This document shows, piece by piece, positions 1 through 64,000 of a stretch of DNA of 64,000 bases. Source of the DNA: Histomonas meleagridis (taxonomy: Eukaryota; Parabasalia; Tritrichomonadida; Dientamoebidae); the NCBI GenBank assembly GCA_020186115.1, contig WSYJ01000186.1:682001-746000 (forward strand), given 5' to 3'. Made by a program: the position numbers and the translations under genes. The notes under the pieces were generated by a model, which had not been told where the DNA came from, ran no database searches, and worked only from the letters and a program-made list of their open reading frames with translations. How positions within the stretch are numbered: the stretch's first letter is position 1; every line of letters begins with the position of its first letter.

Positions 1-1
1 G

Positions 2-448
2 TTTGTAACTCATCCAAAGTTTTTCAACAAATACAAATATTTTTTGATGATCAAAGTTCATTCTACTAACAGAAAAAATTATCAGGATGGTAAAGGAAAC
101 GTTGAGAAGATGTTAAGGAAGCTTACAGAAATGATTGAAGAAGAATCTTTCATTCGAAATGCATTTCTATTTCCACATGCATTTCCAACTTCAACCCATG
201 ATACACATTCATCAACATATTTCATTGCTTTGTCAATAAGAAATGAAGGTAATAATCAGAGGTTCTTCAATATATCAGACCCAATTGATAGATTTAGTCA
301 TATGATTAATAAGTCGAAGTTTTATAAAGTGGACTTCGCATTGGAAATAAGAGAGAAGCTTCCGAACTATGTGTTCTTTGGTGAAAGACCAAGGCCAAGG
401 TCGCCAAGGACAAAGTACATCCCGAAGCAAAGGGCAACAAGGAACTGA
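2..448 (+). CDS. Poly(A) polymerase, C-terminal part (5' end outside window)
   Basis: The frame is open from the first bases of the window, so this is the 3' end of a longer gene. The visible part is about 148 residues. It resembles the C-terminal RNA-binding domain of eukaryotic nuclear poly(A) polymerase: an FFNKYKYFL segment matches the FFxKYKHY strand that opens this domain, a GNVEKMLRKL helix follows, then a strand block with FPHAF, and finally SKFYKVDFALEIREKLPNYV, which parallels the SKMFEVD...LLPNHV end of the human protein. A basic, proline-rich tail (GERPRPRSPR) closes it. The family adds poly(A) to pre-mRNA 3' ends in the nucleus. The catalytic nucleotidyltransferase domain would lie left of the window. 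Family assignment rests on remembered similarity. Confidence 0.75.
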   Translation, partial: FVTHPKFFNKYKYFLMIKVHSTNRKNYQDGKGNVEKMLRKLTEMIEEESFIRNAFLFPHAFPTSTHDTHSSTYFIALSIRNEGNNQRFFNISDPIDRFSHMINKSKFYKVDFALEIREKLPNYVFFGERPRPRSPRTKYIPKQRATRN

Positions 449-1159
449 ATGTGTGAAAAATAAACGTATATGATCAAAAAGTGTCTTTACGATAGAAATT
501 AGAGTGATGTGAGTTAACGTGCGTTTTCTGAGATAAAAAAATATATATTAATTTAATTAGATAAAGAAAATAATATTTGTTTTGCTGGTGAACAGATTAA
601 ATTCTTCAAAACAAAAAATGTTCTGTGGAACTTCAGTTCGGTATATACTAAATAATGATGCTAATTTTTCCCATTTCTACAGGGATAATGTAAACCCAAT
701 CCGACTCAATGGGTGATTTTTTGAATATAACTGTTTTGGGCAACGATACGGGCTAATTGAATGATATTGAAATTTACCATCATACCACCAAACGAATTAC
801 ATGAAACACTCAACTTAGTATACTAATTAATTTTAACAAAACGAATGACATATGAGACTGATAGCTAACAGTCATACCAAAATTAGTATGTTTAAATCAA
901 TAAATGCACTGAAAAATTAGCAAATTTAATCATTTCATTATTATAAATTTCGGATTTGGCAACTCAAAATTTCAAAGGCCAACCCATAATTTCAAAATTA
1001 CAGATTGTTAAAACGATAAAAAATCCTTTTTCTCGCAGCGAAACCTGTTTCATTAAGGTTATATATATTTGTAGTCTGATGATGTTTGATATTTTTGCGA
1101 TAGTATTTTTGTTAATAACACAAATTAAAAAAAAAATAAAATAATTGAAATTAGTTTAC
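449..1159. other. Intergenic stretch, nothing recognised
   Basis: This AT-rich gap lies between the convergent 3' ends of the poly(A) polymerase gene and the pseudo-subtilase. A 62-codon open stretch at 956-1144 begins with TTG and has no recognisable motif, so I do not call it. I see no tRNA, repeat or known RNA motif. Confidence 0.5.
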
Positions 1160-4066
1160 TTAGAGGTAAACTGTTTCTTTAGCTTTGCTGTTTGGATGAC
1201 TCTTCAAAACAACCACAGAAACAATAGTGCACACAGCGAAAATCCCAATTGCTGGTAAGATTTGAGCAAAACTTAACTTCCAACGAAGTGGTTTTGAAAA
1301 GTTTTCTGGAAATGAAAGATGATGACTATTGACAATTATTTTATCATTTTTGAAATTATGCTTATAGCTGATTTTGTAGGTTAGAGGCTGAACAGAATTA
1401 TGGAATATCATAATGTAATTATACGGGGAATTTGTGTCAAGGTCTATTTCATAGGAAGCACCTGTCTTAAGGTTTATAGGGTAATCAAATTGATTAAATG
1501 CAAATACATTTTTATTTGATTTCCAAACTGTCATGTATAAGACTCCTTTAATTTTACGAGATGGTGGTGGAATAATTGTTAGATTTCCATAATTATCCTT
1601 ACCTTTTGGTATATAGAAATATTTAATTTGGTGTTCTGAAAAGTTGACTTCATGCTCACCTTCTTTAATTTCTTCAATTAATGTTTGGCACAAATTTCCA
1701 TTGTGTTTTTCATCACATTGCATTATACCATTTACACATTTTCCATTTTTAATTTGTTGAACACACTTTGTTGATGTGAAAAATGGTAAATATTTAGGAT
1801 TTGTGATTGTATCATGATGTTCAAAAGGACCTGATACAACTACAGATACTTTAGCTTTGTCACAATTATCATTGCTGAAAATATGTATTTTGTATTTTCC
1901 AATTTCTAATTCTTCAGGATATATTATAATTTTTTCATTTGTTGATAAGTGTTCTTCAATATTATTTTTTTTATGATTCCCGTAAAATACTCTCCCAGAT
2001 TTTGATACTACAACTAAATCTAAGTCATTATGAATTGGAATTAAAGATTCTTCTGAAATTTCAGTATCAAGATAAGACATTGTAATCTTCAAAGGTGCTT
2101 CTTTATTTGTAACTATAATTTTTGCTGTATAATGTTTTTTAGATGTCATTTCAAATAATTCACTAATTCTTAACCCAAATTTATTACTATTTTCAAAAGG
2201 TAATAATGATGATATATTAACTAATCCATATCCTGAAGAAAATTTAGGTTCTCTATCGAAGTTTTGTGCTGAATTAATTATACATGCACGTAGTAAAGTT
2301 GAATCAGGTTTGATTTTTGCACCTAAATATTTTCCTTCTTCAAAATATTGCCTAAGAAGTATAGCTAGGCCAGAAACAAATGCAGACGAGAAATCTGTAT
2401 CATGATACCTATGACTATTATTGAACTGATATGTTTCATTTAGATAGAATATTCCAGGCGCTAATATGTCTGGTTTTAATATTCCTTTCATTGAGGTTCC
2501 ATCATAATAATAATGATCATAATATAAGAAAGAATTACTATTTTCTTTTATAAAGGTTAAAGATGTTCCAATGTTCTTAGATGGAGTCATATCATTGCAA
2601 TAAATTATAGACATTTTGTCAAGATATTCGAAAAATATTGTATCATATGTTTCTTGATAACTAGAGTTATAAAGAATAAATATGTGTTTTGAAACATCAT
2701 ACATATAATACGAAACTAACCAATCTGGATCAATTTTATCTAGCAAAATAATACACGGATCTTGGGTTAGATTTACACTTTTGCTCTTAATAATTTGCTT
2801 ATTATGATTATCTCCGAATATAAGAGTATCTTTTTGTGGAGTACCTCTATATTGATATCCAAAAAATGTATATTTACTATTTGTTTTAATTTTTATAGTA
2901 GTATTGTGGTATATTCTTTCATTAATAGATGAACCAACAGTTAAAATATTGCTACAAGTTGCAGGCGATCCAATAAAAGGTAATTTAATATAACTATATA
3001 TGTGAAGAATATCAGAATTTTTAGCTGCGAATTTGTTATATAGATTATTAATTAATATATTATTTACAAATGATACCCAATTACTTACAAGGACATATGA
3101 TCCTATTTCTTTGATTTTATTTATTATTTTTTCAATATCAAATAAAAGCATATTACACATTGATAATCCACCCATATATGCAATTTTAGCATCTGGAATA
3201 ATACTCTTGAAATCATCATTTGAAGGATTTTTATATTTACCTGTGAGCATATTTGCAATATAAGTACCTCTTTCTTTTTTCATTGCCTTTTGAAATATAG
3301 ATTCGTTTGTAAATTCACCATCATAACAATATTTGGGATGATAAAATACAAATTTACTATGTTTTGAAGTAATGGTATCGAATGGAATTGGGTTATCATT
3401 ATTAGAGAGAAATGGATGAGTCCAATCAATAGGATTACCAATAATTGAAATGACTTGATTCATGCCTTTAAGATTATGTTTCTCTAAATTATTGATACCA
3501 TATATAAGATGAATTGCGTCCGAATTCCGAATGGAATGTAAAATTGCACCATTCATAAATTCACCATATTTTTCATAATTTTTTTTAGTATAACTAGTTT
3601 TAGCATCAGAAATATTACATACTTCTGGGATCCTTGAAAGAATTTCGGCTGTTTCATTAGGTGATTTAGTTTCCACATGATATAAATTATTTTTCAATTT
3701 ATAAATAATAAATGCTGATGTGTTTCTAAGTTCGGCATTTTCAGAAGTTTGAACGATAATATTGTTTGATAAAATCGGTGATATCTTTTCCTTTGGTAAG
3801 ATTGGACGTAATGTTGCCATATCTTTTATAGATTCACAATCAGTTTTTTTTAAATATTGTTTATATACATTCTTATAAACCATATTTGATCTTTCCAATT
3901 GATATCGAAACAAAAATTCAGAATTATAATTTTCATTAAGCCATATATAATACCATCCATTAGTCATTGGATTTGTGTTCATATTTCTTTGAATTGTAAT
4001 ATGACCATTTGCTGTATCAAATGATACTTTTTGCTTGAGGAATAAGTACATCAAAAGGAATGACAT
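1160..4066 (-). CDS. Subtilisin-like (S8) membrane protein with substituted catalytic residues
   Basis: A 968-residue protein starting at an ATG, with a short hydrophobic N-terminus (SFLLMYLFL) that could be a signal peptide and a C-terminal transmembrane helix (about 940-960) with a short KETVYL-ending tail. The order of blocks is that of an S8 subtilase: a VISIIGNPIDWTHPF block near residue 210, ERGTYIANMLTG near 266, a SPATCSNILTVGSS block, ILKPDILAPG, and DTDFSSAFVSGLA near 560. Active subtilases have D-T/S-G, HGTH and GTSMA at these sites. Here Asp becomes Gly/Asn, His becomes Arg and Ser becomes Asp. A Cys-rich EGF-like patch lies near residue 800. Trichomonads have many surface subtilases, so this is probably a non-peptidase surface homologue. 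Fold assignment is good; loss of activity is inferred. Confidence 0.75.
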   Translation of the reverse strand: MSFLLMYLFLKQKVSFDTANGHITIQRNMNTNPMTNGWYYIWLNENYNSEFLFRYQLERSNMVYKNVYKQYLKKTDCESIKDMATLRPILPKEKISPILSNNIIVQTSENAELRNTSAFIIYKLKNNLYHVETKSPNETAEILSRIPEVCNISDAKTSYTKKNYEKYGEFMNGAILHSIRNSDAIHLIYGINNLEKHNLKGMNQVISIIGNPIDWTHPFLSNNDNPIPFDTITSKHSKFVFYHPKYCYDGEFTNESIFQKAMKKERGTYIANMLTGKYKNPSNDDFKSIIPDAKIAYMGGLSMCNMLLFDIEKIINKIKEIGSYVLVSNWVSFVNNILINNLYNKFAAKNSDILHIYSYIKLPFIGSPATCSNILTVGSSINERIYHNTTIKIKTNSKYTFFGYQYRGTPQKDTLIFGDNHNKQIIKSKSVNLTQDPCIILLDKIDPDWLVSYYMYDVSKHIFILYNSSYQETYDTIFFEYLDKMSIIYCNDMTPSKNIGTSLTFIKENSNSFLYYDHYYYDGTSMKGILKPDILAPGIFYLNETYQFNNSHRYHDTDFSSAFVSGLAILLRQYFEEGKYLGAKIKPDSTLLRACIINSAQNFDREPKFSSGYGLVNISSLLPFENSNKFGLRISELFEMTSKKHYTAKIIVTNKEAPLKITMSYLDTEISEESLIPIHNDLDLVVVSKSGRVFYGNHKKNNIEEHLSTNEKIIIYPEELEIGKYKIHIFSNDNCDKAKVSVVVSGPFEHHDTITNPKYLPFFTSTKCVQQIKNGKCVNGIMQCDEKHNGNLCQTLIEEIKEGEHEVNFSEHQIKYFYIPKGKDNYGNLTIIPPPSRKIKGVLYMTVWKSNKNVFAFNQFDYPINLKTGASYEIDLDTNSPYNYIMIFHNSVQPLTYKISYKHNFKNDKIIVNSHHLSFPENFSKPLRWKLSFAQILPAIGIFAVCTIVSVVVLKSHPNSKAKETVYL

Positions 4067-4736
4067 AATTATTTTTAAAAATTTGAATTTCCAATCCGAT
4101 GTTTGATGTCGATTTTATTCGTAACACAAATCATTTATCATATCATATAACATCAATTTTTTCGTTAATGAGTTCAAATTATAAAAATATCCCTTTGCCA
4201 TCTTTTTAATTTTTATTTTTCCAAATACTTAATACATAAAATCAATTCTTTTCTTTTAAAAAGAAATTGAACTTTAAAATAATGTGTTGAGAAATTGATC
4301 TGAATTTCAATACATTGATTTTTTGAAAAAATGAATTCATTCGTAAAAAAACATATTTGCCAAAAAAAAAATAAGTCATTTCTACTTTTCACTTGATACA
4401 AAGTCATAATATGATTAAATATTTTATTCATATAAATAAAAAAATCTTTATAGTTTATTTTCCTTTTATTTGATTTTTGAACTACGGTTTAACAGTATTA
4501 ACAGTATTATTTTTTTAATCGATAATACATAATCATAATGTACATCATTAAAATCAAAGAAAACTTCCATATTTATCTTAATATTTATTTTCATTTTGAA
4601 GATATTTATCAGTAGTAATTTCTTTTTTTGAAGTGAAATTTTTGAAATAAAGTATTTGTCTTAGAATAATACTCTTGTGTCCTATTTTTTGGACTCACAT
4701 CATTTTCACTATTATTTTATTTTCGTAGTATTAAGA
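4067..4736. other. Divergent intergenic region, nothing recognised
   Basis: Very AT-rich gap between two divergently transcribed surface-protein genes, so it should hold both promoters. Open stretches here (for example 4213-4431 on the minus strand) are low-complexity K/F/I-rich and unlike any family I know. Confidence 0.5.
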
Positions 4737-5924
4737 ATGATTGCTCTGATATTTTACTATCTAATCGTACCCACATTTGGAAAATTTGATAATCAAACAA
4801 AAACACTTACAATAGAAACCATGGAAGATTTTAAAAATGCATCTACCTACAAAAAAGAAACATTAACTTTGATTATCGGTGATAATATTACTTCAACTCC
4901 ACCCGATGCATTTAGTGGGTGGGGTAATCTAGCAACTGTTCGAATTGGAAATTCATTATCTCATATTGGTAATGATACATTTTTTAGTTGCACAAATTTG
5001 TCATATGTTACCTTTGGCCCAAATGTTACTACAGTTGGTGAAGGCGCATTTTTTAACTGCATTAAATTATCAAAAGTTATTTTCAATGAAAAATTGATTA
5101 AAATTTATAATTTTTCATTTATGCAATGTTCATCACTTGGAACAATTAAATTCCCTCAATCACTGACATTTATTGGAAATCATTCGTTTTATGAATGCCA
5201 CAACTTATCGGAAGTAATTTTTAACGAAAAACTGATCAGTATTGGCGCGGAAGCATTTTCAGGTTGTTCACTTGTGCAAATTAAATTACCAAATTCACTC
5301 ACTACAATTGGAAGTTATGCATTTTTTCGTTGTTTTAATTTATCAGATGTCACCTTTGGAAATAACATAACTACAATTGAGGCTGGTGCATTCGGCTTTT
5401 GCAAATCTCTTAAAAAGATCGAAATTCCAAATTCAATAACTATTCTCAATGGAGAAGTTTTTGCACATTGTTTTAATCTATCAGTTGTTATTATAGGTGA
5501 AAATCTGGTTTCAATTGGACATCGTGCATTCTTTGAATGTAAATCTCTAACTTGTGTTTATTATAAAGGTCACTCAGAACCTAAAATTGCTGAAGAAGCA
5601 TTTGATGAAACTCCTCTCAAATATGTAATGACATTAGATTCTTATAATTCAACAAAATTCGGTAAGTTCAATGTATCAATTGGATCCACAATCGAAAAAT
5701 GTGGTCCATGGCCAACACACACAATCCCTGAATCGATCACATTTACACATTCGAATGCAAATACATCTTCACCATCAACATATACAAATTCTAACATATA
5801 TTCTATTTCATTCACAGATTCAAATATTACATCAAATTCTTTTCCATCAGGAGCTACTTCAAAAACTGTCCAGCTTGCTTTTGGCGTAAGTATTTTTTCA
5901 TTATTATTTTTAATTTTATTCTAA
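4737..5924 (+). CDS. BspA-like leucine-rich-repeat surface protein
   Basis: I start at the ATG at 4737; the open frame extends upstream only through a GTG, and the ATG gives a clean signal peptide (MIALIFYYLIVPTFG). The 395-residue protein has about nine tandem repeats of the BspA/LRR_5 type, each about 23 residues: hydrophobic strand, then I..xAFxxCxxL. Examples are IGNDTFFSCTNLSYV and IGAEAFSGCSLVQI. After the repeats comes a Ser/Thr/Asn-rich stalk (about 330-375), then a hydrophobic C-terminus (VQLAFGVSIFSLLFLILF) that is probably a membrane anchor with almost no cytoplasmic tail. In trichomonads this large family is exposed on the cell surface and is linked to adhesion to host cells or mucus. 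The ligand is unknown. Confidence 0.85.
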   Translation: MIALIFYYLIVPTFGKFDNQTKTLTIETMEDFKNASTYKKETLTLIIGDNITSTPPDAFSGWGNLATVRIGNSLSHIGNDTFFSCTNLSYVTFGPNVTTVGEGAFFNCIKLSKVIFNEKLIKIYNFSFMQCSSLGTIKFPQSLTFIGNHSFYECHNLSEVIFNEKLISIGAEAFSGCSLVQIKLPNSLTTIGSYAFFRCFNLSDVTFGNNITTIEAGAFGFCKSLKKIEIPNSITILNGEVFAHCFNLSVVIIGENLVSIGHRAFFECKSLTCVYYKGHSEPKIAEEAFDETPLKYVMTLDSYNSTKFGKFNVSIGSTIEKCGPWPTHTIPESITFTHSNANTSSPSTYTNSNIYSISFTDSNITSNSFPSGATSKTVQLAFGVSIFSLLFLILF

Positions 5925-6356
5925 TAAACATTTCTGTGTAACCTAAAAAAATCATCTTTTTTTACTTCTATTAATATAATAATAATATTTTGCCCATTTT
6001 AAGATGTTCATGGTTTAATATGGTGGTATACATAATAAGATATCTTATTCAACTTTAAAAAAATTCATTATTATCCATTTTAACTAAATTTTTTGGTTAA
6101 AGAGTTTTTTAATTACAATGAGAGAATCAAAACAGGAAAGGCAAGCATGCAATGGTTATGATCATCTTGATTAAATCATTAGCTCCCTTGATGGGAAAAA
6201 TTTTGTGAATGACTATTGTCTATTCATAACAAATACAACACCATATTTTATTTTGGCTTCGGTTCAGTTTCAGCGCAAGTGTTAAATCTCTGATGAAAAA
6301 AGCCGATAAACACAAAAAGTTTTATTCAAACAGAGTTTTCAAATACATGTTAACGT
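5925..6356. other. Convergent intergenic region, nothing recognised
   Basis: Gap between the converging 3' ends of the BspA-like and TBC genes. AT-rich, with no coding frame or structured RNA that I can recognise. Confidence 0.5.
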
Positions 6357-8087
6357 TCACTCCAATTCGAAAAATTCGAATTTGGAATTTTCAAAATTTT
6401 CAATTTCTTCATTTCGTTCGGGATATTCATCCAATCTATAATTCACGTATATCCAATATGCAACGTCCCTTACTTCTTTTTCAGTGAACATTGCTAGATT
6501 CAAAGGGAATGAATTCATTATTTCAGAAATCACCAAATTTTCCAGACACACAATTTTTGGAAATACTAATAACAATGTTGCTGCTATGAAGTAAATTAAC
6601 CAGTGATGAGGATCAGGTGATGTATTGAATTGAACCCAAAATTCAAATACATTATTGAATGTGCGTTTGTAAAGGAGAACAATATCAGAGTAAACCCATA
6701 ACAACCCGGACAAATTGTTTTCCTTCAGCCAAATTCCGATTAATGGAGATATTTTCGAAACTAACTGGAATACAATTCTACAAATATTCTGACAATGATA
6801 AGTAATACATGAAAGAATACTCAAATGATTAGTATTATGCATCATACTATCAAAACACCAAAAGATTTTTGGCATTTGTAAAAGAGGATCCATGTCGTTT
6901 CCTTCAGAATCTTTTGGATTTCCACAATTATCCCAATACGGAAGATATATAAGAATAAAAGGCACAAATAAATCATTCATTCCTTGTAAATATCCGATTT
7001 TTTGATTATATAAGCAATATGCTCGGAGAAGATCATCAAGTACTTGAAGAGCTTTCGAGTCATCAGATTCAAAGGGCGATGTTGCACGGTCAGTACGATC
7101 AACATCATGTGAAATTACTCTGAAAAGGTTATTCAGCTTCTTGTTGCGATTCAGCTGGAGCTCTCCGACGGTTTTCACTTGCTCGAGAAACCGTTTAAAA
7201 TCCTGATCGTTCTGTGCGTCAATTTTTTGTCTTTCCTCTGGTGTGCTATTGAGGCTATAGAGACCAACAATGAAAGGAACGGCTTCAGGAAGAGCGGATT
7301 CTTCGATGTTTGAGTTAAATATTAGTTCTCTAAAATGATCTGGATCTTTGATTCTTCCAGAAGAATCAAATAAAGAATGAAATTCTTCTAAAGTAATGGG
7401 CGCCCTTTGTTGTATTTTGGATGTGAACTCATTTATTTTTTCCATGATTCTACTATGAGAAGATTCAGCTGCAATATTAAGGGGAAAAGTGGGATCTGTT
7501 GTGATTGGACAACACTTTTCAATCTCTGTAAGTAGTGAATCAAAATATCCACATACTTTATTCCAAAAAATCGGTAAAGATTCATAAGAATCTACTTCAA
7601 GTCGAATAAATGAAGGACGATAAAGATAAGTTGAAGGGCTACAATGTTGATGAAAAAATAAAGAATATGGTGTTTCATCTTTCCTTTTGATAACACAAAT
7701 TCCATTACTTAACAAATTTTCTATCAACGTTGTAAGACAATAAATATCTTTAGTTGGTAGAATGAACGATCGCTTAAGTTCTTTTCCTGAAATACTGATA
7801 TTAAAAAAAAGTTTGTTATTTTTCTCCATAAAATAAAAATCTGATATTTCCCTACAATTAACTCGAAAAGGTCGCTTAGCTTTCCATAAGCTGCTATTTT
7901 TTTGGAAAAGTTGAAAAGCTGTAATATGTTGATCTGATGATTTGTCAAGAATATTCCAGCTTAATTCAAAAACTTTTTCGCATCGAGTTAATGTTAATGC
8001 ACCAAGCAACTGGTCTTTTTCTAGAGGTGCATATTCTTTAACAGGTTCAACAAGCGCTAATTGCACAGTTTTTTCTTGATCGTCCAT
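6357..8087 (-). CDS. TBC-domain Rab GTPase-activating protein
   Basis: A 576-residue protein with an ATG start. The C-terminal half is a TBC domain. The first TBC motif is degenerate, around the FRELIF segment. The second, VISHDVDRTD (about residue 325), carries the arginine finger in the form IxxDxxR. The third, IGYLQGMND (about 365), carries the glutamine finger YxQ. Later come the WCFDSMM and FWVQFNTSPDPHHWLIYF helices usual for the domain. Both catalytic fingers are kept, so GAP activity toward a Rab is likely. The N-terminal 200 residues may be a DUF3548/PH-like domain like that of GYP7/TBC1D15, but this is weaker. Trichomonads have greatly expanded Rab families, and the specific Rab cannot be told. 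An AACGTT element lies just upstream of the start. Confidence 0.88.
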   Translation of the reverse strand: MDDQEKTVQLALVEPVKEYAPLEKDQLLGALTLTRCEKVFELSWNILDKSSDQHITAFQLFQKNSSLWKAKRPFRVNCREISDFYFMEKNNKLFFNISISGKELKRSFILPTKDIYCLTTLIENLLSNGICVIKRKDETPYSLFFHQHCSPSTYLYRPSFIRLEVDSYESLPIFWNKVCGYFDSLLTEIEKCCPITTDPTFPLNIAAESSHSRIMEKINEFTSKIQQRAPITLEEFHSLFDSSGRIKDPDHFRELIFNSNIEESALPEAVPFIVGLYSLNSTPEERQKIDAQNDQDFKRFLEQVKTVGELQLNRNKKLNNLFRVISHDVDRTDRATSPFESDDSKALQVLDDLLRAYCLYNQKIGYLQGMNDLFVPFILIYLPYWDNCGNPKDSEGNDMDPLLQMPKIFWCFDSMMHNTNHLSILSCITYHCQNICRIVFQLVSKISPLIGIWLKENNLSGLLWVYSDIVLLYKRTFNNVFEFWVQFNTSPDPHHWLIYFIAATLLLVFPKIVCLENLVISEIMNSFPLNLAMFTEKEVRDVAYWIYVNYRLDEYPERNEEIENFENSKFEFFELE

Positions 8088-8402
8088 ATTATAAGAAGAA
8101 CGTTAACATATTTAGAATTTCTTAAGAAAGAGCAATTACTTTCAAGCTACAATCTCACAAACACCAGAAGAAAAAGTTTCATCATCATATTTGAAAACAT
8201 TAAATGACAAAAAATTAATTTCAAAAAATCTTAATTTTTTCAAAAACTATTTCTAATAAATAAGTAAAAATATCGCATCTTTATAAACTGAATGTGGGGA
8301 TTATATTATTAAAACATGAACTAATTAGTCATTTGGCTGTATTCTTAAGATTTTTAAGATTTGTTAATTTATCAAAAAAGTGCCTATAATCATTTCCTAA
8401 GA
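8088..8402. other. Divergent intergenic region (TBC and NAE1 promoters)
   Basis: About 315 bp separate two divergent starts. On the TBC side a TTAACGTTCTTC element sits about 10-20 nt upstream of the ATG. On the NAE1 side a TCATTTCCTA sequence, resembling the trichomonad initiator (TCAYTWYTCA), lies just upstream of the ATG. No coding sequence is evident. Confidence 0.5.
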
Positions 8403-9932
8403 ATGACAGAAGAAAGCGAAAGATATGATAGGCAAATACGCCTTTGGGGTGTACACGGTCAAAAAGATATCAACGAAGCAACAATTTTATTTGCTGGGTC
8501 AGACTGCGTTGCTTCTGAATTCTTGAAGAATATGGTTTTACATGGAGTTCAAAATGTGATAATTGTAGACGACGCAATTGTTACTGAAAATGACTTGGGG
8601 TCAAACTTTTTTGTTGACAAAGATTCACTTGGTAAACCTCGTGCTGAAACAGTTGCGAATTTACTTAACGAATTAAATCCATCCACCAAAATTGAAGCAG
8701 TCCTTAAAAGCCCAATAGATATATCATTTATGGATCATCCAAAATTAAATGAACAAGCAATAATTTTAACGTCAGGAAATCTTCCCCCTTCATTTCTGAA
8801 GCAATTATCCAAGATATGTCGCGAAAGACATATGAGGCAAGCTCATATTCAAACCACAGGCTTATTTGGTGCCTTTTATATTGATGCTGGTCTTCATCAT
8901 TTCTTTGAAGGTTCTGTCAGCGAAAAGAATCCAATCTCTGAACTTCGTATTTCAAATCCATTTGAGGAACTCAAGGAATTTTGGGAATCGATTGACTTTG
9001 ATTCACTTTCAGATCAAGATCATGCACATATTCCATATTGTGCAATCCTTCATCAAGCTGCTAACATACTCAAAAAGGAACTTAACACCGATACTCTTAC
9101 TCGCAAAGACATGAATCAACTTCGTGAGATAATTGAGAAAATGGAAAGAAACAGTATTAATGAAGAAAACAACACAATGAACGAGGAAGAGTGTTTTGAA
9201 GAAGCCATTAACAATATGAACTATCTCCTGAACCCTCCACGTATTCCTCTTCTCACTCAAGAATGTTTTGAATTGAGCGATACGATAGGAGACGTTAACG
9301 AACCGTTTTGGCAGTTAGTGAAGTCAACTCAGCGGTTTTATCAGAAACACGGAGTGATTCCTCACTACGGGGGGTGCCCCGACATGGAAACTACACCTTA
9401 TTTCTACCAGATCCAAAAGGGTATCTACCACGACAAGTCAGATAAGGACTGGAATGAAATTGCAGAAGATTTAAACAATTTAGGAATTAATATTGACCAA
9501 GAAACTTTCGATAGGTTCAGACAAAACGTTTGGAGAATAGGTGGTGTCAATTATATGCCAATCGAACAATCCATTGAGTTAAAACCAGAAATGTATTATG
9601 ATGATACTTCAAGATATTTAGCTATTGTTCAACTATTGTTTGTCGCAGCACGCGAATTCGTTGAAAGTAACGGAAGAATCCCAACAAATACAAATGAGGA
9701 TAAGGAATGGCTAATCAATAAGATGAAAGATCTTTCTGCACCAGAAGAAGATAGTGATAAATTTGTGGCTGAGTTTTGTAGGGCAAAAGGTGAAGTTCTT
9801 CCAAGTGTTGTTGCTTCATTTGCTGCAATTTTGGCCGAAGAAATCACAAAAATTATAATTCACCAAGCGCATCCAGTTAAGTCTGTTGTTGTATTCGATG
9901 GTGTTCATTCTATTTTAACAACACAAGGATAA
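8403..9932 (+). CDS. NAE1: NEDD8-activating enzyme E1 regulatory subunit (APPBP1/ULA1)
   Basis: I use the ATG at 8403, giving 509 residues; the open frame upstream begins only with TTG. The N-terminus YDRQIRLWGVHGQKDI is the signature of E1-like ThiF folds, followed by a Rossmann strand ATILFAGSDCVASE and VIIVDDAIVTENDLGSNFF. There is no catalytic cysteine domain of the UBA3/UBA1 type. Length and the C-terminal block (VVFDGVHSILTTQ) fit NAE1/ULA1, which pairs with UBA3 to activate NEDD8 for cullin modification. An acidic, Met/Glu/Asn-rich loop (about residues 240-270) marks the usual insertion. SAE1 is shorter and fits less well. Confidence 0.88.
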   Translation: MTEESERYDRQIRLWGVHGQKDINEATILFAGSDCVASEFLKNMVLHGVQNVIIVDDAIVTENDLGSNFFVDKDSLGKPRAETVANLLNELNPSTKIEAVLKSPIDISFMDHPKLNEQAIILTSGNLPPSFLKQLSKICRERHMRQAHIQTTGLFGAFYIDAGLHHFFEGSVSEKNPISELRISNPFEELKEFWESIDFDSLSDQDHAHIPYCAILHQAANILKKELNTDTLTRKDMNQLREIIEKMERNSINEENNTMNEEECFEEAINNMNYLLNPPRIPLLTQECFELSDTIGDVNEPFWQLVKSTQRFYQKHGVIPHYGGCPDMETTPYFYQIQKGIYHDKSDKDWNEIAEDLNNLGINIDQETFDRFRQNVWRIGGVNYMPIEQSIELKPEMYYDDTSRYLAIVQLLFVAAREFVESNGRIPTNTNEDKEWLINKMKDLSAPEEDSDKFVAEFCRAKGEVLPSVVASFAAILAEEITKIIIHQAHPVKSVVVFDGVHSILTTQG

Positions 9933-10405
9933 AAATAAACAAAAACTTTGATTCAATTTTATTTGGGTTACGTTAATAACCGAAAGTAAAGTATTCAATT
10001 CAGTTTTATTCCCAACGATAGAATCTAATGAATGAAAAATCATCGGATTTATATTCAAAAACTGGAGTTTGGGAAACTTCTCTTCAGGAAATTGCGTATA
10101 CAAATTTTCACATGAAGATAAAATGCTTTTTTTTTTAAATCTTTAAAATTAAAATATCTGAATACATTAAATTTTTGATTTACTTTTCTTCAAATATTTC
10201 AATCTAAATATATTTTAGAATCATTCATTTTCATCATAAAGGCTAAACCTATATTCGAAAACCAATTGCATTAAATAATTCAGAATAACTTTCATCAAAA
10301 TTAAAAAATATAAATTTGTTGGTTGAACAACATTATTTAGATTAAGTAAATATTGTTTTTCCATTAATAAAAGTCTTTTTCATTGTAAATGCGCGTTTTC
10401 CCGTT

Positions 10406-10439
<34 letters not shown>

Positions 10440-10578
10440 TTATTTAAAAACTTGTAAAATACAAATGGAAAAACAAGAAAAATGAATTCCCAATTTATTG
10501 ACTTCATCTATTTTATATGTGCTATGAAAAAATGGGTTTCGTAAACTTTGGCCGTGGTGCATTTAAACGTTCTTCAAT
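9933..10578. other. Intergenic region with promoter of the PP2A-like gene
   Basis: AT-rich 646-bp gap. It contains a long T/A homopolymer at 10404-10439 and, directly before the downstream ATG, the element TAAACGTTCTTC. A 62-codon minus-strand open stretch at 9915-10103 has no recognisable motif and overlaps the NAE1 stop, so I do not call it. Confidence 0.5.
10404..10439. repeat. T22-A14 homopolymer inverted repeat
   Basis: A run of 22 T is followed directly by 14 A. It can fold as an A/T hairpin or act as a nucleosome-excluding poly(dA:dT) tract about 140 bp upstream of the PP2A-like start. The exact run lengths are the kind of sequence most prone to sequencing error. Confidence 0.8.
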
Positions 10579-11490
10579 ATGGACGTAGACAAAATCATCA
10601 GTAACTTAAAACAACACCTCCCTATCACCGAAAAAGAGCTTCAAATGCTTTTCGAAGTTGCAGCAGAAATTCTTTACCAAGAAGGAGCAATCATTTCATT
10701 AAATACTCCAATAACAGTTTGTGGCGATATTCATGGTCAATTCTACGACTTGCTTCGTCTTTTTGAAGTCGGTGGTGATCCATCTGAAGTACGTTATCTA
10801 TTTCTTGGTGATTATGTTGATCGTGGCTATTACTCAGTTGAAACCTTTTCTCTTTTACTTGCTTACAAAGTTAAATATCCAAATAGTTTTTACATGCTTC
10901 GTGGTAACCATGAGTGTCGCCAAGTTAACCAAATGTATGGCTTCTATGATGAGATCATCAACAGATTTGGTCACCCAGGACCATACAAAATGTGCAATGA
11001 AATCTTTGACTATCTACCAATAGCAGCCCTCATTGATGGCAAGCTATTCTGCGTTCATGGAGGATTATCTCCTGATATTCGTGCGATCGAACAAATCGGA
11101 ATTTACGAAAGACGAAAAGAGATTCCAAGCAGCGGACCAATTTCCGATCTTTGTTGGAGCGATCCTGATGAAATTGATGGTTGGGGAATCAGCCAACGCG
11201 GCGCAGGATATTTATTTGGCAGAAATCCGACACAAGAATTCATTCACAACAACAATTTGAAGATTATCGCCAGAGCTCATCAACTTGCGATGGAAGGCTA
11301 TCAATGGCATTTTGGTGAACATCAACTTGTAACTGTTTGGTCAGCGCCAAACTACATGTACAGATCTGGTAACAAAGCGTCAGTAATGGTAGTGAATGAA
11401 CAACTTGAATGTGATTTTAGGATATTTGACGCTGTTCCTGATGATCAAAGAGTGAAACCAGATGACTCTATTCCCCCTTACTTTGCTTAA
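10579..11490 (+). CDS. PP2A-family (PP4/PP6-like) Ser/Thr phosphatase catalytic subunit
   Basis: A 303-residue protein, the usual length of the PP2A/PP4/PP6 catalytic subunits. All metal and phosphate motifs are present in order: GDIHG (about 49), GDYVDRG (about 77), RGNHE (about 108), HGGLSPDI, WSDP, RGAGYLFG, RAHQL and WSAPNY. The sequence MEGYQWHF recalls PP4, while the PPYF ending recalls PP6, so subgroup is uncertain. The family ends in YFL, and the final leucine is carboxyl-methylated by LCMT1 to control B-subunit assembly. Here the end is PYFA, so the leucine is missing. The glycine-asparagine-histidine motif reads GNHEC rather than GNHES. Likely an active cytoplasmic or nuclear phosphatase. 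Confidence 0.92.
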   Translation: MDVDKIISNLKQHLPITEKELQMLFEVAAEILYQEGAIISLNTPITVCGDIHGQFYDLLRLFEVGGDPSEVRYLFLGDYVDRGYYSVETFSLLLAYKVKYPNSFYMLRGNHECRQVNQMYGFYDEIINRFGHPGPYKMCNEIFDYLPIAALIDGKLFCVHGGLSPDIRAIEQIGIYERRKEIPSSGPISDLCWSDPDEIDGWGISQRGAGYLFGRNPTQEFIHNNNLKIIARAHQLAMEGYQWHFGEHQLVTVWSAPNYMYRSGNKASVMVVNEQLECDFRIFDAVPDDQRVKPDDSIPPYFA

Positions 11491-12292
11491 GAAATAAAGA
11501 TTTTTATTGAAGAACCACATGTTGATAAAAAATTTTTGAAAGGAAACAAATTCACTTTTCTTTGCTGTATCGGTACGTTCACGCTTTTGAATTTTTCTTT
11601 AAAGAAAAAATTCTATTCAACATTTTCTGTGTTGTTGATACAAAACACCATTTTCCACCTATCAAAACTTTGTGCAAGCAATATTGAAAAACTTGTTGTA
11701 TTCATTTACAACGTAAATACAACGGTATTGCCCAAAACGCATAAAACTTGTTATCTTTTGAAATTACAAAAGATTTTTTGTCTATTATTTCAATAAAACA
11801 AATAAAATTTTACAAAACTATTTGTGACGATGAAAAATGATCATTTATCCTGGCTAAGTGAGGTGAATGTCCGCCACACAATATTCCAACGTTCGTATTT
11901 ACCCTTATGTGAAGTGTTTTTTTTTCTTATTAAGATAAACTTATCTCATTAATTTTTCATTGAATAACTAAAAAAATTTAATTTTCCATGTAATTATTAA
12001 GAGTATACGTATTCCTTTGTTTTAAAAGAATTAAAATCTGCGGTGAAAAATTTTATGTTCGTTCGGACGAATATTACTGTCCAAGTCCATAGATTTTCGG
12101 TGCCAATTCAATTTCCTTTTACGCTATCGAGACCTCAGAAAATTGATTTTATCAACAGCGGAGAGATTTTATATTGATTCAAATGTTCCCATTGAAAAAA
12201 TTTGACATATAGAATTACTAGAATACAACCGCGGTTTCAATACTTGCATTGAATATGACTATCGTCACAAAAGTCTTCAAATTTTATATTAC
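11491..12292. other. Intergenic region, nothing recognised
   Basis: An 800-bp gap between two genes on the same strand. A plus-strand open stretch at 11536-11796 starts with TTG and looks like translated low-complexity DNA. A patch around 12030-12170 is less AT-rich than its surroundings and contains the inverted TTCGTTCGGACGAA. It could hold an unannotated RNA, but I recognise no family. Confidence 0.4.
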
Positions 12293-13360
12293 ATGACAAA
12301 CACATCTACAAAGATAGCTTCAGATGAAACCCAGGAACTTCTAACCCAGCACCATTACAAGTGTATAAAGTTTCTCAGCAAAGGAAGCTTTGGAAGTGTT
12401 TTCTTGATCAGATCTCAATATTATAACCAAGATTTTTGCTTGAAAAGAATCCAAAGCCCAGACCCAAGCGTTGCTGAAGAATCAAAACGGGAAGTATCAA
12501 CCCTAATTCGTTTATATCACCCAAATATAATATCCATGTACAAATTCTTTTTCGATTCATCAGGTTGTACCTTATCAATTATTCTAGAATATTGTGCTGG
12601 AGGATCACTGAAAGATGTGGTATTAAAAGAAGGACCCATAAAACCACCAAAACTATATTGGCTCTGTTATCAAATACTTGATGCACTTTCCTATTGTCAT
12701 GAGAAGAACATAGCTCATAGGGACATAAAGCCAGCCAATATTCTAATCGATTCATATGGGAGACCTAAACTAGCAGATTTTGGACTTAGCAAAATCATAG
12801 AAAAAGGAGAAAGCACCACCAGCTGCACTGGGTCTCGTCCATATATGGCTCCTGAGATTATTAACAGACAGAACGCGGATCCATTCCTTGCGGATATTTG
12901 GTCTCTTGGTGTAACCTTCTACGCAATAGCACTTGGACATCTTCCATGGTGCTGTCATAGTGGCATTGAACTCGATGTCGCAATTAATATTGGGATGCTT
13001 CCATTTCCATCGAACATAGATCCCGCTTTCCGAGAACTTATTCGATCAATGGTTGTTGTAGACCCTACAAAAAGAATGTCTTTGGCTAATCTAATGAATT
13101 TACCAATTTTCGATGAATTTCGAAATCCAAATAACACACTTAATTCTCCCCATAAACCATTCATAAGAGTTCCACAAGGAAAAGGCAAAACAATGATACC
13201 ACAGGTAAGGCCATTCTTCGGCCTCAAAGGCTATGCTGCAAATACGAAATCTTATCGGCCCATCACGAAACCATTTGTGACTCCACAGAAGCCAAACATA
13301 ATGCAAAGTCCTCATCAGACATTTGGAAATAAGCTATTTCCAAATAAGCCTCTTGAGTGA
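12293..13360 (+). CDS. CAMK-like serine/threonine protein kinase
   Basis: A 355-residue kinase, ATG start. The kinase domain (about 20-280) has the glycine loop LSKGSFGSVF, the ATP lysine in CLKRI, the catalytic loop AHRDIKPANIL, the metal-binding ADFGLSK, the activation segment GSRPYMAPEI, and WSLGVTFYAI. All catalytic residues are kept, so it should be active. The overall shape is that of the simple CAMK/SNF1-like kinases that are greatly expanded in trichomonads. The C-terminal tail (about 285-355) is basic and proline-rich with no recognised domain. Substrate is unknown. The gene converges on WDR92, and several palindromes lie between them. Confidence 0.9.
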   Translation: MTNTSTKIASDETQELLTQHHYKCIKFLSKGSFGSVFLIRSQYYNQDFCLKRIQSPDPSVAEESKREVSTLIRLYHPNIISMYKFFFDSSGCTLSIILEYCAGGSLKDVVLKEGPIKPPKLYWLCYQILDALSYCHEKNIAHRDIKPANILIDSYGRPKLADFGLSKIIEKGESTTSCTGSRPYMAPEIINRQNADPFLADIWSLGVTFYAIALGHLPWCCHSGIELDVAINIGMLPFPSNIDPAFRELIRSMVVVDPTKRMSLANLMNLPIFDEFRNPNNTLNSPHKPFIRVPQGKGKTMIPQVRPFFGLKGYAANTKSYRPITKPFVTPQKPNIMQSPHQTFGNKLFPNKPLE

Positions 13361-13397
13361 CCATGATATTATTTTGTTATTGGAATATCAAAAACAG

Positions 13398-13452
13398 TAT
13401 ATGTTTTTGGCGTTTTTGGCTTTCGGCTCTGCCAAAACAGCCAAAATGTATA
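13398..13452. terminator. Imperfect stem-loop downstream of the CAMK-like gene
   Basis: Arms of about 22 bp (13398-13420 and 13431-13452) pair with a few mismatches around a 10-nt loop. Both arms carry two TTGGC/GCCAA blocks. It starts 38 nt after the CAMK stop, so it may serve mRNA 3'-end formation or be the relic of a small inverted-repeat element. The structure is seen in sequence; the role is inferred. Confidence 0.45.
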
Positions 13453-13506
13453 TTTATGTAAAGTCGAGTTATTGGTGTTAATCAGGAAACTTTTTTTTTC
13501 TTTTAT

Positions 13507-13555
13507 TTTGGTTAACCAAATTAATATTTTTTTAAGTCTTTTTCGAAAAAGACTT
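13507..13555. terminator. Two perfect palindromes between convergent genes
   Basis: TTTGGTTAACCAAA (13507-13520) and a 22-bp perfect palindrome at 13534-13555 (AAGTCTTTTTC and its complement) lie between the CAMK-like and WDR92 stops. Being symmetric, they could act on both converging transcripts. Function is inferred. Confidence 0.4.
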
Positions 13556-13649
13556 TGTTATAGTTATATTTGTTCAAATGTTCCAGAAAAATAAACACAA
13601 ATTTTCGAAAAGTGCATTTGGTCAAAGACCGATGAAATTTACAGAACGT

Positions 13650-14690
13650 TTACTTTTCATTTAAATGCGTTACATATAAAATCCTAACCGTTTGATCAAA
13701 CGCTGATGTTATCGCTAAGCCTTCTTTATCTGGGTGCCAATCGAAAGAGGATATTGGCTGTGTACTTAATTGGCTTGATGCTATCTTGTCTAGTTTGATT
13801 TCTTTTTTATCTTTTTTCCATATGATTAATTCTCCACTTCCACCAGTTGTTGCAATGATATCCTTTTTTTGTGGACACCTTTGGACTACCCATACTGTCG
13901 CACTATCTTTTATCTTCTGTGTTTTAGATGCATATCCTTTTTCTTCGGAACTATTTGTCAGATCAAAAGTAACAATTTGCCCAGAAAGACAACCAGCAAT
14001 GAGACCCTTAAGTGGGCCTGCGCGGTCGTATAATTGCATTGAAACAACACCATTTCGTAAATTTGTCTGCCAACTAATACTACTTGAACGAAGGTCCCAA
14101 AGCTTAACATCTCCATTGTCGAAACCAGCAGCAACAGTACGGTCTTGTGGACCAGTTGTTCCACCCATTGATACAGTCCAACAATCACGTCGATCTCCAT
14201 CTGGAACTAATGAGGCAACAACAGCATTTTGACAACGGATATCAGATACATGAACGCGCCCATCTCTAGAGCCAGTGACATATTCACAGGGACCAGGAGC
14301 ACCACCTCCATCAATACAATTAATGATTTCTTGATGAATTTGTTGGGTAAAGACTGGCTTGTTTGGTTTGAGTAAATCGTATACTTGAAGATATCCGTTA
14401 AAATCCCCAATTGCGCAATGTCTTTGAATTGGATCACATGCAGCAAATGTACAACATTTGATAGCATGATCTGTTTCTACATCTGATATTTTTTCCATAC
14501 GCTCACTTTGCGTTTTAGCTTGTGTATTCATCTTATAAACTTGCAATGCGCCGGTAGCACGTGGTCTCGAACCGACAACTACAAATCTGCGGGATGTTGG
14601 AACCCATCTTGCATCATGCACTGTATATGGCATTGATTCGGAAAGAAGTTCAACTACGTGAGTTTTATCGAACGCAATTTTTGGAGGCAT
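13650..14690 (-). CDS. WDR92: WD40 protein WDR92/Monad, axonemal dynein assembly factor (DNAAF10)
   Basis: I start at the ATG at 14690; upstream the frame begins only with TTG. The 346-residue protein is a complete WD40 propeller colinear with WDR92. Diagnostic stretches are YTVHDARWVPTSRRFVVVG near the start, ATGDF-like IGDFNGYLQVYDL, YVTGSRDGRVHV, RRDCWTVSMG, VAAGFDNGDVKLWDLR, TNLRNGVVSM, and the final SSFDWHPDKEGLAITSAFDQTVRIL with VTHLNEK. The family works with the R2TP-like co-chaperone and RNA polymerase/prefoldin subunits to assemble axonemal dyneins, which fits a flagellated cell. I regard this as one of the firmest calls. Confidence 0.93.
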   Translation of the reverse strand: MPPKIAFDKTHVVELLSESMPYTVHDARWVPTSRRFVVVGSRPRATGALQVYKMNTQAKTQSERMEKISDVETDHAIKCCTFAACDPIQRHCAIGDFNGYLQVYDLLKPNKPVFTQQIHQEIINCIDGGGAPGPCEYVTGSRDGRVHVSDIRCQNAVVASLVPDGDRRDCWTVSMGGTTGPQDRTVAAGFDNGDVKLWDLRSSSISWQTNLRNGVVSMQLYDRAGPLKGLIAGCLSGQIVTFDLTNSSEEKGYASKTQKIKDSATVWVVQRCPQKKDIIATTGGSGELIIWKKDKKEIKLDKIASSQLSTQPISSFDWHPDKEGLAITSAFDQTVRILYVTHLNEK

Positions 14691-15077
14691 TTCACAAAGT
14701 GGCCGAAGATACGTTAAATGCAACCGTTTATTTCCACTTTTCTTTACATTTTCAAGTTTTAATCGGCATATAAATTGAGTATGTTTGTTTGGGAAATGCG
14801 TGTTTTGATCATTTCAGATACAAACTGTATAAATATGTAATTAATAATATTTTATATTTTAAATAATTCTCGAATACAACAAGTTATATGAAAATATTAT
14901 AATATAATAATTATACAAATTTATTAAAAAAAAAAATATCTTTCATATAAAGTTTCATGAAATAATTATCATTATCTTCGTTTTGCTTCATCTTTAAATT
15001 CTTAAAAACAACTTTAAGTACTGTTGTACTTCGGGGATACATGTAACATAATTAAAAAAGAAGAACAAAAACTTTAT
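14691..15077. other. Intergenic region, nothing recognised
   Basis: AT-rich gap between WDR92 and the TKL kinase, both on the minus strand, so it holds the WDR92 promoter and the kinase 3' end is at its other side. A TTTAACGTATCTTC sequence just upstream of the WDR92 ATG resembles the AACGTT element seen before other starts. Confidence 0.4.
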
Positions 15078-17471
15078 TTATTTCATCAAAACATCAAATG
15101 TTTTTTCTAATTTAGGTAATCTTTTCCTTAGTCCGTATTTTTCCACAATATCCTTTACTCTGTCATTTAGTTTCTCGTGTCTTTTTGCTACCAGCAATGC
15201 CTTTATCAAGTTTTCGCACGTTTCCAAATTTTCTTCTTCTTTTTCGATCCCTTCCAAGAACAATTCCGCGATTTTCTGATCATTACAAGCAGCGATCAAA
15301 GCGTTATAAGCGAGTGACAACTTATTTTTCCTTATGAACAATTCATCGAATAATTCCTTCGACGGATAAATTCCTTCCAACGCCATTTTCGTTATTGCGA
15401 TGCAAGCGCAAGCTCTTCTTTCCTTTTTATCCGATGTGACGAAAGTCTTCAAAGCGCTTAAACTAATTCGTTTAAATTCTCCCAAAGACATTAACATTCG
15501 TAAAGCCTCAGAAGATAATAAATCGTTTGATTTTCCAAGTAATTGTACGCACAAGTCAATGATAGCTGTTTTTAATTGCACGTCGACGCCTTCGTGAATT
15601 GTAACCTCGAGTGCAAACGCGACGTCTTCAGGTTTCGTTGCATATAACGCGCAAAGGTCAGAACAACCATTTAAACATGCTGCAATTACTATGTTCGTGT
15701 CAGTATCTTCAGAACCAGTTGGTAATTCCATAACAAACTTCGACATTATCGAACTATTCACTTTGTTTTTCCCAATGTTTCGTAATAGAATTGAAGCTTC
15801 GCCGATTTTCGATGACTTCAAAAACAACGAAATGAAATTAATGACATCTTGTGTATCGAATATTGTTATGTCATTAGTTATTGTTGACCATACTTTATCA
15901 ACAATATCAGTTGGGATTCCATCTTTAAGGAACTCGACGAAACTCGAAAGTGGAATTTCTTTTGAGAGAACTTTCTCCATTTTACTTTTGATTTCGTCGT
16001 TAAGTTGTTCTCCAGTTGTCGCATTCGCTTTTATATATTTAAGTAACTCTTCTCTATTAGTTCCATTAAATACTGCTTCGCATGATTGGATACGTTGTAC
16101 AATCTCAGCAAATGATGGACGAACTTTCGGATCGCGATCCCAACAATGCGTTATCAAGTCCCGCATTCCAGGATTGACATCGTTAGGCATTGCAGGCCGT
16201 ATATCGTTTGTTACGACTTGCGAAATGATTTGCGCAGCATCCATCCCATGATATGGAACTTGACCTGATGCTAGTTCCCATAGGAGAATACCAAACGCAT
16301 AAACATCAACTTTAAATGAGTAATTAGGTGTAGATGATAATAACTCAGGAGCCATCCAATGCGGCGTACCAATGTTTTGCGTCATCGTCGATTCTTCACT
16401 TGCATGTCTCGAAAACCCAAAATCACAGATTCGTATTCGATTATTTTTGTCGAGTAATACATTCAATGATTTTAAGTCACGATGAACAATTTGTTTATCA
16501 TGAAGAAATTTCATCCCACGTGCAATGTCATATGCTGCGATGCTTTTGGCAGTCTGGTCTAAATGATGGTTCATGTGTAAGTCATGATATAAAGACTTGT
16601 TGGGCATCCATTCTGTGATGATACAAAACGGTAAAGAATCAGTGGCGCCGATAAGCTTCAAAAGTGTCGGGTGAATCGCAGTTGCCAAAACCGCTACTTC
16701 CCTTTGGAATGACTGAAGTTTCGACCCGTTCAACTTCTGGAACTTAAACTCTTTAATGGCAACTTCTTGGTTAGTGCGCTTGTCAATACCATAAAAAACA
16801 TTGGCAGAAACACCACTTCCAACTGGATGAACTTTTAGAAAATCATCCGGATTTACTCGCCATGATTGATAATTAACTGGTATGGGTGAAAATGAACGTG
16901 GTGCAAGATCATCGGAATTCGATTCGGTAAGAATTGTATCTATCGACTTAAGACGGGTTTCAATGTTTTTGGTAAGCTCTGGATCAATGTCTTTAAGTGT
17001 GAGATATTGTGTAAATGAGGCATGGATAGCTTGAAGATCAAGAATGTGATATTGCATCCATTGTGATGAATCAGAATCAATTTGAACACTTGCTGAGGAA
17101 TGAAAAATTGAGGCTGATTTCTTAAGTTCCGAAAAAATATTTTTGAGTTGATCAAGAACATAATTACATGGATTTTCAATTGTAGGTAATGACCATGTTT
17201 GAAGAAGATTTTGCATAATAAGTTGGCATAATTCTTGAAGAAGACTAATAAACTTGTTAGACGCATTTTTTTCATCTTCTGTCATTGGTTCTGTTGGTAA
17301 ATTCGCATCAAATATTGATAAGAATTTTCGAAGTTGTGAAAGAGCAAACTCAAATTTCTTACGATGCACTGCTGTTTGATCGCCAAATAATGCAATCCTT
17401 CGAAGAATTTTATGTATTGCCTCACTTTGCTCTTTGAACGACATTAAGTCAATACGTTGATTGTCTGACAT
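15078..17471 (-). CDS. TKL-type protein kinase with long alpha-helical (ARM/HEAT-like) tail
   Basis: I choose the ATG at 17471 (MSDNQRIDLMSF), giving 797 residues. An ATG at 17555 would add a hydrophobic 28-residue leader that looks like translated promoter. The N-terminal 190 residues are helical. The kinase domain (about 200-460) has VGSGVSANVFYG, VAIKEF, IVHRDLKSLNVLL, ICDFGFSRH, GTPHWMAPELL, KVDVYAFGILLWEL and WDRDPKVRPSF, the last of which is typical of TKL/tyrosine-kinase-like families. The remaining 330 residues are helical repeats like armadillo or HEAT units. This domain order is common among trichomonad and Entamoeba TKL kinases. All catalytic residues are present. Role and partner are unknown. 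Confidence 0.88.
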   Translation of the reverse strand: MSDNQRIDLMSFKEQSEAIHKILRRIALFGDQTAVHRKKFEFALSQLRKFLSIFDANLPTEPMTEDEKNASNKFISLLQELCQLIMQNLLQTWSLPTIENPCNYVLDQLKNIFSELKKSASIFHSSASVQIDSDSSQWMQYHILDLQAIHASFTQYLTLKDIDPELTKNIETRLKSIDTILTESNSDDLAPRSFSPIPVNYQSWRVNPDDFLKVHPVGSGVSANVFYGIDKRTNQEVAIKEFKFQKLNGSKLQSFQREVAVLATAIHPTLLKLIGATDSLPFCIITEWMPNKSLYHDLHMNHHLDQTAKSIAAYDIARGMKFLHDKQIVHRDLKSLNVLLDKNNRIRICDFGFSRHASEESTMTQNIGTPHWMAPELLSSTPNYSFKVDVYAFGILLWELASGQVPYHGMDAAQIISQVVTNDIRPAMPNDVNPGMRDLITHCWDRDPKVRPSFAEIVQRIQSCEAVFNGTNREELLKYIKANATTGEQLNDEIKSKMEKVLSKEIPLSSFVEFLKDGIPTDIVDKVWSTITNDITIFDTQDVINFISLFLKSSKIGEASILLRNIGKNKVNSSIMSKFVMELPTGSEDTDTNIVIAACLNGCSDLCALYATKPEDVAFALEVTIHEGVDVQLKTAIIDLCVQLLGKSNDLLSSEALRMLMSLGEFKRISLSALKTFVTSDKKERRACACIAITKMALEGIYPSKELFDELFIRKNKLSLAYNALIAACNDQKIAELFLEGIEKEEENLETCENLIKALLVAKRHEKLNDRVKDIVEKYGLRKRLPKLEKTFDVLMK

Positions 17472-17561
17472 GTTATGTGAAACATATATGAGGTGATATA
17501 TGAGTAAACTATTTAAATAAGACGTTAAATTGGAGAAAAATGACGTTAAAATCATTTTTTA
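17472..17561. promoter_or_regulatory. Compact divergent promoter of the TKL kinase and cyclin genes
   Basis: Only 90 bp separate the two start codons. On the cyclin side TCATTTTTTA directly precedes the ATG and resembles a trichomonad initiator. GACGTTAAA occurs twice (near 17521 and 17542). On the kinase side a TTTCACATAAC reading into its ATG may be the initiator. These are by-eye matches. Confidence 0.45.
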
Positions 17562-18500
17562 ATGTTTGATTTATCATCAAACTTTAATTTATACCCACAG
17601 ATTTCTCAAGTTTCTCAGATACAAGTTGCTGCTTGCTTATCTGAGTTATCTTATAATCAAACAAATACACAAAATAGTATACAAAAACCTCAATTTGCAG
17701 TTGGTGATCCAAAGAATCCACAAGATGCTTATGAATATGAACAAACAATATACTATGAAATGCTTAAAGCAGAGACTTCTTTTCCAAATACAAATTTAGT
17801 TCAAACTGAAATCACAGAGAATGATTATAATATTCTAGTTGATTGGTTATGTCGTATGCATTACAAATCACACTTAAGTACAGCTTCTTTTAGTCGCTGT
17901 ATTGGATTACTTGCTCGTGTTTTTGCATTGGTTAACATTGAACTTAGCAAATTCCCATTAGTTGGATGCACTTGTATGTTAATTGCATCTAAAGTTGAAG
18001 GAACAAAGCGATTAACTTATGATAAAGTTTTGGCTTTTTTCCCATCTGAACTTAAAAAAGAAGATCTAAGAATAATGGAAACCAATATTTTAACATTACT
18101 TAATTTTAATGTCAATTTTCCTTCACATTTTTTCTTCTTAACACATTTACTTCGTAATACTGATCAAAGTGCAGTTGCAGTTCTTTTTGCTAGATATATT
18201 CTTGAAATAGCTCAAACAGCAAATATTTGGTATACAAGACCATCTATAATGACAAGTGCTGTTATTGCTTTATCAAGGCTTCTTCTTGGAGGTGTTGCAT
18301 GGCCTGATCAATTAAGAGAATATACTAATTATACCATTAATGATCTTTATGTTCATATGAAATTTTTGCATCAACTTCTTCTGAAATATCGAAAACAAGA
18401 AAATATGTTCATTAGAAGAAAATATTCTTCAAAAGCATTTTATGAAGTTGCACTTATACCAATTCCAGAAATCCTTCCAGATTTATCTCTTTTGATGTAA
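17562..18500 (+). CDS. Cyclin (A/B-like)
   Basis: A 312-residue protein. The cyclin N-terminal box (about 90-215) has LVDWLCRMHYK at the MRAIL/LVDW position, then LLARVFALV, FPLVGCTCMLIASKVEG, the helix LTYDKVLAFFP and LKKEDLRIMETNILTLLNFNVNFP. A second cyclin fold with ILEIAQTANIWYTRPSIMTSAVIALSR follows. The N-terminal 70 residues are Gln/Asn/Tyr-rich, with no destruction box that I can see. It should bind and activate a CDK, and a CDK-like kinase lies 3.4 kb downstream (21933), though nothing links the two directly. Subtype cannot be fixed. Confidence 0.88.
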   Translation: MFDLSSNFNLYPQISQVSQIQVAACLSELSYNQTNTQNSIQKPQFAVGDPKNPQDAYEYEQTIYYEMLKAETSFPNTNLVQTEITENDYNILVDWLCRMHYKSHLSTASFSRCIGLLARVFALVNIELSKFPLVGCTCMLIASKVEGTKRLTYDKVLAFFPSELKKEDLRIMETNILTLLNFNVNFPSHFFFLTHLLRNTDQSAVAVLFARYILEIAQTANIWYTRPSIMTSAVIALSRLLLGGVAWPDQLREYTNYTINDLYVHMKFLHQLLLKYRKQENMFIRRKYSSKAFYEVALIPIPEILPDLSLLM

Positions 18501-18545
18501 ATATTTATTTAGTTTTATTAAAAATAATTTTTCAAACATTTTTAT

Positions 18546-19448
18546 TTATTGTATCATATTTATTAGTTCTTGTAATACGACTTGCATTTGTTGGTTCATA
18601 TCTCTATCCATTATTACATCTATCGCGTCAGGTCTTAATTTTAACTCATTCAATGCCTCATTTGAGAATACGCAACAATTACCCGCAGCATAAATTAATC
18701 TATAAACAGCCTCAGTATCCAATTCAGGAGCTAAAACTCGAATAATTATACTCATTAACTCTTTAGCATCATTCTTCATATCACTCAAAAACATCGAATA
18801 ATTCATTATAGCTGTACTATAAGCTATTTGAGTTCTTTTATTATAACTCTTTACATTATTCATAAACATTTTTAATATTTCTTTGATTTTTACCAAATTT
18901 AAAACCTCATTTAAATAATTCTTAAACATGTTCGAAATAACTCTCATTAACATTAATACACAATTCTCATTTAAGTCATCACAACTCATGAAAACATTTA
19001 ATAACTCCACAAGTTCAATCGGGAAAATAAAATCACACGAATTATCAACAGCAATTTGACTTCTTAATATATCTAAAATAGGCCATGAATCATTCGATGG
19101 CCAAAACTTAACAACGTTAAATATTACTTCGAACATTTCTTTCGATTTACTTAATTGTTCCAATAAATCGAATTCATCTTCTTTTATAACATATTCGTTA
19201 TGATTATTTAATGTTTTTAACTTTCTTATAATTGGTACAACATTAATCTCTTCATAAATGTTTAAAATGGTCATTGGAAATATCGAATTCTCTTTCGGCG
19301 GAATCGTTTCAATGATTTTCGTCTTTCGTTGTTCTTCAATAAATTGGACAATTTGATTTAAATAAGTTTTATCAAGTTCATATCGATTAATAAAATCATA
19401 CGCAACAGTATACGGATTAGAATCATAATTTAAATAAAGTGGTAATGT
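18546..19448 (-). CDS. PLAA/Ufd3 orthologue, PUL-domain part after an in-frame TGA
   Basis: This segment continues, in the same frame, from the TGA that ends the WD40-PFU part. The first codons after the stop read TLPLYLNYDSNPYTVAYDFI, which aligns with the PLAA sequence right after PFU (KLPYN...DPWLTAYNFL). A helical PUL (armadillo-like) domain follows to the end at LQELINMIQ. If translated alone, the first ATG is at 19274, giving 242 residues and cutting off the PUL start. PUL domains bind the C-terminus of Cdc48/p97. So the two parts make one normal-length protein of about 719 residues apart from a single stop codon. It could be readthrough, a nonsense allele or a sequence error. Confidence 0.75.
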   Translation of the reverse strand, partial: TLPLYLNYDSNPYTVAYDFINRYELDKTYLNQIVQFIEEQRKTKIIETIPPKENSIFPMTILNIYEEINVVPIIRKLKTLNNHNEYVIKEDEFDLLEQLSKSKEMFEVIFNVVKFWPSNDSWPILDILRSQIAVDNSCDFIFPIELVELLNVFMSCDDLNENCVLMLMRVISNMFKNYLNEVLNLVKIKEILKMFMNNVKSYNKRTQIAYSTAIMNYSMFLSDMKNDAKELMSIIIRVLAPELDTEAVYRLIYAAGNCCVFSNEALNELKLRPDAIDVIMDRDMNQQMQVVLQELINMIQ

Positions 19449-20705
19449 TCAGCCATTCTCTAACTGAACATTATAACAATAATCCCATTCTTTACCATTA
19501 TCATCAAAAACTTTATTCGATGTGGAGCCTTCTTGTTTAATGGCAGTGCCAATCTTAAGATAACAATTATATCCATTGCTCCATGTGCAGATAACCATTT
19601 TGTCTTCATCACGACATAATATGGCTTGACCTGGAATTGGTGGTTCATCAATTATATCGGAAATATCAGGAAGATCAAGAATATTAATATGCGCAAATTC
19701 CGGGTTCGTTAAGGTTAAATTCGATAGTTGTGTAATATACGCTTGTTCCATTTCGGAATTACAACGACGTTCTTGTGATGTGGTAAATGTACGAACAAAG
19801 CCATCAGAACACGCAATAACAATATCACTATTAGATAAAACAGTGGCTGACCAAACAGAATCTGGAAGTGGAATGGCTTCAATGACTTTTTTTATTTCAC
19901 TGGAAACAATATATGCACATCGATCCTCACTTGTTGTAAGATATGAATTGTCATCTAAAAGAGTAAGAGAATAAAGGAATTTATCTGTGACATTGATTGT
20001 AGAATCAATTTTTAGAGATGTGTCATTAACAAGCCATTCTTTTATAGTACCATCATTAGCCGCAGTGACAAGAATGTTACGGGATGGTATATATAAACAT
20101 GCACGTGGGACATCAGAATGTGCATTCTCAATCCGATTTAGACAACGACCGTTAAGATCCCAAACACGTATCGTTTTATCGGCACCGAGAGTGACATAAC
20201 CGCCAGGGACAGCGGTTGCACTCCAAATAGCATACTTCTCATGCTCAAGAGTAATACATGTGTATGGAGATGACCATACATGACAGGTAGAACCCCAGTC
20301 ACATGAAATAATGAAATGATTTGGTGTTGTTGTGACATAACAAACTTGTGAATCATGTGAAAGAGTGCAGATTGGTTGAATTAGAGTTGTGGTGTGCGTG
20401 GTGATAGTTTCAAGGTTCCATGCTTTTACTTTGTTATCATGACCTCCTGTGATTAATGCACCTTCAGAAAACCATTCACATGGTTCAATTTCTGTTATTG
20501 ACGATATCCAACCACTGTGTGCACAAAATGAGTTAATACATTCAAAATCATTTTCGGATTCTGACTTTTTGAAGATATGAAGATAATTATTTCTATCTCC
20601 ACATGCCCAAAACTCTTTCCCATCATATGTAAACTTAGATATTGCTCTAACCTCGGAGTCAGATACAGGTGTGATTGAAGAAAGAACATATCCAAACTCA
20701 TTCAT
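19449..20705 (-). CDS. PLAA/Ufd3/Doa1 orthologue, WD40 and PFU part
   Basis: A 418-codon frame with an ATG start at 20705. Seven WD40 blades occupy about residues 10-300 (for example ITGGHDNKVKAWNL, VTLGADKTIRVWDL, VTAANDGTIKEWLV). A short linker with the LPDISDI segment follows, then a PFU domain: PGQAILCRDEDKMVICTWS...NKVFDDNGKEWDYCYNVQLENG. WD40-PFU-PUL is the unique architecture of PLAA/Ufd3/Doa1, which links ubiquitin to the Cdc48/p97 segregase in protein degradation and membrane repair. Here a TGA directly follows ...QLENG, and the PUL domain lies beyond it in the same frame. Without readthrough the product would bind ubiquitin but not Cdc48. Confidence 0.85.
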   Translation of the reverse strand: MNEFGYVLSSITPVSDSEVRAISKFTYDGKEFWACGDRNNYLHIFKKSESENDFECINSFCAHSGWISSITEIEPCEWFSEGALITGGHDNKVKAWNLETITTHTTTLIQPICTLSHDSQVCYVTTTPNHFIISCDWGSTCHVWSSPYTCITLEHEKYAIWSATAVPGGYVTLGADKTIRVWDLNGRCLNRIENAHSDVPRACLYIPSRNILVTAANDGTIKEWLVNDTSLKIDSTINVTDKFLYSLTLLDDNSYLTTSEDRCAYIVSSEIKKVIEAIPLPDSVWSATVLSNSDIVIACSDGFVRTFTTSQERRCNSEMEQAYITQLSNLTLTNPEFAHINILDLPDISDIIDEPPIPGQAILCRDEDKMVICTWSNGYNCYLKIGTAIKQEGSTSNKVFDDNGKEWDYCYNVQLENG

Positions 20706-20780
20706 TTGTTAATCAATGATTTTAGGACACCCCAAATTAACAAAAACACAAAAAAATACCAAACAATTTATACAAAACAT

Positions 20781-21200
20781 TTAATCCCATGTCGTTGGAT
20801 AGAAAAAATAGGGAGCAGCATTAACTTCGATTGGTGGGTTGTGAAGATACTCATCTTGAATTATTTCACAAATTAATTTTTCATCTGCTAAAATATTTTT
20901 TCTTGATGTCCCATCTAGGCTCCTTTCACGTGTGCCTGGATGTTCAAATGGGCTTCTTTCTCTTGGATTATAATATTGACTTTCTGAATTATCATAATAC
21001 CGACCACTTTGTTGTCTTGAAGGATAATTTTGGTTGTTATAAGACGTATATCTGTCATTACTTCTTCTGTCTTCATAATGAGAATTTTCATAATAATAAT
21101 CTTGTGGATCAGATCTACCATCATTATGTCTTGAACCCTCTTGTTTAAAGTTGTGTCTTGGTCTTCTTGACTCATGATATCCATCTCTTTGTGAATGCAT
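20781..21200 (-). CDS. Low-complexity Arg/Tyr/Ser/Asp-rich protein, unknown
   Basis: A 139-residue frame with an ATG start. The first 95 residues are disordered and dominated by R, Y, S, D, N and Q with many SR/RS, RR and YY pairs (for example SRQQSGRYYDNSESQYY). The last 40 residues are more ordered (LADEKLICEIIQDEYLHNPP and PYFFYPTTWD). Such RYS-rich chains often belong to RNA-binding or condensate-forming proteins, but I do not recognise a family. The coding bias away from the surrounding AT-rich, K/N/I-rich shadow frames supports a real gene. It is divergent from TRAPPC2L, with starts only 92 bp apart. Confidence 0.6.
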   Translation of the reverse strand: MHSQRDGYHESRRPRHNFKQEGSRHNDGRSDPQDYYYENSHYEDRRSNDRYTSYNNQNYPSRQQSGRYYDNSESQYYNPRERSPFEHPGTRERSLDGTSRKNILADEKLICEIIQDEYLHNPPIEVNAAPYFFYPTTWD

Positions 21201-21292
21201 TTTGGTTCAATTCGACACTTTTTGATATATGTGACATTTGATATGAAATCCTTATTTATTTACCCTTTTACCCTTTCATTTTTTTGGACAAA

Positions 21293-21733
21293 ATGACATC
21301 CCAAAACATGCAAGTTGCTTGTGTTGCAATTATTGGCCCAGACGGAAACCCACTCCTGATTGAAAAGAAGTGTGAAGAAAAACAGGAACATGAAATTGAT
21401 ACTTTGTTGTTTTGTTCTCTTGATTATTTTGATCAACCAACTCAAAGAAAGATACCAAAATTGTCAGATAGGTTTCTTGGAAACATTCAAACATCTGAGA
21501 GATTTCAGATATGGGGCTATAAGGCAGGATTAGGTTATAAAATCATTGTCCTTACATTTCACACTGTTAATCTCCAAGATAACTACATGAAAACAGTCTG
21601 TGAAAAAATCAAGGATGTTCTTTTTGATTCCATTCTTAATCCATTTTACACACCTTTTTCAATGATTGATTCACCATCATCTTTATCTCGTATCAACGAA
21701 ATTGCTTCATCTGTTCAAGCACCTCAAGTATAA
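21293..21733 (+). CDS. TRAPPC2L: TRAPP complex subunit TRAPPC2L/Tca17 (sedlin family)
   Basis: I use the ATG at 21293 (MTSQNMQVACVAII), giving 146 residues; the frame upstream opens only with TTG. The longin-like fold begins VACVAIIGPDGNPLLIEK, a short helix HEIDTLLFCSLDYFD follows, then FQIWGYKAGLGYKIIVLTF, a helix, and the diagnostic ending LNPFYTPFSMIDSPSSLSRINEIAS, which matches the NPFYNPG...S.AFD end of TRAPPC2L. The family acts in TRAPP tethering complexes that activate Rab1/Rab11-type GTPases in ER-Golgi and Golgi traffic. TCATTTTTTTGG just before the ATG resembles an initiator. TRAPPC2 itself is the alternative. Confidence 0.82.
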   Translation: MTSQNMQVACVAIIGPDGNPLLIEKKCEEKQEHEIDTLLFCSLDYFDQPTQRKIPKLSDRFLGNIQTSERFQIWGYKAGLGYKIIVLTFHTVNLQDNYMKTVCEKIKDVLFDSILNPFYTPFSMIDSPSSLSRINEIASSVQAPQV

Positions 21734-21932
21734 CCCTATAATTTCCACTATATTAAAGGCAAATTTGAATGTTATTTCTTTTGGAAATGAGATTGAATAT
21801 GTCAAAATATTTTTGAACGATAGGAAATTCAATGGCAAATATCATATTTTTCTGTGAAATGTTATCGTTCTATTGAATGTTATTCTGCAGAATGTGCCAA
21901 AATTTTCCCAAAAAGAAGCACCTCATTTGCAT

Positions 21933-22874
21933 ATGGACAATAGCAAGCGCTATGTCAAGGGACAAAAACTTGGAAGTGGTTCATATGGTAGAATTCACTT
22001 AGGAACAGATACTCAAACAGGCGAAATAGTGGCAATGAAATATATCAAATTTGATCACGAGGAAAATGGAATTTCTTCTTATTCCCTCCGTGAAGCTTCA
22101 ATCTTACAGTCAGTGAATCATCCAAATATTATAGCGTTTAGAGACATTGTTTTAAAAGAGAATGAATTAGTTATTATCACAGAATATTTTGGATTTAATC
22201 TCAGATATTATATTAGCAGGCTAAGAAAGCAACACGAAGGATTTGGTGGCGAAAATCATATGAAGAGAGATCTCATTCGTTCTTATTCATTCCAACTATT
22301 ATGCGGAATATTTGAATTACATTCACACCGGATCATCCATAGAGACATAAAACCAGAGAACATACTCATAAACAAAGATGGCCTTCTCAAGATTTGCGAC
22401 TTTGGCCTTTCTCGTTATTACACAATTCCACTCAGAACGTACTCTCCCGGTGTCATCTCAACGTGGTATCGTCCTAATGAGCTCCTTGAGTGTAATCAAC
22501 CTTACGATACTTCTATAGACATATGGAGCGTTGGATGTGTTATTGCAGAAATGTCTACCCTCAAGCCACTTTTTGAAAGCGATTCGCCGGCTGAAATGAT
22601 ACACAAAATGGTGGGGGTTAAGGGCACCCCGAATGACGATGAACTCACATTTTTCCCAAGTTTCTACAAACCAACAGAGAAGGTACCACCCACTGAACCA
22701 AGAATTGCATATAACTCAGATGATTTCTATTTCTTAGATTTAGTTGGTAAAATGTTACAATACAACCCTGCAAAAAGAATATCAATTGTTGATGCCTTAA
22801 GACATCCTTATTTTGATAATATACCAGCTAAATTACGTGAGATGTGTTGGCCAAAAGATTTGCCCTGTAAGTGA
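21933..22874 (+). CDS. CDK-like (CMGC) protein kinase
   Basis: ATG at 21933 gives 313 residues; the longer open frame starts with TTG. The domain is a CDK: LGSGSYGRIHLG, VAMKYI, a PSTAIRE-like helix reading GISSYSLREASIL, IIHRDIKPENILI, ICDFGLSRYY, activation segment TYSPGVISTWYR, and IWSVGCVIAEM. The usual APE motif reads PNE (WYRPNELL), and the T-loop position normally Thr is Ser. Catalytic Lys, HRD and DFG are intact, so activity is likely. Cyclin dependence is probable but the divergent PSTAIRE helix suggests an unusual partner. Confidence 0.88.
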   Translation: MDNSKRYVKGQKLGSGSYGRIHLGTDTQTGEIVAMKYIKFDHEENGISSYSLREASILQSVNHPNIIAFRDIVLKENELVIITEYFGFNLRYYISRLRKQHEGFGGENHMKRDLIRSYSFQLLCGIFELHSHRIIHRDIKPENILINKDGLLKICDFGLSRYYTIPLRTYSPGVISTWYRPNELLECNQPYDTSIDIWSVGCVIAEMSTLKPLFESDSPAEMIHKMVGVKGTPNDDELTFFPSFYKPTEKVPPTEPRIAYNSDDFYFLDLVGKMLQYNPAKRISIVDALRHPYFDNIPAKLREMCWPKDLPCK

Positions 22875-23211
22875 AATGTCATGTAAATAAAGTATAAATT
22901 TTAAAGAAATTTCAATCAAAATGTAATTTTTTTTAGAATTAAACTTTCGATTAATTTGACATATTTTTAATACATGGTTTAAGATAAATAAATTAGTCAA
23001 GTGCTTAAAATATTTTCTGTGACACAATTTCATTTATAACCACGTTGGTGACAAATGCATTTCAATGGATTAATATTAACAATTCTCTTTTTGACTACAA
23101 AATCCAGTGATAATATAACGCTTTCAAATTATTTCGGTTTCAATGGTTAATAAAATGCCACTTGATAAATGTCCACAACCGTTTTTATAATTGTGAAGAA
23201 CAAAATCAACA
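22875..23211. other. Intergenic region, nothing recognised
   Basis: AT-rich gap between two plus-strand genes. No convincing coding frame or RNA motif. Confidence 0.45.
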
Positions 23212-23646
23212 ATGGGAAGAAGAGCAAGTAACACCAAAAGAATGCAACTAATCATTTTCCGACCATCTCCTTCTGAGGCAATAACTTTTGAAGTACAAAA
23301 CCAAAATTTCACTGCAAATGCATTACGAAAACTTGAACAACTTCAGAGATATTCCCAAAATATACCTCAACAAAATGCTTTTCCTAACCCCTTTCAATTA
23401 CCTCAGATAAATAACTTTTACAAGCCTCGTATCATGCCTTTTATTCCTGAAACAAGTTACTATTATCCTAGAAATGATGCAATTATAAAGCAACCAAACA
23501 AGATACCACCTATGCTCCGGAATAAACCACTTAGCAATGATCTTGAAGCAAATCTAAGGTTTCAAAATCCATTGCATTATAATTTCCCTCCGATTCCAAA
23601 TGATAGTATGGGGTATTTTGGTCAACAAATACCAAATTTCTTTTAA
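23212..23646 (+). CDS. Small Pro/Asn/Gln-rich protein, unknown
   Basis: A 144-residue ATG frame. It begins with a short basic segment (MGRRASNTKRMQLIIF), then a helix (NALRKLEQLQRYSQ), then a chain rich in P, N, Q, F and Y (NPFQLPQINNFY, NFPPIPNDSMGYFGQQIPNFF) with no predicted fold. I recognise no family. Its amino-acid content is unlike the K/I/N/F-rich translations of non-coding DNA here, which argues it is real. Function unknown. Confidence 0.55.
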   Translation: MGRRASNTKRMQLIIFRPSPSEAITFEVQNQNFTANALRKLEQLQRYSQNIPQQNAFPNPFQLPQINNFYKPRIMPFIPETSYYYPRNDAIIKQPNKIPPMLRNKPLSNDLEANLRFQNPLHYNFPPIPNDSMGYFGQQIPNFF

Positions 23647-24270
23647 AATAGAGCTTTAGTGTTTGCACATACGAGTACATGCTTGATTTTCATTTATAAA
23701 TAGAACAGAATAAAATTTTATGCTTGCACTGTATGTGAACAATTAAGCGGAATTAACTAGAATAAAAGTTAATCGTAGTGTTTTTTTCTTCTTTAAACGC
23801 TCAAATCCTTTTGAAAATTCAATGAACGTTAATTTCAAAGGATCACTCAATTTTTTGGATAACCACAGAAAAGTATTTAAATAAACTTCACAATTAATTT
23901 GGCTAGCCAAATTTGAATGAATAATTGAAATTAATTAACGTACTTCGTCTTTTTTTTCATTAAATGAATAATTTTATTAATCTTTTTGAACATTATAAAT
24001 ATAAGTGAATAATATTAAGTAAGTTCATCAGTGACTAAGAATGAAAAGCAGTAACAATCAAAACCTAGCATAATGATTTATTTTTAAACATCATTAACAA
24101 AGAGCATAAAAAAAATAATTTTTTCATCTTAATAAGTTGTATAAAAATAGAAACAATTAATTCCATAACAAATAAAATTTAATCCGAAAGATATTTATAT
24201 AATATTACAAACCGTTTTGAGCACATTATAACATAATATTAATATTTTAGTACATTAAAATAAGAAATGA
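23647..24270. other. Convergent intergenic region with an 18-bp palindrome
   Basis: Gap between converging genes. It contains the perfect 18-bp palindrome AATTTGGCTAGCCAAATT (23896-23913). Otherwise AT-rich with no coding signal. Confidence 0.5.
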
Positions 24271-25416
24271 TTAGTGTATTCGTTTTCCACAGAGTGCTTC
24301 TCTCACTCCTCTGTGCGCTACTTTCACTGTTCCGTTTTGCGTCAAGTACAAGTGGCCCGACTTGAGCAAGTTTTCGATTGTTTTCATTTCTTCTTTCTCT
24401 CCGGCAGCGTTCATCGTTCCGTTCATATAACAAAGCTTCGCCAGCACACTTGGCACGCCGCTGGAAAGCATCTTCCGTAAGTGTGCGCTCACTGCGCTCT
24501 GCTGCGCTTCGATGGACTCGTCGATGCCAATGCCGACTTTGAGATCCTCGAAAACGCGTTCGATTGTGCCGCCGTGGCCGCCGAATCGCTCAAGAAGCTT
24601 GCGCATTTCGACAGAACTGAAGGCGCGTGTTGACACAATCCAATCATGCGTTGGATCCCGAAGTTCACGCATCTCATACAAAATTACATAAGATGGAAGA
24701 GTGGTTAAATTAAGTCGGAAGGAAGAGTCTCGAACTTCGCAGACAATGGGAACATTGTCATTGTATATAAGGCGACGCTCAACCCGTTGCAATGCGAATT
24801 TATATAAAATTGGTGCAATGGATTTGAGATTATCAAGACCATGAATGAAGAGAACGGGATTGAGTTTCCCGTAAAGTAGTTCAAGAGTGTCGAAAAAGCT
24901 TACAATTGAGTATGGGTTGATTAATGAATTATCAAGATCTTTAGCAAGAGCTGCATAAATAACACTAAGGTAAGGATCGAGAGATTCAATTTCAAGTTGA
25001 CTATTTGGTGGAAAGAGTTCTGATGCTGATCGAATCTTTGAATATGAAACAAAAGAATATGCAGATGTTAACCCATTATATATGGCAGATTTAAATAACT
25101 CAATGACATCAGCTGGGCTACGAGCTGTTGTTGCATCAACGTTGATTACAAATTGCTTATTTTTGATCATAAAGTCGGCAGCTATATTCATTGCTCGAGA
25201 CTTTCCGCATTGATAGGGCCCTGTGATGAGAAAGACACCTCGTGTTGGATATGTCTGTAAATATTTTGAAATAGTTTGATTGAAATCATAATTCCATACA
25301 TAAGGAAGTCTTCCTTTGTAACGAACAAATGTACGCTTCATTGTAATTATTAAATAAACAAATACTGCAAGTAAGATTACAGCAAGATAAATAAATAAAT
25401 TCCTTTTGACTTTCAT
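24271..25416 (-). CDS. Membrane-anchored P-loop ATPase (AAA/STAND-like), unknown role
   Basis: A 381-residue ATG frame. One transmembrane helix lies at the N-terminus (about residues 7-25, LFIYLAVILLAVFVYLII). A P-loop ATPase domain follows: Walker A GPYQCGKSRA (about 66-75) and a Walker B-like strand PVLFIHGLDNL (about 185-195). Arginine-rich helices and a winged-helix-like end (about 330-375) complete it. The pattern recalls AAA_16/STAND ATPases, but I cannot name a family. The topology suggests an organelle or ER membrane protein with its ATPase in the cytosol or lumen. Its 3' third is far richer in GC than its 5' part. It is head-to-head with the Argonaute gene, 84 bp apart. Confidence 0.7.
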   Translation of the reverse strand: MKVKRNLFIYLAVILLAVFVYLIITMKRTFVRYKGRLPYVWNYDFNQTISKYLQTYPTRGVFLITGPYQCGKSRAMNIAADFMIKNKQFVINVDATTARSPADVIELFKSAIYNGLTSAYSFVSYSKIRSASELFPPNSQLEIESLDPYLSVIYAALAKDLDNSLINPYSIVSFFDTLELLYGKLNPVLFIHGLDNLKSIAPILYKFALQRVERRLIYNDNVPIVCEVRDSSFRLNLTTLPSYVILYEMRELRDPTHDWIVSTRAFSSVEMRKLLERFGGHGGTIERVFEDLKVGIGIDESIEAQQSAVSAHLRKMLSSGVPSVLAKLCYMNGTMNAAGEKEEMKTIENLLKSGHLYLTQNGTVKVAHRGVREALCGKRIH

Positions 25417-25500
25417 TTTTGTGTTGCAATATAGTCAAAAAGTGTCAAGTGGATTTGAAAACGACCGTTAATCATAGCCGTTTGCAGACTCCAACCTTCT

Positions 25501-27693
25501 ATGGACATTCCTTGCAAAAGGCTACATGAAAAATTTGGGGATTTCTCCCCAAATTTTGATGTTGCTTTTGGTGAGCCAATTGAACTTAAAACAAATATAT
25601 ATCCAATTATATCACAATTAAAAGAAATATACACGTATTCTTTTGAAATCGAGCCAAAAACAGAAGACACAAAGAGCATACTTGATTCTCTTCTTTTTAA
25701 AGAAGATGGCGAAAATTCCAAAAAAATGTTAATTTTATACGATAAATCAAAAATATTTTCGACTGTTTCTGATTTAGAATGTCAAAGAAAAATTCCAATT
25801 GAAGGAGATCCATCTAAAATAGTTACAATCAAAATTGATAAAATTGATAAAATCAATGAAACAGAAATATTATTTTCCCTCATAGAAGAAATTCTTCCTG
25901 ATATATATAAATCAGCTGGCTATACTTTTCTTCAATCTGGTTGGTATGATCTTTCCAGTTCAATCAAACATGTTAATTCTAACATCATTTCTGGCTTTAA
26001 ATCAACTGTTGTCTCATTCAACGGTTCTCCTGCAGTAAGTGTGTCAAACATAAAACTTGTTACGCAAGGGATAGCATCTGAATTTCTTCAATCTGGAGTA
26101 TCAAATGTTAATCAACGAGAAGATCTTTTTGTAGCAATCAATCAAATGACATTAGTTACTAGTTTGACAGACCCTTATTCCATCATAGTCCCTTCCAGAA
26201 TAGTATGGGATCCACAAGCAGAAAATCTCCAATCGAAAATATCGCCAAACTCAGAAATTTCACTTTTTGATTGCTATCAGCAAGCATTTCACTTCACAAT
26301 TCAGCCAAATGAACCGTTTATTGAAACTTCTCAAAATAAAATCCAAAAATTTTATCCAACATCATCCATTACTATTGTTGGACCTACTGTAGCTGATAAA
26401 AAGTTGACAGAAAGATTATCAGAAATCAATATAAATGTTTTTGATATTGATAAATTAAATAAAATTGATTCTAAATTCGGGATTAAGTTTAATGAAAATA
26501 TTATTGTTAATGGAAATGTTATTGAACCACCACAATTACAAATGAGATCACGTCAACCTGGTAATAAAGCATGTGTTATTTCTTTAAATAATAAATATTC
26601 TATTTATCAATACACTGTATCTGTTCCACCATATCTTCGAACTAATCCATTATTTATATTTTATAATTCTATCAATAATGAAACTCGAAAATCAATACTT
26701 CAAACCTTTGATAACACATCGAATAAAATTGGAATTCCAATTCCAACACCAAATTTTATTGTAATAAATGAAAGTAATGAAAAGAATTCATTTGAAGAAA
26801 ACATAACGAAATATATAATCGAAAAAGGAACTCCATCATTTATAATTGTTATTTATAAAAATCAAATTATTAATCGTTCATATTTTCGATATTTACTTAA
26901 TGTTGAATTTGGAATTCCATTTTTGTTTTCTACTGAAGAAGAAATATTAACAAATATAACAAAAGTTTTATTTAAAGTTACATTAATTACTGGCGGAATT
27001 CCATTTTATATTTCGCCTAATTCTCTTCCACTTAAAAGTACAATGGTAATTGGTATTAATTCATCATCTAAACAATTAAATGCTTTAACAAGTTCATACG
27101 ATTTTACTTTTTCACGATATTTTTCGACTGTTATTAAGAACGAAGAAGAAAATTCATTTATTAGTTCGGAAACATTAAACAATTTTATTCAAAAAGCAAT
27201 TTCTTGTTATAATGAACATTCGGAACATAAATTAACAAGAATCGTTATATATAGAGAAGGATTAAATATAGAACAAATGGATTTTATTAAAAAAGAATTT
27301 GATACAATAATCGAAACTATTAATAATAAAAATGTTTCAGTCGTTTATTGCATTGTTGAAAGTAATTCTGATTTAAAATTATTCGGTGCTAAAAATGGAA
27401 CAATTGTTTTGGATAAAGTGCAGAACGAAAATTTGGAAAAATTCTTTTTGGCAATAAACGACTCTGAAGATCCAATCAAATTTACTTTGGCCCAAAGTAC
27501 GGGAAATGTTTGGAAGAAAGAACATTTCGCAAAGTTAACATACTACTTAACTTATTGTTATAACAATGATGAAACAAGATGTAATGCGCCAGCGCCTTTG
27601 TTTTGTGCTTCAAAATTGATCGAATTTTGTAAAAAGGAACTGAACGGTGAAAAGCCAAATGAGCAACTTAATATATATGAACATTATTTGTAG
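25501..27693 (+). CDS. Argonaute/PIWI-family protein with substituted slicer residues
   Basis: A 730-residue ATG frame. The second half is a PIWI domain in order: strand MVIGINSSSK (about 515-524), RIVIYREGLNIEQ (about 581-593), VSVVYCIVE, NGTIVLDKVQ and LTYYLTYCYNND...NAPAPLFCASKL (about 683-706). This follows Argonaute (IGID, YRDG, PGTVVD, LTY.LCY, PAP.YYAH). The catalytic tetrad is DEDH. Here the first Asp is N520, the next Asp is E586, and the His is S704, so cleavage is doubtful. PAZ and N domains are weak by eye. It could still bind small RNA and recruit partners. RNAi components are known in trichomonads. A closely related active copy may exist elsewhere. Confidence 0.8.
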   Translation: MDIPCKRLHEKFGDFSPNFDVAFGEPIELKTNIYPIISQLKEIYTYSFEIEPKTEDTKSILDSLLFKEDGENSKKMLILYDKSKIFSTVSDLECQRKIPIEGDPSKIVTIKIDKIDKINETEILFSLIEEILPDIYKSAGYTFLQSGWYDLSSSIKHVNSNIISGFKSTVVSFNGSPAVSVSNIKLVTQGIASEFLQSGVSNVNQREDLFVAINQMTLVTSLTDPYSIIVPSRIVWDPQAENLQSKISPNSEISLFDCYQQAFHFTIQPNEPFIETSQNKIQKFYPTSSITIVGPTVADKKLTERLSEININVFDIDKLNKIDSKFGIKFNENIIVNGNVIEPPQLQMRSRQPGNKACVISLNNKYSIYQYTVSVPPYLRTNPLFIFYNSINNETRKSILQTFDNTSNKIGIPIPTPNFIVINESNEKNSFEENITKYIIEKGTPSFIIVIYKNQIINRSYFRYLLNVEFGIPFLFSTEEEILTNITKVLFKVTLITGGIPFYISPNSLPLKSTMVIGINSSSKQLNALTSSYDFTFSRYFSTVIKNEEENSFISSETLNNFIQKAISCYNEHSEHKLTRIVIYREGLNIEQMDFIKKEFDTIIETINNKNVSVVYCIVESNSDLKLFGAKNGTIVLDKVQNENLEKFFLAINDSEDPIKFTLAQSTGNVWKKEHFAKLTYYLTYCYNNDETRCNAPAPLFCASKLIEFCKKELNGEKPNEQLNIYEHYL

Positions 27694-28245
27694 ATAAATT
27701 GTTCTTTATTATATATATTTTTATTATAATTATTGAGAACTTTTTCTGAAATTTATTTTATTTTCAAAACATTAAGCATGAAAAAGTGAAAAAAAAAATC
27801 AATTTTAATGATACTAATTCATAACTGATTTGCAACATTAACTAAATTTGAATTCTACATTTCATAGTTTTGAAGGAATGTTGCTTGTAGTTAGTAACAT
27901 TATTGATAATTATAGGAAATGATATGATTATCGCTTGTTGTTAAAAATGATTTGTTGATTACGTTTTTAAAACTATTACATGTGCATGAAAAATGGTATA
28001 TTGGCATTTGAAATCTCCATAGTCTTTTAAGAATTCATTTGGATTTAATAAAATGGAAAGATCTTTTATTTTTGAATATAACTAGGAACTGGTGACAGCA
28101 AATTGATATCTTTGCTACCTCATTTGTTGGTGGGTCAGTCAAACATGAATTCACATGTGAACCTCACCTAACATTTTTCAATGCTTTTAACGTTAAAAAT
28201 ACCTAATATTTTTCAATGCTTTTAACGTTAAAATATTTTTCTGTA
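27694..28245. other. Intergenic region with a 33-bp direct repeat before ankyrin head 1
   Basis: AT-rich gap. Near its right end a 33-bp sequence is tandemly duplicated with one mismatch (28166-28198 and 28201-28233), each copy carrying TTTTTCAATG and TTTTAACGTTAAAA. This probably spans the transcription start of the ankyrin gene. The second copy contains an in-frame ATG at 28216. Confidence 0.55.
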
Positions 28246-29583
28246 ATGATGGATGATACTTATAGCCCTGTTAAGTCCCCAAAGAAAAAAGTAGCTACTA
28301 AAGACCAAACAATTTGCTTAGAAACACTTCATGAGCTTGAACAAATTATATTTGATTTAACAGATCAAAATCTTGAAAATTCAATTGAAAAAATAATGAA
28401 AATATATACTTCTAATTTAGCACATTCATTAAATATTATAATAGCTCACATGGTTTACTATTCATTTTGTTCACGAAATAACGATATTAATATTTATTTT
28501 AATTTCATTAAAAAAATCCAAGAAAAAGAAAATGAAACTGATAAAAATATTGATCCGCAACTAGGTGAAATTTTTAATGATTATATAACACATATGAATT
28601 CACAAGAGTCATATTATATAATTGAGAAAATGATACAACAAAATTTAATTGATGCAAATGTAGCACAAAACAAATATTCGAATTTTTTTTCACATTATAA
28701 AACAGAAAAAGAAAATAAAAGAAGATGGAACATACCTGATAAAATAGATGAAAATGATCATTCGAATAATATCGAGCAGATAAAAGAATTGATTAAAAAG
28801 TATGAAAAACTTTCGAATAATGATTGGGAACTTCATAAGAAATTAATTGAAGAAGGAAACAATGAAAGTGAAATTGCACAAATAATTCGAAATGATGACA
28901 TTAAGAAACTGAAAAAAATATCATCAAAAAATGAATTTAATTTTGATCAAAGAATTGATCAATCAATATATGAAAGAAATTCATTTCTTAATGGTTGCAA
29001 TGTTACATTAATTAATTATGCAGCATATTTTTCAGCAGTTAAATGTTTTAAATATTTAATGGAAAATGGTGCTGATCTTGAAAACACAGGAAAATATGCT
29101 GTTGCTGGTGGAAGTTTAGAGATTATTCATTTATGTGAACAAAATCATTCATCATTTGAAGGTTCATATGAATGTGCAATTAAAAGACATCAAAATGATA
29201 TCTTTCGTTATGTCTTTAAATATAAATTAGAAAAAATTAAAGATACATCTAAAGGAAGAAAGAAGAAAAATAATTCAATTCTTGTAGATTTAATTGATTT
29301 AGGAAATTATTGTATTAAATATGAAAATTTTGATATCTTATTATATCTGATAAAGAAAGGATTGAAGTATAGTAATATATTAGTTAATGAAGCAGCAAAA
29401 AATGGGAATTTATATCTCATCAAATATTATCTTCCAAATAGTTCTATGCCCAAAAAGATTTTGTTTAAATCAACAAAATCCGGAAATTTCGAACTTGTTA
29501 AATTTGTTCTTGAACTAAAAGGTATTGATATTAATTTGAAAAATATCATTTTACTTTATATAAAACTTGTTTTAATGTTTTAA
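28246..29583 (+). CDS. DUF3447-ankyrin protein, head segment 1
   Basis: I place the start at the ATG at 28246 (MMDDTYSPVKSP), though an in-frame ATG at 28216 would add ten residues from the duplicated promoter. The helical N-terminus carries repeated LEQIIFDL, NSQESYYIIEKM and ELHKKLIEEG segments, then the DUF3447 region: NVTLINYAAYFSAVKCFKYLMENGADLENTGKYAVAGGSLEIIHLCEQNHSSFEG. A first ankyrin-type repeat (NFELVKFVLELKGIDINLKN) follows. The frame then runs into the first inter-unit spacer and stops at 29583. Read alone the product is about 445 residues. I believe it continues through the array below. Such proteins are a large trichomonad family of unknown function, likely protein-binding. Confidence 0.8.
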   Translation: MMDDTYSPVKSPKKKVATKDQTICLETLHELEQIIFDLTDQNLENSIEKIMKIYTSNLAHSLNIIIAHMVYYSFCSRNNDINIYFNFIKKIQEKENETDKNIDPQLGEIFNDYITHMNSQESYYIIEKMIQQNLIDANVAQNKYSNFFSHYKTEKENKRRWNIPDKIDENDHSNNIEQIKELIKKYEKLSNNDWELHKKLIEEGNNESEIAQIIRNDDIKKLKKISSKNEFNFDQRIDQSIYERNSFLNGCNVTLINYAAYFSAVKCFKYLMENGADLENTGKYAVAGGSLEIIHLCEQNHSSFEGSYECAIKRHQNDIFRYVFKYKLEKIKDTSKGRKKKNNSILVDLIDLGNYCIKYENFDILLYLIKKGLKYSNILVNEAAKNGNLYLIKYYLPNSSMPKKILFKSTKSGNFELVKFVLELKGIDINLKNIILLYIKLVLMF

Positions 29584-32500
29584 AATTTAATAATAATGTT
29601 TAAAAATTATTAATATTATTTCAAACAGTTCTTATGTTGGCATCACAAAATGGTTTCACAAAGATTGTAAAACAATTCCTTAAACAAAAAGGAATCGATA
29701 TTAATACTAAAGATATATATTTGTTTTATTTAATGTTTATTTTAATCATTTTATCCTGTTTTATAATAATATATGAAATTTATTTAAACTATTTGATACA
29801 GCACTTATAAAAGCAGCACGATCTGGTCATATAGGAACAGTAAAATTACTTCTTAAACAAAAAGATATTGATATTAATGTACAAACTATTTAAACATTTT
29901 ATTTAATGTTTGTTATAATAATAATGGGTTTCAATATAATGTTTGGAACTTATTATAATGATTTAGTACAGCATTTATAGAAGCATCTTCAAATGGTCAT
30001 ACAGAAATAGTTGATTTACTACTGAAACAAAAAAATACTAATTATAAAATTAAGAATTTTTATTCATTTTATACAATATTTGTTTTAATAATTTAATATT
30101 TATAAATAATATTTGGAATTTATTTGATAATTTTAATACAGGGTTCATGATGGCAACTCAAAATGGTCATTTTGAAACAGTTAATTTCCTTCTTGAACAG
30201 AAAAAGATTGATATAAACGCTAAAAATATTTTTTGGTTTTATTTCAAATTCAATTTAATGATTTAATATTTTAAATTAAAATTTGGATTTTACTTAAATT
30301 ATTTGATACACCATTTATGATGGCAGCTGAAAATAATCATATAGAAATAGTTAAACTATTTCTTGAACAAAAAGGAATTGATATCAATGCTAAAAATGTA
30401 TATTTGTTTTGTATAAAATATAATTTTCTTATTTAGCATTTTAATATAATATTTGGAATTTCTATGTATTATTTGATACAGCACTAATGAAAGTTGCTGA
30501 AAATGGTAAACCGAAAATGTTTAAATTACTTCTTAAACAAAAAGGAATTGATATAAATGCTAAAAATATTTATTTGTTTTATTTGAGATTTATTTTTATA
30601 ATTTTATATTCCAAAATAATATTTGGGAATTATATAAATTATTTGACACAGCACTTATTTATGCATCAAAAGGAAGAGGTTCTTGGCACAACGGTGTTTA
30701 TGTAACAAATAAAAATCTTTTAAAAATAGTTAGTATGCTTCTTGAGCAAAAAGATATTGATGTTAATGCTGTGAATATCAATTTGTTATATTTAAAATCT
30801 ATTTTATTAGTTTAGTATTTCAAAACGATATTTGGGAATTATTTCATTAATTTAATACAGCACTTGTTGCTGCATATTCAAATAGAAATACAGATATTGT
30901 TCAGTTACTTCTTCAACATGGAGGAATTGACATTAATAGAGATAATGTTTATTAATTAAATAAGATAGTATTTCAAAATAATGTTTGGAAATCATTTAAT
31001 TTATATGAAACGGCACTTATTTGTGCTGCTGAAAATAGTCATGTTGATATAGTTAAGTTTCTTGTTGAGCAAGAATCATTTGATATCAATGGTGGTAATG
31101 TTTATTTATTTTATTTGGTGTTTATATTAATAAGTTCAGGTTTCAATAAAATATTTGGAAATTGTTTGTATTATTTGGAAAATCACTTGTAAAAGCATCA
31201 CAAAATGGTAATATCGAAATAGTTAAATTACTTCTTGAACAAGAAGGAATTGATGTTAATTTTGTCTATGGTATTAATTCGTTTTATATTATGTTTATAT
31301 TGGAAAATCGAAATTTATAAATCAAATTTAATAATTATTTATAATATTTGACACAGCTCTTTTAGCAGCATTGAAACGAGAGAAATTAGATATAGCTGAA
31401 TTACTTCTTCAACATCAAGATATTTATATAAATGATAAAGATTTTTCTTTTATTTATTTAGAGTTTATATTATTAATTTAATATTTCTTAATATTATTTG
31501 GAAATCTTATAAAATATTTGATAATGCACTTATGATAGCATTAAGAAAAGGTTATATAGATATAGCAAAGAAACTTGCACAAAAAGAAGAGCTTGATTGT
31601 AATGCTCAAAATATTAATTTTTTTAACAAGATATTTGTGTTAATATTTTAATATTTAAAGATAATATTTGGAGATTATTTAAATTATTTAAAACAGCACT
31701 TATTTTAGCAACCGAAAAAGATTATACAGAAATTGCTGAAATACTTCTTGAAAAAGAGGATATTGATGTTAATATTAGAGATATTTATTTAGTTTATTAA
31801 ATATTAATTATAATAATTTAATGTTTCAAAATAATATTTAAGGATAATATATAATGTTTAATACAGCACTTATTAATGCATCGAGTAAAGGTAATCTTTT
31901 AATAGTACAATTAATTATTGATGATGGAGCTAATATTAATGATGAAGATATTCAATTGATTTATATAAAATTTGCTTCAATAACTTCAAATTTCATAACA
32001 ATATTTGGAAATTGTTAAAGTTATTTAATAAAGCACTCATTAAAGCAGCTCAAAACGGTCATGCAGAAATAGTTGAATTACTTCTTGATCAAGAGGGAAC
32101 TGAAATCAATGCCATAGACCAAATTTATTGATTTTATTTGAAATTGGATTATATAATTTTGGAATGTTTAATAAAGAATTTCAAAAATTATTTCAAATAT
32201 TTAAAACACCTCTTATTTACGCTGCTCAAAATGGTCATGCAGGAGTTGTTAAAATACTTCTTAAGGAAAAAGATATTGATGTTAATGCTCGAGATATTAA
32301 ATTATTTTATATAATATTTAATATAATAATATAATATTTCAAAATAATATTTCAAAATTATTCAAAATATTTAAAACAGCACTTATGTATGCAGTTGAAA
32401 ATGGTCATGAAGAAGTTGTTAAAATGCTTATTAAACATAAGAATATATACATCAATGCTAAAGATATTTGTTTGTTTTATTTGGCGTTTATTATAATAAT

Positions 32501-33628
32501 TTTGGAACATTTTAAAATAATATTTGGAGATTATCTAAAATATTTAATACAGCTCTTACATATGCATATAGAAATGGACATATTAAAATTGCTGATATTC
32601 TTATTGAAAATGGTGTTTATAGTAATCCTGAAAACATTTAATTTATTTATTAAGAGTTAAACAATAATATTTAAAAATTATTTTAATTATTTAGTGATAC
32701 ATTAGTATCAGCTGCGAGAAATGGTTATATAGAAATAGTTAAATTACTCCTTTCGAAGAAGAAATTTGATATCAATCCTAAAAATATTTGTTTAATATAT
32801 TTAATATATATTATAATAATTTTGTTATATTTAATAATAATATTTAATAATGCACTCGTTAGTGCAGTCGAAAATGGATGTATAGAAGTAGTTAAATTAC
32901 TTCTTAAACAAAAAGAAATCGATGTAAATACTACGAATGGTATTTATTAATTATAATTCGAATATCTTTCAATGATTTTGGGATATTTCAAAGCAAATTA
33001 TAAAAATCATTTAAATAATTCAAAACTCCACTTATGAAAGCATCTGAAAGTGGTTATATTGAGATAGTCAAATTACTACTTAAACAAAAGGGAATTGATG
33101 TTAATCTCAAAAATATTTATATTTTTATTACAATATTTACCTTAATAATTTAATATTTCAAAATAGCATATGAAAATTATTTAACTTATTCGAAACAGCA
33201 CTCATTTTAGCACTACGAAATAATCACCTTGAAATAGTTGAATTACTTCTTGAGCAAAAAGGAATTGATGTTAATGTTAAGTATATTTATTTTGTAGTTT
33301 TCGTGTTTCAAAATAATATTTGGAAATTGTTTGATGTTTTTAATACACCACTTATTATTGCACTGAAAAAAGGTCACATTGAGATTGCTAAATTAATTCT
33401 TGGTCAAAAAGGAATTGATGTCGATATAAAAGATATTTAAATATTTTGTTTGGCATTCATTATAAAAATTTAATGTTTAATATTTTCTTTGGGAAATTAT
33501 TTTAATTATTTAACACAGCAATGGATTATGCATATGATTATGGTTATGATGAAATTATCAATTTAATAAATAAAATTAAAGAAATGGAATCAATTTCTAG
33601 CAAAAAACATAAAAAAAACAAAAAATAA
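29584..33628 (+). repeat. Array 1: 24 ankyrin-unit tandem array with stop-bearing spacers
   Basis: The array has 24 units, spaced about 145-210 bp and mostly 166-175 bp. In each, one 31-33-codon frame encodes an ankyrin repeat: F-x-T-A/P-L, variable middle, GH-EIVKLLL-Q-G-I-D-I-N-A-K-D/N-I. Every unit is open in that frame, though their sequences have diverged widely. One (about 30647) even carries a 36-nt in-frame insertion. The spacers, about 65-85 nt, contain TAA/TGA stops or change frame, start near TATTTGTTTTATTTG and end near ATTTGGAAATTATTTAAATTATTT. The last unit (33509-33628) has its own Lys-rich tail and TAA. The simplest reading is one multi-part gene with the head at 28246. Confidence 0.75.
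33509..33628 (+). CDS. Array 1 terminal unit with Lys-rich C-terminus
   Basis: A 39-residue end segment in the ankyrin frame: FNTAMDYAYDYGYDEIINLINKI, then a charged tail ending HKKNKK and a TAA. It keeps the unit start but replaces the usual G-I-D-I-N end with a unique tail, as the natural C-terminus of a DUF3447-ankyrin protein would. It has no start codon of its own, so it only makes sense if joined to upstream units. Confidence 0.6.
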   Translation, partial: FNTAMDYAYDYGYDEIINLINKIKEMESISSKKHKKNKK

Positions 33629-35862
33629 ATAAAAATCATTTTTCATAAATATATATGTTTACCTTTTTGATACAGTTGTAAAAATATTTTATCTTTGAAT
33701 GGAATAATTGATCAATATCGGTATGTTTGTTTATAATATATAAGTTGAATGTTTTCATAAAAAAAAATTATATGATCAATTGATTTAACAACACAAGAAA
33801 ATGTTTAAATTAACAGTTGTCGAAACAATGATTTCCCGTATTCTTTTAATTTTACTATTTGTTATTTGATTATTACATTTTATTCACGGTTGAAGCTTTT
33901 AGTGAAATTTTTTGCGAAATTATCGAATTCTTCTTGTCAATTGAAAAATTTGAATAGTTTATTTGTGATATGGTACACACCGAAAAAACCTTAGGAACTA
34001 TTTCTTGCCACATGGTGAATAATTCACATAGTTACTAAGAGCAAAGAGCAACCCAATAAATTGCATTATTGCTATAAAAAACAAAAAACAAAAAATAAAT
34101 GTGGGGAAATTTTATGCAAACATTATCATTTCCTCCTGAAAAATGCAGTTGCTGTAGCTGATACTTGGTTGGCAGAAAGAGTATTGAGGAGGAATTTGAT
34201 TATTTTTCTGTTGATTTGTAGAACTTGGACGTGAGTACCGCTTAAGGCGACGACCAAGCTCAGCAGAACTTCTACGAAACAATTCTACTTGAGGTTGACA
34301 GATAGGTGCATCGAAAATAGATATTGTTTCGGAGGTCGGGCTGCTGAAATCCATTTGGATCAAAAGGAAAGTCAACCGCTCGATATCTCAAATGTTCAAT
34401 GCGAAATTTTGGTTTTTTGTAACGATTTAAATCAAATAAACGGCCGAAATCTAGGCCACCCCAAAAAATTGTTACCAAATGATGCCAAACATGTGGCAAA
34501 ATACATTCATTAACAAGATTTTTCCGATATAAAATTTGTGAACATGAAGGTTAAAACAAGAATTTAGTTTTTAATTTACTTTTTACTTTAATTTGAAAAA
34601 ATATCTTTAATTGACCAAACGTATCTTTACAAATGCCTAAGTACAAATAGCATGATCGAGTGAACAAGGCAACAAAGAAGTTGACAAAATTTCGGTTTTG
34701 AAATGAAAATTGAAACTTAAAAAATCAAAATGATTCTAAGTAACACGAGCAAAAATAAAATATTATAGTAATCCTTTGAAAATAAGAACCTTTTAGGATC
34801 ACATTCATCTGAAAGATTGAGTTTGTAAATGATAGGAAACTTCCATCCTTGTTTAATAAAATATTTTGTAAATTTTGAAGTGCTCTTTAACTTTACTTAT
34901 AGAATTTGACACAAATACAGACTCAAAATTGTTTATTGAATTTCCTTCTTCATATTGTTTTCGTGTTCACATTCATCTTGAACTAATCATTTTATTATTT
35001 TTATTGTGGCAAATTAAATAAATAACAATAATGACAATTACTATTAAAATTAATATAAAAACTACGATAACAATTTTTATATATTTATTCTTATTTTCTT
35101 TATTTTGTTATTTTATTGGATTAATTATTGTGAAAAAATTTGAATAAAAATCATAAATTGCTGAATAGTATACAACAGTATAATTATAATAAATAATATT
35201 GGTATAAATATAAGTTGCCTTTGAATCAATCATATAAAATGTAATAGTACTCAAATAAAATGTTTTTTTGAATAATTGTAATTGAATATAAGCCATAAAA
35301 AATATATGAATTTGTTAATATTAAACCAAATGGAAAAGAAATTGTAAATGTATTTGATCTTGTAAATGAATTTGATCCCGTTAATGCATCTGACTAAGTG
35401 CATATGTTCGATTATGAAAATGTATTTGTAGCGAAATTAAGTCGAAATCTAAATAATTTTCCTATGTTATCTGCTTTGTCAACTGGAGCAACAAGAATAT
35501 ATTTTTGATTGACAATATCTTCTGTATTAAATTTGATAGTATTATTAGATATTTGATTTTATTTTTTGAAACAGCATTAATGGTTGCATCTAAATTTAAT
35601 TGCACTAATATTGTCAATTTCCTTCTTGAACAATGAATTAATATCAATAACAAAACATTTCATATTTGTAATAAATATATAGTATTTAAAAATTATATAT
35701 GGAATTTATCCAAATTATTTAAAGCTTCACTTATATGTGCATCTATGTATTATATTTTTTGAATTTATTTTATTGATAATGAAATTTATTGTATTTCTTC
35801 TTCTAGTGCTACTATATTGTCACTTTTTGCAGTAACGTTATTATTGGCACTTTTCCCCTCAG
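33629..35862. other. Long intergenic region with an ankyrin relic
   Basis: Over 2.2 kb without a gene I can support. Minus-strand open frames at 34112-34375 and 34272-34499 overlap and show composition less biased than random AT-rich DNA (LGRRLKRYSRPSSTNQQKNN), so a small frame-broken gene is possible, but neither ends in a recognisable family and the second starts with TTG. 34940-35450 is extremely AT-rich. A decayed ankyrin unit lies at 35565-35763. Confidence 0.4.
35565..35763 (+). pseudogene. Solitary decayed ankyrin unit of the array family
   Basis: FETALMVASKFNCTNIVNFLLEQ is followed by an in-frame TGA (35634-35636) and then INININ. A spacer-like ATATATGGAATTTATCCAAATTATTT leads into a second truncated unit (KASLICASMYYIF) with a stop. 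No DUF3447 head is nearby. It is clearly a relic of the same family, now without coding constraint. Confidence 0.65.
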
Positions 35863-36354
35863 ATGTTTTATCTGCTTTTCTCTTTTTCTCTATCAATAAA
35901 TTGCCCAAGTATGCATCATCTTCATGCCACTGCGACAAAAGTTACAATTCCAAGTAATGGATGGTATTATTTTTACTCTGAACATATACCATCTGGTGAT
36001 GAACAAATAATCAGAGTAAATCCAACACAAAAGGTATCTGTCTATGCGGGCAAAGGACTTATGTGTCCAAATCAAACAGACACGCCAATATTATCTGCAG
36101 ATCCAAACATATTTTCAAAAGTCAGTCTCAAATTGAATGACGAAATTGGTCTCCAAATTTACGGAATTTATGCCACTCAAGAAAGTGATGTGATTGTTTC
36201 TGTTGAAGGAAACAATCCCAACACAGCAGATCGCTCAGAATGGCAGCTTATATCTTCTATATTTTTTGGAAGCAGTTTGATCTTACTTGTAATGTATTTC
36301 TTACATGCCGTATTTGCTCGTAACAAAGTACACTACCAAGTTAATTTACAATAA
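35863..36354 (+). CDS. Small single-pass membrane protein, unknown
   Basis: A 163-residue ATG frame. A hydrophobic signal peptide (MFYLLFSFSLSINC) is followed by an ectodomain of about 110 residues with a strand-rich look (KVTIPSNGWYYFYSE, IIRVNPTQKVSVYAGKG, VIVSVEGNN), two likely N-glycosylation sites and a lone Cys after the signal, then a transmembrane helix (about 132-152, SSIFFGSSLILLVMYFLHAVF) and a 10-residue basic tail. I recognise no family. The layout fits a small type I surface or secretory-pathway protein. Confidence 0.65.
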   Translation: MFYLLFSFSLSINCPSMHHLHATATKVTIPSNGWYYFYSEHIPSGDEQIIRVNPTQKVSVYAGKGLMCPNQTDTPILSADPNIFSKVSLKLNDEIGLQIYGIYATQESDVIVSVEGNNPNTADRSEWQLISSIFFGSSLILLVMYFLHAVFARNKVHYQVNLQ

Positions 36355-36527
36355 AAATAACATATTTAGATTTTTATGACTTTTTTTTGCTTAAAACATC
36401 TTTAAACACCATTAAGCAAATTGACTTTTATTTATAAAAACTTCACCAAATTTTAAGTAGTAAAAAAAAAAAAATTGAAATTTGATCAATACGATTTAAA
36501 AATCGATTTTTATTTAAAACTATTTTA

Positions 36528-37694
36528 CTAAAATATATATTTTATTATTTCGCCCGACAAAAATTCATCTATTAATGTGTTTAATCTTTCCTCCGACAAA
36601 AACAATTCAGTTCCATTTTCGAAGCCGATTTCCTCATTGCCCAACAAGTCCACATATACAGAAGGCACCAAAAACAAATAAAGTTTTGGATCAAATCTTT
36701 GTCTAAACACCAAAAGTATTCTTGAATGCAACAGATTTAAATCCATTGCTACGTGTAAGTCATCTTTTGAATTTTTATAATATTCAACAAGAAGTTGATC
36801 GATTACAGTTCCGTCATGAAAACTTATAACATATTCTTTTTCTCTAGTGGAAAGTTGATAACAAAGGTTATACGGTTCTTTACCGAAATACAAAAAGTTT
36901 TTCGGAAGTTCTATGAATTTAAATGGTTCGAAATTATATTCGTTACCATCATATTTTATATTATATCTTTTACATAAAGTTTCATTTAATAATTCTGTTT
37001 TCCAATCAATATATTCATCAGAATTATTATTACTTAAAGCAAAATATTCAACTAATCTTATTCGCCTTAAAAACAAATTTAATTCTTCTCCATTAATTTC
37101 ATTTATATATTTATTCTTTATCTCATTAAATTTATTCTCAGGTAAATCACATTTTACCAAATCTAAAACAAAGTTCTGGAAAATCGAATATGTTTTTATA
37201 TTAAACTCAGGTTTTTTCATTAAAATAACTTTCAAATTTAAAAAGAAATTTCGCGCTAAAATTATATATTTTTTCGGTTCCAAACAATATAAATTTGATC
37301 TTAATCTTAACTCATATATTATAAATATACTACAAAACGCAATTAATATTTGATTTATATCTTCAAATTCTTTTTCGAATTCATTAACAGAATTAATTAC
37401 ATTTTCATCATTTAGATCAGTCCTATTATCAAGTTTAGGTAAACAAATGTTTCGTAGATATCTATCAATAGGACATGATAAGTTTAAACATTTCGAATGT
37501 ATTAAATGTGTACATAATGTAAAACATTTTATTTGTTCAATTGTTCCATAATTATCATACTTTAAAGGTAATGTCGAATTATACATATAAAGTGGATAAC
37601 AAAGAATTTCATTATCATTAAGACAAGTTCTGCATGCAGAACATTGTTCAATTTCTTCTGCTGAATCACTTTCATCAAGATCAATGTTATTATC
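36528..37694 (-). CDS. UBR-type E3 ligase, RING and C-terminal domain (third fragment)
   Basis: From about 37694 the frame reads DNNIDLDESDSAEEIEQCSACRTC, then a RING-like run IKCFTLCTHLIHSKCLNLSCPID, then helices and a C-terminal domain ending FLVPSVYVDLLGNEEIGFENGTELFLSEERLNTLIDEFL. This parallels the RING plus UBLC end of UBR1/UBR2 (PYLDEYGE...GLRRGNPLYLNEERY). It has no ATG at its true beginning; the first is at 37586, inside the RING. It is therefore the tail of the gene above, shifted by one base at an A-run (about 37695-37700). Confidence 0.7.
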   Translation of the reverse strand, partial: DNNIDLDESDSAEEIEQCSACRTCLNDNEILCYPLYMYNSTLPLKYDNYGTIEQIKCFTLCTHLIHSKCLNLSCPIDRYLRNICLPKLDNRTDLNDENVINSVNEFEKEFEDINQILIAFCSIFIIYELRLRSNLYCLEPKKYIILARNFFLNLKVILMKKPEFNIKTYSIFQNFVLDLVKCDLPENKFNEIKNKYINEINGEELNLFLRRIRLVEYFALSNNNSDEYIDWKTELLNETLCKRYNIKYDGNEYNFEPFKFIELPKNFLYFGKEPYNLCYQLSTREKEYVISFHDGTVIDQLLVEYYKNSKDDLHVAMDLNLLHSRILLVFRQRFDPKLYLFLVPSVYVDLLGNEEIGFENGTELFLSEERLNTLIDEFLSGEIIKYIF

Positions 37695-37980
37695 TTTTTT
37701 CGAATTGTTCCATTTTGGTATTAAATGATTGTAGAATAGATGACTTTAAATCTTTTAATTTATTATTCGATGTTTTAGTTTCATTTGTTTTAGGTATTTC
37801 ATATGAAATATTCATTTGCACAAGTGCATTTTGTCCAATTGGACCTAATTCACTTATTAAATCGACAAATGATTTTGGTCTATAACTTTGGAATTGATAT
37901 TTTTGATACATTAAAGATTCGAAATCATTTGGAATTTTCGTAATTAATTCTTTAATATCATTAACTATAATTGTATCAGT
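37690..37980 (-). CDS. UBR-type E3 ligase, middle fragment
   Basis: This frame (LTDTIIVNDIKELITKIPNDFESLMYQKYQFQSYRPKSFVDLISELGPIGQNAL) continues from the N-terminal fragment after a one-base shift near 37981-37993 and ends at a TAA at 37690, where another one-base shift leads into the RING fragment. Its composition and the position between UBR box and RING fit the helical linker of UBR proteins. Removing one base from each homopolymer would restore one continuous frame. Confidence 0.6.
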   Translation of the reverse strand, partial: TDTIIVNDIKELITKIPNDFESLMYQKYQFQSYRPKSFVDLISELGPIGQNALVQMNISYEIPKTNETKTSNNKLKDLKSSILQSFNTKMEQFEKR

Positions 37981-40093
37981 TAAAATTTTTATTCGAAGTT
38001 TTAACATAAAATTTCGATGCTGTTAATAAAAGATTTATTATAAGTTGATTTGTTTCTTGTGAATTTTGACTTAATAAAATATAATATTCGATAGCTAATA
38101 ATGTTGGCGTAAATAATAACGAATGTAAATCCATTCCAAATGGTTCTTCAGTGAAAGGTTTAAAAGGCATTAACTCATTTGGATATTTAGAAATATATTT
38201 CGAATAAATCGATAAAATTTGATTTGATTTATAAAGTGGCGCTAATGGATCCCATAATGTTCTAGACTTCAACTTAAATATTACACCATTTGGTGATGGA
38301 GAAGAAGTTGAAACAGTATCCAAATGATTTTTAATAACTTTAATGTTATTTATCCTTTCATCTTTAAATATTTTTTTAAATGACTTATATAGTTTTTGTC
38401 GGAATAATAATTTTGTGATTACCATTTGATTTATTTTTTCATTTATATTTTGATTAATTTCTATTCGATCAAATATTAAAGTAGAAATAAAATGTATAAA
38501 AATAAAATGAATTAAATCACTTTCCTGTAATGTTTCATCAAATATTCCAATAGTATATGCAATAGTATTAATCATTTTTTCTTTATTTTGTGTTAATCCA
38601 AGACAAATTTGCATTAATACAAATAAATTGGAATAAACATTTGTAGAAACCAAATCAAATTTTAAGAAATATGAAAACCCAAAACAACATGTTAACATTT
38701 GATGGCAATAAAAATCTAATGAAATCAATATACGCTGTGTATTTAAAGAAGCAAGTAATAAAAAGTTATCAACATCATTAATAGTATTATTTAGAATTGC
38801 TTTAATATTTTCTTTTGGTTGCAATAATATAGATTTAAATAAGAAAAACGTTGGTTCATATAATGAAATCGAACAACCTTTAAATAATGAAACATTAATT
38901 AAATCATTAACATAAAGTGACTTTAAATAACTTTCGAATTTTATAATTGAATTTTTAATATCTAAATTTTCACATTTCTCAAATCCGTTAAATACATCCA
39001 TAGCTTCTCTGTTATAATAGTTATACAACATAAATCGATTTTCTTGTGTTAGTTCCTGAATATTTGTACATAAAATTGCATCTTTATCTAAAACTAATTC
39101 AGTTAAACAATCTAATAATCGTTGATGTTCATTTTTAAAAGTTTCTTTTGTTAAAATTATTTTGATTGCTTCAAAAAATGGGAAATCATTTTCATTAAAT
39201 ATAGGATCTTCATATAAGTTATTATCATGTGCAAGTGCAAATTCTTTTTGTTGATATAGTTTTGTTGTGTCTAAGAAACATTTACAAAAATCAAAATGAT
39301 AATGCTCAGAACAATATTGAAATATATAATCAGATGTAAAATAAAAACCTAAATTCATTAATGGATCTATTTTTCGATATGAATCATTTCCACTTTTTAT
39401 CATTTCATATGTATAATTTATGAATTTCGAAAGAACATTAAAATATACATAGCCAAATGTAAACTTAAACTCGCTGTCATTAATACAACAGCCAAATAAT
39501 TCAACTAGTGAATTAATAGATTCTGAATCAGCTTCAAAACAGGAATCAATAATATCAAAATATATATTCCCTTTGCTTAATGATGCAACAATCAAACTTC
39601 GATATGCATCTCCAATTTCACAAAAAGCAAAAAGCCAATCAATCAATTCAATGGCACAATCTGGATCAGTTTTAAGAAACCCGGGGAGATGTGATGCGAC
39701 GGAATCAAAAATTTGTGGAAGAATGCTTGATATTGATGTTGGAATATCGGAATCCGAGATTTGGTGATTATGAAGAATGCAATTACCTGACGGCTTCCAT
39801 TGAAATTGGTCGCCACAATCACAATTACCAACTGTGTCTGTTGAAATAGAAATCGAATGACCTTCATGATTGCCATTTAAAAAACACTGAAGGCAAATAC
39901 AAGATTCATCTCCTGCTAAAGTGCAATCTTCACATGCAATAGATAGTTGCGGTTTAGTCCAAGTTGCTTGGCATTTACAAACATGTGTATTATCATGGAG
40001 ATATTTGAGAAGGTCAGAAAAATTTGTAAACTTTGCGTGTTCGCAAAGAATTGATTCCCAAACTTGAATCATGTATTCAGCATTATTTTCCAT
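37976..40093 (-). CDS. UBR-box E3 ubiquitin ligase, N-terminal fragment
   Basis: A 705-codon ATG frame. Near the N-terminus (about 35-110) is a clear UBR box: CKCQATW, IACEDC, DESCICLQCFLNGNHEGHSI, GNCDCGDQFQWKPSGNCILHNH, with all the Cys/His zinc ligands. UBR boxes bind N-degrons (basic and other N-terminal residues). Long helical regions follow. The frame ends at a TGA at 37976, but the protein clearly goes on in the next frame through a linker to a RING. Together the three fragments span 36528-40093, about 1,190 codons, and would form one UBR1-type N-recognin acting in the N-degron pathway. A TAAACGTTCTT element lies upstream of the start. Confidence 0.8.
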   Translation of the reverse strand: MENNAEYMIQVWESILCEHAKFTNFSDLLKYLHDNTHVCKCQATWTKPQLSIACEDCTLAGDESCICLQCFLNGNHEGHSISISTDTVGNCDCGDQFQWKPSGNCILHNHQISDSDIPTSISSILPQIFDSVASHLPGFLKTDPDCAIELIDWLFAFCEIGDAYRSLIVASLSKGNIYFDIIDSCFEADSESINSLVELFGCCINDSEFKFTFGYVYFNVLSKFINYTYEMIKSGNDSYRKIDPLMNLGFYFTSDYIFQYCSEHYHFDFCKCFLDTTKLYQQKEFALAHDNNLYEDPIFNENDFPFFEAIKIILTKETFKNEHQRLLDCLTELVLDKDAILCTNIQELTQENRFMLYNYYNREAMDVFNGFEKCENLDIKNSIIKFESYLKSLYVNDLINVSLFKGCSISLYEPTFFLFKSILLQPKENIKAILNNTINDVDNFLLLASLNTQRILISLDFYCHQMLTCCFGFSYFLKFDLVSTNVYSNLFVLMQICLGLTQNKEKMINTIAYTIGIFDETLQESDLIHFIFIHFISTLIFDRIEINQNINEKINQMVITKLLFRQKLYKSFKKIFKDERINNIKVIKNHLDTVSTSSPSPNGVIFKLKSRTLWDPLAPLYKSNQILSIYSKYISKYPNELMPFKPFTEEPFGMDLHSLLFTPTLLAIEYYILLSQNSQETNQLIINLLLTASKFYVKTSNKNFN

Positions 40094-40212
40094 TTAGCTT
40101 AAAAACCAAATGATAAGAACGTTTATTTTCATAGTGTGTGAAGTGATTTAACGTACCCAAAAGTGCTACATGTTTCATTTGAAAATTTCAATGTAATAAT
40201 CTCCATAAGTAA

Positions 40213-41460
40213 ATGAGAGGAAGCCCTTCATCAGCCAAATTCAAGGAAAACCTTCAAATACTACAACAACTTGAGAAGATTATTTTTGACTTAAACGAAG
40301 GTAACATAATTCAATCAGTTGAATTATCATTAAATTATTTCACAGAAGATTTTTCATATTCATTTTTTCATATTATTTGCAGAATTATTTATTCATACTT
40401 TATTTCAAAAGGTTTTGAAAAAATATGTTTTGATTATTTACAAAATCTTGAAATAAAGTCAAATAAAAATCTAAATATAATTGATATTTTTACTCAATTT
40501 CTATTTACAATTGATAGCCAAGAATCAAATTATCTTCTCGAAAAAATGATTGAAAATCAATTAATTGATACGAAAATTTTTCATGATAAAAGGTCTTTAT
40601 ATTTTATTCATTACTCACAAGTAAAGGAATTTGTCGAACCTCTTAAGGAAAAATATGAAGAACTTTCAAAGAACAATTGGGAACTTCATAAGAAATTAAT
40701 GAAAGAAGGAGTTAATCCAAATAAAATCTCGAAAATAATTCGAAATGATGAAATCGAACAACTTCAAGAAATATCATCACGAAATGATTTTGATTTTAAT
40801 CAGTGCATTAAACCATCACTTTATGAAAGATATTCATTAGTCGATGGGGGAAATGTTACATTAATTGATTATGCAGCATTTTATTCTTCTATTAAATGTT
40901 TTAAATATTTACTTATGAATGGAGCAAATGTAAATAATACAGGTAAATATGCAGCTGCAGGAGGAAGTGAAGAAATCATTCATTTATGTGAACAAAATCA
41001 TTCATCATTTGAAGATGCATGTGAAACAGCAATTAAATTCCATAGAAATGATATCTTTAAATATATTTATGATAAAAAATTAGAACAAATTAAGTTAGGT
41101 ATATTAGGAGAAGTATGTATTTTATATGATAATTATAATATTCTTTCATTTTTAGAAAAAGAAGGTTTAAAAATCAATAAAACTCTTATCATTGATTCGA
41201 TGAAAACAGGGAATATATTTATTTTTCTCTATTTCAAAGAAAAAGCTTCTCGTTCAATTTCTTTATATTTAGGCGAAGTTCCGAGTTTTTGTGGCAATAA
41301 AGAATTTTTTGGATACCTTATTAATCTTAATTATTTTAATAATAAAAAAAATTTATTACATTTAGCATTGAATAATATAGTTGAAGAAGGTCATACAGAA
41401 GTCGCTAAATTACTTCTTGAACAAGATGGAGTTGATATAAATATTGTGGTTATTCATTAA
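40213..41460 (+). CDS. DUF3447-ankyrin protein, head segment 2
   Basis: ATG at 40213, 415 codons. Same plan as head 1: LQQLEKIIFDLNEG, IDSQESNYLLEKM, NNWELHKKLMKEGVNPNKISKIIRNDEIEQL, SLYERYSLVDGGNVTLIDYAAFYSSIKCFKYLLMNGANVNNTGKYAAAGGSEEIIHLCEQNHSSFEDACETAI, then ankyrin repeats ending HTEVAKLLLEQDGVDINIVVIH and a TAA that lies in the first spacer. The DUF3447 core is nearly identical to the other two heads while the N-terminus and middle differ, so the family evolves by point change in some parts and conversion in others. Protein-binding role assumed. Array 2 follows at once. Confidence 0.8.
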   Translation: MRGSPSSAKFKENLQILQQLEKIIFDLNEGNIIQSVELSLNYFTEDFSYSFFHIICRIIYSYFISKGFEKICFDYLQNLEIKSNKNLNIIDIFTQFLFTIDSQESNYLLEKMIENQLIDTKIFHDKRSLYFIHYSQVKEFVEPLKEKYEELSKNNWELHKKLMKEGVNPNKISKIIRNDEIEQLQEISSRNDFDFNQCIKPSLYERYSLVDGGNVTLIDYAAFYSSIKCFKYLLMNGANVNNTGKYAAAGGSEEIIHLCEQNHSSFEDACETAIKFHRNDIFKYIYDKKLEQIKLGILGEVCILYDNYNILSFLEKEGLKINKTLIIDSMKTGNIFIFLYFKEKASRSISLYLGEVPSFCGNKEFFGYLINLNYFNNKKNLLHLALNNIVEEGHTEVAKLLLEQDGVDINIVVIH

Positions 41461-42689
41461 ATTTATATAAAATTTGTTAAAATATTTTGATGTTTTGAGG
41501 CATTTCAAGAAGCATTTATTGTAGCATCTAAAAATGGACGTATAGAAATAGTTGAATACTTTCTTAAACAAGAAGGAATTAATATTAATTATCAATATAT
41601 TTGTAATGATAATTTTTTGTTACAAAATAATATTTGGAAATTGTTTAATATATTTGAAACAGCACTTTCGTTAGCATCTGAAAAAGGTCATACAGAAATA
41701 GTTAAATTACTTCTTGAACAAAAAGGAATTGATATTAATGCTAAAGATATTTATTTGTTTTATTTAAAATTTACTTTAGTAATTTTGGATATCAAAATTA
41801 TATTTGGAAATTGTTTAATATGTTTCGAACAGCACTTATGTTAGGATCTGAAAAAGGTCAAACAGAAGTCGTTAAATTGCTTCTTGAACAAGAAGGAATT
41901 GGTATTAATGTTAAAGATATTTGTTTGTTTTGTTTACAATTTATTTTAATAATTTGATATTTCAAAATAATATTTGGAAATTGTTTAATATGTTTCGAAC
42001 AGCACTTTCGTTAGCATCTGAAAAAGGTCATACAGAAATAGTTAAATTACTTCTTGAACAAAAAGGAATTGAAATTAATGCTAAAGATATTTGTTTGTTT
42101 TATTTAAAATTTACTTTAGTAATTTTGGATATCAAAATTATATTTGGAAATTGTTTAATATGTTTCGAACAGCACTTATGTTAGGATCTGAAAAAGGTCA
42201 AACAGAAGTCGTTAAATTGCTTCTTGAACAAGAAGGAATTGGTATTAATGTTAAAGATATTTGTTTGTTTTGTTTACAATTTATTTTAATAATTTGATAT
42301 TTCAAAATAATATTTGGAAATTGTTTAATATGTTTCGAACAGCACTTTCGTTAGCATCTGAAAAAGGTCATACAGAAATAGTTAAATTACTTCTTGAACA
42401 AAAAGGAATTGATATTAATGCTAAAGATATTTATTTGTTTTATTTAAAATTTACTTTAGTAATTTTGGATATCAAAATTATATTTGGAAATTGTTTAATA
42501 TGTTTCGAACAGCACTTGTGCTAGCATCTGAAAAAGGTCATAAAGAAATCGTTAAATTACTTCTTGAACAAGAAGGAATTGATGTTATTGCTAAAGATAT
42601 TTGTTTGTTTTATTTGGTAAATATATATTTTAGTAATTTGACATTTCAAAATGATATTTGAGTTATTTGGTGGAGAGAATCTGATTTAA
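41461..42689 (+). repeat. Array 2: seven ankyrin units, homogenised 340-bp dimers
   Basis: Units begin near 41507, 41659, 41829, 41999, 42169, 42339 and 42509. From the third on the period is exactly 170 bp. Units 3 and 5 are identical over their 170 bp, and units 2, 4 and 6 differ at only about two bases, so a 340-bp dimer has been copied very recently. Each unit is one open ankyrin repeat (TALMLGSEKGQTEVVKLLLEQEG), with a spacer that changes frame because 170 is not a multiple of three. The last spacer ends before TTT GGT GGA GAG AAT CTG ATT TAA (42666-42689), a short terminal coding end. Confidence 0.8.
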
Positions 42690-43018
42690 ATGACCATACT
42701 ATATTTAAATAACGTTTTCATTAAAAATTTCAGATAAAAAATGTTTTTTTATTTATTGTTTGTAAATAAGTTTTGTTGAATCATCAGATATTAAAAAAAG
42801 TGCCACTTTTTCGATTGTATCCTAGTGTATCGTTGACATAATTTTGCTTGGGTCTATCGTTACCCAGAAAAAACGATATTTCAAGAATCAAACATGGATT
42901 GACAAATATTTCTCTATACGATAGTTTTTAACAGAATTGTTATTTTCGTTTAAATCGATTTCCATTGAATAAATAAAATTGTGAAAAACTTGCATAGTCA
43001 GTATCAAAAAGTATTCAA
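42690..43018. other. Intergenic region upstream of the DHHC-like gene
   Basis: AT-rich gap containing a short inverted repeat, AAAAAGTG-C-CACTTTTT (about 42796), and GGGTCTATCGTTACCC (about 42852). These could mark array 2 transcript ends. No coding frame. Confidence 0.4.
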
Positions 43019-44011
43019 ATGGGAGATGAAATTAATCTCCAGGAATTGGATCCTCGAGAATTTCAAGGTAAAACATACCTTATTGAGGATGAAATGCAAT
43101 TGGTCCCTGAATACAGCAAGTGGAATCGAGTTTGTTCCTGTTGCTGTGGAAAATGTAATCTAGTTTATTTCCCAGCTATAAAACGATATTTTTGTAACCA
43201 ATGGGAATGCAACCCATTGCTTCCTATTATTGTAACAGCTTTAATCACGGTGTCTTGTGCATTTGCATTATGGGGAATTATTGATTTCTTTTCAGGTGGT
43301 GCTATGATTGCCATGCTTGTAATCACATCTTTTATTTATGTAGTTTGGTTATTTGCCTATTATGAGGCAGTTTGTTCATCGCCAGGATATTTACCATTTT
43401 ATTGGTCAGTTGACAAAAGACAAATATACACTTTAGAGCAACAGTGGGATGGAGTTATTACAGATAGGAATCAATTTGACTTTGCAGCTCATAATGATAG
43501 ACCAGAAAGAGGCAGCCTTAGCGTTCAAGCTCGTCGCCTTGTTCTGAAAGCAGACCACATATGTAAATGGATTGCAAACTGGGTTGGCCTCAAAAACTAC
43601 CGTTATTTCTTCACCATGGTCATCTGGACATTATTATATTTCATCATGTTTTTTGCTGATTTCATTTCAGTTATGGTTAAAATGCACAGCTGGCAAACCC
43701 GTGCTAGTGTTATTGGTCTTATTGTTTGCGCAGCGCCAGTTTTGGGTTTCTCAGGATTCACAATTGTTATATTTAGGCGTCATGTTAGATATCTTTGTCG
43801 TAACACAACAACTTTACAACAGTTCAAAGTCAAGAAGATGAAGGACAAACATAACTACTATGATCTTGGATGCTGCAAAAATATAACAGCTGTAATGGGA
43901 CCAACTAAGTACTGTCCAATATGGTTTTTCCCAATACCATATAAAAGGGAGTGGAATGGATTTACATGGGAAAAGAATGCGGAGAAAAAGGATGAAGACG
44001 ATGAGGCATGA
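43019..44011 (+). CDS. Degenerate DHHC-type (palmitoyltransferase-like) membrane protein
   Basis: A 330-residue ATG frame with four transmembrane helices (about 64-83, 91-115, 200-225, 235-255). The DHHC block between helices 2 and 3 reads RPERGSLSVQARRLVLKADHICKWIANWVGLKNYRYFF (split here for length: RPERGSLSVQARRL then VLKADHICKWIANWVG). The family pattern is C..C....RP.RS.HC..C..CV...DHHCPW..NC.G..N...F. The active-site Cys in DH-I-C is kept, but the zinc-binding Cys/His pairs before it are gone. Topology and LKNYRYFF match DHHC proteins. It may still be acylated and may transfer acyl groups, or be an inactive homologue. The N-terminus has its own Cys-rich cluster CSCCCGKC. Confidence 0.75.
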   Translation: MGDEINLQELDPREFQGKTYLIEDEMQLVPEYSKWNRVCSCCCGKCNLVYFPAIKRYFCNQWECNPLLPIIVTALITVSCAFALWGIIDFFSGGAMIAMLVITSFIYVVWLFAYYEAVCSSPGYLPFYWSVDKRQIYTLEQQWDGVITDRNQFDFAAHNDRPERGSLSVQARRLVLKADHICKWIANWVGLKNYRYFFTMVIWTLLYFIMFFADFISVMVKMHSWQTRASVIGLIVCAAPVLGFSGFTIVIFRRHVRYLCRNTTTLQQFKVKKMKDKHNYYDLGCCKNITAVMGPTKYCPIWFFPIPYKREWNGFTWEKNAEKKDEDDEA

Positions 44012-44383
44012 GCGGTTATTAAATTTAATTTGTTTGGCGTATTTGCACTTTTTATAAACCTATCAATACAAACAAATTTGAATCAAAAATGATCATTTCA
44101 CCTTTGAATCGGTTTTCTTTGAATTCTAAGAACACTGCTTCATGAGTTAAAATTCTGATATTTTCATATAAAATTCTAATAATAACATGATAAATAGAAA
44201 TTATAACTATTATTCGAGAAACAGACATTTTATGTTTCTAATAGTTTTCTGAATTCATAAAAACCAAAGTAATTTCAACACTGGAGTATGTGCTAATCTT
44301 ACTTAATACACTAACAGCCTTGGCGTATTCCAAAGTGATGGTGTTGTCGGATTAAAGACTGATTAATAATAGTAACATTTATT
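44012..44383. other. Convergent intergenic region, nothing recognised
   Basis: AT-rich gap between the DHHC-like and EF-hand 3' ends. ACTAACAGCC at about 44310 resembles part of the trichomonad 3' splice/branch consensus but lies outside any gene, so I do not use it. Confidence 0.45.
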
Positions 44384-44878
44384 TTAAGTTGCCTGTTCAT
44401 GACAATTGTCTTCTTCTGATTCATCCTCTTCACTTGATATTCCATGTTGCTGTTTATACCACTTCCAGAAATCCGAAAAATTAACTTTTCCATCTCCGTT
44501 ATAATCACATTGTGTCATAATCTCTTTAACCTCTTCTTCTGTTAACTTATCACCAACGAGTTCTGCAAACGAAGTTATATCTTCCAACCCTAGATTTTGA
44601 TCGTTATCTCCATCAATTGCAGAAAATAAAAGTTTAAAGAACTTTTTTGTATCGCCTGACATTAAGACCTTAAAGAAATTGATCAGGTCATCAAACCTAA
44701 CGCCTTCTTCATGATTTTTTCTTAGGATTCGGAGCATTGGCGGGGCAAAAGATTCGTCAATTTCGAACTCTAATAAAAGCTTGCGCAGCTCGGGTTCATC
44801 CAACACCCCATCTTGATCTACGTCGATCTCACTAAAAACTTTTTTGAGCTCATCTATTTGCTCAGGAGTGAATTCCAT
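44384..44878 (-). CDS. Calmodulin-like EF-hand calcium-binding protein
   Basis: A 164-residue ATG frame. The first EF-hand loop is DVDQDGVLDEPE (about 19-30), the third DGDNDQNLGLED (about 89-100) and the fourth DYNGDGKVNFSD (about 125-136), all with Asp at loop position 1. The second hand (RKNHEEGVRFDDL) lacks the calcium ligands. The layout is calmodulin/centrin-like, with an acidic tail (SSEEDESEEDNCHEQAT) not seen in calmodulin. Probably a calcium sensor, but whether it is centrin, calmodulin or a trichomonad-specific type is not clear. Confidence 0.85.
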   Translation of the reverse strand: MEFTPEQIDELKKVFSEIDVDQDGVLDEPELRKLLLEFEIDESFAPPMLRILRKNHEEGVRFDDLINFFKVLMSGDTKKFFKLLFSAIDGDNDQNLGLEDITSFAELVGDKLTEEEVKEIMTQCDYNGDGKVNFSDFWKWYKQQHGISSEEDESEEDNCHEQAT

Positions 44879-45104
44879 TTGGTGGTTTTATCCAGACGAA
44901 CATTGTCAAATTTGAGTGAAGCCCAGAAAAAACCGTGATTGCGGTGGTGCGATTCAAAACAAATCTTCTAATCGTCAAAAACCACATAATCCCCAGAAAT
45001 TATTCTGTTTCGAATAATGATTTCAGTAATAGTTTTTCTGAAAAGTAACTATCGTCATTTTGAATTGTCAATTTTTTATTTGGGAAAAAACAGTTTATAT
45101 TTTA

Positions 45105-46484
45105 TTAAAACAAATATTCTTGGAGTTGGAAAGGTGCTCTTTGTGATAGCTTCATTGTTCTCGTTCTGCTTGAAGTTCTTTGCTTCACATTTTTCACTTT
45201 TGATTTTAGTAATTCTGCTTCTTCTTTTTTACGCTGTTCTTTTACAATTTCCAATAAATTCTCACCATCCCAAAGAAAAGGTTCGCCAAAAGTATCTTCA
45301 TATTCCATTAACATCGGAATTAACTTTTCATGAATTTTTGGTAGATCGACAGTTATCTTTTTCCGAAGCCTTTCTTCTTCCATTAAAGCAGACGCAGCAT
45401 TTGCTCTTCTTGAAGTTAGTCTATTTGGGTCTGATGCAGTTTCATTAAGTTTCTTCTGTTTGGTTAATATTTCTTCTCTTTCCATAATTAAAGCAATCAT
45501 TGGAGCAGAGCTTTCTTTTATGTTTTCAAGTCTCCTCACTTCGGATTCGAGTGCAATTAGAGTTCTTTTATTGTTTTGTGTTGTGTAAATAAATGGAAAA
45601 TCACTTACTGTTGGAACAGGTATATGTAACTCGCCCCATAAACGAAGAAGTTGCTTTTTAGATGCCTCAATAAACTCAGGAAGCATTTTGTCTTTTTCTT
45701 TTTGAAGATTTTCTAGTTTTTCATTAAGTGATGCAATTCGTGAATCACTAACATTTTTGGTATCAGGTGAAACAGGTGGTGAGCGACGAATAACAGACTC
45801 AATTCGAGTGATTTCATGAAGAAGATCTTTGACTTTTTGCTCATTTGTATGGCAAAGATAATCCAGATTATCTCTTTCTGTCTCAAGAGATCGTATTGTG
45901 GAATCGCCCAATGTGGCAGGAATTGGCGTTTTGTTAATCCCAAGTCGTGTTTGAAAAGAATTGATTTCCTTAATTAAATCTTCAACTTGAGGACGTCTTT
46001 CTGATATGTCCGATTGGAGATCGGCTAGAAGAGATTCCATTCGATCAATTCGTTCATAACTAAAGTCATCTCCTTCAGTAGAAAATTCACCACGATCTTT
46101 AACTTCAAGAATATTAAAACATTTTTCTAATGATTCATAACTTTCTCGAAATTCTTTTTCTTGTTCACTTGTTTCTGATTGAAGTGATTTTAGTTGTTTT
46201 TTTGCATTTTTGAGTCTTGCTCGTAATGTTTGTGATGGATCAATTTGTTCATAAATTTCATCCATATCAAATCTTTTAATGTGCAATTGAATTGCTGATT
46301 CTGTTTCTTCTGTTTCTTTCTTAATTGAATTATATTGATCTGTATAATGTTGAAGAATTTCGCCAAATAAAATACGTACTTGCTCATTGATATTTTGATA
46401 TTCTTGTTCAATTTCTTCATTACTTAATCCAATTTGTTTCCATAGTTCTTCAACTTGTTCCTCAATATTTACATCTATCTTCAT
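45105..46484 (-). CDS. MAP65/ASE1/PRC1 microtubule-bundling protein
   Basis: ATG at 46484 (MKIDVNIEEQVEELWKQIGL) gives 459 residues; the frame upstream begins with TTG. The chain is a long coiled coil with the MAP65 start (EELWKQIGLSNEE) and the conserved spectrin-like region: LLRLWGELHIP, ALESEVRRLENIKESSAP, ANAASALMEEERLRKKI, LPKIHEKLIPMLMEYEDTFGEPFLWDG. A basic tail (KQRTSSRTRTMKLSQRAP) should bind microtubules. Homologues cross-link antiparallel microtubules in the spindle midzone and in other arrays. In trichomonads it could also serve the axostyle or mitotic spindle. The divergent importin-like gene starts only 43 bp away, and an AACGTT element lies in that gap. Confidence 0.85.
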   Translation of the reverse strand: MKIDVNIEEQVEELWKQIGLSNEEIEQEYQNINEQVRILFGEILQHYTDQYNSIKKETEETESAIQLHIKRFDMDEIYEQIDPSQTLRARLKNAKKQLKSLQSETSEQEKEFRESYESLEKCFNILEVKDRGEFSTEGDDFSYERIDRMESLLADLQSDISERRPQVEDLIKEINSFQTRLGINKTPIPATLGDSTIRSLETERDNLDYLCHTNEQKVKDLLHEITRIESVIRRSPPVSPDTKNVSDSRIASLNEKLENLQKEKDKMLPEFIEASKKQLLRLWGELHIPVPTVSDFPFIYTTQNNKRTLIALESEVRRLENIKESSAPMIALIMEREEILTKQKKLNETASDPNRLTSRRANAASALMEEERLRKKITVDLPKIHEKLIPMLMEYEDTFGEPFLWDGENLLEIVKEQRKKEEAELLKSKVKNVKQRTSSRTRTMKLSQRAPFQLQEYLF

Positions 46485-46527
46485 CTGAATTGAACGTTTA
46501 ATATAAACGTACAAATTTCCAAAAATA
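46485..46527. promoter_or_regulatory. Very short divergent promoter (MAP65 and importin-like)
   Basis: Only 43 bp separate the two ATGs. The sequence holds TTAAACGTTCAATTCAG reading toward MAP65 and TAATATAAACGTACAA reading toward the importin-like gene, so two AACGT elements face outward. It must serve both genes or one must use internal sequence. Confidence 0.5.
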
Positions 46528-49140
46528 ATGATTCCAGAAGAATATTTTAAAATGATGGACTTATCTACATCTGGAAATATTCAAGAGGAAAGCTATATTG
46601 CTCTTGAAAATTTCTTTTGTTCTTGTGCGACGTTTGAATATTCAATACAAATTCTTGAAAATCCACAATATTGGATTAATAATTCTAAGTATCTAACAAT
46701 GGCACCAATTATACTTAAATATACATTTGAGCATAAGTGCCAAAATAATCAACTTTTTCTTCTTAAATCACAAGAAATTTATCAAGCAAATGCGCAAAAT
46801 TTTACAATGCGAATTCTTAAATTATTCTTTGAAAATAAAATTCCAAATTTTATTCAAATGGCATATGATCTTAGCACTTTATTATCACAAATGTTTGTCT
46901 CATGTCCTATCCAAGTTGTGGAACAAGTCAAAGAAATGATTTTTAATTCATTTAAACAAGAACAACAAAGCATACAATACTTGTCCATTATTTCTTATTT
47001 GTTTATTCCAATTAATTATTATTTCAGAGGGAATAATTCTGATCAAAATTTTCCATATCAATATTTTAGTTTAATGAATTTAATGTTTGATCAAGAGCGA
47101 TTTCTTGATGCTAATTATTCTCAATTAATTTTGATTCTTTTTCAATCATTTACGAGTATTTCACGTTTTTGGATAAGGATTTTTATTTTTGAATTTCAGC
47201 AAATTATAAAGAAATCGCTTCTGTTATTACATATATATGAACAAAATTTATGTTTGATTTCGAATTGTGAAGAAAAGTTTCCAATTTTTAAATTATTTTC
47301 GGAATTAATAAGTTTCTATATACATTTGCATGGATGGTTTAAATCAGATTTAAATATATATGTTGAAGAAAAAGAAGAATTCTTTAAAGAATTTAGTAAT
47401 GAATTTTTTAATATTTGTATCAATATTTTAATTAAATCAGATCCAAATCAAATTGAAGATAAGATAAATGAAGAAATCAAATTTAATTTACTTAAATTCG
47501 TAGCTAAAAATATTAATAATTTCATTAATCCCGAAACGTTTCAAATATTTTTTAATTTAATTGTACTTAAATATATTAACTTAACAAGAGAAGATATTCA
47601 ACAAAAAGAAACAAATCCATTTTATTTTTATGAATTAGCATTTGAATTTAATGGATTTTTAACTAATAATAGGCAATGTATATTATTTATATTAAATAGT
47701 CTTTTTTCATTTGATTATAATATGTTGATAAAATGTATTTTATCTGTTCCAAATATAACAGAAGGATTAATACAAATTTGTTCATATATTTCATCATTAT
47801 TTAATAAAGAAAATATTTTCCCAAATATAGAATATATTAATTATATAAACACAATTATAAATGGGACTCAATTAAATATGGATTCTGAAATCCCTATTTT
47901 GTTATTATTAGGAGAATCAATTTCATTTTTTGATGATGAAACTAAAGCTCGACTTTCAATGCTATCATTAAATTATTTAAATGTAAACTTAACAAATCAA
48001 TATGACCCGAATTCAGTTATTATGTTTACTTTTGGTTGTAAATTAACAAAACTGATTTTAAAATCGGGTTATTTAATGCCTTCATCAACTAATATAGAAT
48101 TAATATTGAAAAATAATATATGTGTTAATAATGATGGAATTCAATCATTATTTTTATATATATCATTATCGAATGATCCAAAGTCATTAGATTTGATTTT
48201 AAGATATATTTTTAACGTTATTGAATCAATTTATCAAGAAAATTCACAAAACTTTGTAAGTGTTACTCCACAAAATCGTTATATACTAATAAATTCATTT
48301 AGAACCATAAACTTTGTAATATGTAAATATAATGTTAATTTTGATGCTTGTTTCTTTTTGCCATTAATTACTAACTTCTTAAGTATTGATGAGATCTTTG
48401 AAGAATCTCTTTTTAATGATTTAATTGAAATCATTTGTAATATAATTCAATATGATTTACCAAATTATTTAGAAGTTTTTAATATTTATTTTCAATTTTT
48501 TAAGATAACTTTAATGGATTCGACAAATCCTTTTTTGGTATATCATGGATCAATGTTAAAACCAATGATAACATTTATAATTTATCATTATGATGATTTT
48601 AATAATTGGCCAATTAAAAACGAATTTTTAAATTTTGTTTATAATTTGTTTATGCAGTTTATAATAATGGAAGATCCTGTTGAAGAAGAAGTTTTATCTG
48701 TTGTTGTTTTAATATCGATAATGATTCAAATTAACAATTATTTCCCTAATGAAATATTGATTGAAATTTATAATAAAACTTTAAACTTTTTACAGAAAAA
48801 TGAATCAAATGTAATATTTTGTATTGCTGCACTTGATATAATTTGCTCGATAAAAATTATGAAAAAAGATATTATTCTTGATAATGTTGTACTAAAATGT
48901 ATGCTAACTTTGATTAAGGATAAAATTATTTTAAGGAAAATTGATAAAGTTTATTATTATTTAATAATCAACTCAATGGATAATCCGCCAATTAACAAAG
49001 TTACGTTCGGAAATTATCTCTTAAGCCTTCCTTGTAATGAGTTATTTTTGAAAAAGTTTAACTGTAAATGGATAACTGAATATGATGTAAAATATCCACT
49101 TGCGCAAGGACTTGAAAAAATAGAGGAAATATCAACATGA
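46528..49140 (+). CDS. Importin-beta/exportin-like (IPO7/8 or CSE1-type) karyopherin
   Basis: An 870-residue ATG frame, all helical. The N-terminus resembles an IBN_N repeat (ALENFFCSCATFEYSIQILENPQYW...APIILKYTF). The middle has NLTREDIQQKETNPFYFYEL, which recalls the segment LTxEDxxxWExDPxEYI of importin-beta-family members. HEAT-like helices continue to the end. The family carries cargo through nuclear pores with Ran. The protein is rich in I, N, F and Y, as expected for this AT-rich genome, which weakens sequence comparison. Another HEAT protein is possible. Confidence 0.55.
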   Translation: MIPEEYFKMMDLSTSGNIQEESYIALENFFCSCATFEYSIQILENPQYWINNSKYLTMAPIILKYTFEHKCQNNQLFLLKSQEIYQANAQNFTMRILKLFFENKIPNFIQMAYDLSTLLSQMFVSCPIQVVEQVKEMIFNSFKQEQQSIQYLSIISYLFIPINYYFRGNNSDQNFPYQYFSLMNLMFDQERFLDANYSQLILILFQSFTSISRFWIRIFIFEFQQIIKKSLLLLHIYEQNLCLISNCEEKFPIFKLFSELISFYIHLHGWFKSDLNIYVEEKEEFFKEFSNEFFNICINILIKSDPNQIEDKINEEIKFNLLKFVAKNINNFINPETFQIFFNLIVLKYINLTREDIQQKETNPFYFYELAFEFNGFLTNNRQCILFILNSLFSFDYNMLIKCILSVPNITEGLIQICSYISSLFNKENIFPNIEYINYINTIINGTQLNMDSEIPILLLLGESISFFDDETKARLSMLSLNYLNVNLTNQYDPNSVIMFTFGCKLTKLILKSGYLMPSSTNIELILKNNICVNNDGIQSLFLYISLSNDPKSLDLILRYIFNVIESIYQENSQNFVSVTPQNRYILINSFRTINFVICKYNVNFDACFFLPLITNFLSIDEIFEESLFNDLIEIICNIIQYDLPNYLEVFNIYFQFFKITLMDSTNPFLVYHGSMLKPMITFIIYHYDDFNNWPIKNEFLNFVYNLFMQFIIMEDPVEEEVLSVVVLISIMIQINNYFPNEILIEIYNKTLNFLQKNESNVIFCIAALDIICSIKIMKKDIILDNVVLKCMLTLIKDKIILRKIDKVYYYLIINSMDNPPINKVTFGNYLLSLPCNELFLKKFNCKWITEYDVKYPLAQGLEKIEEIST

Positions 49141-49209
49141 AATACATTTTATTATGTTTATTTACGGATACAAAGTATTAAAAATTAACAAATATTTTAT
49201 TAAATATAA

Positions 49210-52200
49210 TTAAAGTGTTGCTTCTCCATGCAATAAAACATCAAATGGTTCTGATATATTTGACGTGAACTTCAATTTCCCGTAAAAATATCCAACTTTA
49301 GTTGGCTTAAATTGAATGGGAAACATTACGTAACATTTTGGCTCTATAACAAATGAAGAAATTGGTATAAAAAATGGTTCTTCGACAGTCGATACAATAT
49401 GACATTGTTTATTTGATCTGTTACAAACTTTCAATCTCATTTTTTGTGTTTTCCCAAGTTTACATGGAAGGAATTCATAATTATCAGAATAAACGCCAAC
49501 AATTTTTTTCTTTTCGTTTGAAATCGATTTTCCAATTGTTCGTAAAGTTTCGGTTTGGCCGTTTGTTTCAATTTTGAATGTCTCATTGAAATTGTATGGA
49601 ACAAACGGCGAAAATTCAATGCTAAATTCGGTTTTTTCCATTGCGTTTATTTTTATCGAGATCGGATATTTAAAAGGGCTTTTGCCGATTTCCCAGTTTC
49701 TTTTAAGAGGCAGAAACCTTAATATTATTGGTTTGTTACATAAATTCGTTGCAATAATATTAATTTTTCTGTTTCCTCCAACTTCGCAAATTCCAAAATC
49801 AATATTTTTTTGGTTCAATTTAAACAATTTCCTTTTCTTTATACAAAAACTTGAATCATCGTCAATCACATTTATGGGTACTTTTATGATTTCATCTTCT
49901 GATTTAATTTCAATTGATGATGTAACTTTACCAAAAATTTTGACTTCTAATTCCGTTTTAGAATAAGGTTGAATGATTATATTATTTGGTTTAACTCTAA
50001 TGTTTTGTGAATACGTAATAATAGAAATTGGAATTGGTATTGATGACATATTTATAACATTTAAAAAATTTGTTTCATCTCCAAAAAACCGTAATTTTGA
50101 AGGTTGAACGATAATACTTTTTGAAGAAGATTTAATCGGAAAACAAAGAAAAAGTTTTTTTATGTGGATCAACTTTTTAAATACTGAATTGAATTCCTTT
50201 TTTTCGATTAAATTTAAATATTTCGAAATCGAACTAATTTCATTGCTATCAGTCATCCATTCGAATGTTTTAGCAAAAAAGTCATTTGGATATAAAAAAG
50301 CTTTAATTTCTCTTAAGATTTCATCACCAAAATACATTGCAATTGGAATTCTTTTGCCAGGTTCATGATGAGAATTAACAACAAATTCGAATGTTGCTGA
50401 AGATTTTGGATAAACCAAAGAAGAAATTGGATTTACATTTATAATGAAATCATTTTTTGTTTCTGCAGTAAAAACTACAAAAGCTGTTCTATTACCATAA
50501 TTTTTAACTTCGATTTTTGTTGAGTATTGATTAACATCTGAATAACAAAGTTGAAATGATTCATCACAATAAATATCACTTTCATATTTATATGCAATGA
50601 TTGGAATATATTTAGAAAGTGATTCTTGAGAAGAAACTTCTATTTCTTGTGCTAAAACAGAACTTTGAAATGGTTCACATTCGATGTTAATAGGTAAATC
50701 GACTTCAACATTTTCACTAATCAAAAAACATTTTGGAATCTGAAGTTCAAAAGAATTAACTCCTGAAACGACAAAAGATTTTACATTAGGTTCATTATCT
50801 TTCACGTTATTAAATAAAATAAACGATGGAACCACTTTTATTATATCTTCTAATTCATTTTCTTCTTCTTCTTCGAATAAGTCATCGCTAAATAAATTAT
50901 TGTCTGTTATCATTTCCTCTTCCTCTTCTTCTTCGTCAATTGTTACAGAATAAAAATCTGTCACATCAGATTTATTATCACGAATTAATGTTATATAAAA
51001 TGATTTTTGATTTTGTAAAATGTTTTTTATATTAATTGTTTCTTTTGATTTAATATCAAATAAATGTTGATCATTATCAATTTTTAACAAAAGTTTTATC
51101 GACAAATTACTTATGTTTATAATAGTTGTTCCTCTAATTTCATATGGAAGTTTTACACATTCACCTAAAAGTTCAATGTCATTATCAATTCCTTTAAGTG
51201 TTGTTTTATATAATTTTTCTTCTGTTGGTTCAAATACGATTATTGAATGTGTGTTTTCTGTAGTAAGATAAAATGGTGGGAAAATTTGATTTTTAAGTAA
51301 ATTCGAATTCTTGAAATCAAAAAATCTTTTGCTAATGTTACCAACGGATATTGACCCAAAATCAATGATTGTTGTTGTTCTAGATTTGATGATTTTTAGC
51401 GTTCGTGTGATAATATCTCCAGTACTTTCACATTTTAATATAAATTTTGGTTTATTAATTTCTTTTTTTGTAGAATTAAATGTTATTAAAATAGGAATTG
51501 TAGATGAAGGACCAATATCAAAAATAGTTCGATTTAAATTAAAACATGATGATTCTATTGATGCTTTAATTCGTAATGTTGAAGATCCTTTATTAAAAAC
51601 AAAAATCGTATTTTGAGAAGTTACTCCTTCATAAAAAACCCAGCATTGATCATTTTGTGGAGAGAGCTCTAATGGCGAAGAAATGCATTCTCCTATAATT
51701 GGAACTGATGTTTCTGTTTTTCCTTGAATTATTAATTCTGATAAATATGTTTTTGGTACAAGTGGAGAAAAAGAAACAAGCAAAGATTTAGTACTAAAGG
51801 GTTCTACTTTAGTGCTTGTTTCTTGAATTGAAAATGAAGGATCAAATTGTATCGATAATTTTATCCATTCAGTAGAATTTCCAGAGTTAGTGATTAGAAT
51901 TTTCTGGTATGCTATTGAATTAGGAAAAATTGGTGTGAACTCAATTTTCGATGGAAAACATAAAATACATGAATCATCTCTAAAGTCTGGAATGAATGAT
52001 TGGGTATTTTCTATTTCAACCTGCTTATTAATTTTTTTTGAAGGAATTTCGTGTATTTCAGAAATCATATATTTTGAGTCTGCTTCCAAGTTTGAAATAA
52101 GATTCTCAATGGAATCTTTAGTAGAACCATCACTTTCAAAGACTGATATCAAATTCATTGTTTTTAGCATATCGGAATCACTTGATACATTGTCATTTTC

Positions 52201-52224
52201 AGGTTTTGTTTTCCCATTTTTCAT
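49210..52224 (-). CDS. CEP192/SPD-2-like protein with repeated ASH (PapD-like) domains
   Basis: A 1004-residue ATG frame. After an acidic, low-complexity N-terminus (about 1-75) it has many beta-sandwich repeats of ASH/HYDIN type: FPSKIEFTPIFPNS...ILITNSGNSTEWIKL, VVPSFILFNNVKDN, and the last EPFFIPISSFVIEPKCYVMFPIQFKPTKVGYFYGKLKFTS...LLHGEATL. The last block is very like the C-terminus of CEP192 (PxSHSYxxLPVxFKP...G). An acidic insert (DEEEEEEEMITDN) lies near 440-450. CEP192/SPD-2 recruits pericentriolar material at centrosomes; in trichomonads it would be at basal bodies or the atractophore, which is inferred. HYDIN-like or CFAP47-like proteins are alternatives. Confidence 0.65.
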   Translation of the reverse strand: MKNGKTKPENDNVSSDSDMLKTMNLISVFESDGSTKDSIENLISNLEADSKYMISEIHEIPSKKINKQVEIENTQSFIPDFRDDSCILCFPSKIEFTPIFPNSIAYQKILITNSGNSTEWIKLSIQFDPSFSIQETSTKVEPFSTKSLLVSFSPLVPKTYLSELIIQGKTETSVPIIGECISSPLELSPQNDQCWVFYEGVTSQNTIFVFNKGSSTLRIKASIESSCFNLNRTIFDIGPSSTIPILITFNSTKKEINKPKFILKCESTGDIITRTLKIIKSRTTTIIDFGSISVGNISKRFFDFKNSNLLKNQIFPPFYLTTENTHSIIVFEPTEEKLYKTTLKGIDNDIELLGECVKLPYEIRGTTIINISNLSIKLLLKIDNDQHLFDIKSKETINIKNILQNQKSFYITLIRDNKSDVTDFYSVTIDEEEEEEEMITDNNLFSDDLFEEEEENELEDIIKVVPSFILFNNVKDNEPNVKSFVVSGVNSFELQIPKCFLISENVEVDLPINIECEPFQSSVLAQEIEVSSQESLSKYIPIIAYKYESDIYCDESFQLCYSDVNQYSTKIEVKNYGNRTAFVVFTAETKNDFIINVNPISSLVYPKSSATFEFVVNSHHEPGKRIPIAMYFGDEILREIKAFLYPNDFFAKTFEWMTDSNEISSISKYLNLIEKKEFNSVFKKLIHIKKLFLCFPIKSSSKSIIVQPSKLRFFGDETNFLNVINMSSIPIPISIITYSQNIRVKPNNIIIQPYSKTELEVKIFGKVTSSIEIKSEDEIIKVPINVIDDDSSFCIKKRKLFKLNQKNIDFGICEVGGNRKINIIATNLCNKPIILRFLPLKRNWEIGKSPFKYPISIKINAMEKTEFSIEFSPFVPYNFNETFKIETNGQTETLRTIGKSISNEKKKIVGVYSDNYEFLPCKLGKTQKMRLKVCNRSNKQCHIVSTVEEPFFIPISSFVIEPKCYVMFPIQFKPTKVGYFYGKLKFTSNISEPFDVLLHGEATL

Positions 52225-52339
52225 ATTCCATTTTTTTTCTTTGTTCTTAAAAGTAAACGAACTTTCGAATACAAAAAGTGAAAAATCCCGTTACTGTGAA
52301 GCGGTTAATCACTTTCCAAATAACTTCTCTAAATTTTTA

Positions 52340-53518
52340 ATGGAATTACTTTTAAAATTAGATAAAATTATTTTTAATTTAAAAGAAGAAAATTTTAGTG
52401 CAACAGTTGAACAAACAATGGGGTTATTTGATTCAAACTATCCATATACATTTAATTTAATTATAAGCAATTTGATTTATTTTGTATTTTTTTCACAAAA
52501 GAATGTGAATAATATATATTTTAAATATTTAGAAACAATTCAAACAAAAGAAGAAGAAATAAACAAAAATATTCCGAAAATTATTGATATTTTTACTAAC
52601 AATTTAATTGATATCAAAACACAAGAATCATTTTACATAATAGAGAAAATGATCGGAATAAATTTAATTGATAAAGATACCACAAAAAACATCAAATCAA
52701 AATATTTTGCACACTATAAAACAGAAATAGAAAACAAAACAAATCATTCTAAAAAATTTGATAATGTATTTTTAGATAATTATGAAGAACTTTCAAAAAA
52801 TGATTTTGAGCTTCATAAGCAATATGTTAAAGAAGGACATAATCCGAATGAAATTGCGAAAATAATTCGAAATGATGAAATAAAAAAACTTCAAGAAATA
52901 TCATCGCAATCAAATTTTGATTTTAATCAAACAATTAAACCATCGCTTTATGAAAGATGTTCATTTATTAACTATTGGAATGTTACACTAATTGATTATG
53001 CAGCATTTTTTGGATCAGTTAAATGTTTTAAATTTTTACTTATGAATGGTTCTAATGTAGAAAATACAGGTGAATATGCTATTGCAAGTGGAAATCTTGA
53101 AATCATTCATTTGTGTGAACAAAATCATTCATCATTTGAAGGTGCATATGAAACAGCAATTATGTTTCATCAAAATGATATCTTTAAATATCTTTATGAA
53201 AAGAAAATTGAAAAATTAAATGATAAATTGGGATGTTTTTGTATAGAAAAAGGAAAATATGAAATTCTTTCATTATTGGAAGAACGTCTGGATGAAAACA
53301 AAAAATTTGTAATCAATGAATCAGCAAGTAAAGGAAATTTATATCTCGTTGAATATTTTGTTCAAAAAAATACTTTGGGAATCCCAAAAGATATCTTAGT
53401 ATTTTCTTCAGGATCAAAAAATTTAGAACTTATTAAATTACTTCTCAAGCAAAAATGTTTAAATATAAATACTAAAAATATTTATTTGTTTTATTTGAAA
53501 TTTATTTCAATAAGTTAA
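52340..53518 (+). CDS. DUF3447-ankyrin protein, head segment 3
   Basis: The ATG at 52340 (MELLLKLDKIIFNLKEENF) gives 392 residues; the longer open frame upstream is only the antisense of the CEP192-like gene. The family core is here as in the other heads: QESFYIIEKMIGINLID, ELHKQYVKEGHNPNEIAKIIRNDEIKKLQEISSQ, NVTLIDYAAFFGSVKCFKFLLMNGSNVENTGEYAIASGNLEIIHLCEQNHSSFEGAYETAIMF, then LELIKLLLKQKCLNINTKN. It runs into the first spacer and stops at 53518. Its start is only 115 bp from the divergent CEP192-like start. Confidence 0.8.
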   Translation: MELLLKLDKIIFNLKEENFSATVEQTMGLFDSNYPYTFNLIISNLIYFVFFSQKNVNNIYFKYLETIQTKEEEINKNIPKIIDIFTNNLIDIKTQESFYIIEKMIGINLIDKDTTKNIKSKYFAHYKTEIENKTNHSKKFDNVFLDNYEELSKNDFELHKQYVKEGHNPNEIAKIIRNDEIKKLQEISSQSNFDFNQTIKPSLYERCSFINYWNVTLIDYAAFFGSVKCFKFLLMNGSNVENTGEYAIASGNLEIIHLCEQNHSSFEGAYETAIMFHQNDIFKYLYEKKIEKLNDKLGCFCIEKGKYEILSLLEERLDENKKFVINESASKGNLYLVEYFVQKNTLGIPKDILVFSSGSKNLELIKLLLKQKCLNINTKNIYLFYLKFISIS

Positions 53519-55745
53519 GATTTCAAAATAAAATTTGGAAGTTATTTAAATTATTTGAAACAGCACTTATGAAAGCATCTGAAAACGGTAATACAGAAAT
53601 AGTTAAATTACTTCTTGAACAAAAAGGAATTGGTATTAATGTTAAAGATATTTATTTGTTTTATTTGATATTTATTTTGATAATTTGATAATTCAAAATA
53701 ATATTTGGAAATTATTTAAATTATTTAAAACAGCACTTATGAAAGCATCTGAAAATGGTTATGCAGAAATAGTTAAATTACTTCTTGAACAAAAAGGAAT
53801 TGATATTAACGATAAAGATATTATTTATTTTAATAATTTGATATTCCAAAATAATATTTGGAAATTATTTAAATTATTTTGGACAGCACTTATTTATGCA
53901 TCATCAAATGGTCATATAGAAATTGTCAAATTACTTCTTGAACAAGAAGGAATTGATATTAATGATGAAGATATTTATTCGTTTTATTTGATATTTATTT
54001 TAATAATTTTCTATTTCAAAATAATATTTGGAAATTATTTTGGACAGCACTTATTTTGGCATCATCAAATGGTCATATAGAAATTGTCAAATTACTTCTT
54101 GAACAAGAAGGAATTGATATTAATGCTAAAGATATTTATTTGTTTTATTTGAAATTTATTTTAATGGTTTGAAATTTTAAAATAATATTTGGAAATTATT
54201 TAAATTATTTTTTACAGCAATTATTATAGCATCTTTCAATGGTCATATAGAAATAGTTAAATTTCTTCTTGAACAAAAAGGAATTGATATCAATGCTGAA
54301 AATATTTATTTATTTTATTTGAAATTTATTTTAATAATTTTATATTTCAAAATAACATTTGAAAATTATTTAATTTATTTGAAACAGCACTTATAGCTGC
54401 ATCTTTCAATTGTCATACAGAAATAGTTAAATTACTTCTTGAACATAAAGGAATTGATATTAATGCTGAAAATAATATTTATTTTAATAATTTGATATTC
54501 CAAAATAATATTTGGAAATTATTTAAATTATTTTGGACAGCACTTATTTATGCATCATCAAATGGTCATATAGAAATTGTCAAATTACTTCTTGAACAAG
54601 AAGGAATTGATATTAATGCTAAAGACATTTATTTGTTTTATTTGATATTTATTTTAATAATTTGATATTTCAAAATATTATTTGGAAATTATTTAAATTA
54701 TTTAAAACAGCACTTACATTAGCATCTGAAAATGGTTATACAGAAATGGTTAAATTACTTCTTGAACAAGAAGGAATTGATGTTAATGCTAAAGATATTT
54801 ATTCTTTTTATTTGAAATTTATTTTAATAATTTTTTATTTCAAAATTTTATTTGGAAATTGTTTAATTTATTTAAAACAGCACTTATTTATGCATCTAAG
54901 AAAGGTGAAATAGAAATAGTTAAATTACTTCTTAAACAAGAAGGAATTGATATTAATGCTAAAGATATTTATTAATTTGTTTTAATATTCATTTTAATAA
55001 TTTCGGATTACAAAATAACATTTGAAAATTATTTAAATTATTTAGAACAGCACTTATGTTAGCATCTGCAAAAGGTCATACAGAAATAGTTAAATTTCTT
55101 CTTGAACAAAAAGGAATTGATATTAATGCTAAAGATATTTATTAATTTGTTTTAATATTCATTTTAATAATTTCGGATTACAAAATAACATTTGAAAATT
55201 ATTTAAATTATTTAGAACAGCACTTATTTGGGCATCATATTTTGTTCGTACAGAAATAGTTAAATTACTTCTTGAACAAAAAGGAATTGATATTAATGCT
55301 AAAGATATTTATTAATTTGTTTTAATATTCATTTTAATAATTTCGGATTACAAAATAACATTTGAAAATTATTTAAATTATTTAGAACAGCACTTATGTT
55401 AGCATCTGCAAAAGGTCATACAGAAATAGTTAAATTACTTCTTAAACAAGAAGGAATTGATATTAATGCTAAAGATATTTATTTGTTTTATTTAAAATTT
55501 ATTTTGATAATTTTATATTTCAAAATAATAATTGAAAATTATTTAATTTATTTAAAACAGCACTTATTTTAGCATCTCAAAAAGGTCACACAGAAATAGT
55601 TAAATTACTTAGTAAAAAAGGTGTTCATAAAAATACAACAAATATATCAGATTTACCCAAAATAAGCATAAGCACAACACCAAAAATTAAAAACTCAATT
55701 AGTTTATCACATTCTCATTATATGACTAAAATTTATTATGTATGA
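53519..55745 (+). repeat. Array 3: thirteen ankyrin units, spacers partly homogenised
   Basis: Units start near 53560, 53731, 53882, 54042, 54213, 54384, 54536, 54707, 54877, 55046, 55217, 55387 and 55556. All are open ankyrin repeats (TALMLASENGHTEIVKLLLEQKGIDINAKDI). Spacers are 67, 75 or 84 nt in those I measured, so some keep frame and some do not. The spacers after units 9, 10 and 11 are nearly identical (TTTCGGATTACAAAATAACA), a mark of recent copying. The last unit (55551-55745) has a unique tail ending YMTKIYYV and a TGA. Best read as the rest of the gene headed at 52340. Confidence 0.75.
55551..55745 (+). CDS. Array 3 terminal unit with unique C-terminus
   Basis: A 64-residue end segment: FKTALILASQKGHTEIVKLL, then SKKGVHKNTTNISDLP, KISISTTPKIKNSISLSHS, and a final MTKIYYV before TGA. 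It replaces the usual repeat ending with a Ser/Thr/Lys-rich tail different from that of array 1. It has no independent start codon at its head, so it appears to be a terminal exon or equivalent. Confidence 0.55.
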   Translation, partial: FKTALILASQKGHTEIVKLLSKKGVHKNTTNISDLPKISISTTPKIKNSISLSHSHYMTKIYYV

Positions 55746-55856
55746 ATCGAACTCATTTTTATGATAAAAAGAGTTTAATATTTTTACTCATATTTGAAGT
55801 TGTCTAAGAAAAAACATATTTTAGGGAAAGAATTATTTATTAATTTATCGAAAGTT

Positions 55857-58766
55857 TTATACTTTATAGTTACCTTCGATTTCATGTTGAGACGAATCTT
55901 CTTCTTCGAACAATTCGACTTCGATATCGATTTTATTCTTATTAATTTTCACAGATCCATATATTGCGATTGAAGCCTCCACCAAAATTCCAACGAGCAA
56001 CATAATGAGCGCTGAAGCGCCCAACGTAATAAATATGAAATAATAATCGTAAAACTTCAACTTCTTTGGTGTTGGGAATTCACATTTTCCATTTTCGACG
56101 CAAGACATGTTTCTAAATTTATAATTATATAAACGATTATGATAATTCATAAAAGTTTCCACGTTTAAATATTTGTACATTCTCTTATACATTTCCTTAC
56201 CTTCATTTGTACCTAATTTCATTGGACTTTTACTTACTTTCCTTAAACATGTTGGGAAAGAAGTATCATTATAATAATGTGAACCATTTGGATCACCGCA
56301 ATGTGTTTTTAATACTTTTATACCTTCTCTATATTCCAAGTTATATGTAATTAAACTGATTGATTTCCAATTACTTTTATCTATTTTCTTCATTATATTC
56401 TCATTTGTTACATTATTATTAATATCATTATATATATCTAAAGATAAATCAATTAAGTTTCGACTTCTTCGATGTGTCGGTAATAAATTAGTTCCATTAA
56501 GTTTAGAGACAATATCTTCAATAGTATATATTAAATCAGAATGATCCGTTGGTACTTTAATAGTTTTTCCTGATAATTTATCTAATCCTAATGCTTTTTT
56601 AATGTTCGGGTCATCTCCTAAATATCCAATCATACCTGAGACTACAAATAAACTATCTGTTCCTGATGAGCCATGTACACAATCTGATGAATATACAACG
56701 TCATTAATAACTTTGGAATCTTTTTCTCGTATCGGAATATCACGTGTACCATGATCACCTGTGATAATGAATATTGTATTATTATCATTTTCTTTAAGAT
56801 ATTTAATGACATCGCCAACTGACCATTTACTTGCGAATTTATTTACATTCTTAAATCGTTCACGTCGTAATTCTTCTTGATTTAATTCTTTGGAATTATT
56901 AATCGAATCATAATATTCTGGTTTATCATACCCTACATAAGGTAAATGTGAATCAATAGTTAACAAAACTCCAAAAATTGGAATATTACTTTTGTTTTCG
57001 CGTACAAGAAAATCTTTTTGTTGTCCCCAATGTAATTGGAATTCTTTAGATAACAATCGATCACTTGGCCATGTTGCACCTTTAGTACGTATCGAACCTT
57101 CTTCAATGTTAAGTAATTTCTCCATTCCTTGTTTCGGATAATATGCTTGTGCATAATCAAACCATTCCGGCATATCGAATCCTTTTTCAATCATTTTCAT
57201 CGTAAGTGAATTAATTTCTTCTTCTTTACAATTGAAGTTAAGTTGAGGCCAACTCGAATTAGGTATTAATAAATGTTGAATAGGATCATTATACATATCG
57301 CCATAACTTTCATTACATTTAAGACGTACTTTTGCTTCTTCTTTGGCTGGTCGTCTAAAGACCCAATAGTTTTGGCCATCGAAATTAAATTCGGATGCAC
57401 TAATGAATAATGTGCGATAACCAATTTGTTTCATATGACTTGAAACATCATCAGATTGGATTAATGCGCCATCCAATATGTTTAAATATGTTTGAGCTGG
57501 TGTTAAGCCTGTTAATAATGAACTAAACCCTGAATTAGTAGGTAACCCAAATGATGATACACCTGCAAATGTAATTGATATGTTTTGTATTTCGGCAAGT
57601 TCTTTAACTATTTCTGAATTATAATATTGTCGATCTGTAATTAAGCGACGGGGATCTTCTTCTGTTATATTAGAATGCTCAATGATAAATGAATTATTGA
57701 TTAAATAATATGATGGTGTTAAACTTTCATATGCTATTAAAACAACATTTGGCATTTTGCTAATATTGGGTTTAACGGTCGTCGGCGGTTTGAAATTTTT
57801 ACATTCGGAATGATTTTGGTTGTAGGCACAAAATGCTGCTTTGTCACCATGGACAGCAGGAAATATGGGAGGATCACGATTATCTAACCAATAACGATTA
57901 GGTGGTAAATATGATCGAGTAAGATTTACAAATTGTGAATTTGTTTCTGGGGTTAATGTCTTTTCATAGTGCGTTAATGATAAAGCTACTGACTCTAAAT
58001 AGGTTAAATATGAATATGATGAAAGTTTTTGGTCGGATGTAAAAAATAAGGTTTGGATGATCATGAATAAATGAAATATAGAAAGAGTATGATAGATTAT
58101 AAATATGGTGTCTGTCTTTTGGATATGAAAGATTTTGGGTTCTTTGTTCTTCTCACAGCGATATGATATGATCGTGGAAAATAAACTGTTTTCAAAGATT
58201 TGATCCCAATTTTTGATAACGATGTAGATAACAAAGCCAATCCATATTAATAGAAATACTAATAATGTAATCCAAAATTTAGGATAATCCCAAATTACGC
58301 CTAAAACAGAATCAATTGTTGATGAATCTTGCTCTCCACTACCTGGTATTTGGTTTAATGCTGGAGAAAAACTGTCAATTGGAAAAATAAAGTCTAGACT
58401 TTTTCCAACATATGTCATAAAATGTGAAGGATTACCATTTTGCATATTGTTGTGCATGAACTCAAAGTCATAGATGCTAAAGGCAAACATTAGGAAGTAA
58501 ATAATAAAAAAGAAAATATTTAAAGGAATTATTGGAAAACGTATCTTTTGAATAAGAAATGAAAGCCAATAATGTAATGTCCCCATGAACCCAAGTTGAC
58601 AAATTTGTCTTAGAAACATATATACACAATTACTTGCCTTTCCAAGCATTTTTAATTTCCCTGTTGTTTCGAAAATTCCTTTGCATACAATAATATATAA
58701 AATTGGAATTCCACATAAGATTGGTAAGAAGTAACAACAAGGAATGTTGAGTTTAAATCTGTTCAT
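55857..58766 (-). CDS. Multi-pass membrane protein with sulfatase/LTA-synthase-like domain
   Basis: A 969-residue ATG frame. About five N-terminal transmembrane helices (within residues 10-250) precede a lumenal or extracellular alkaline-phosphatase-superfamily domain (about 340-760): PNVVLIAYESLTPSYYL, FAGVSSFGLPTNSGFSSLLTGL (the Thr/Ser nucleophile region), FGVLLTIDSHLPY and IFIITGDHG, which is the metal-binding DHG. A C-terminal helix (about 925-945) and an acidic cytoplasmic tail follow. The layout matches LtaS/MdoB-type phosphotransferases and membrane sulfatases. In eukaryotic microbes these may modify surface glycans or lipids. No Cys-x-Pro-x-Arg formylglycine motif is visible, so a phosphotransferase is more likely than a sulfatase. 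Confidence 0.72.
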   Translation of the reverse strand: MNRFKLNIPCCYFLPILCGIPILYIIVCKGIFETTGKLKMLGKASNCVYMFLRQICQLGFMGTLHYWLSFLIQKIRFPIIPLNIFFFIIYFLMFAFSIYDFEFMHNNMQNGNPSHFMTYVGKSLDFIFPIDSFSPALNQIPGSGEQDSSTIDSVLGVIWDYPKFWITLLVFLLIWIGFVIYIVIKNWDQIFENSLFSTIISYRCEKNKEPKIFHIQKTDTIFIIYHTLSIFHLFMIIQTLFFTSDQKLSSYSYLTYLESVALSLTHYEKTLTPETNSQFVNLTRSYLPPNRYWLDNRDPPIFPAVHGDKAAFCAYNQNHSECKNFKPPTTVKPNISKMPNVVLIAYESLTPSYYLINNSFIIEHSNITEEDPRRLITDRQYYNSEIVKELAEIQNISITFAGVSSFGLPTNSGFSSLLTGLTPAQTYLNILDGALIQSDDVSSHMKQIGYRTLFISASEFNFDGQNYWVFRRPAKEEAKVRLKCNESYGDMYNDPIQHLLIPNSSWPQLNFNCKEEEINSLTMKMIEKGFDMPEWFDYAQAYYPKQGMEKLLNIEEGSIRTKGATWPSDRLLSKEFQLHWGQQKDFLVRENKSNIPIFGVLLTIDSHLPYVGYDKPEYYDSINNSKELNQEELRRERFKNVNKFASKWSVGDVIKYLKENDNNTIFIITGDHGTRDIPIREKDSKVINDVVYSSDCVHGSSGTDSLFVVSGMIGYLGDDPNIKKALGLDKLSGKTIKVPTDHSDLIYTIEDIVSKLNGTNLLPTHRRSRNLIDLSLDIYNDINNNVTNENIMKKIDKSNWKSISLITYNLEYREGIKVLKTHCGDPNGSHYYNDTSFPTCLRKVSKSPMKLGTNEGKEMYKRMYKYLNVETFMNYHNRLYNYKFRNMSCVENGKCEFPTPKKLKFYDYYFIFITLGASALIMLLVGILVEASIAIYGSVKINKNKIDIEVELFEEEDSSQHEIEGNYKV

Positions 58767-59553
58767 TGTTTTGTTCCTAAAAACAACTTTTATAAAAAAG
58801 TGACAAGAAAATTTTCATCAGAAAAAATGTTATCAAAGGGGTCTTATTTGAATAGCTTATCGATGAGTATACTAACAAAAAGTGGATGAACTTATTTGAA
58901 AAAGTTGGAACCGACCATAGGTTTTCGTGTAAAGCACCGAAACTCCATGGACGATACATCCCACAAAGATTGAGTATTGTAAGATAATCAAACTTTTTAA
59001 TAAAATTTAACGGGGATCACTTCATCGCTGTAAATCATCCTATTCAAAATAATATTACCTCACAAAAACGATGGAATAATCACCGAGCCACCGGCTAATA
59101 ATGTTATCATCCAAGCATCTGATAAAATCCAACTCTTATGGATAAAAAATAAAATTCCATCTTCAAAATTTAGTGAAAAGAAAATTGTCAATTAAATTTT
59201 TTAACAACTGTTAGATCAAATACCATTAATCATTTAATTTTGGTTATTTTACATCCAAGAAAATCTCCAAATTTTTCAAGTCATTTCATTTCTTGAAATT
59301 TCATGGTGTCTAATGTTATAAATTAATATATTTTATGAATGTTATTTCTTTAAATGATTATTGGAAAATTCTACACTCTTTAACTTTTAATATTAAAGGG
59401 AATTAAATTCTATCAAAAAATAAAGATCTTTATTTTGATCATCAAAGAAAGTGTTTCGAATAAAATGCTTTTATGGCTAATTTTAAATTTTAAATATTCA
59501 CTAAGTCATTAAAGTGGGGCAATTTTAAAAAATTCAAAGTAAAATTGCTTTTT
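58767..59553. other. Intergenic region, nothing recognised
   Basis: AT-rich gap between the sulfatase-fold gene start and the tRNA gene. It holds the promoter of the sulfatase-fold gene. ACTAACAAAAAG at about 58869 is not inside a gene. Confidence 0.45.
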
Positions 59554-59570
59554 AAAAAAAATACAAAAAA
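59554..59570 (-). terminator. RNA polymerase III terminator of tRNA-Met
   Basis: On the minus strand the tRNA 3' end is followed by C, then T6, then GTAT8. A run of four or more T is the usual Pol III stop. Confidence 0.7.
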
Positions 59571-59571
59571 G

Positions 59572-59645
59572 AGCACCGGGAAGACTCGAACTTCCAACCT
59601 TGAGGTTATGAGCCTCACGAACTAAACCAATTGTTCCACGGTGCT
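59572..59645 (-). tRNA. tRNA-Met (CAT anticodon)
   Basis: A 74-nt cloverleaf on the minus strand. The acceptor arm AGCACCG pairs with CGGTGCT. The D arm is GAAC...GTTC with GG in its loop. The anticodon stem-loop is TGAGG-CTCATAA-CCTCA with anticodon CAT. The T arm is GGAAG-TTCGAGT-CTTCC. The anticodon loop has no intron. First-pair A-T and the three-G-C-pair content of the anticodon stem decide between initiator and elongator only weakly; the stem lacks the three consecutive G-C pairs of an initiator, so I favour elongator. Confidence 0.92.
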
Positions 59646-59873
59646 ATTCATTTATTAAATTTTAGTAACCTTTTTAAGTTAACTTCATAAAATTTAATAA
59701 TTCATTAAATTATATCTTAAGGTTATAATTACATGTATTATTATTATGGTCCCAAAAAATAATGGAAAAGATTCTCTCCACAAACTATTCAATTTTCACA
59801 GAAGCTTTTCCATCTGTATAAAACCAAATCAATCTTACAGTTCATTTAATAATCAAACATAATTATGTTATTC

Positions 59874-61559
59874 TTAGCTTTTCATTTTTTGTGCGCTCTT
59901 TAACTTATTTACAATTGGTAACCACGCTCCACTAAACGCGCCTATTTCCACTGTTACGTTTTGATCTCTTAATACGTCGTGGCACAGCGCCATTGTGCAT
60001 AATTCTCCGTGGTCCCAGCAGTAGTTCATTTGCCATTTATATTGTTCTGTTGCATTTACTGGAAGCGCGTTTCTTTTCGCGAACACTTTATAGTAATCAA
60101 CGCCCGCGACGTTTGCGGCTGTTTCGAACCAGTTCCGGCATACATATCCGTGCGGAAACAGTTCCACTAACGACGTTGGGTTATCCTTTGTTGATCTTTT
60201 CATCCATATCACATGCGAAAGGCCCGAGCCATGCACGCCGACGACCACAGACGCGTTTGCAGCCATTTCGATTTGCTCCTTAATTTTTAGCTTCGCGAAA
60301 TCGATTCGTTTTACGCTACAAAAGTCGCATTTGCTCAATATGTAATCTTCGATTGCATCGACGTTGACGAATTTACGACTTTTCGTCTTACGCTCGATGA
60401 TAAGTATTAATGGGTTATCGACGTCAAGTTTATGTTTTGGTATTTGAAGTTCTTTAAATACTTCGCTTTGAAGTTCCATCTGCGAACTGTTTCGGAACTT
60501 AAACTGCGCGCCAAGCATTCGCTGGACGGAATTTCCATTTGTACTTATTTCGGTCTTTTCTAAGCCGACAATTAAACGATTAAATATTCGTGTGTCCGAA
60601 TCGTGTAACACATTTTTGATGGGATACTTCGAAATTGCTTTGTAGAAGTCTTTGTGAACAAATGGCTCAATATCTTTGATGAAGATGTTTCGTTCTCTGT
60701 TTGTCGTGTCGCCTTCAATACGTTCAATGGTTTGGAATACCGGTAATAGGAAATCATAGATCATATGCCACAACATTAATGTGTTCCAAAATCGGGAAAT
60801 TAAATATGAAATTTGTGGATAAAATATTGAACTTGAATTAAGTTGCATCAGCGTATTATGAATTACTACTGGTTCATGTTGAAGTCGGCTCTCTGGGCGA
60901 TCATTAGGAAATGATCGAGCGCTACTTGAGATAAATGGTTCTGGAAATATAAAATCGGCTGGAGTAGAAAAGACTAATAGACCTTTATGAAGTGCAACAT
61001 GACGCATGTCACAAAAGCGGGTTTCAAGTGTGTTGCCAAAACATTGCATTTGGGACCAGTTGAAGGAATTTGAAAATTTATTGATTTGCAGATTAAGTGG
61101 AACATAGTTTTCTGTTTGAGCTAGAAGACTCTTTGGAACATGGAAGTTGGATCCCTTGAAATGATTGGGATCAACGCAAAATAAAGTTCCGGTATAATTT
61201 TGTATGAATGGTAAGGGAAGCTCAAATTCAAGTGAATACTGTGTAAACGATTTAAGGACAAATGTTTTTGGTTGTAACACAAGTGGAAGATCAAAAGATT
61301 TGGTTTGATAGCCAAAATAATTTATCATGGAATTTTTCATATGATGTGGAATAGGTGTATTAAAAGTAAGAAATATGTTGTATCCATTGGTGGTTATAGA
61401 TTTGTTATAATGTTCACATGGATTGTAAGATTGGAAATTAGGAATTGTCTGTCGATAATTTCTAGCTACTGTGATAACGAAAATTAGTATGGTAGTGACT
61501 TCGAAAGCAAGCATTGCTTTCAGAATTTGTGAGAATTTGGTAGGAGGAAAAAATCGCAT
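59874..61559 (-). CDS. GT61-family glycosyltransferase, type II membrane protein
   Basis: A 561-residue ATG frame. A short cytoplasmic start (MRFFPPTKFSQILK) precedes a transmembrane helix (about 15-35, LAFEVTTILIFVITVA), then a lumenal part. The last 250 residues carry the GT61/DUF563 core: LWHMIYDFLLPVFQTIE, FKDIEPFVHKD, LIVGLEKTEIS, ILIIERKTKSRKF, VVVGVHGSGLSHVIWM, VELFPHGYVCRNWFETAA. The GxHGSGLxH and E-xFP blocks are the family signature. The family adds xylose, arabinose or GlcNAc to glycans in the Golgi or ER. Here the acceptor is unknown. The 3' third is much richer in GC than the 5' part. Confidence 0.8.
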   Translation of the reverse strand: MRFFPPTKFSQILKAMLAFEVTTILIFVITVARNYRQTIPNFQSYNPCEHYNKSITTNGYNIFLTFNTPIPHHMKNSMINYFGYQTKSFDLPLVLQPKTFVLKSFTQYSLEFELPLPFIQNYTGTLFCVDPNHFKGSNFHVPKSLLAQTENYVPLNLQINKFSNSFNWSQMQCFGNTLETRFCDMRHVALHKGLLVFSTPADFIFPEPFISSSARSFPNDRPESRLQHEPVVIHNTLMQLNSSSIFYPQISYLISRFWNTLMLWHMIYDFLLPVFQTIERIEGDTTNRERNIFIKDIEPFVHKDFYKAISKYPIKNVLHDSDTRIFNRLIVGLEKTEISTNGNSVQRMLGAQFKFRNSSQMELQSEVFKELQIPKHKLDVDNPLILIIERKTKSRKFVNVDAIEDYILSKCDFCSVKRIDFAKLKIKEQIEMAANASVVVGVHGSGLSHVIWMKRSTKDNPTSLVELFPHGYVCRNWFETAANVAGVDYYKVFAKRNALPVNATEQYKWQMNYCWDHGELCTMALCHDVLRDQNVTVEIGAFSGAWLPIVNKLKSAQKMKS

Positions 61560-62726
61560 TGATCAAAACAGACTTTGTCAAAATGAAACAAATAAATTTC
61601 ATAGATCTAATGAGACAGATTAGAAATCTCATTGGATCTCTTAACCATCACGAGCACAACTATGAAATAATCAAATTATTTTTGTTTATAAATAAAAAGT
61701 TAAAATATTTTTAAAATGGATAATGCAAAAAATATGTCAGCTTTCTTTAAAAACCATTTATGTTTTGTGTGATGAACTCTTTCTAGGTGGTTACATGAAT
61801 TCAATTTTATTGCTTAAATATATGGGATGATCCAACTTGGATCATATGATATCAAAGAAGATAAAAATATTTTATCAGTTTTAGTAATGGTACTTGTATA
61901 TTGCAAATTCAAAAAACCATTAATCACGATTGATGCAATTCAAACAATTTTTTAATTATAAAAAAGTGGTGTTATGAGTATTAAAAAATCATGCAGTTGT
62001 GTATGTTTAGTGTGCAAAGTTGTTTTTCCAGTTTTGTGTTATTCATGGAAAGAAATCAATTTTATCAGATAAATATAAGAAACAATTTTCGAATGATTTT
62101 AATCGAAATAACTTCTTAATACAGATTATTTAAGAATTTGCAGTTAATTTTATTTTAAAAATTTGTAAATAATATTTATTTCAATATTTCGGTATAAAAG
62201 TGTATCCATGATAACGTAATGTTAGCCTGCACATGGCTTTAGAAAAATCTAATGAATTTAAGCTCTTACGATTAATACCAAATTTCAAAAAATATTTTTG
62301 ATTACGTGATTACGCTATTTAGCGTTTTGCAAAAATGTCAATATTTTGAAAGCATTTAACTTATTCTTTACCTAAAGTTTATTAGTTAGCCGGAAATTTG
62401 CTGTAATCTATAGATTTTGCTTAAAATGCAAAGCCACTTATACAAGTATTCCACAAACTATAAATGTTGGCAAACATCTTATTTCTTTTGGATGATTGTT
62501 GTGGAAAAAAATTCAAAGGAAAGTTTCTGGATAATTTGTGATTGTGTTTTTTTTCCAATATCAATTTCTTTGAAAAATATTCAACACAATTCTTGATCGT
62601 AAATCCGTTAGTCGATTTTCAGAGCAGGAACGTTATGGCCAAATTGAAACGCTTTACAATTTACGTAAAAATAACTTATTCAAAAATTCAGGATAACGAA
62701 CGTTACTTCAGATTGAGTAACAAAGC
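61560..62726. other. Divergent intergenic region before the CK1 gene
   Basis: A 1.17-kb AT-rich gap. It has an inverted repeat TGATCCAA-C-TTGGATCA (61828-61844) and, just upstream of the CK1 ATG, GAACGTTACTTCAG. A second GAACGTT lies near 62628. Open stretches here (62542-62769) start with non-ATG codons and overlap the CK1 start, so I do not call them. Confidence 0.45.
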
Positions 62727-63782
62727 ATGCAAAGTGGTAACCACGATTTGGTTGGACAAAAAATCATAAATCGATTTATAATTCGTAGACACTTAGGTGG
62801 GGGAAGTTTTGGTGATGTTTATGAAGCAGAAGATATACAAACACAAAGGATTATTGCATTAAAGTTCGAAACAGGAAATGCAACAAATCCTCAACTCCCT
62901 AACGAATACAAAATGTACAAGATTCTTGAGGGAATGTCAGGAATCCCCAACACTTATGGACTTCTTGATTATAATAATAAAAGTCGTATTTTAGTTATGG
63001 ACAAAATGGGGCCATCACTCGAAACTCTTTTTAAGCGTTGCGGCCGACGTTTTTCCTTGAAAACTGTTCTCATGATTGTTGATCAAATGCTTCGTATCAT
63101 TGAGTATGTACATAACTGTGGTATATTACATCGTGACATCAAACCACAGAACTTCTTAATTGGTCGCAGTGAGCTTCACAATCGAATTTATCTCATTGAT
63201 TATGGCGTTTCCACATTTTATATTGACCCACGAACACACGAGCACGTAATGTATACCAGCAACAACGGCCTCATCGGTACAGCATATTATGTTTCTATTA
63301 ATACTCATCTTGGTGATCAACAAAGTCGTCGTGATGATCTTGAAAGCATTGCGTACGTCTTAATTCGCTTCCTCAAAGGCTCTTTACCATGGCAGAACTT
63401 CAAAGCCAAGAACGTTGACGAGCGTAATGAGAAAATCACGCAAAACAAAATCCAGACCACGCCGGATATGCTGTGCTCCGGCCTCCCGAAGGAGTTCAAA
63501 ATCTTCCTCGAGCACATCCGAAAGCTTAAATACGACGAAACGCCGAAGTACCATACAATGCGACAGCTCTTCATGAACTTGTTCATCAAGAAGGGATATG
63601 TCTACGACGGACTATTCGACTGGGACGAGGAGGCGACGATCCATAGGCCGCTGCCGATTGTGTACTTGAACAGCAGCGCGTCACGCTGCCAGAGACACAA
63701 CGAGAGACAGATATGCAACAGAAAGAGCAAAGTGCAGTTCCCTGAGCCAAGGTCGATATTCTTGTTCGGATGGAGGAAGTAA
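62727..63782 (+). CDS. Casein kinase 1-type protein kinase
   Basis: A 351-residue ATG frame. CK1 signature in order: HLGGGSFGDVYEAEDI, IALKFE (ATP lysine), LPNEYKMYKILEG, LVMDKMGPSLETLF, ILHRDIKPQNFLIG, IDYGVSTFYIDP (CK1 uses D-Y/F-G), GTAYYVSINTHLGDQQSRRDDLESIAYVLIRFLKGSLPWQ. The usual GTARYASINTH reads GTAYYVSINTH. Catalytic Lys, Asp and DYG are kept, so the kinase should be active. The last 130 codons are much richer in GC than the first 200. CK1 kinases act in many pathways including vesicle traffic and DNA repair; no specific role is shown here. Confidence 0.92.
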   Translation: MQSGNHDLVGQKIINRFIIRRHLGGGSFGDVYEAEDIQTQRIIALKFETGNATNPQLPNEYKMYKILEGMSGIPNTYGLLDYNNKSRILVMDKMGPSLETLFKRCGRRFSLKTVLMIVDQMLRIIEYVHNCGILHRDIKPQNFLIGRSELHNRIYLIDYGVSTFYIDPRTHEHVMYTSNNGLIGTAYYVSINTHLGDQQSRRDDLESIAYVLIRFLKGSLPWQNFKAKNVDERNEKITQNKIQTTPDMLCSGLPKEFKIFLEHIRKLKYDETPKYHTMRQLFMNLFIKKGYVYDGLFDWDEEATIHRPLPIVYLNSSASRCQRHNERQICNRKSKVQFPEPRSIFLFGWRK

Positions 63783-64000
63783 CGAGAAATTGTGTTGTAA
63801 ATGTAAATTTAATGTATTTGATGATGAAATATTAACATGTGCGTATTTCAGGAAAGAGAATGAGCCCTTGAAAGAAGACGCCTTCAGATGAGATTTTGTG
63901 AATTGGTTTACCAATATGTACATTTGCAATGACTTTCTTAGACTTTTGTTATTTTTCTATTGTTTTGTTGTGCAGTTATTGTTTTAACTTGAGAACTGTG

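Follow-up and report, generated by a model that had tools for sequence, protein, structure and literature searches.

Does the tandem run of ankyrin-like units in this 64,000-nucleotide window (the whole stretch of DNA analysed) from Histomonas meleagridis, a parasite of turkeys, form one gene, and how would a cell deal with the interruptions between its coding units? The genomic sequence suggests that each such array is probably a single ankyrin gene, from whose RNA uniform 17-nt elements would be removed in the manner of ultrashort introns.

The initial annotation described a DUF3447 head followed by 24 open units, and this architecture is confirmed. The head open reading frame (28216-29583, 455 amino acids) matches the Pfam families Ank_2 (36.1 bits, cut-off 27.3) and DUF3447 (28.2 bits, cut-off 26.9), both above the curated cut-offs, and Pfam matches were obtained for all three array heads in the window. 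Its start may lie at 28216 or at a later ATG, such as one near 28246. The 24 units end at the stop codon 33626-33628, and the last one indeed carries its own tail, which is rich in lysine. The insertion in unit 7, previously given as 36 nt, measures 39 nt in the alignment and is in frame. The spacers do break the frame or hold stops, as had been noted, yet they are not featureless gaps, since they consist of 17-nt elements (17-mers) with single codons between them. A typical 170-bp unit thus comprises a 34-codon ankyrin repeat (102 nt) and four AT-rich 17-mers, arranged as N-A-K-D, 17, x, 17, x, 17, G, 17, x-T-A-L. Standing alone between the 17-mers, the codons x2, x3 and Gly rebuild the ankyrin turn D-x-x-G-x-T. 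The features of the array are as follows.

28216-29544, forward: head, DUF3447/ankyrin N-terminal region; its final repeat core spans 29452-29544; frame continues into the first interruption, stop at 29583
29545-29621, forward: junction 0; 17-mers 29545-29561, 29565-29581, 29585-29601, 29605-29621; lone codons AAA, AAA, AAA
29622-29794, forward: unit 1; core 29622-29714; 17-mers 29715-29731, 29735-29751, 29758-29774, 29778-29794
29795-29964, forward: unit 2; core 29795-29887; 17-mers 29888-29904, 29908-29924, 29928-29944, 29948-29964; lone codons AAT, TGG, GGA (N-W-G)
29965-30134, forward: unit 3; core 29965-30057; four 17-mers, 30058-30134; lone codons N-N-G
30135-30304, forward: unit 4; core 30135-30227; four 17-mers, 30228-30304; lone codons Q-N-G
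30305-30474, forward: unit 5; core 30305-30397; four 17-mers, 30398-30474; lone codons K-S-G
30475-30644, forward: unit 6; core 30475-30567; four 17-mers, 30568-30644; lone codons E-Y-G
30645-30853, forward: unit 7; core 30645-30776 including the insertion; four 17-mers, 30777-30853; lone codons K-S-G
30854-31006, forward: unit 8; core 30854-30946; three 17-mers, 30950-31006, the first one missing; codons V-S-G
31007-31176, forward: unit 9; core 31007-31099; four 17-mers, 31100-31176; lone codons G-Q-G
31177-31349, forward: unit 10; core 31177-31269 with one additional codon; four 17-mers, the last ending at 31349; lone codons Y-E-N
31350-31519, forward: unit 11; core 31350-31442; four 17-mers, 31443-31519; lone codons R-N-G
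31520-31689, forward: unit 12; core 31520-31612; four 17-mers to 31689; lone codons D-N-G by fixed offset, cut differently by free segmentation
31690-31859, forward: unit 13; core 31690-31782; four 17-mers, 31783-31859; lone codons N-N-K
31860-32026, forward: unit 14; core 31860-31949, short by one codon; four 17-mers, 31950-32026; lone codons K-Q-G
32027-32202, forward: unit 15; core 32027-32119 with additional codons; four 17-mers to 32202
32203-32372, forward: unit 16; core 32203-32295; four 17-mers, 32296-32372; lone codons N-N-Q
32373-32545, forward: unit 17; core 32373-32465; four 17-mers to 32545
32546-32692, forward: unit 18; core from 32546, one codon short; about three 17-mers; worst fit in the array
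32693-32845, forward: unit 19; core 32693-32785; three 17-mers to 32845
32846-33021, forward: unit 20; core 32846-32938 with additional codons; four 17-mers to 33021
33022-33191, forward: unit 21; core 33022-33114; four 17-mers, 33115-33191; lone codons N-N-E
33192-33341, forward: unit 22; core 33192-33284; three 17-mers to 33341; lone codons R-G
33342-33511, forward: unit 23; core 33342-33434; four 17-mers, 33435-33511; lone codons G-N-G
33512-33628, forward: terminal unit; partial repeat, lysine-rich tail and stop, without a 17-mer

From the head to 33628, this array holds 92 elements of the 17-mer kind. Two further arrays lie in the window.

40213-42601, forward: second array, built in the same way; head 40213-41460; 8 detected units of 170 bp, mostly with four 17-mers each
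51992-55646, forward: third array, with its head at 51992-53518 and 14 detected units

One window junction, 53973-54040 in the third array, could not be parsed under the 17-mer scheme. The comparison set comprised 23 arrays, with 3 to 25 further repeats detected in each and 258 non-terminal units or junctions in total; 209 junctions have the standard four-17-mer layout. The insert beyond the 34 codons measures 68 nt in 209 of the 258 junctions and 51 nt in 15, while another 15 have gaps that fit neither length plus or minus whole codons. Segmentation, which was trained on the arrays themselves and favours 17 nt, assigned this length to 991 of 1003 elements and 16, 18 or 19 nt to the other 12, which may stem from misassembled runs of T or A. 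It placed four elements in 230 junctions, three in 25, and two, one and five in one junction each (n = 258), so that elements are gained or lost as wholes. The elements follow roughly the pattern R-T-T-T-n9-W-T-T-T, and their column diversity is 0.138, as against 0.448 at x2 and 0.576 at x3.

For every element, the cut points can be placed at codon boundaries (phase 0), to within an ambiguity of one base. Across the 209 spacers from the 23 arrays, none of the 627 lone codons is a stop, where column make-up alone predicts 4.9 stops at x2 and 16.1 at x3, and the third codon is Gly in 179 of 209. The consensus D-x-x-G-x-T-[AP]-L within 33-34 residues appears only when the 17-mers are omitted. Because 192 of the 209 type-3 17-mers contain a phase-0 stop, plain translation fails; with frame-breaking 17-mers and single codons between them, the cell must therefore cut the elements out or skip them.

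Similar elements occur at the same turn of ordinary TPLH ankyrin genes, a finding independent of the arrays. Among 15 interrupted junctions of these loci, the distance from Gly to the x downstream of it is exactly 17 nt in 8, 18 nt in 1 and 19 nt in 2, whereas no junction has Gly at 12-16 or 20-23 nt; in the remaining 4 it was not found at 17-19 nt. Of the 17-mers in ordinary genes (n = 27), 59% begin with G and none ends in AG. Open reading frames of an apparent second organism give the same peptide pattern when read through; there, three elements amount to 51 nt, so that read-through is possible. One could imagine that the spacers are translated with one frameshift per element, adding a linker to each turn, since a 17-mer plus one slip back makes six codons and most 17-mers end in TTT. 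Such a scheme is barely conceivable given the phase-0 stops of the type-3 elements, and the 19-nt element carried by one ordinary locus (L057) would require the opposite shift.

The units themselves behave as coding sequence. In agreement with the earlier description of open units, 254 of the 258 non-terminal units contain no stop, and window unit 18 was flagged with one because it is one codon short, so that the stop sits in its first 17-mer. When array consensuses were mutated neutrally to the observed divergence (500 runs), 46 of 115 units were expected to bear stops on average (minimum 34), against 1 observed; for 21 window units, the figures were 14.3 and 1. Equal synonymous and non-synonymous rates, which the initial annotation had regarded as speaking against a gene, were not found: dN/dS in the window array is 0.64 pooled, 1.63 at five variable codons (2, 3, 5, 10 and 13, chosen for their variability) and 0.62 at the other 29. 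Across arrays it is 2.3 at the variable codons and 0.8 at the others, and pooled values per array elsewhere range from 0.6 to 3.3 (computed for 21 of the 23 arrays). Units within one array are not independent samples.

At least 93 head loci were scored in the genome. Internal stops occur in 21 of 95 head matches among those listed (own count), some of which may fall in the first 17-mer, since the head query included it. These stops, along with the four flagged units, would suit arrays of decaying pseudogenes. Decay is nevertheless scarcely probable in view of the deficit of stops relative to neutral mutation, the stop-free lone codons and the dN/dS of 0.62 in the diverged window array.

A silent reservoir, in which units are kept open as recombination donors to an expressed gene, would account for hypervariable surface codons amid alike framework and 17-mers; between close units, the difference is often two or three bases within one codon. 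It is improbable, as none of the 258 array junctions lacks 17-mers and hence no assembled array was found, the elements are present in ordinary ankyrin genes too, and the final unit has its own tail and stop in 16 of 23 arrays (count by reading). One locus of the same family (L058) has a single contiguous, uninterrupted junction. Both alternatives, already raised in the initial annotation, fit the data less well than one gene. The proposal of one gene with many tiny exons thus holds in its direction, with units constrained as coding, a head ending at a unit border and a last unit with its own stop, while its borders were too coarse. As each spacer consists of usually four 17-mers (sometimes three, rarely other numbers) and lone codons, each repeat would comprise one exon of about 93 nt and three of 3 nt.

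Trichomonad spliceosomal introns carry the motif GTATGT...ACTAACACACAG, neither part of which appears in the spacer or element consensus. Array 17-mers begin with GT in 3.7% of cases and end in AG in 0 of 836. The 12-base trichomonad intron end has three matches in the same genome: a complete 71-nt canonical intron with both ends in a gene that is DHHC-like by eye (L030), a 3' end only in a kinase-like gene, also judged by eye (L031), and one match without a recognisable gene (L029). Taken at face value, the tiny exons of the initial annotation would measure about 99 nt, each spacer being a single ordinary intron of some 71 nt; this version, with borders taken from stop positions, was superseded by the 17-mer parse. 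The exon-intron period and the intron of L030 are in its favour, yet it does not account for lone codons that are ankyrin-like and free of stops, for the conserved Gly or for the single 17-nt interruptions of ordinary genes, and the trichomonad motif is missing from the spacer consensus; this version is highly improbable. A conserved CAG was rejected as a 3' splice site, since it belongs to the T-[AP] codons. No consensus RNA fold was found over the 77-nt junction. U1 was not found; U2 was returned twice, and U6 reached 43.7 bits (cut-off 44). With GT-AG and a conserved fold missing, no known machinery fits the 17-mers. Elsewhere, the LRR_5 family does not look interrupted, with a stop in one of its best matches listed in this genome, though the ranking favours intact genes. 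In a UBR-box gene of the window, A runs contain two apparent 1-nt shifts, and there are no 17-mers.

Translational bypassing would leave the 17-mers in the mRNA, the ribosome skipping each and decoding the lone codons between. Phase-0 elements suit a codon-aligned device, and the missing GT-AG agrees with it. Known bypassing sites have matching take-off and landing codons. In the arrays, each gap is preceded by a D/N, x2, x3 or Gly codon and mostly ends in TTT (by reading), so that such matching is not seen; about 90 hops would also be required for the window gene, and bypassing is therefore unlikely.

At the level of genomic sequence, the 17-nt ruler, the stop-free lone codons, the coding constraint and the missing GT-AG are established. 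The preferred reading is removal from RNA. Each array would be a single gene with a DUF3447 head, further repeats and a short tail wherever the end is seen. The turn is broken in nearly every repeat by usually four 17-nt elements between whole codons, leaving x2, x3 and Gly as 3-nt pieces. The elements may be excised from the transcript as a new class of ultrashort introns, which would join the repeats into one long binding protein. A few surface codons may have been diversified by selection, and repeats may be added, lost and homogenised by recombination. More tentatively, the 17-mers could be dealt with by a system of excision (or decoding) other than the GT-AG spliceosome, one that would gauge about 17 nt and set single codons apart. 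As x2 and x3 are among the most diversified repeat positions, this layout would then allow the exchange of repeats or even codons by recombination in alike AT-rich flanks with the frame kept, and so serve a modular repertoire of binding proteins.

If removal is true, these genes would have up to about 90 interruptions, although no more than one intron per gene has been described for the lineage; in the parts of the source consulted, published Histomonas genes have one intron at most (PMC8529796). The interruptions would be among the shortest known, without GT-AG and with exons of 3 nt, thus testing the lower limits of splicing or revealing another route of RNA removal. A further implication would be that much of the family is cut short in the published gene set or absent from it: against the head loci scored, only two proteins named Histomonas match the head in the protein collection, and one of them ends at the D-I border, where the 17-mers start in the arrays. 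Literature on Histomonas introns and ankyrin genes and on 17-nt introns, covered in part and mostly superficially, held no description of these elements.

Among known systems, the ankyrin/DUF3447 families match the heads and the repeat consensus, whereas here the repeat coding sequence is broken inside the turn. Trichomonad spliceosomal introns occur in the same genome, but with other signals and in other genes. Nonconventional introns of euglenids resemble the 17-mers in having no GT-AG; their ends pair, according to the portion of the source consulted (PMC11170887); over the 77-nt junction here, no consensus fold was found. The closest parallels in length come from mikrocytids and Stentor, whose ultrashort spliceosomal introns measure 16-17 nt and 15-16 nt, respectively, as given in the consulted parts of two reports (PMC10245619, PMC9505925). 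Uniform ultrashort introns have a narrow length range of 15-17 nt, with which the 17-nt spacing in ordinary ankyrin loci agrees independently of the arrays. From the same parts (PMC10245619, PMC9505925), both share with the 17-mers a near-fixed length at the lower limit, and Stentor introns are AU-rich as the 17-mers are AT-rich; Stentor introns mostly start with GU and end with AG, whereas the 17-mers have no AG end, and mikrocytid introns were checked against transcripts, whereas the 17-mers are known from the genome. Unlike either, the 17-mers stand four in a row, one codon apart, and the ones found share a single site within one repeat fold.

The genome searched comprises 43.28 Mb in 121 contigs, in which the window occupies C120:682001-746000. 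PMC8529796 puts the gene number of Histomonas meleagridis at about 11,000 and the share of genes having no more than one intron at 5.2-5.7%. In the window array (28216-33628), 24 units follow a 455-aa head ORF that matches Ank_2 and DUF3447, the last of them ending with a stop codon at 33626-33628. The window also contains two other arrays that belong to this family and share its 17-mer layout:

40213-42601, second array
51992-55646, third array

In the second of these three arrays, nearly identical units alternate with a 340-bp period. Other features accompany the arrays. A Piwi-domain protein is located upstream of the first array (25501-27693), and a 35-bp direct duplication with TTTTAACGTTAAAA, possibly a candidate promoter element, occurs just 5' of the head start codon (28166-28233). 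An isolated ankyrin-unit remnant that includes an in-frame stop lies at 35565-35660. The UBR-box gene on the minus strand (36531-40093) is split into three overlapping frames by what look like two 1-nt shifts within A runs, perhaps assembly errors.

One DNA query gave at least 173 matches in the genome (best 40 of 1767 candidates scored). The listed matches outside the window, sorted by eye, fall in at least 39 places, 20 of which were fetched; together with the three window arrays they form a set of 23 arrays with 281 units, 258 of them non-terminal. When the head served as the query, at least 95 matches at 93 loci were obtained (best 93 of 5642 candidates scored), and among the matches listed besides the query, identity was 46-55% in 93 of 94 and 41% in one. 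In contrast to at least 93 head loci scored in the genome, the protein collection holds two matching proteins named as Histomonas meleagridis, one of which stops at the D-I border. Two loci on contig C88, L015 and L016, carry the same array in duplicate, in inverted orientation and some 29 kb from each other; their units are almost identical, and a 1-nt shift affects a unit of one copy.

The initial annotation held that the units stay open while the spacers break the frame, and both statements are borne out. No stop is found in 254 of 258 non-terminal units; the stop-bearing ones occur once each in L011, L028 and L015, the last being intact in the near-identical L016, and in the window array at unit 18, where one codon is missing. 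When array consensuses were mutated neutrally, 46 of 115 units acquired stops on average (minimum 34 in 500 runs), against one observed. This comparison leaves aside arrays that have at most two inner units and ten arrays, including another window array, whose majority consensus itself contained a stop, located at mixed variable codons. In alignments to one consensus, core length changes are multiples of three, with the exception of L015, of compensated pairs (maybe alignment noise) and of changes at the border of the core, a point at which core and spacer are not cleanly separable, such as two +1 in L025; spacer changes include -17, -16, -1, +1 and -4.

The spacers follow a 17-nt ruler. Beyond the 34-codon repeat, the units carry an insert that measures 68 nt at 209 of 258 junctions and 51 nt at 15; the remaining 34 deviate from 68 or 51 nt by whole codons in 19 cases and otherwise in 15. 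Lengths alone are weak proof, because 17n+3m fits nearly any number, and the evidence for the ruler is the placement of codons that are stop-free, variable or Gly. In the 170-nt unit, column statistics reveal four conserved 17-mers separated by three 3-column islands. Read as codons in 209 junctions, the islands contain no stop (0/627); column make-up alone predicts 4.9 at the first lone-codon slot and 16.1 at the second. N, K, D, I, E and R predominate at x2, and Y, D, N, W and R at x3; the third lone codon is Gly in 179. Of the 258 junctions, segmentation allowing 16-19 nt divides 230 into four elements and 25 into three, with 991 of 1003 elements being 17 nt long, although the model was trained on arrays and favours 17, making this a description more than a test.

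As a test independent of the arrays, similar interruptions were examined in ordinary TPLH ankyrin genes, which have both contiguous junctions (54 of 71 show Gly preceding x) and interrupted ones. The latter number 15, in 8 of 26 loci outside the array family, a share that is biased because ten of the 26 were chosen for short open frames. The element directly downstream of Gly measures 17 nt in eight of these, 18 nt in one and 19 nt in two; Gly was never found at 12-16 or 20-23 nt (0/15), and four show no Gly at any length tested (12-23 nt). L052, outside the filter of that test, is a further 17-nt case. Across the ordinary loci and two loci of the array family, insert sizes are 17 (3), 19 (1), 34 (4), 35 (2), 51 (3), 52 (1), 54 (1), 68 (5), 69 (2) and 0 (64), besides a handful of minor whole-codon changes and three wider gaps where repeats had been missed.

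Pooled array 17-mers follow A-T-T-T...A-T-T-T with 94.7% A+T. In their 27 counterparts from ordinary genes, the first base is G or A, TTT mostly follows, and TTT is also the usual ending, ambiguous cuts having been set in favour of such ends; at positions 9-11, A is commonest or level with T. GT starts account for 3.7% of array elements and AG ends for 0 of 836. Canonical splicing signals do exist in this genome: of three matches to a 12-mer intron end, the one with both intron ends (L030) is a complete 71-nt intron, GTATGT...ACTAACACACAG, in a DHHC-like gene. At L031 an open kinase-like frame lies behind the match, and a pattern search found no GTATGT-type start within 200 nt; no gene was seen at L029. 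Among spliceosomal RNAs, U2 is present, U6 lies just below the cut-off, and the genome search did not find U1. No conserved RNA fold was found for the junctions, and a literature search returned no description of such 17-nt elements. In 192 of 209 copies, the third 17-mer carries a stop in phase 0. The layout itself is demonstrated by the sequence. We infer that the 17-mers are removed from the RNA, because no other simple route to one reading frame was found.

The elements probably also occur in a second organism. Of 13 head relatives in the protein collection, 11 have at most 60% identity to fetched Histomonas heads. P0008, the relative searched against the whole genome, probably comes from another species, since its best-scoring match is 51% and none exceeds 57% among the matches listed (best 93 of 9529 candidates). 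Five of the 11 relatives not named as Histomonas (P0001, P0002, P0006, P0007, P0010) stop at the same border. A second search gave 44 hits, from which 12 short ORFs were fetched. At least nine of these stay open across such elements and show NAK-x-x-VYFNN..FQNNIW..FKLF-x-TAL or something close to it, but they are uninformative on removal because they were collected for happening to be open. If the relatives belong to another species, the 17-nt elements are older than the Histomonas meleagridis genome.

Substitution patterns differ among the codons of the unit. In an equal-rates check, suggested earlier, pooled dN/dS between units is 0.64 in the window array and ranges over 0.6-3.3 in the 21 arrays computed; these pooled values are a mixture of variable and other sites. 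Over 181 units, dN/dS is 2.34 at repeat sites 2, 3, 5, 10 and 13 and 0.80 at the remaining 29 (1.63 and 0.62 in 12 units of the window array), a contrast partly by construction, since the five were selected for apparent variability in column statistics; site 14 reaches 2.64, yet is counted among the 29. Among 67 close within-array pairs from L009-L028 and the window, which are not independent and differ on average at 3.4 of 152 other bases, two- or three-base differences affect x5, x10, x13 and x3 in 21-40%, x14 in 6%, x2 in 4% and the other 27 core codons in 0.3%. This pattern fits strong diversifying selection with recombination homogenising the remainder; a targeted mutator, though possible, is not needed to account for it. 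In designed ankyrin libraries, positions 2, 3, 5, 13 and 14 are randomised.
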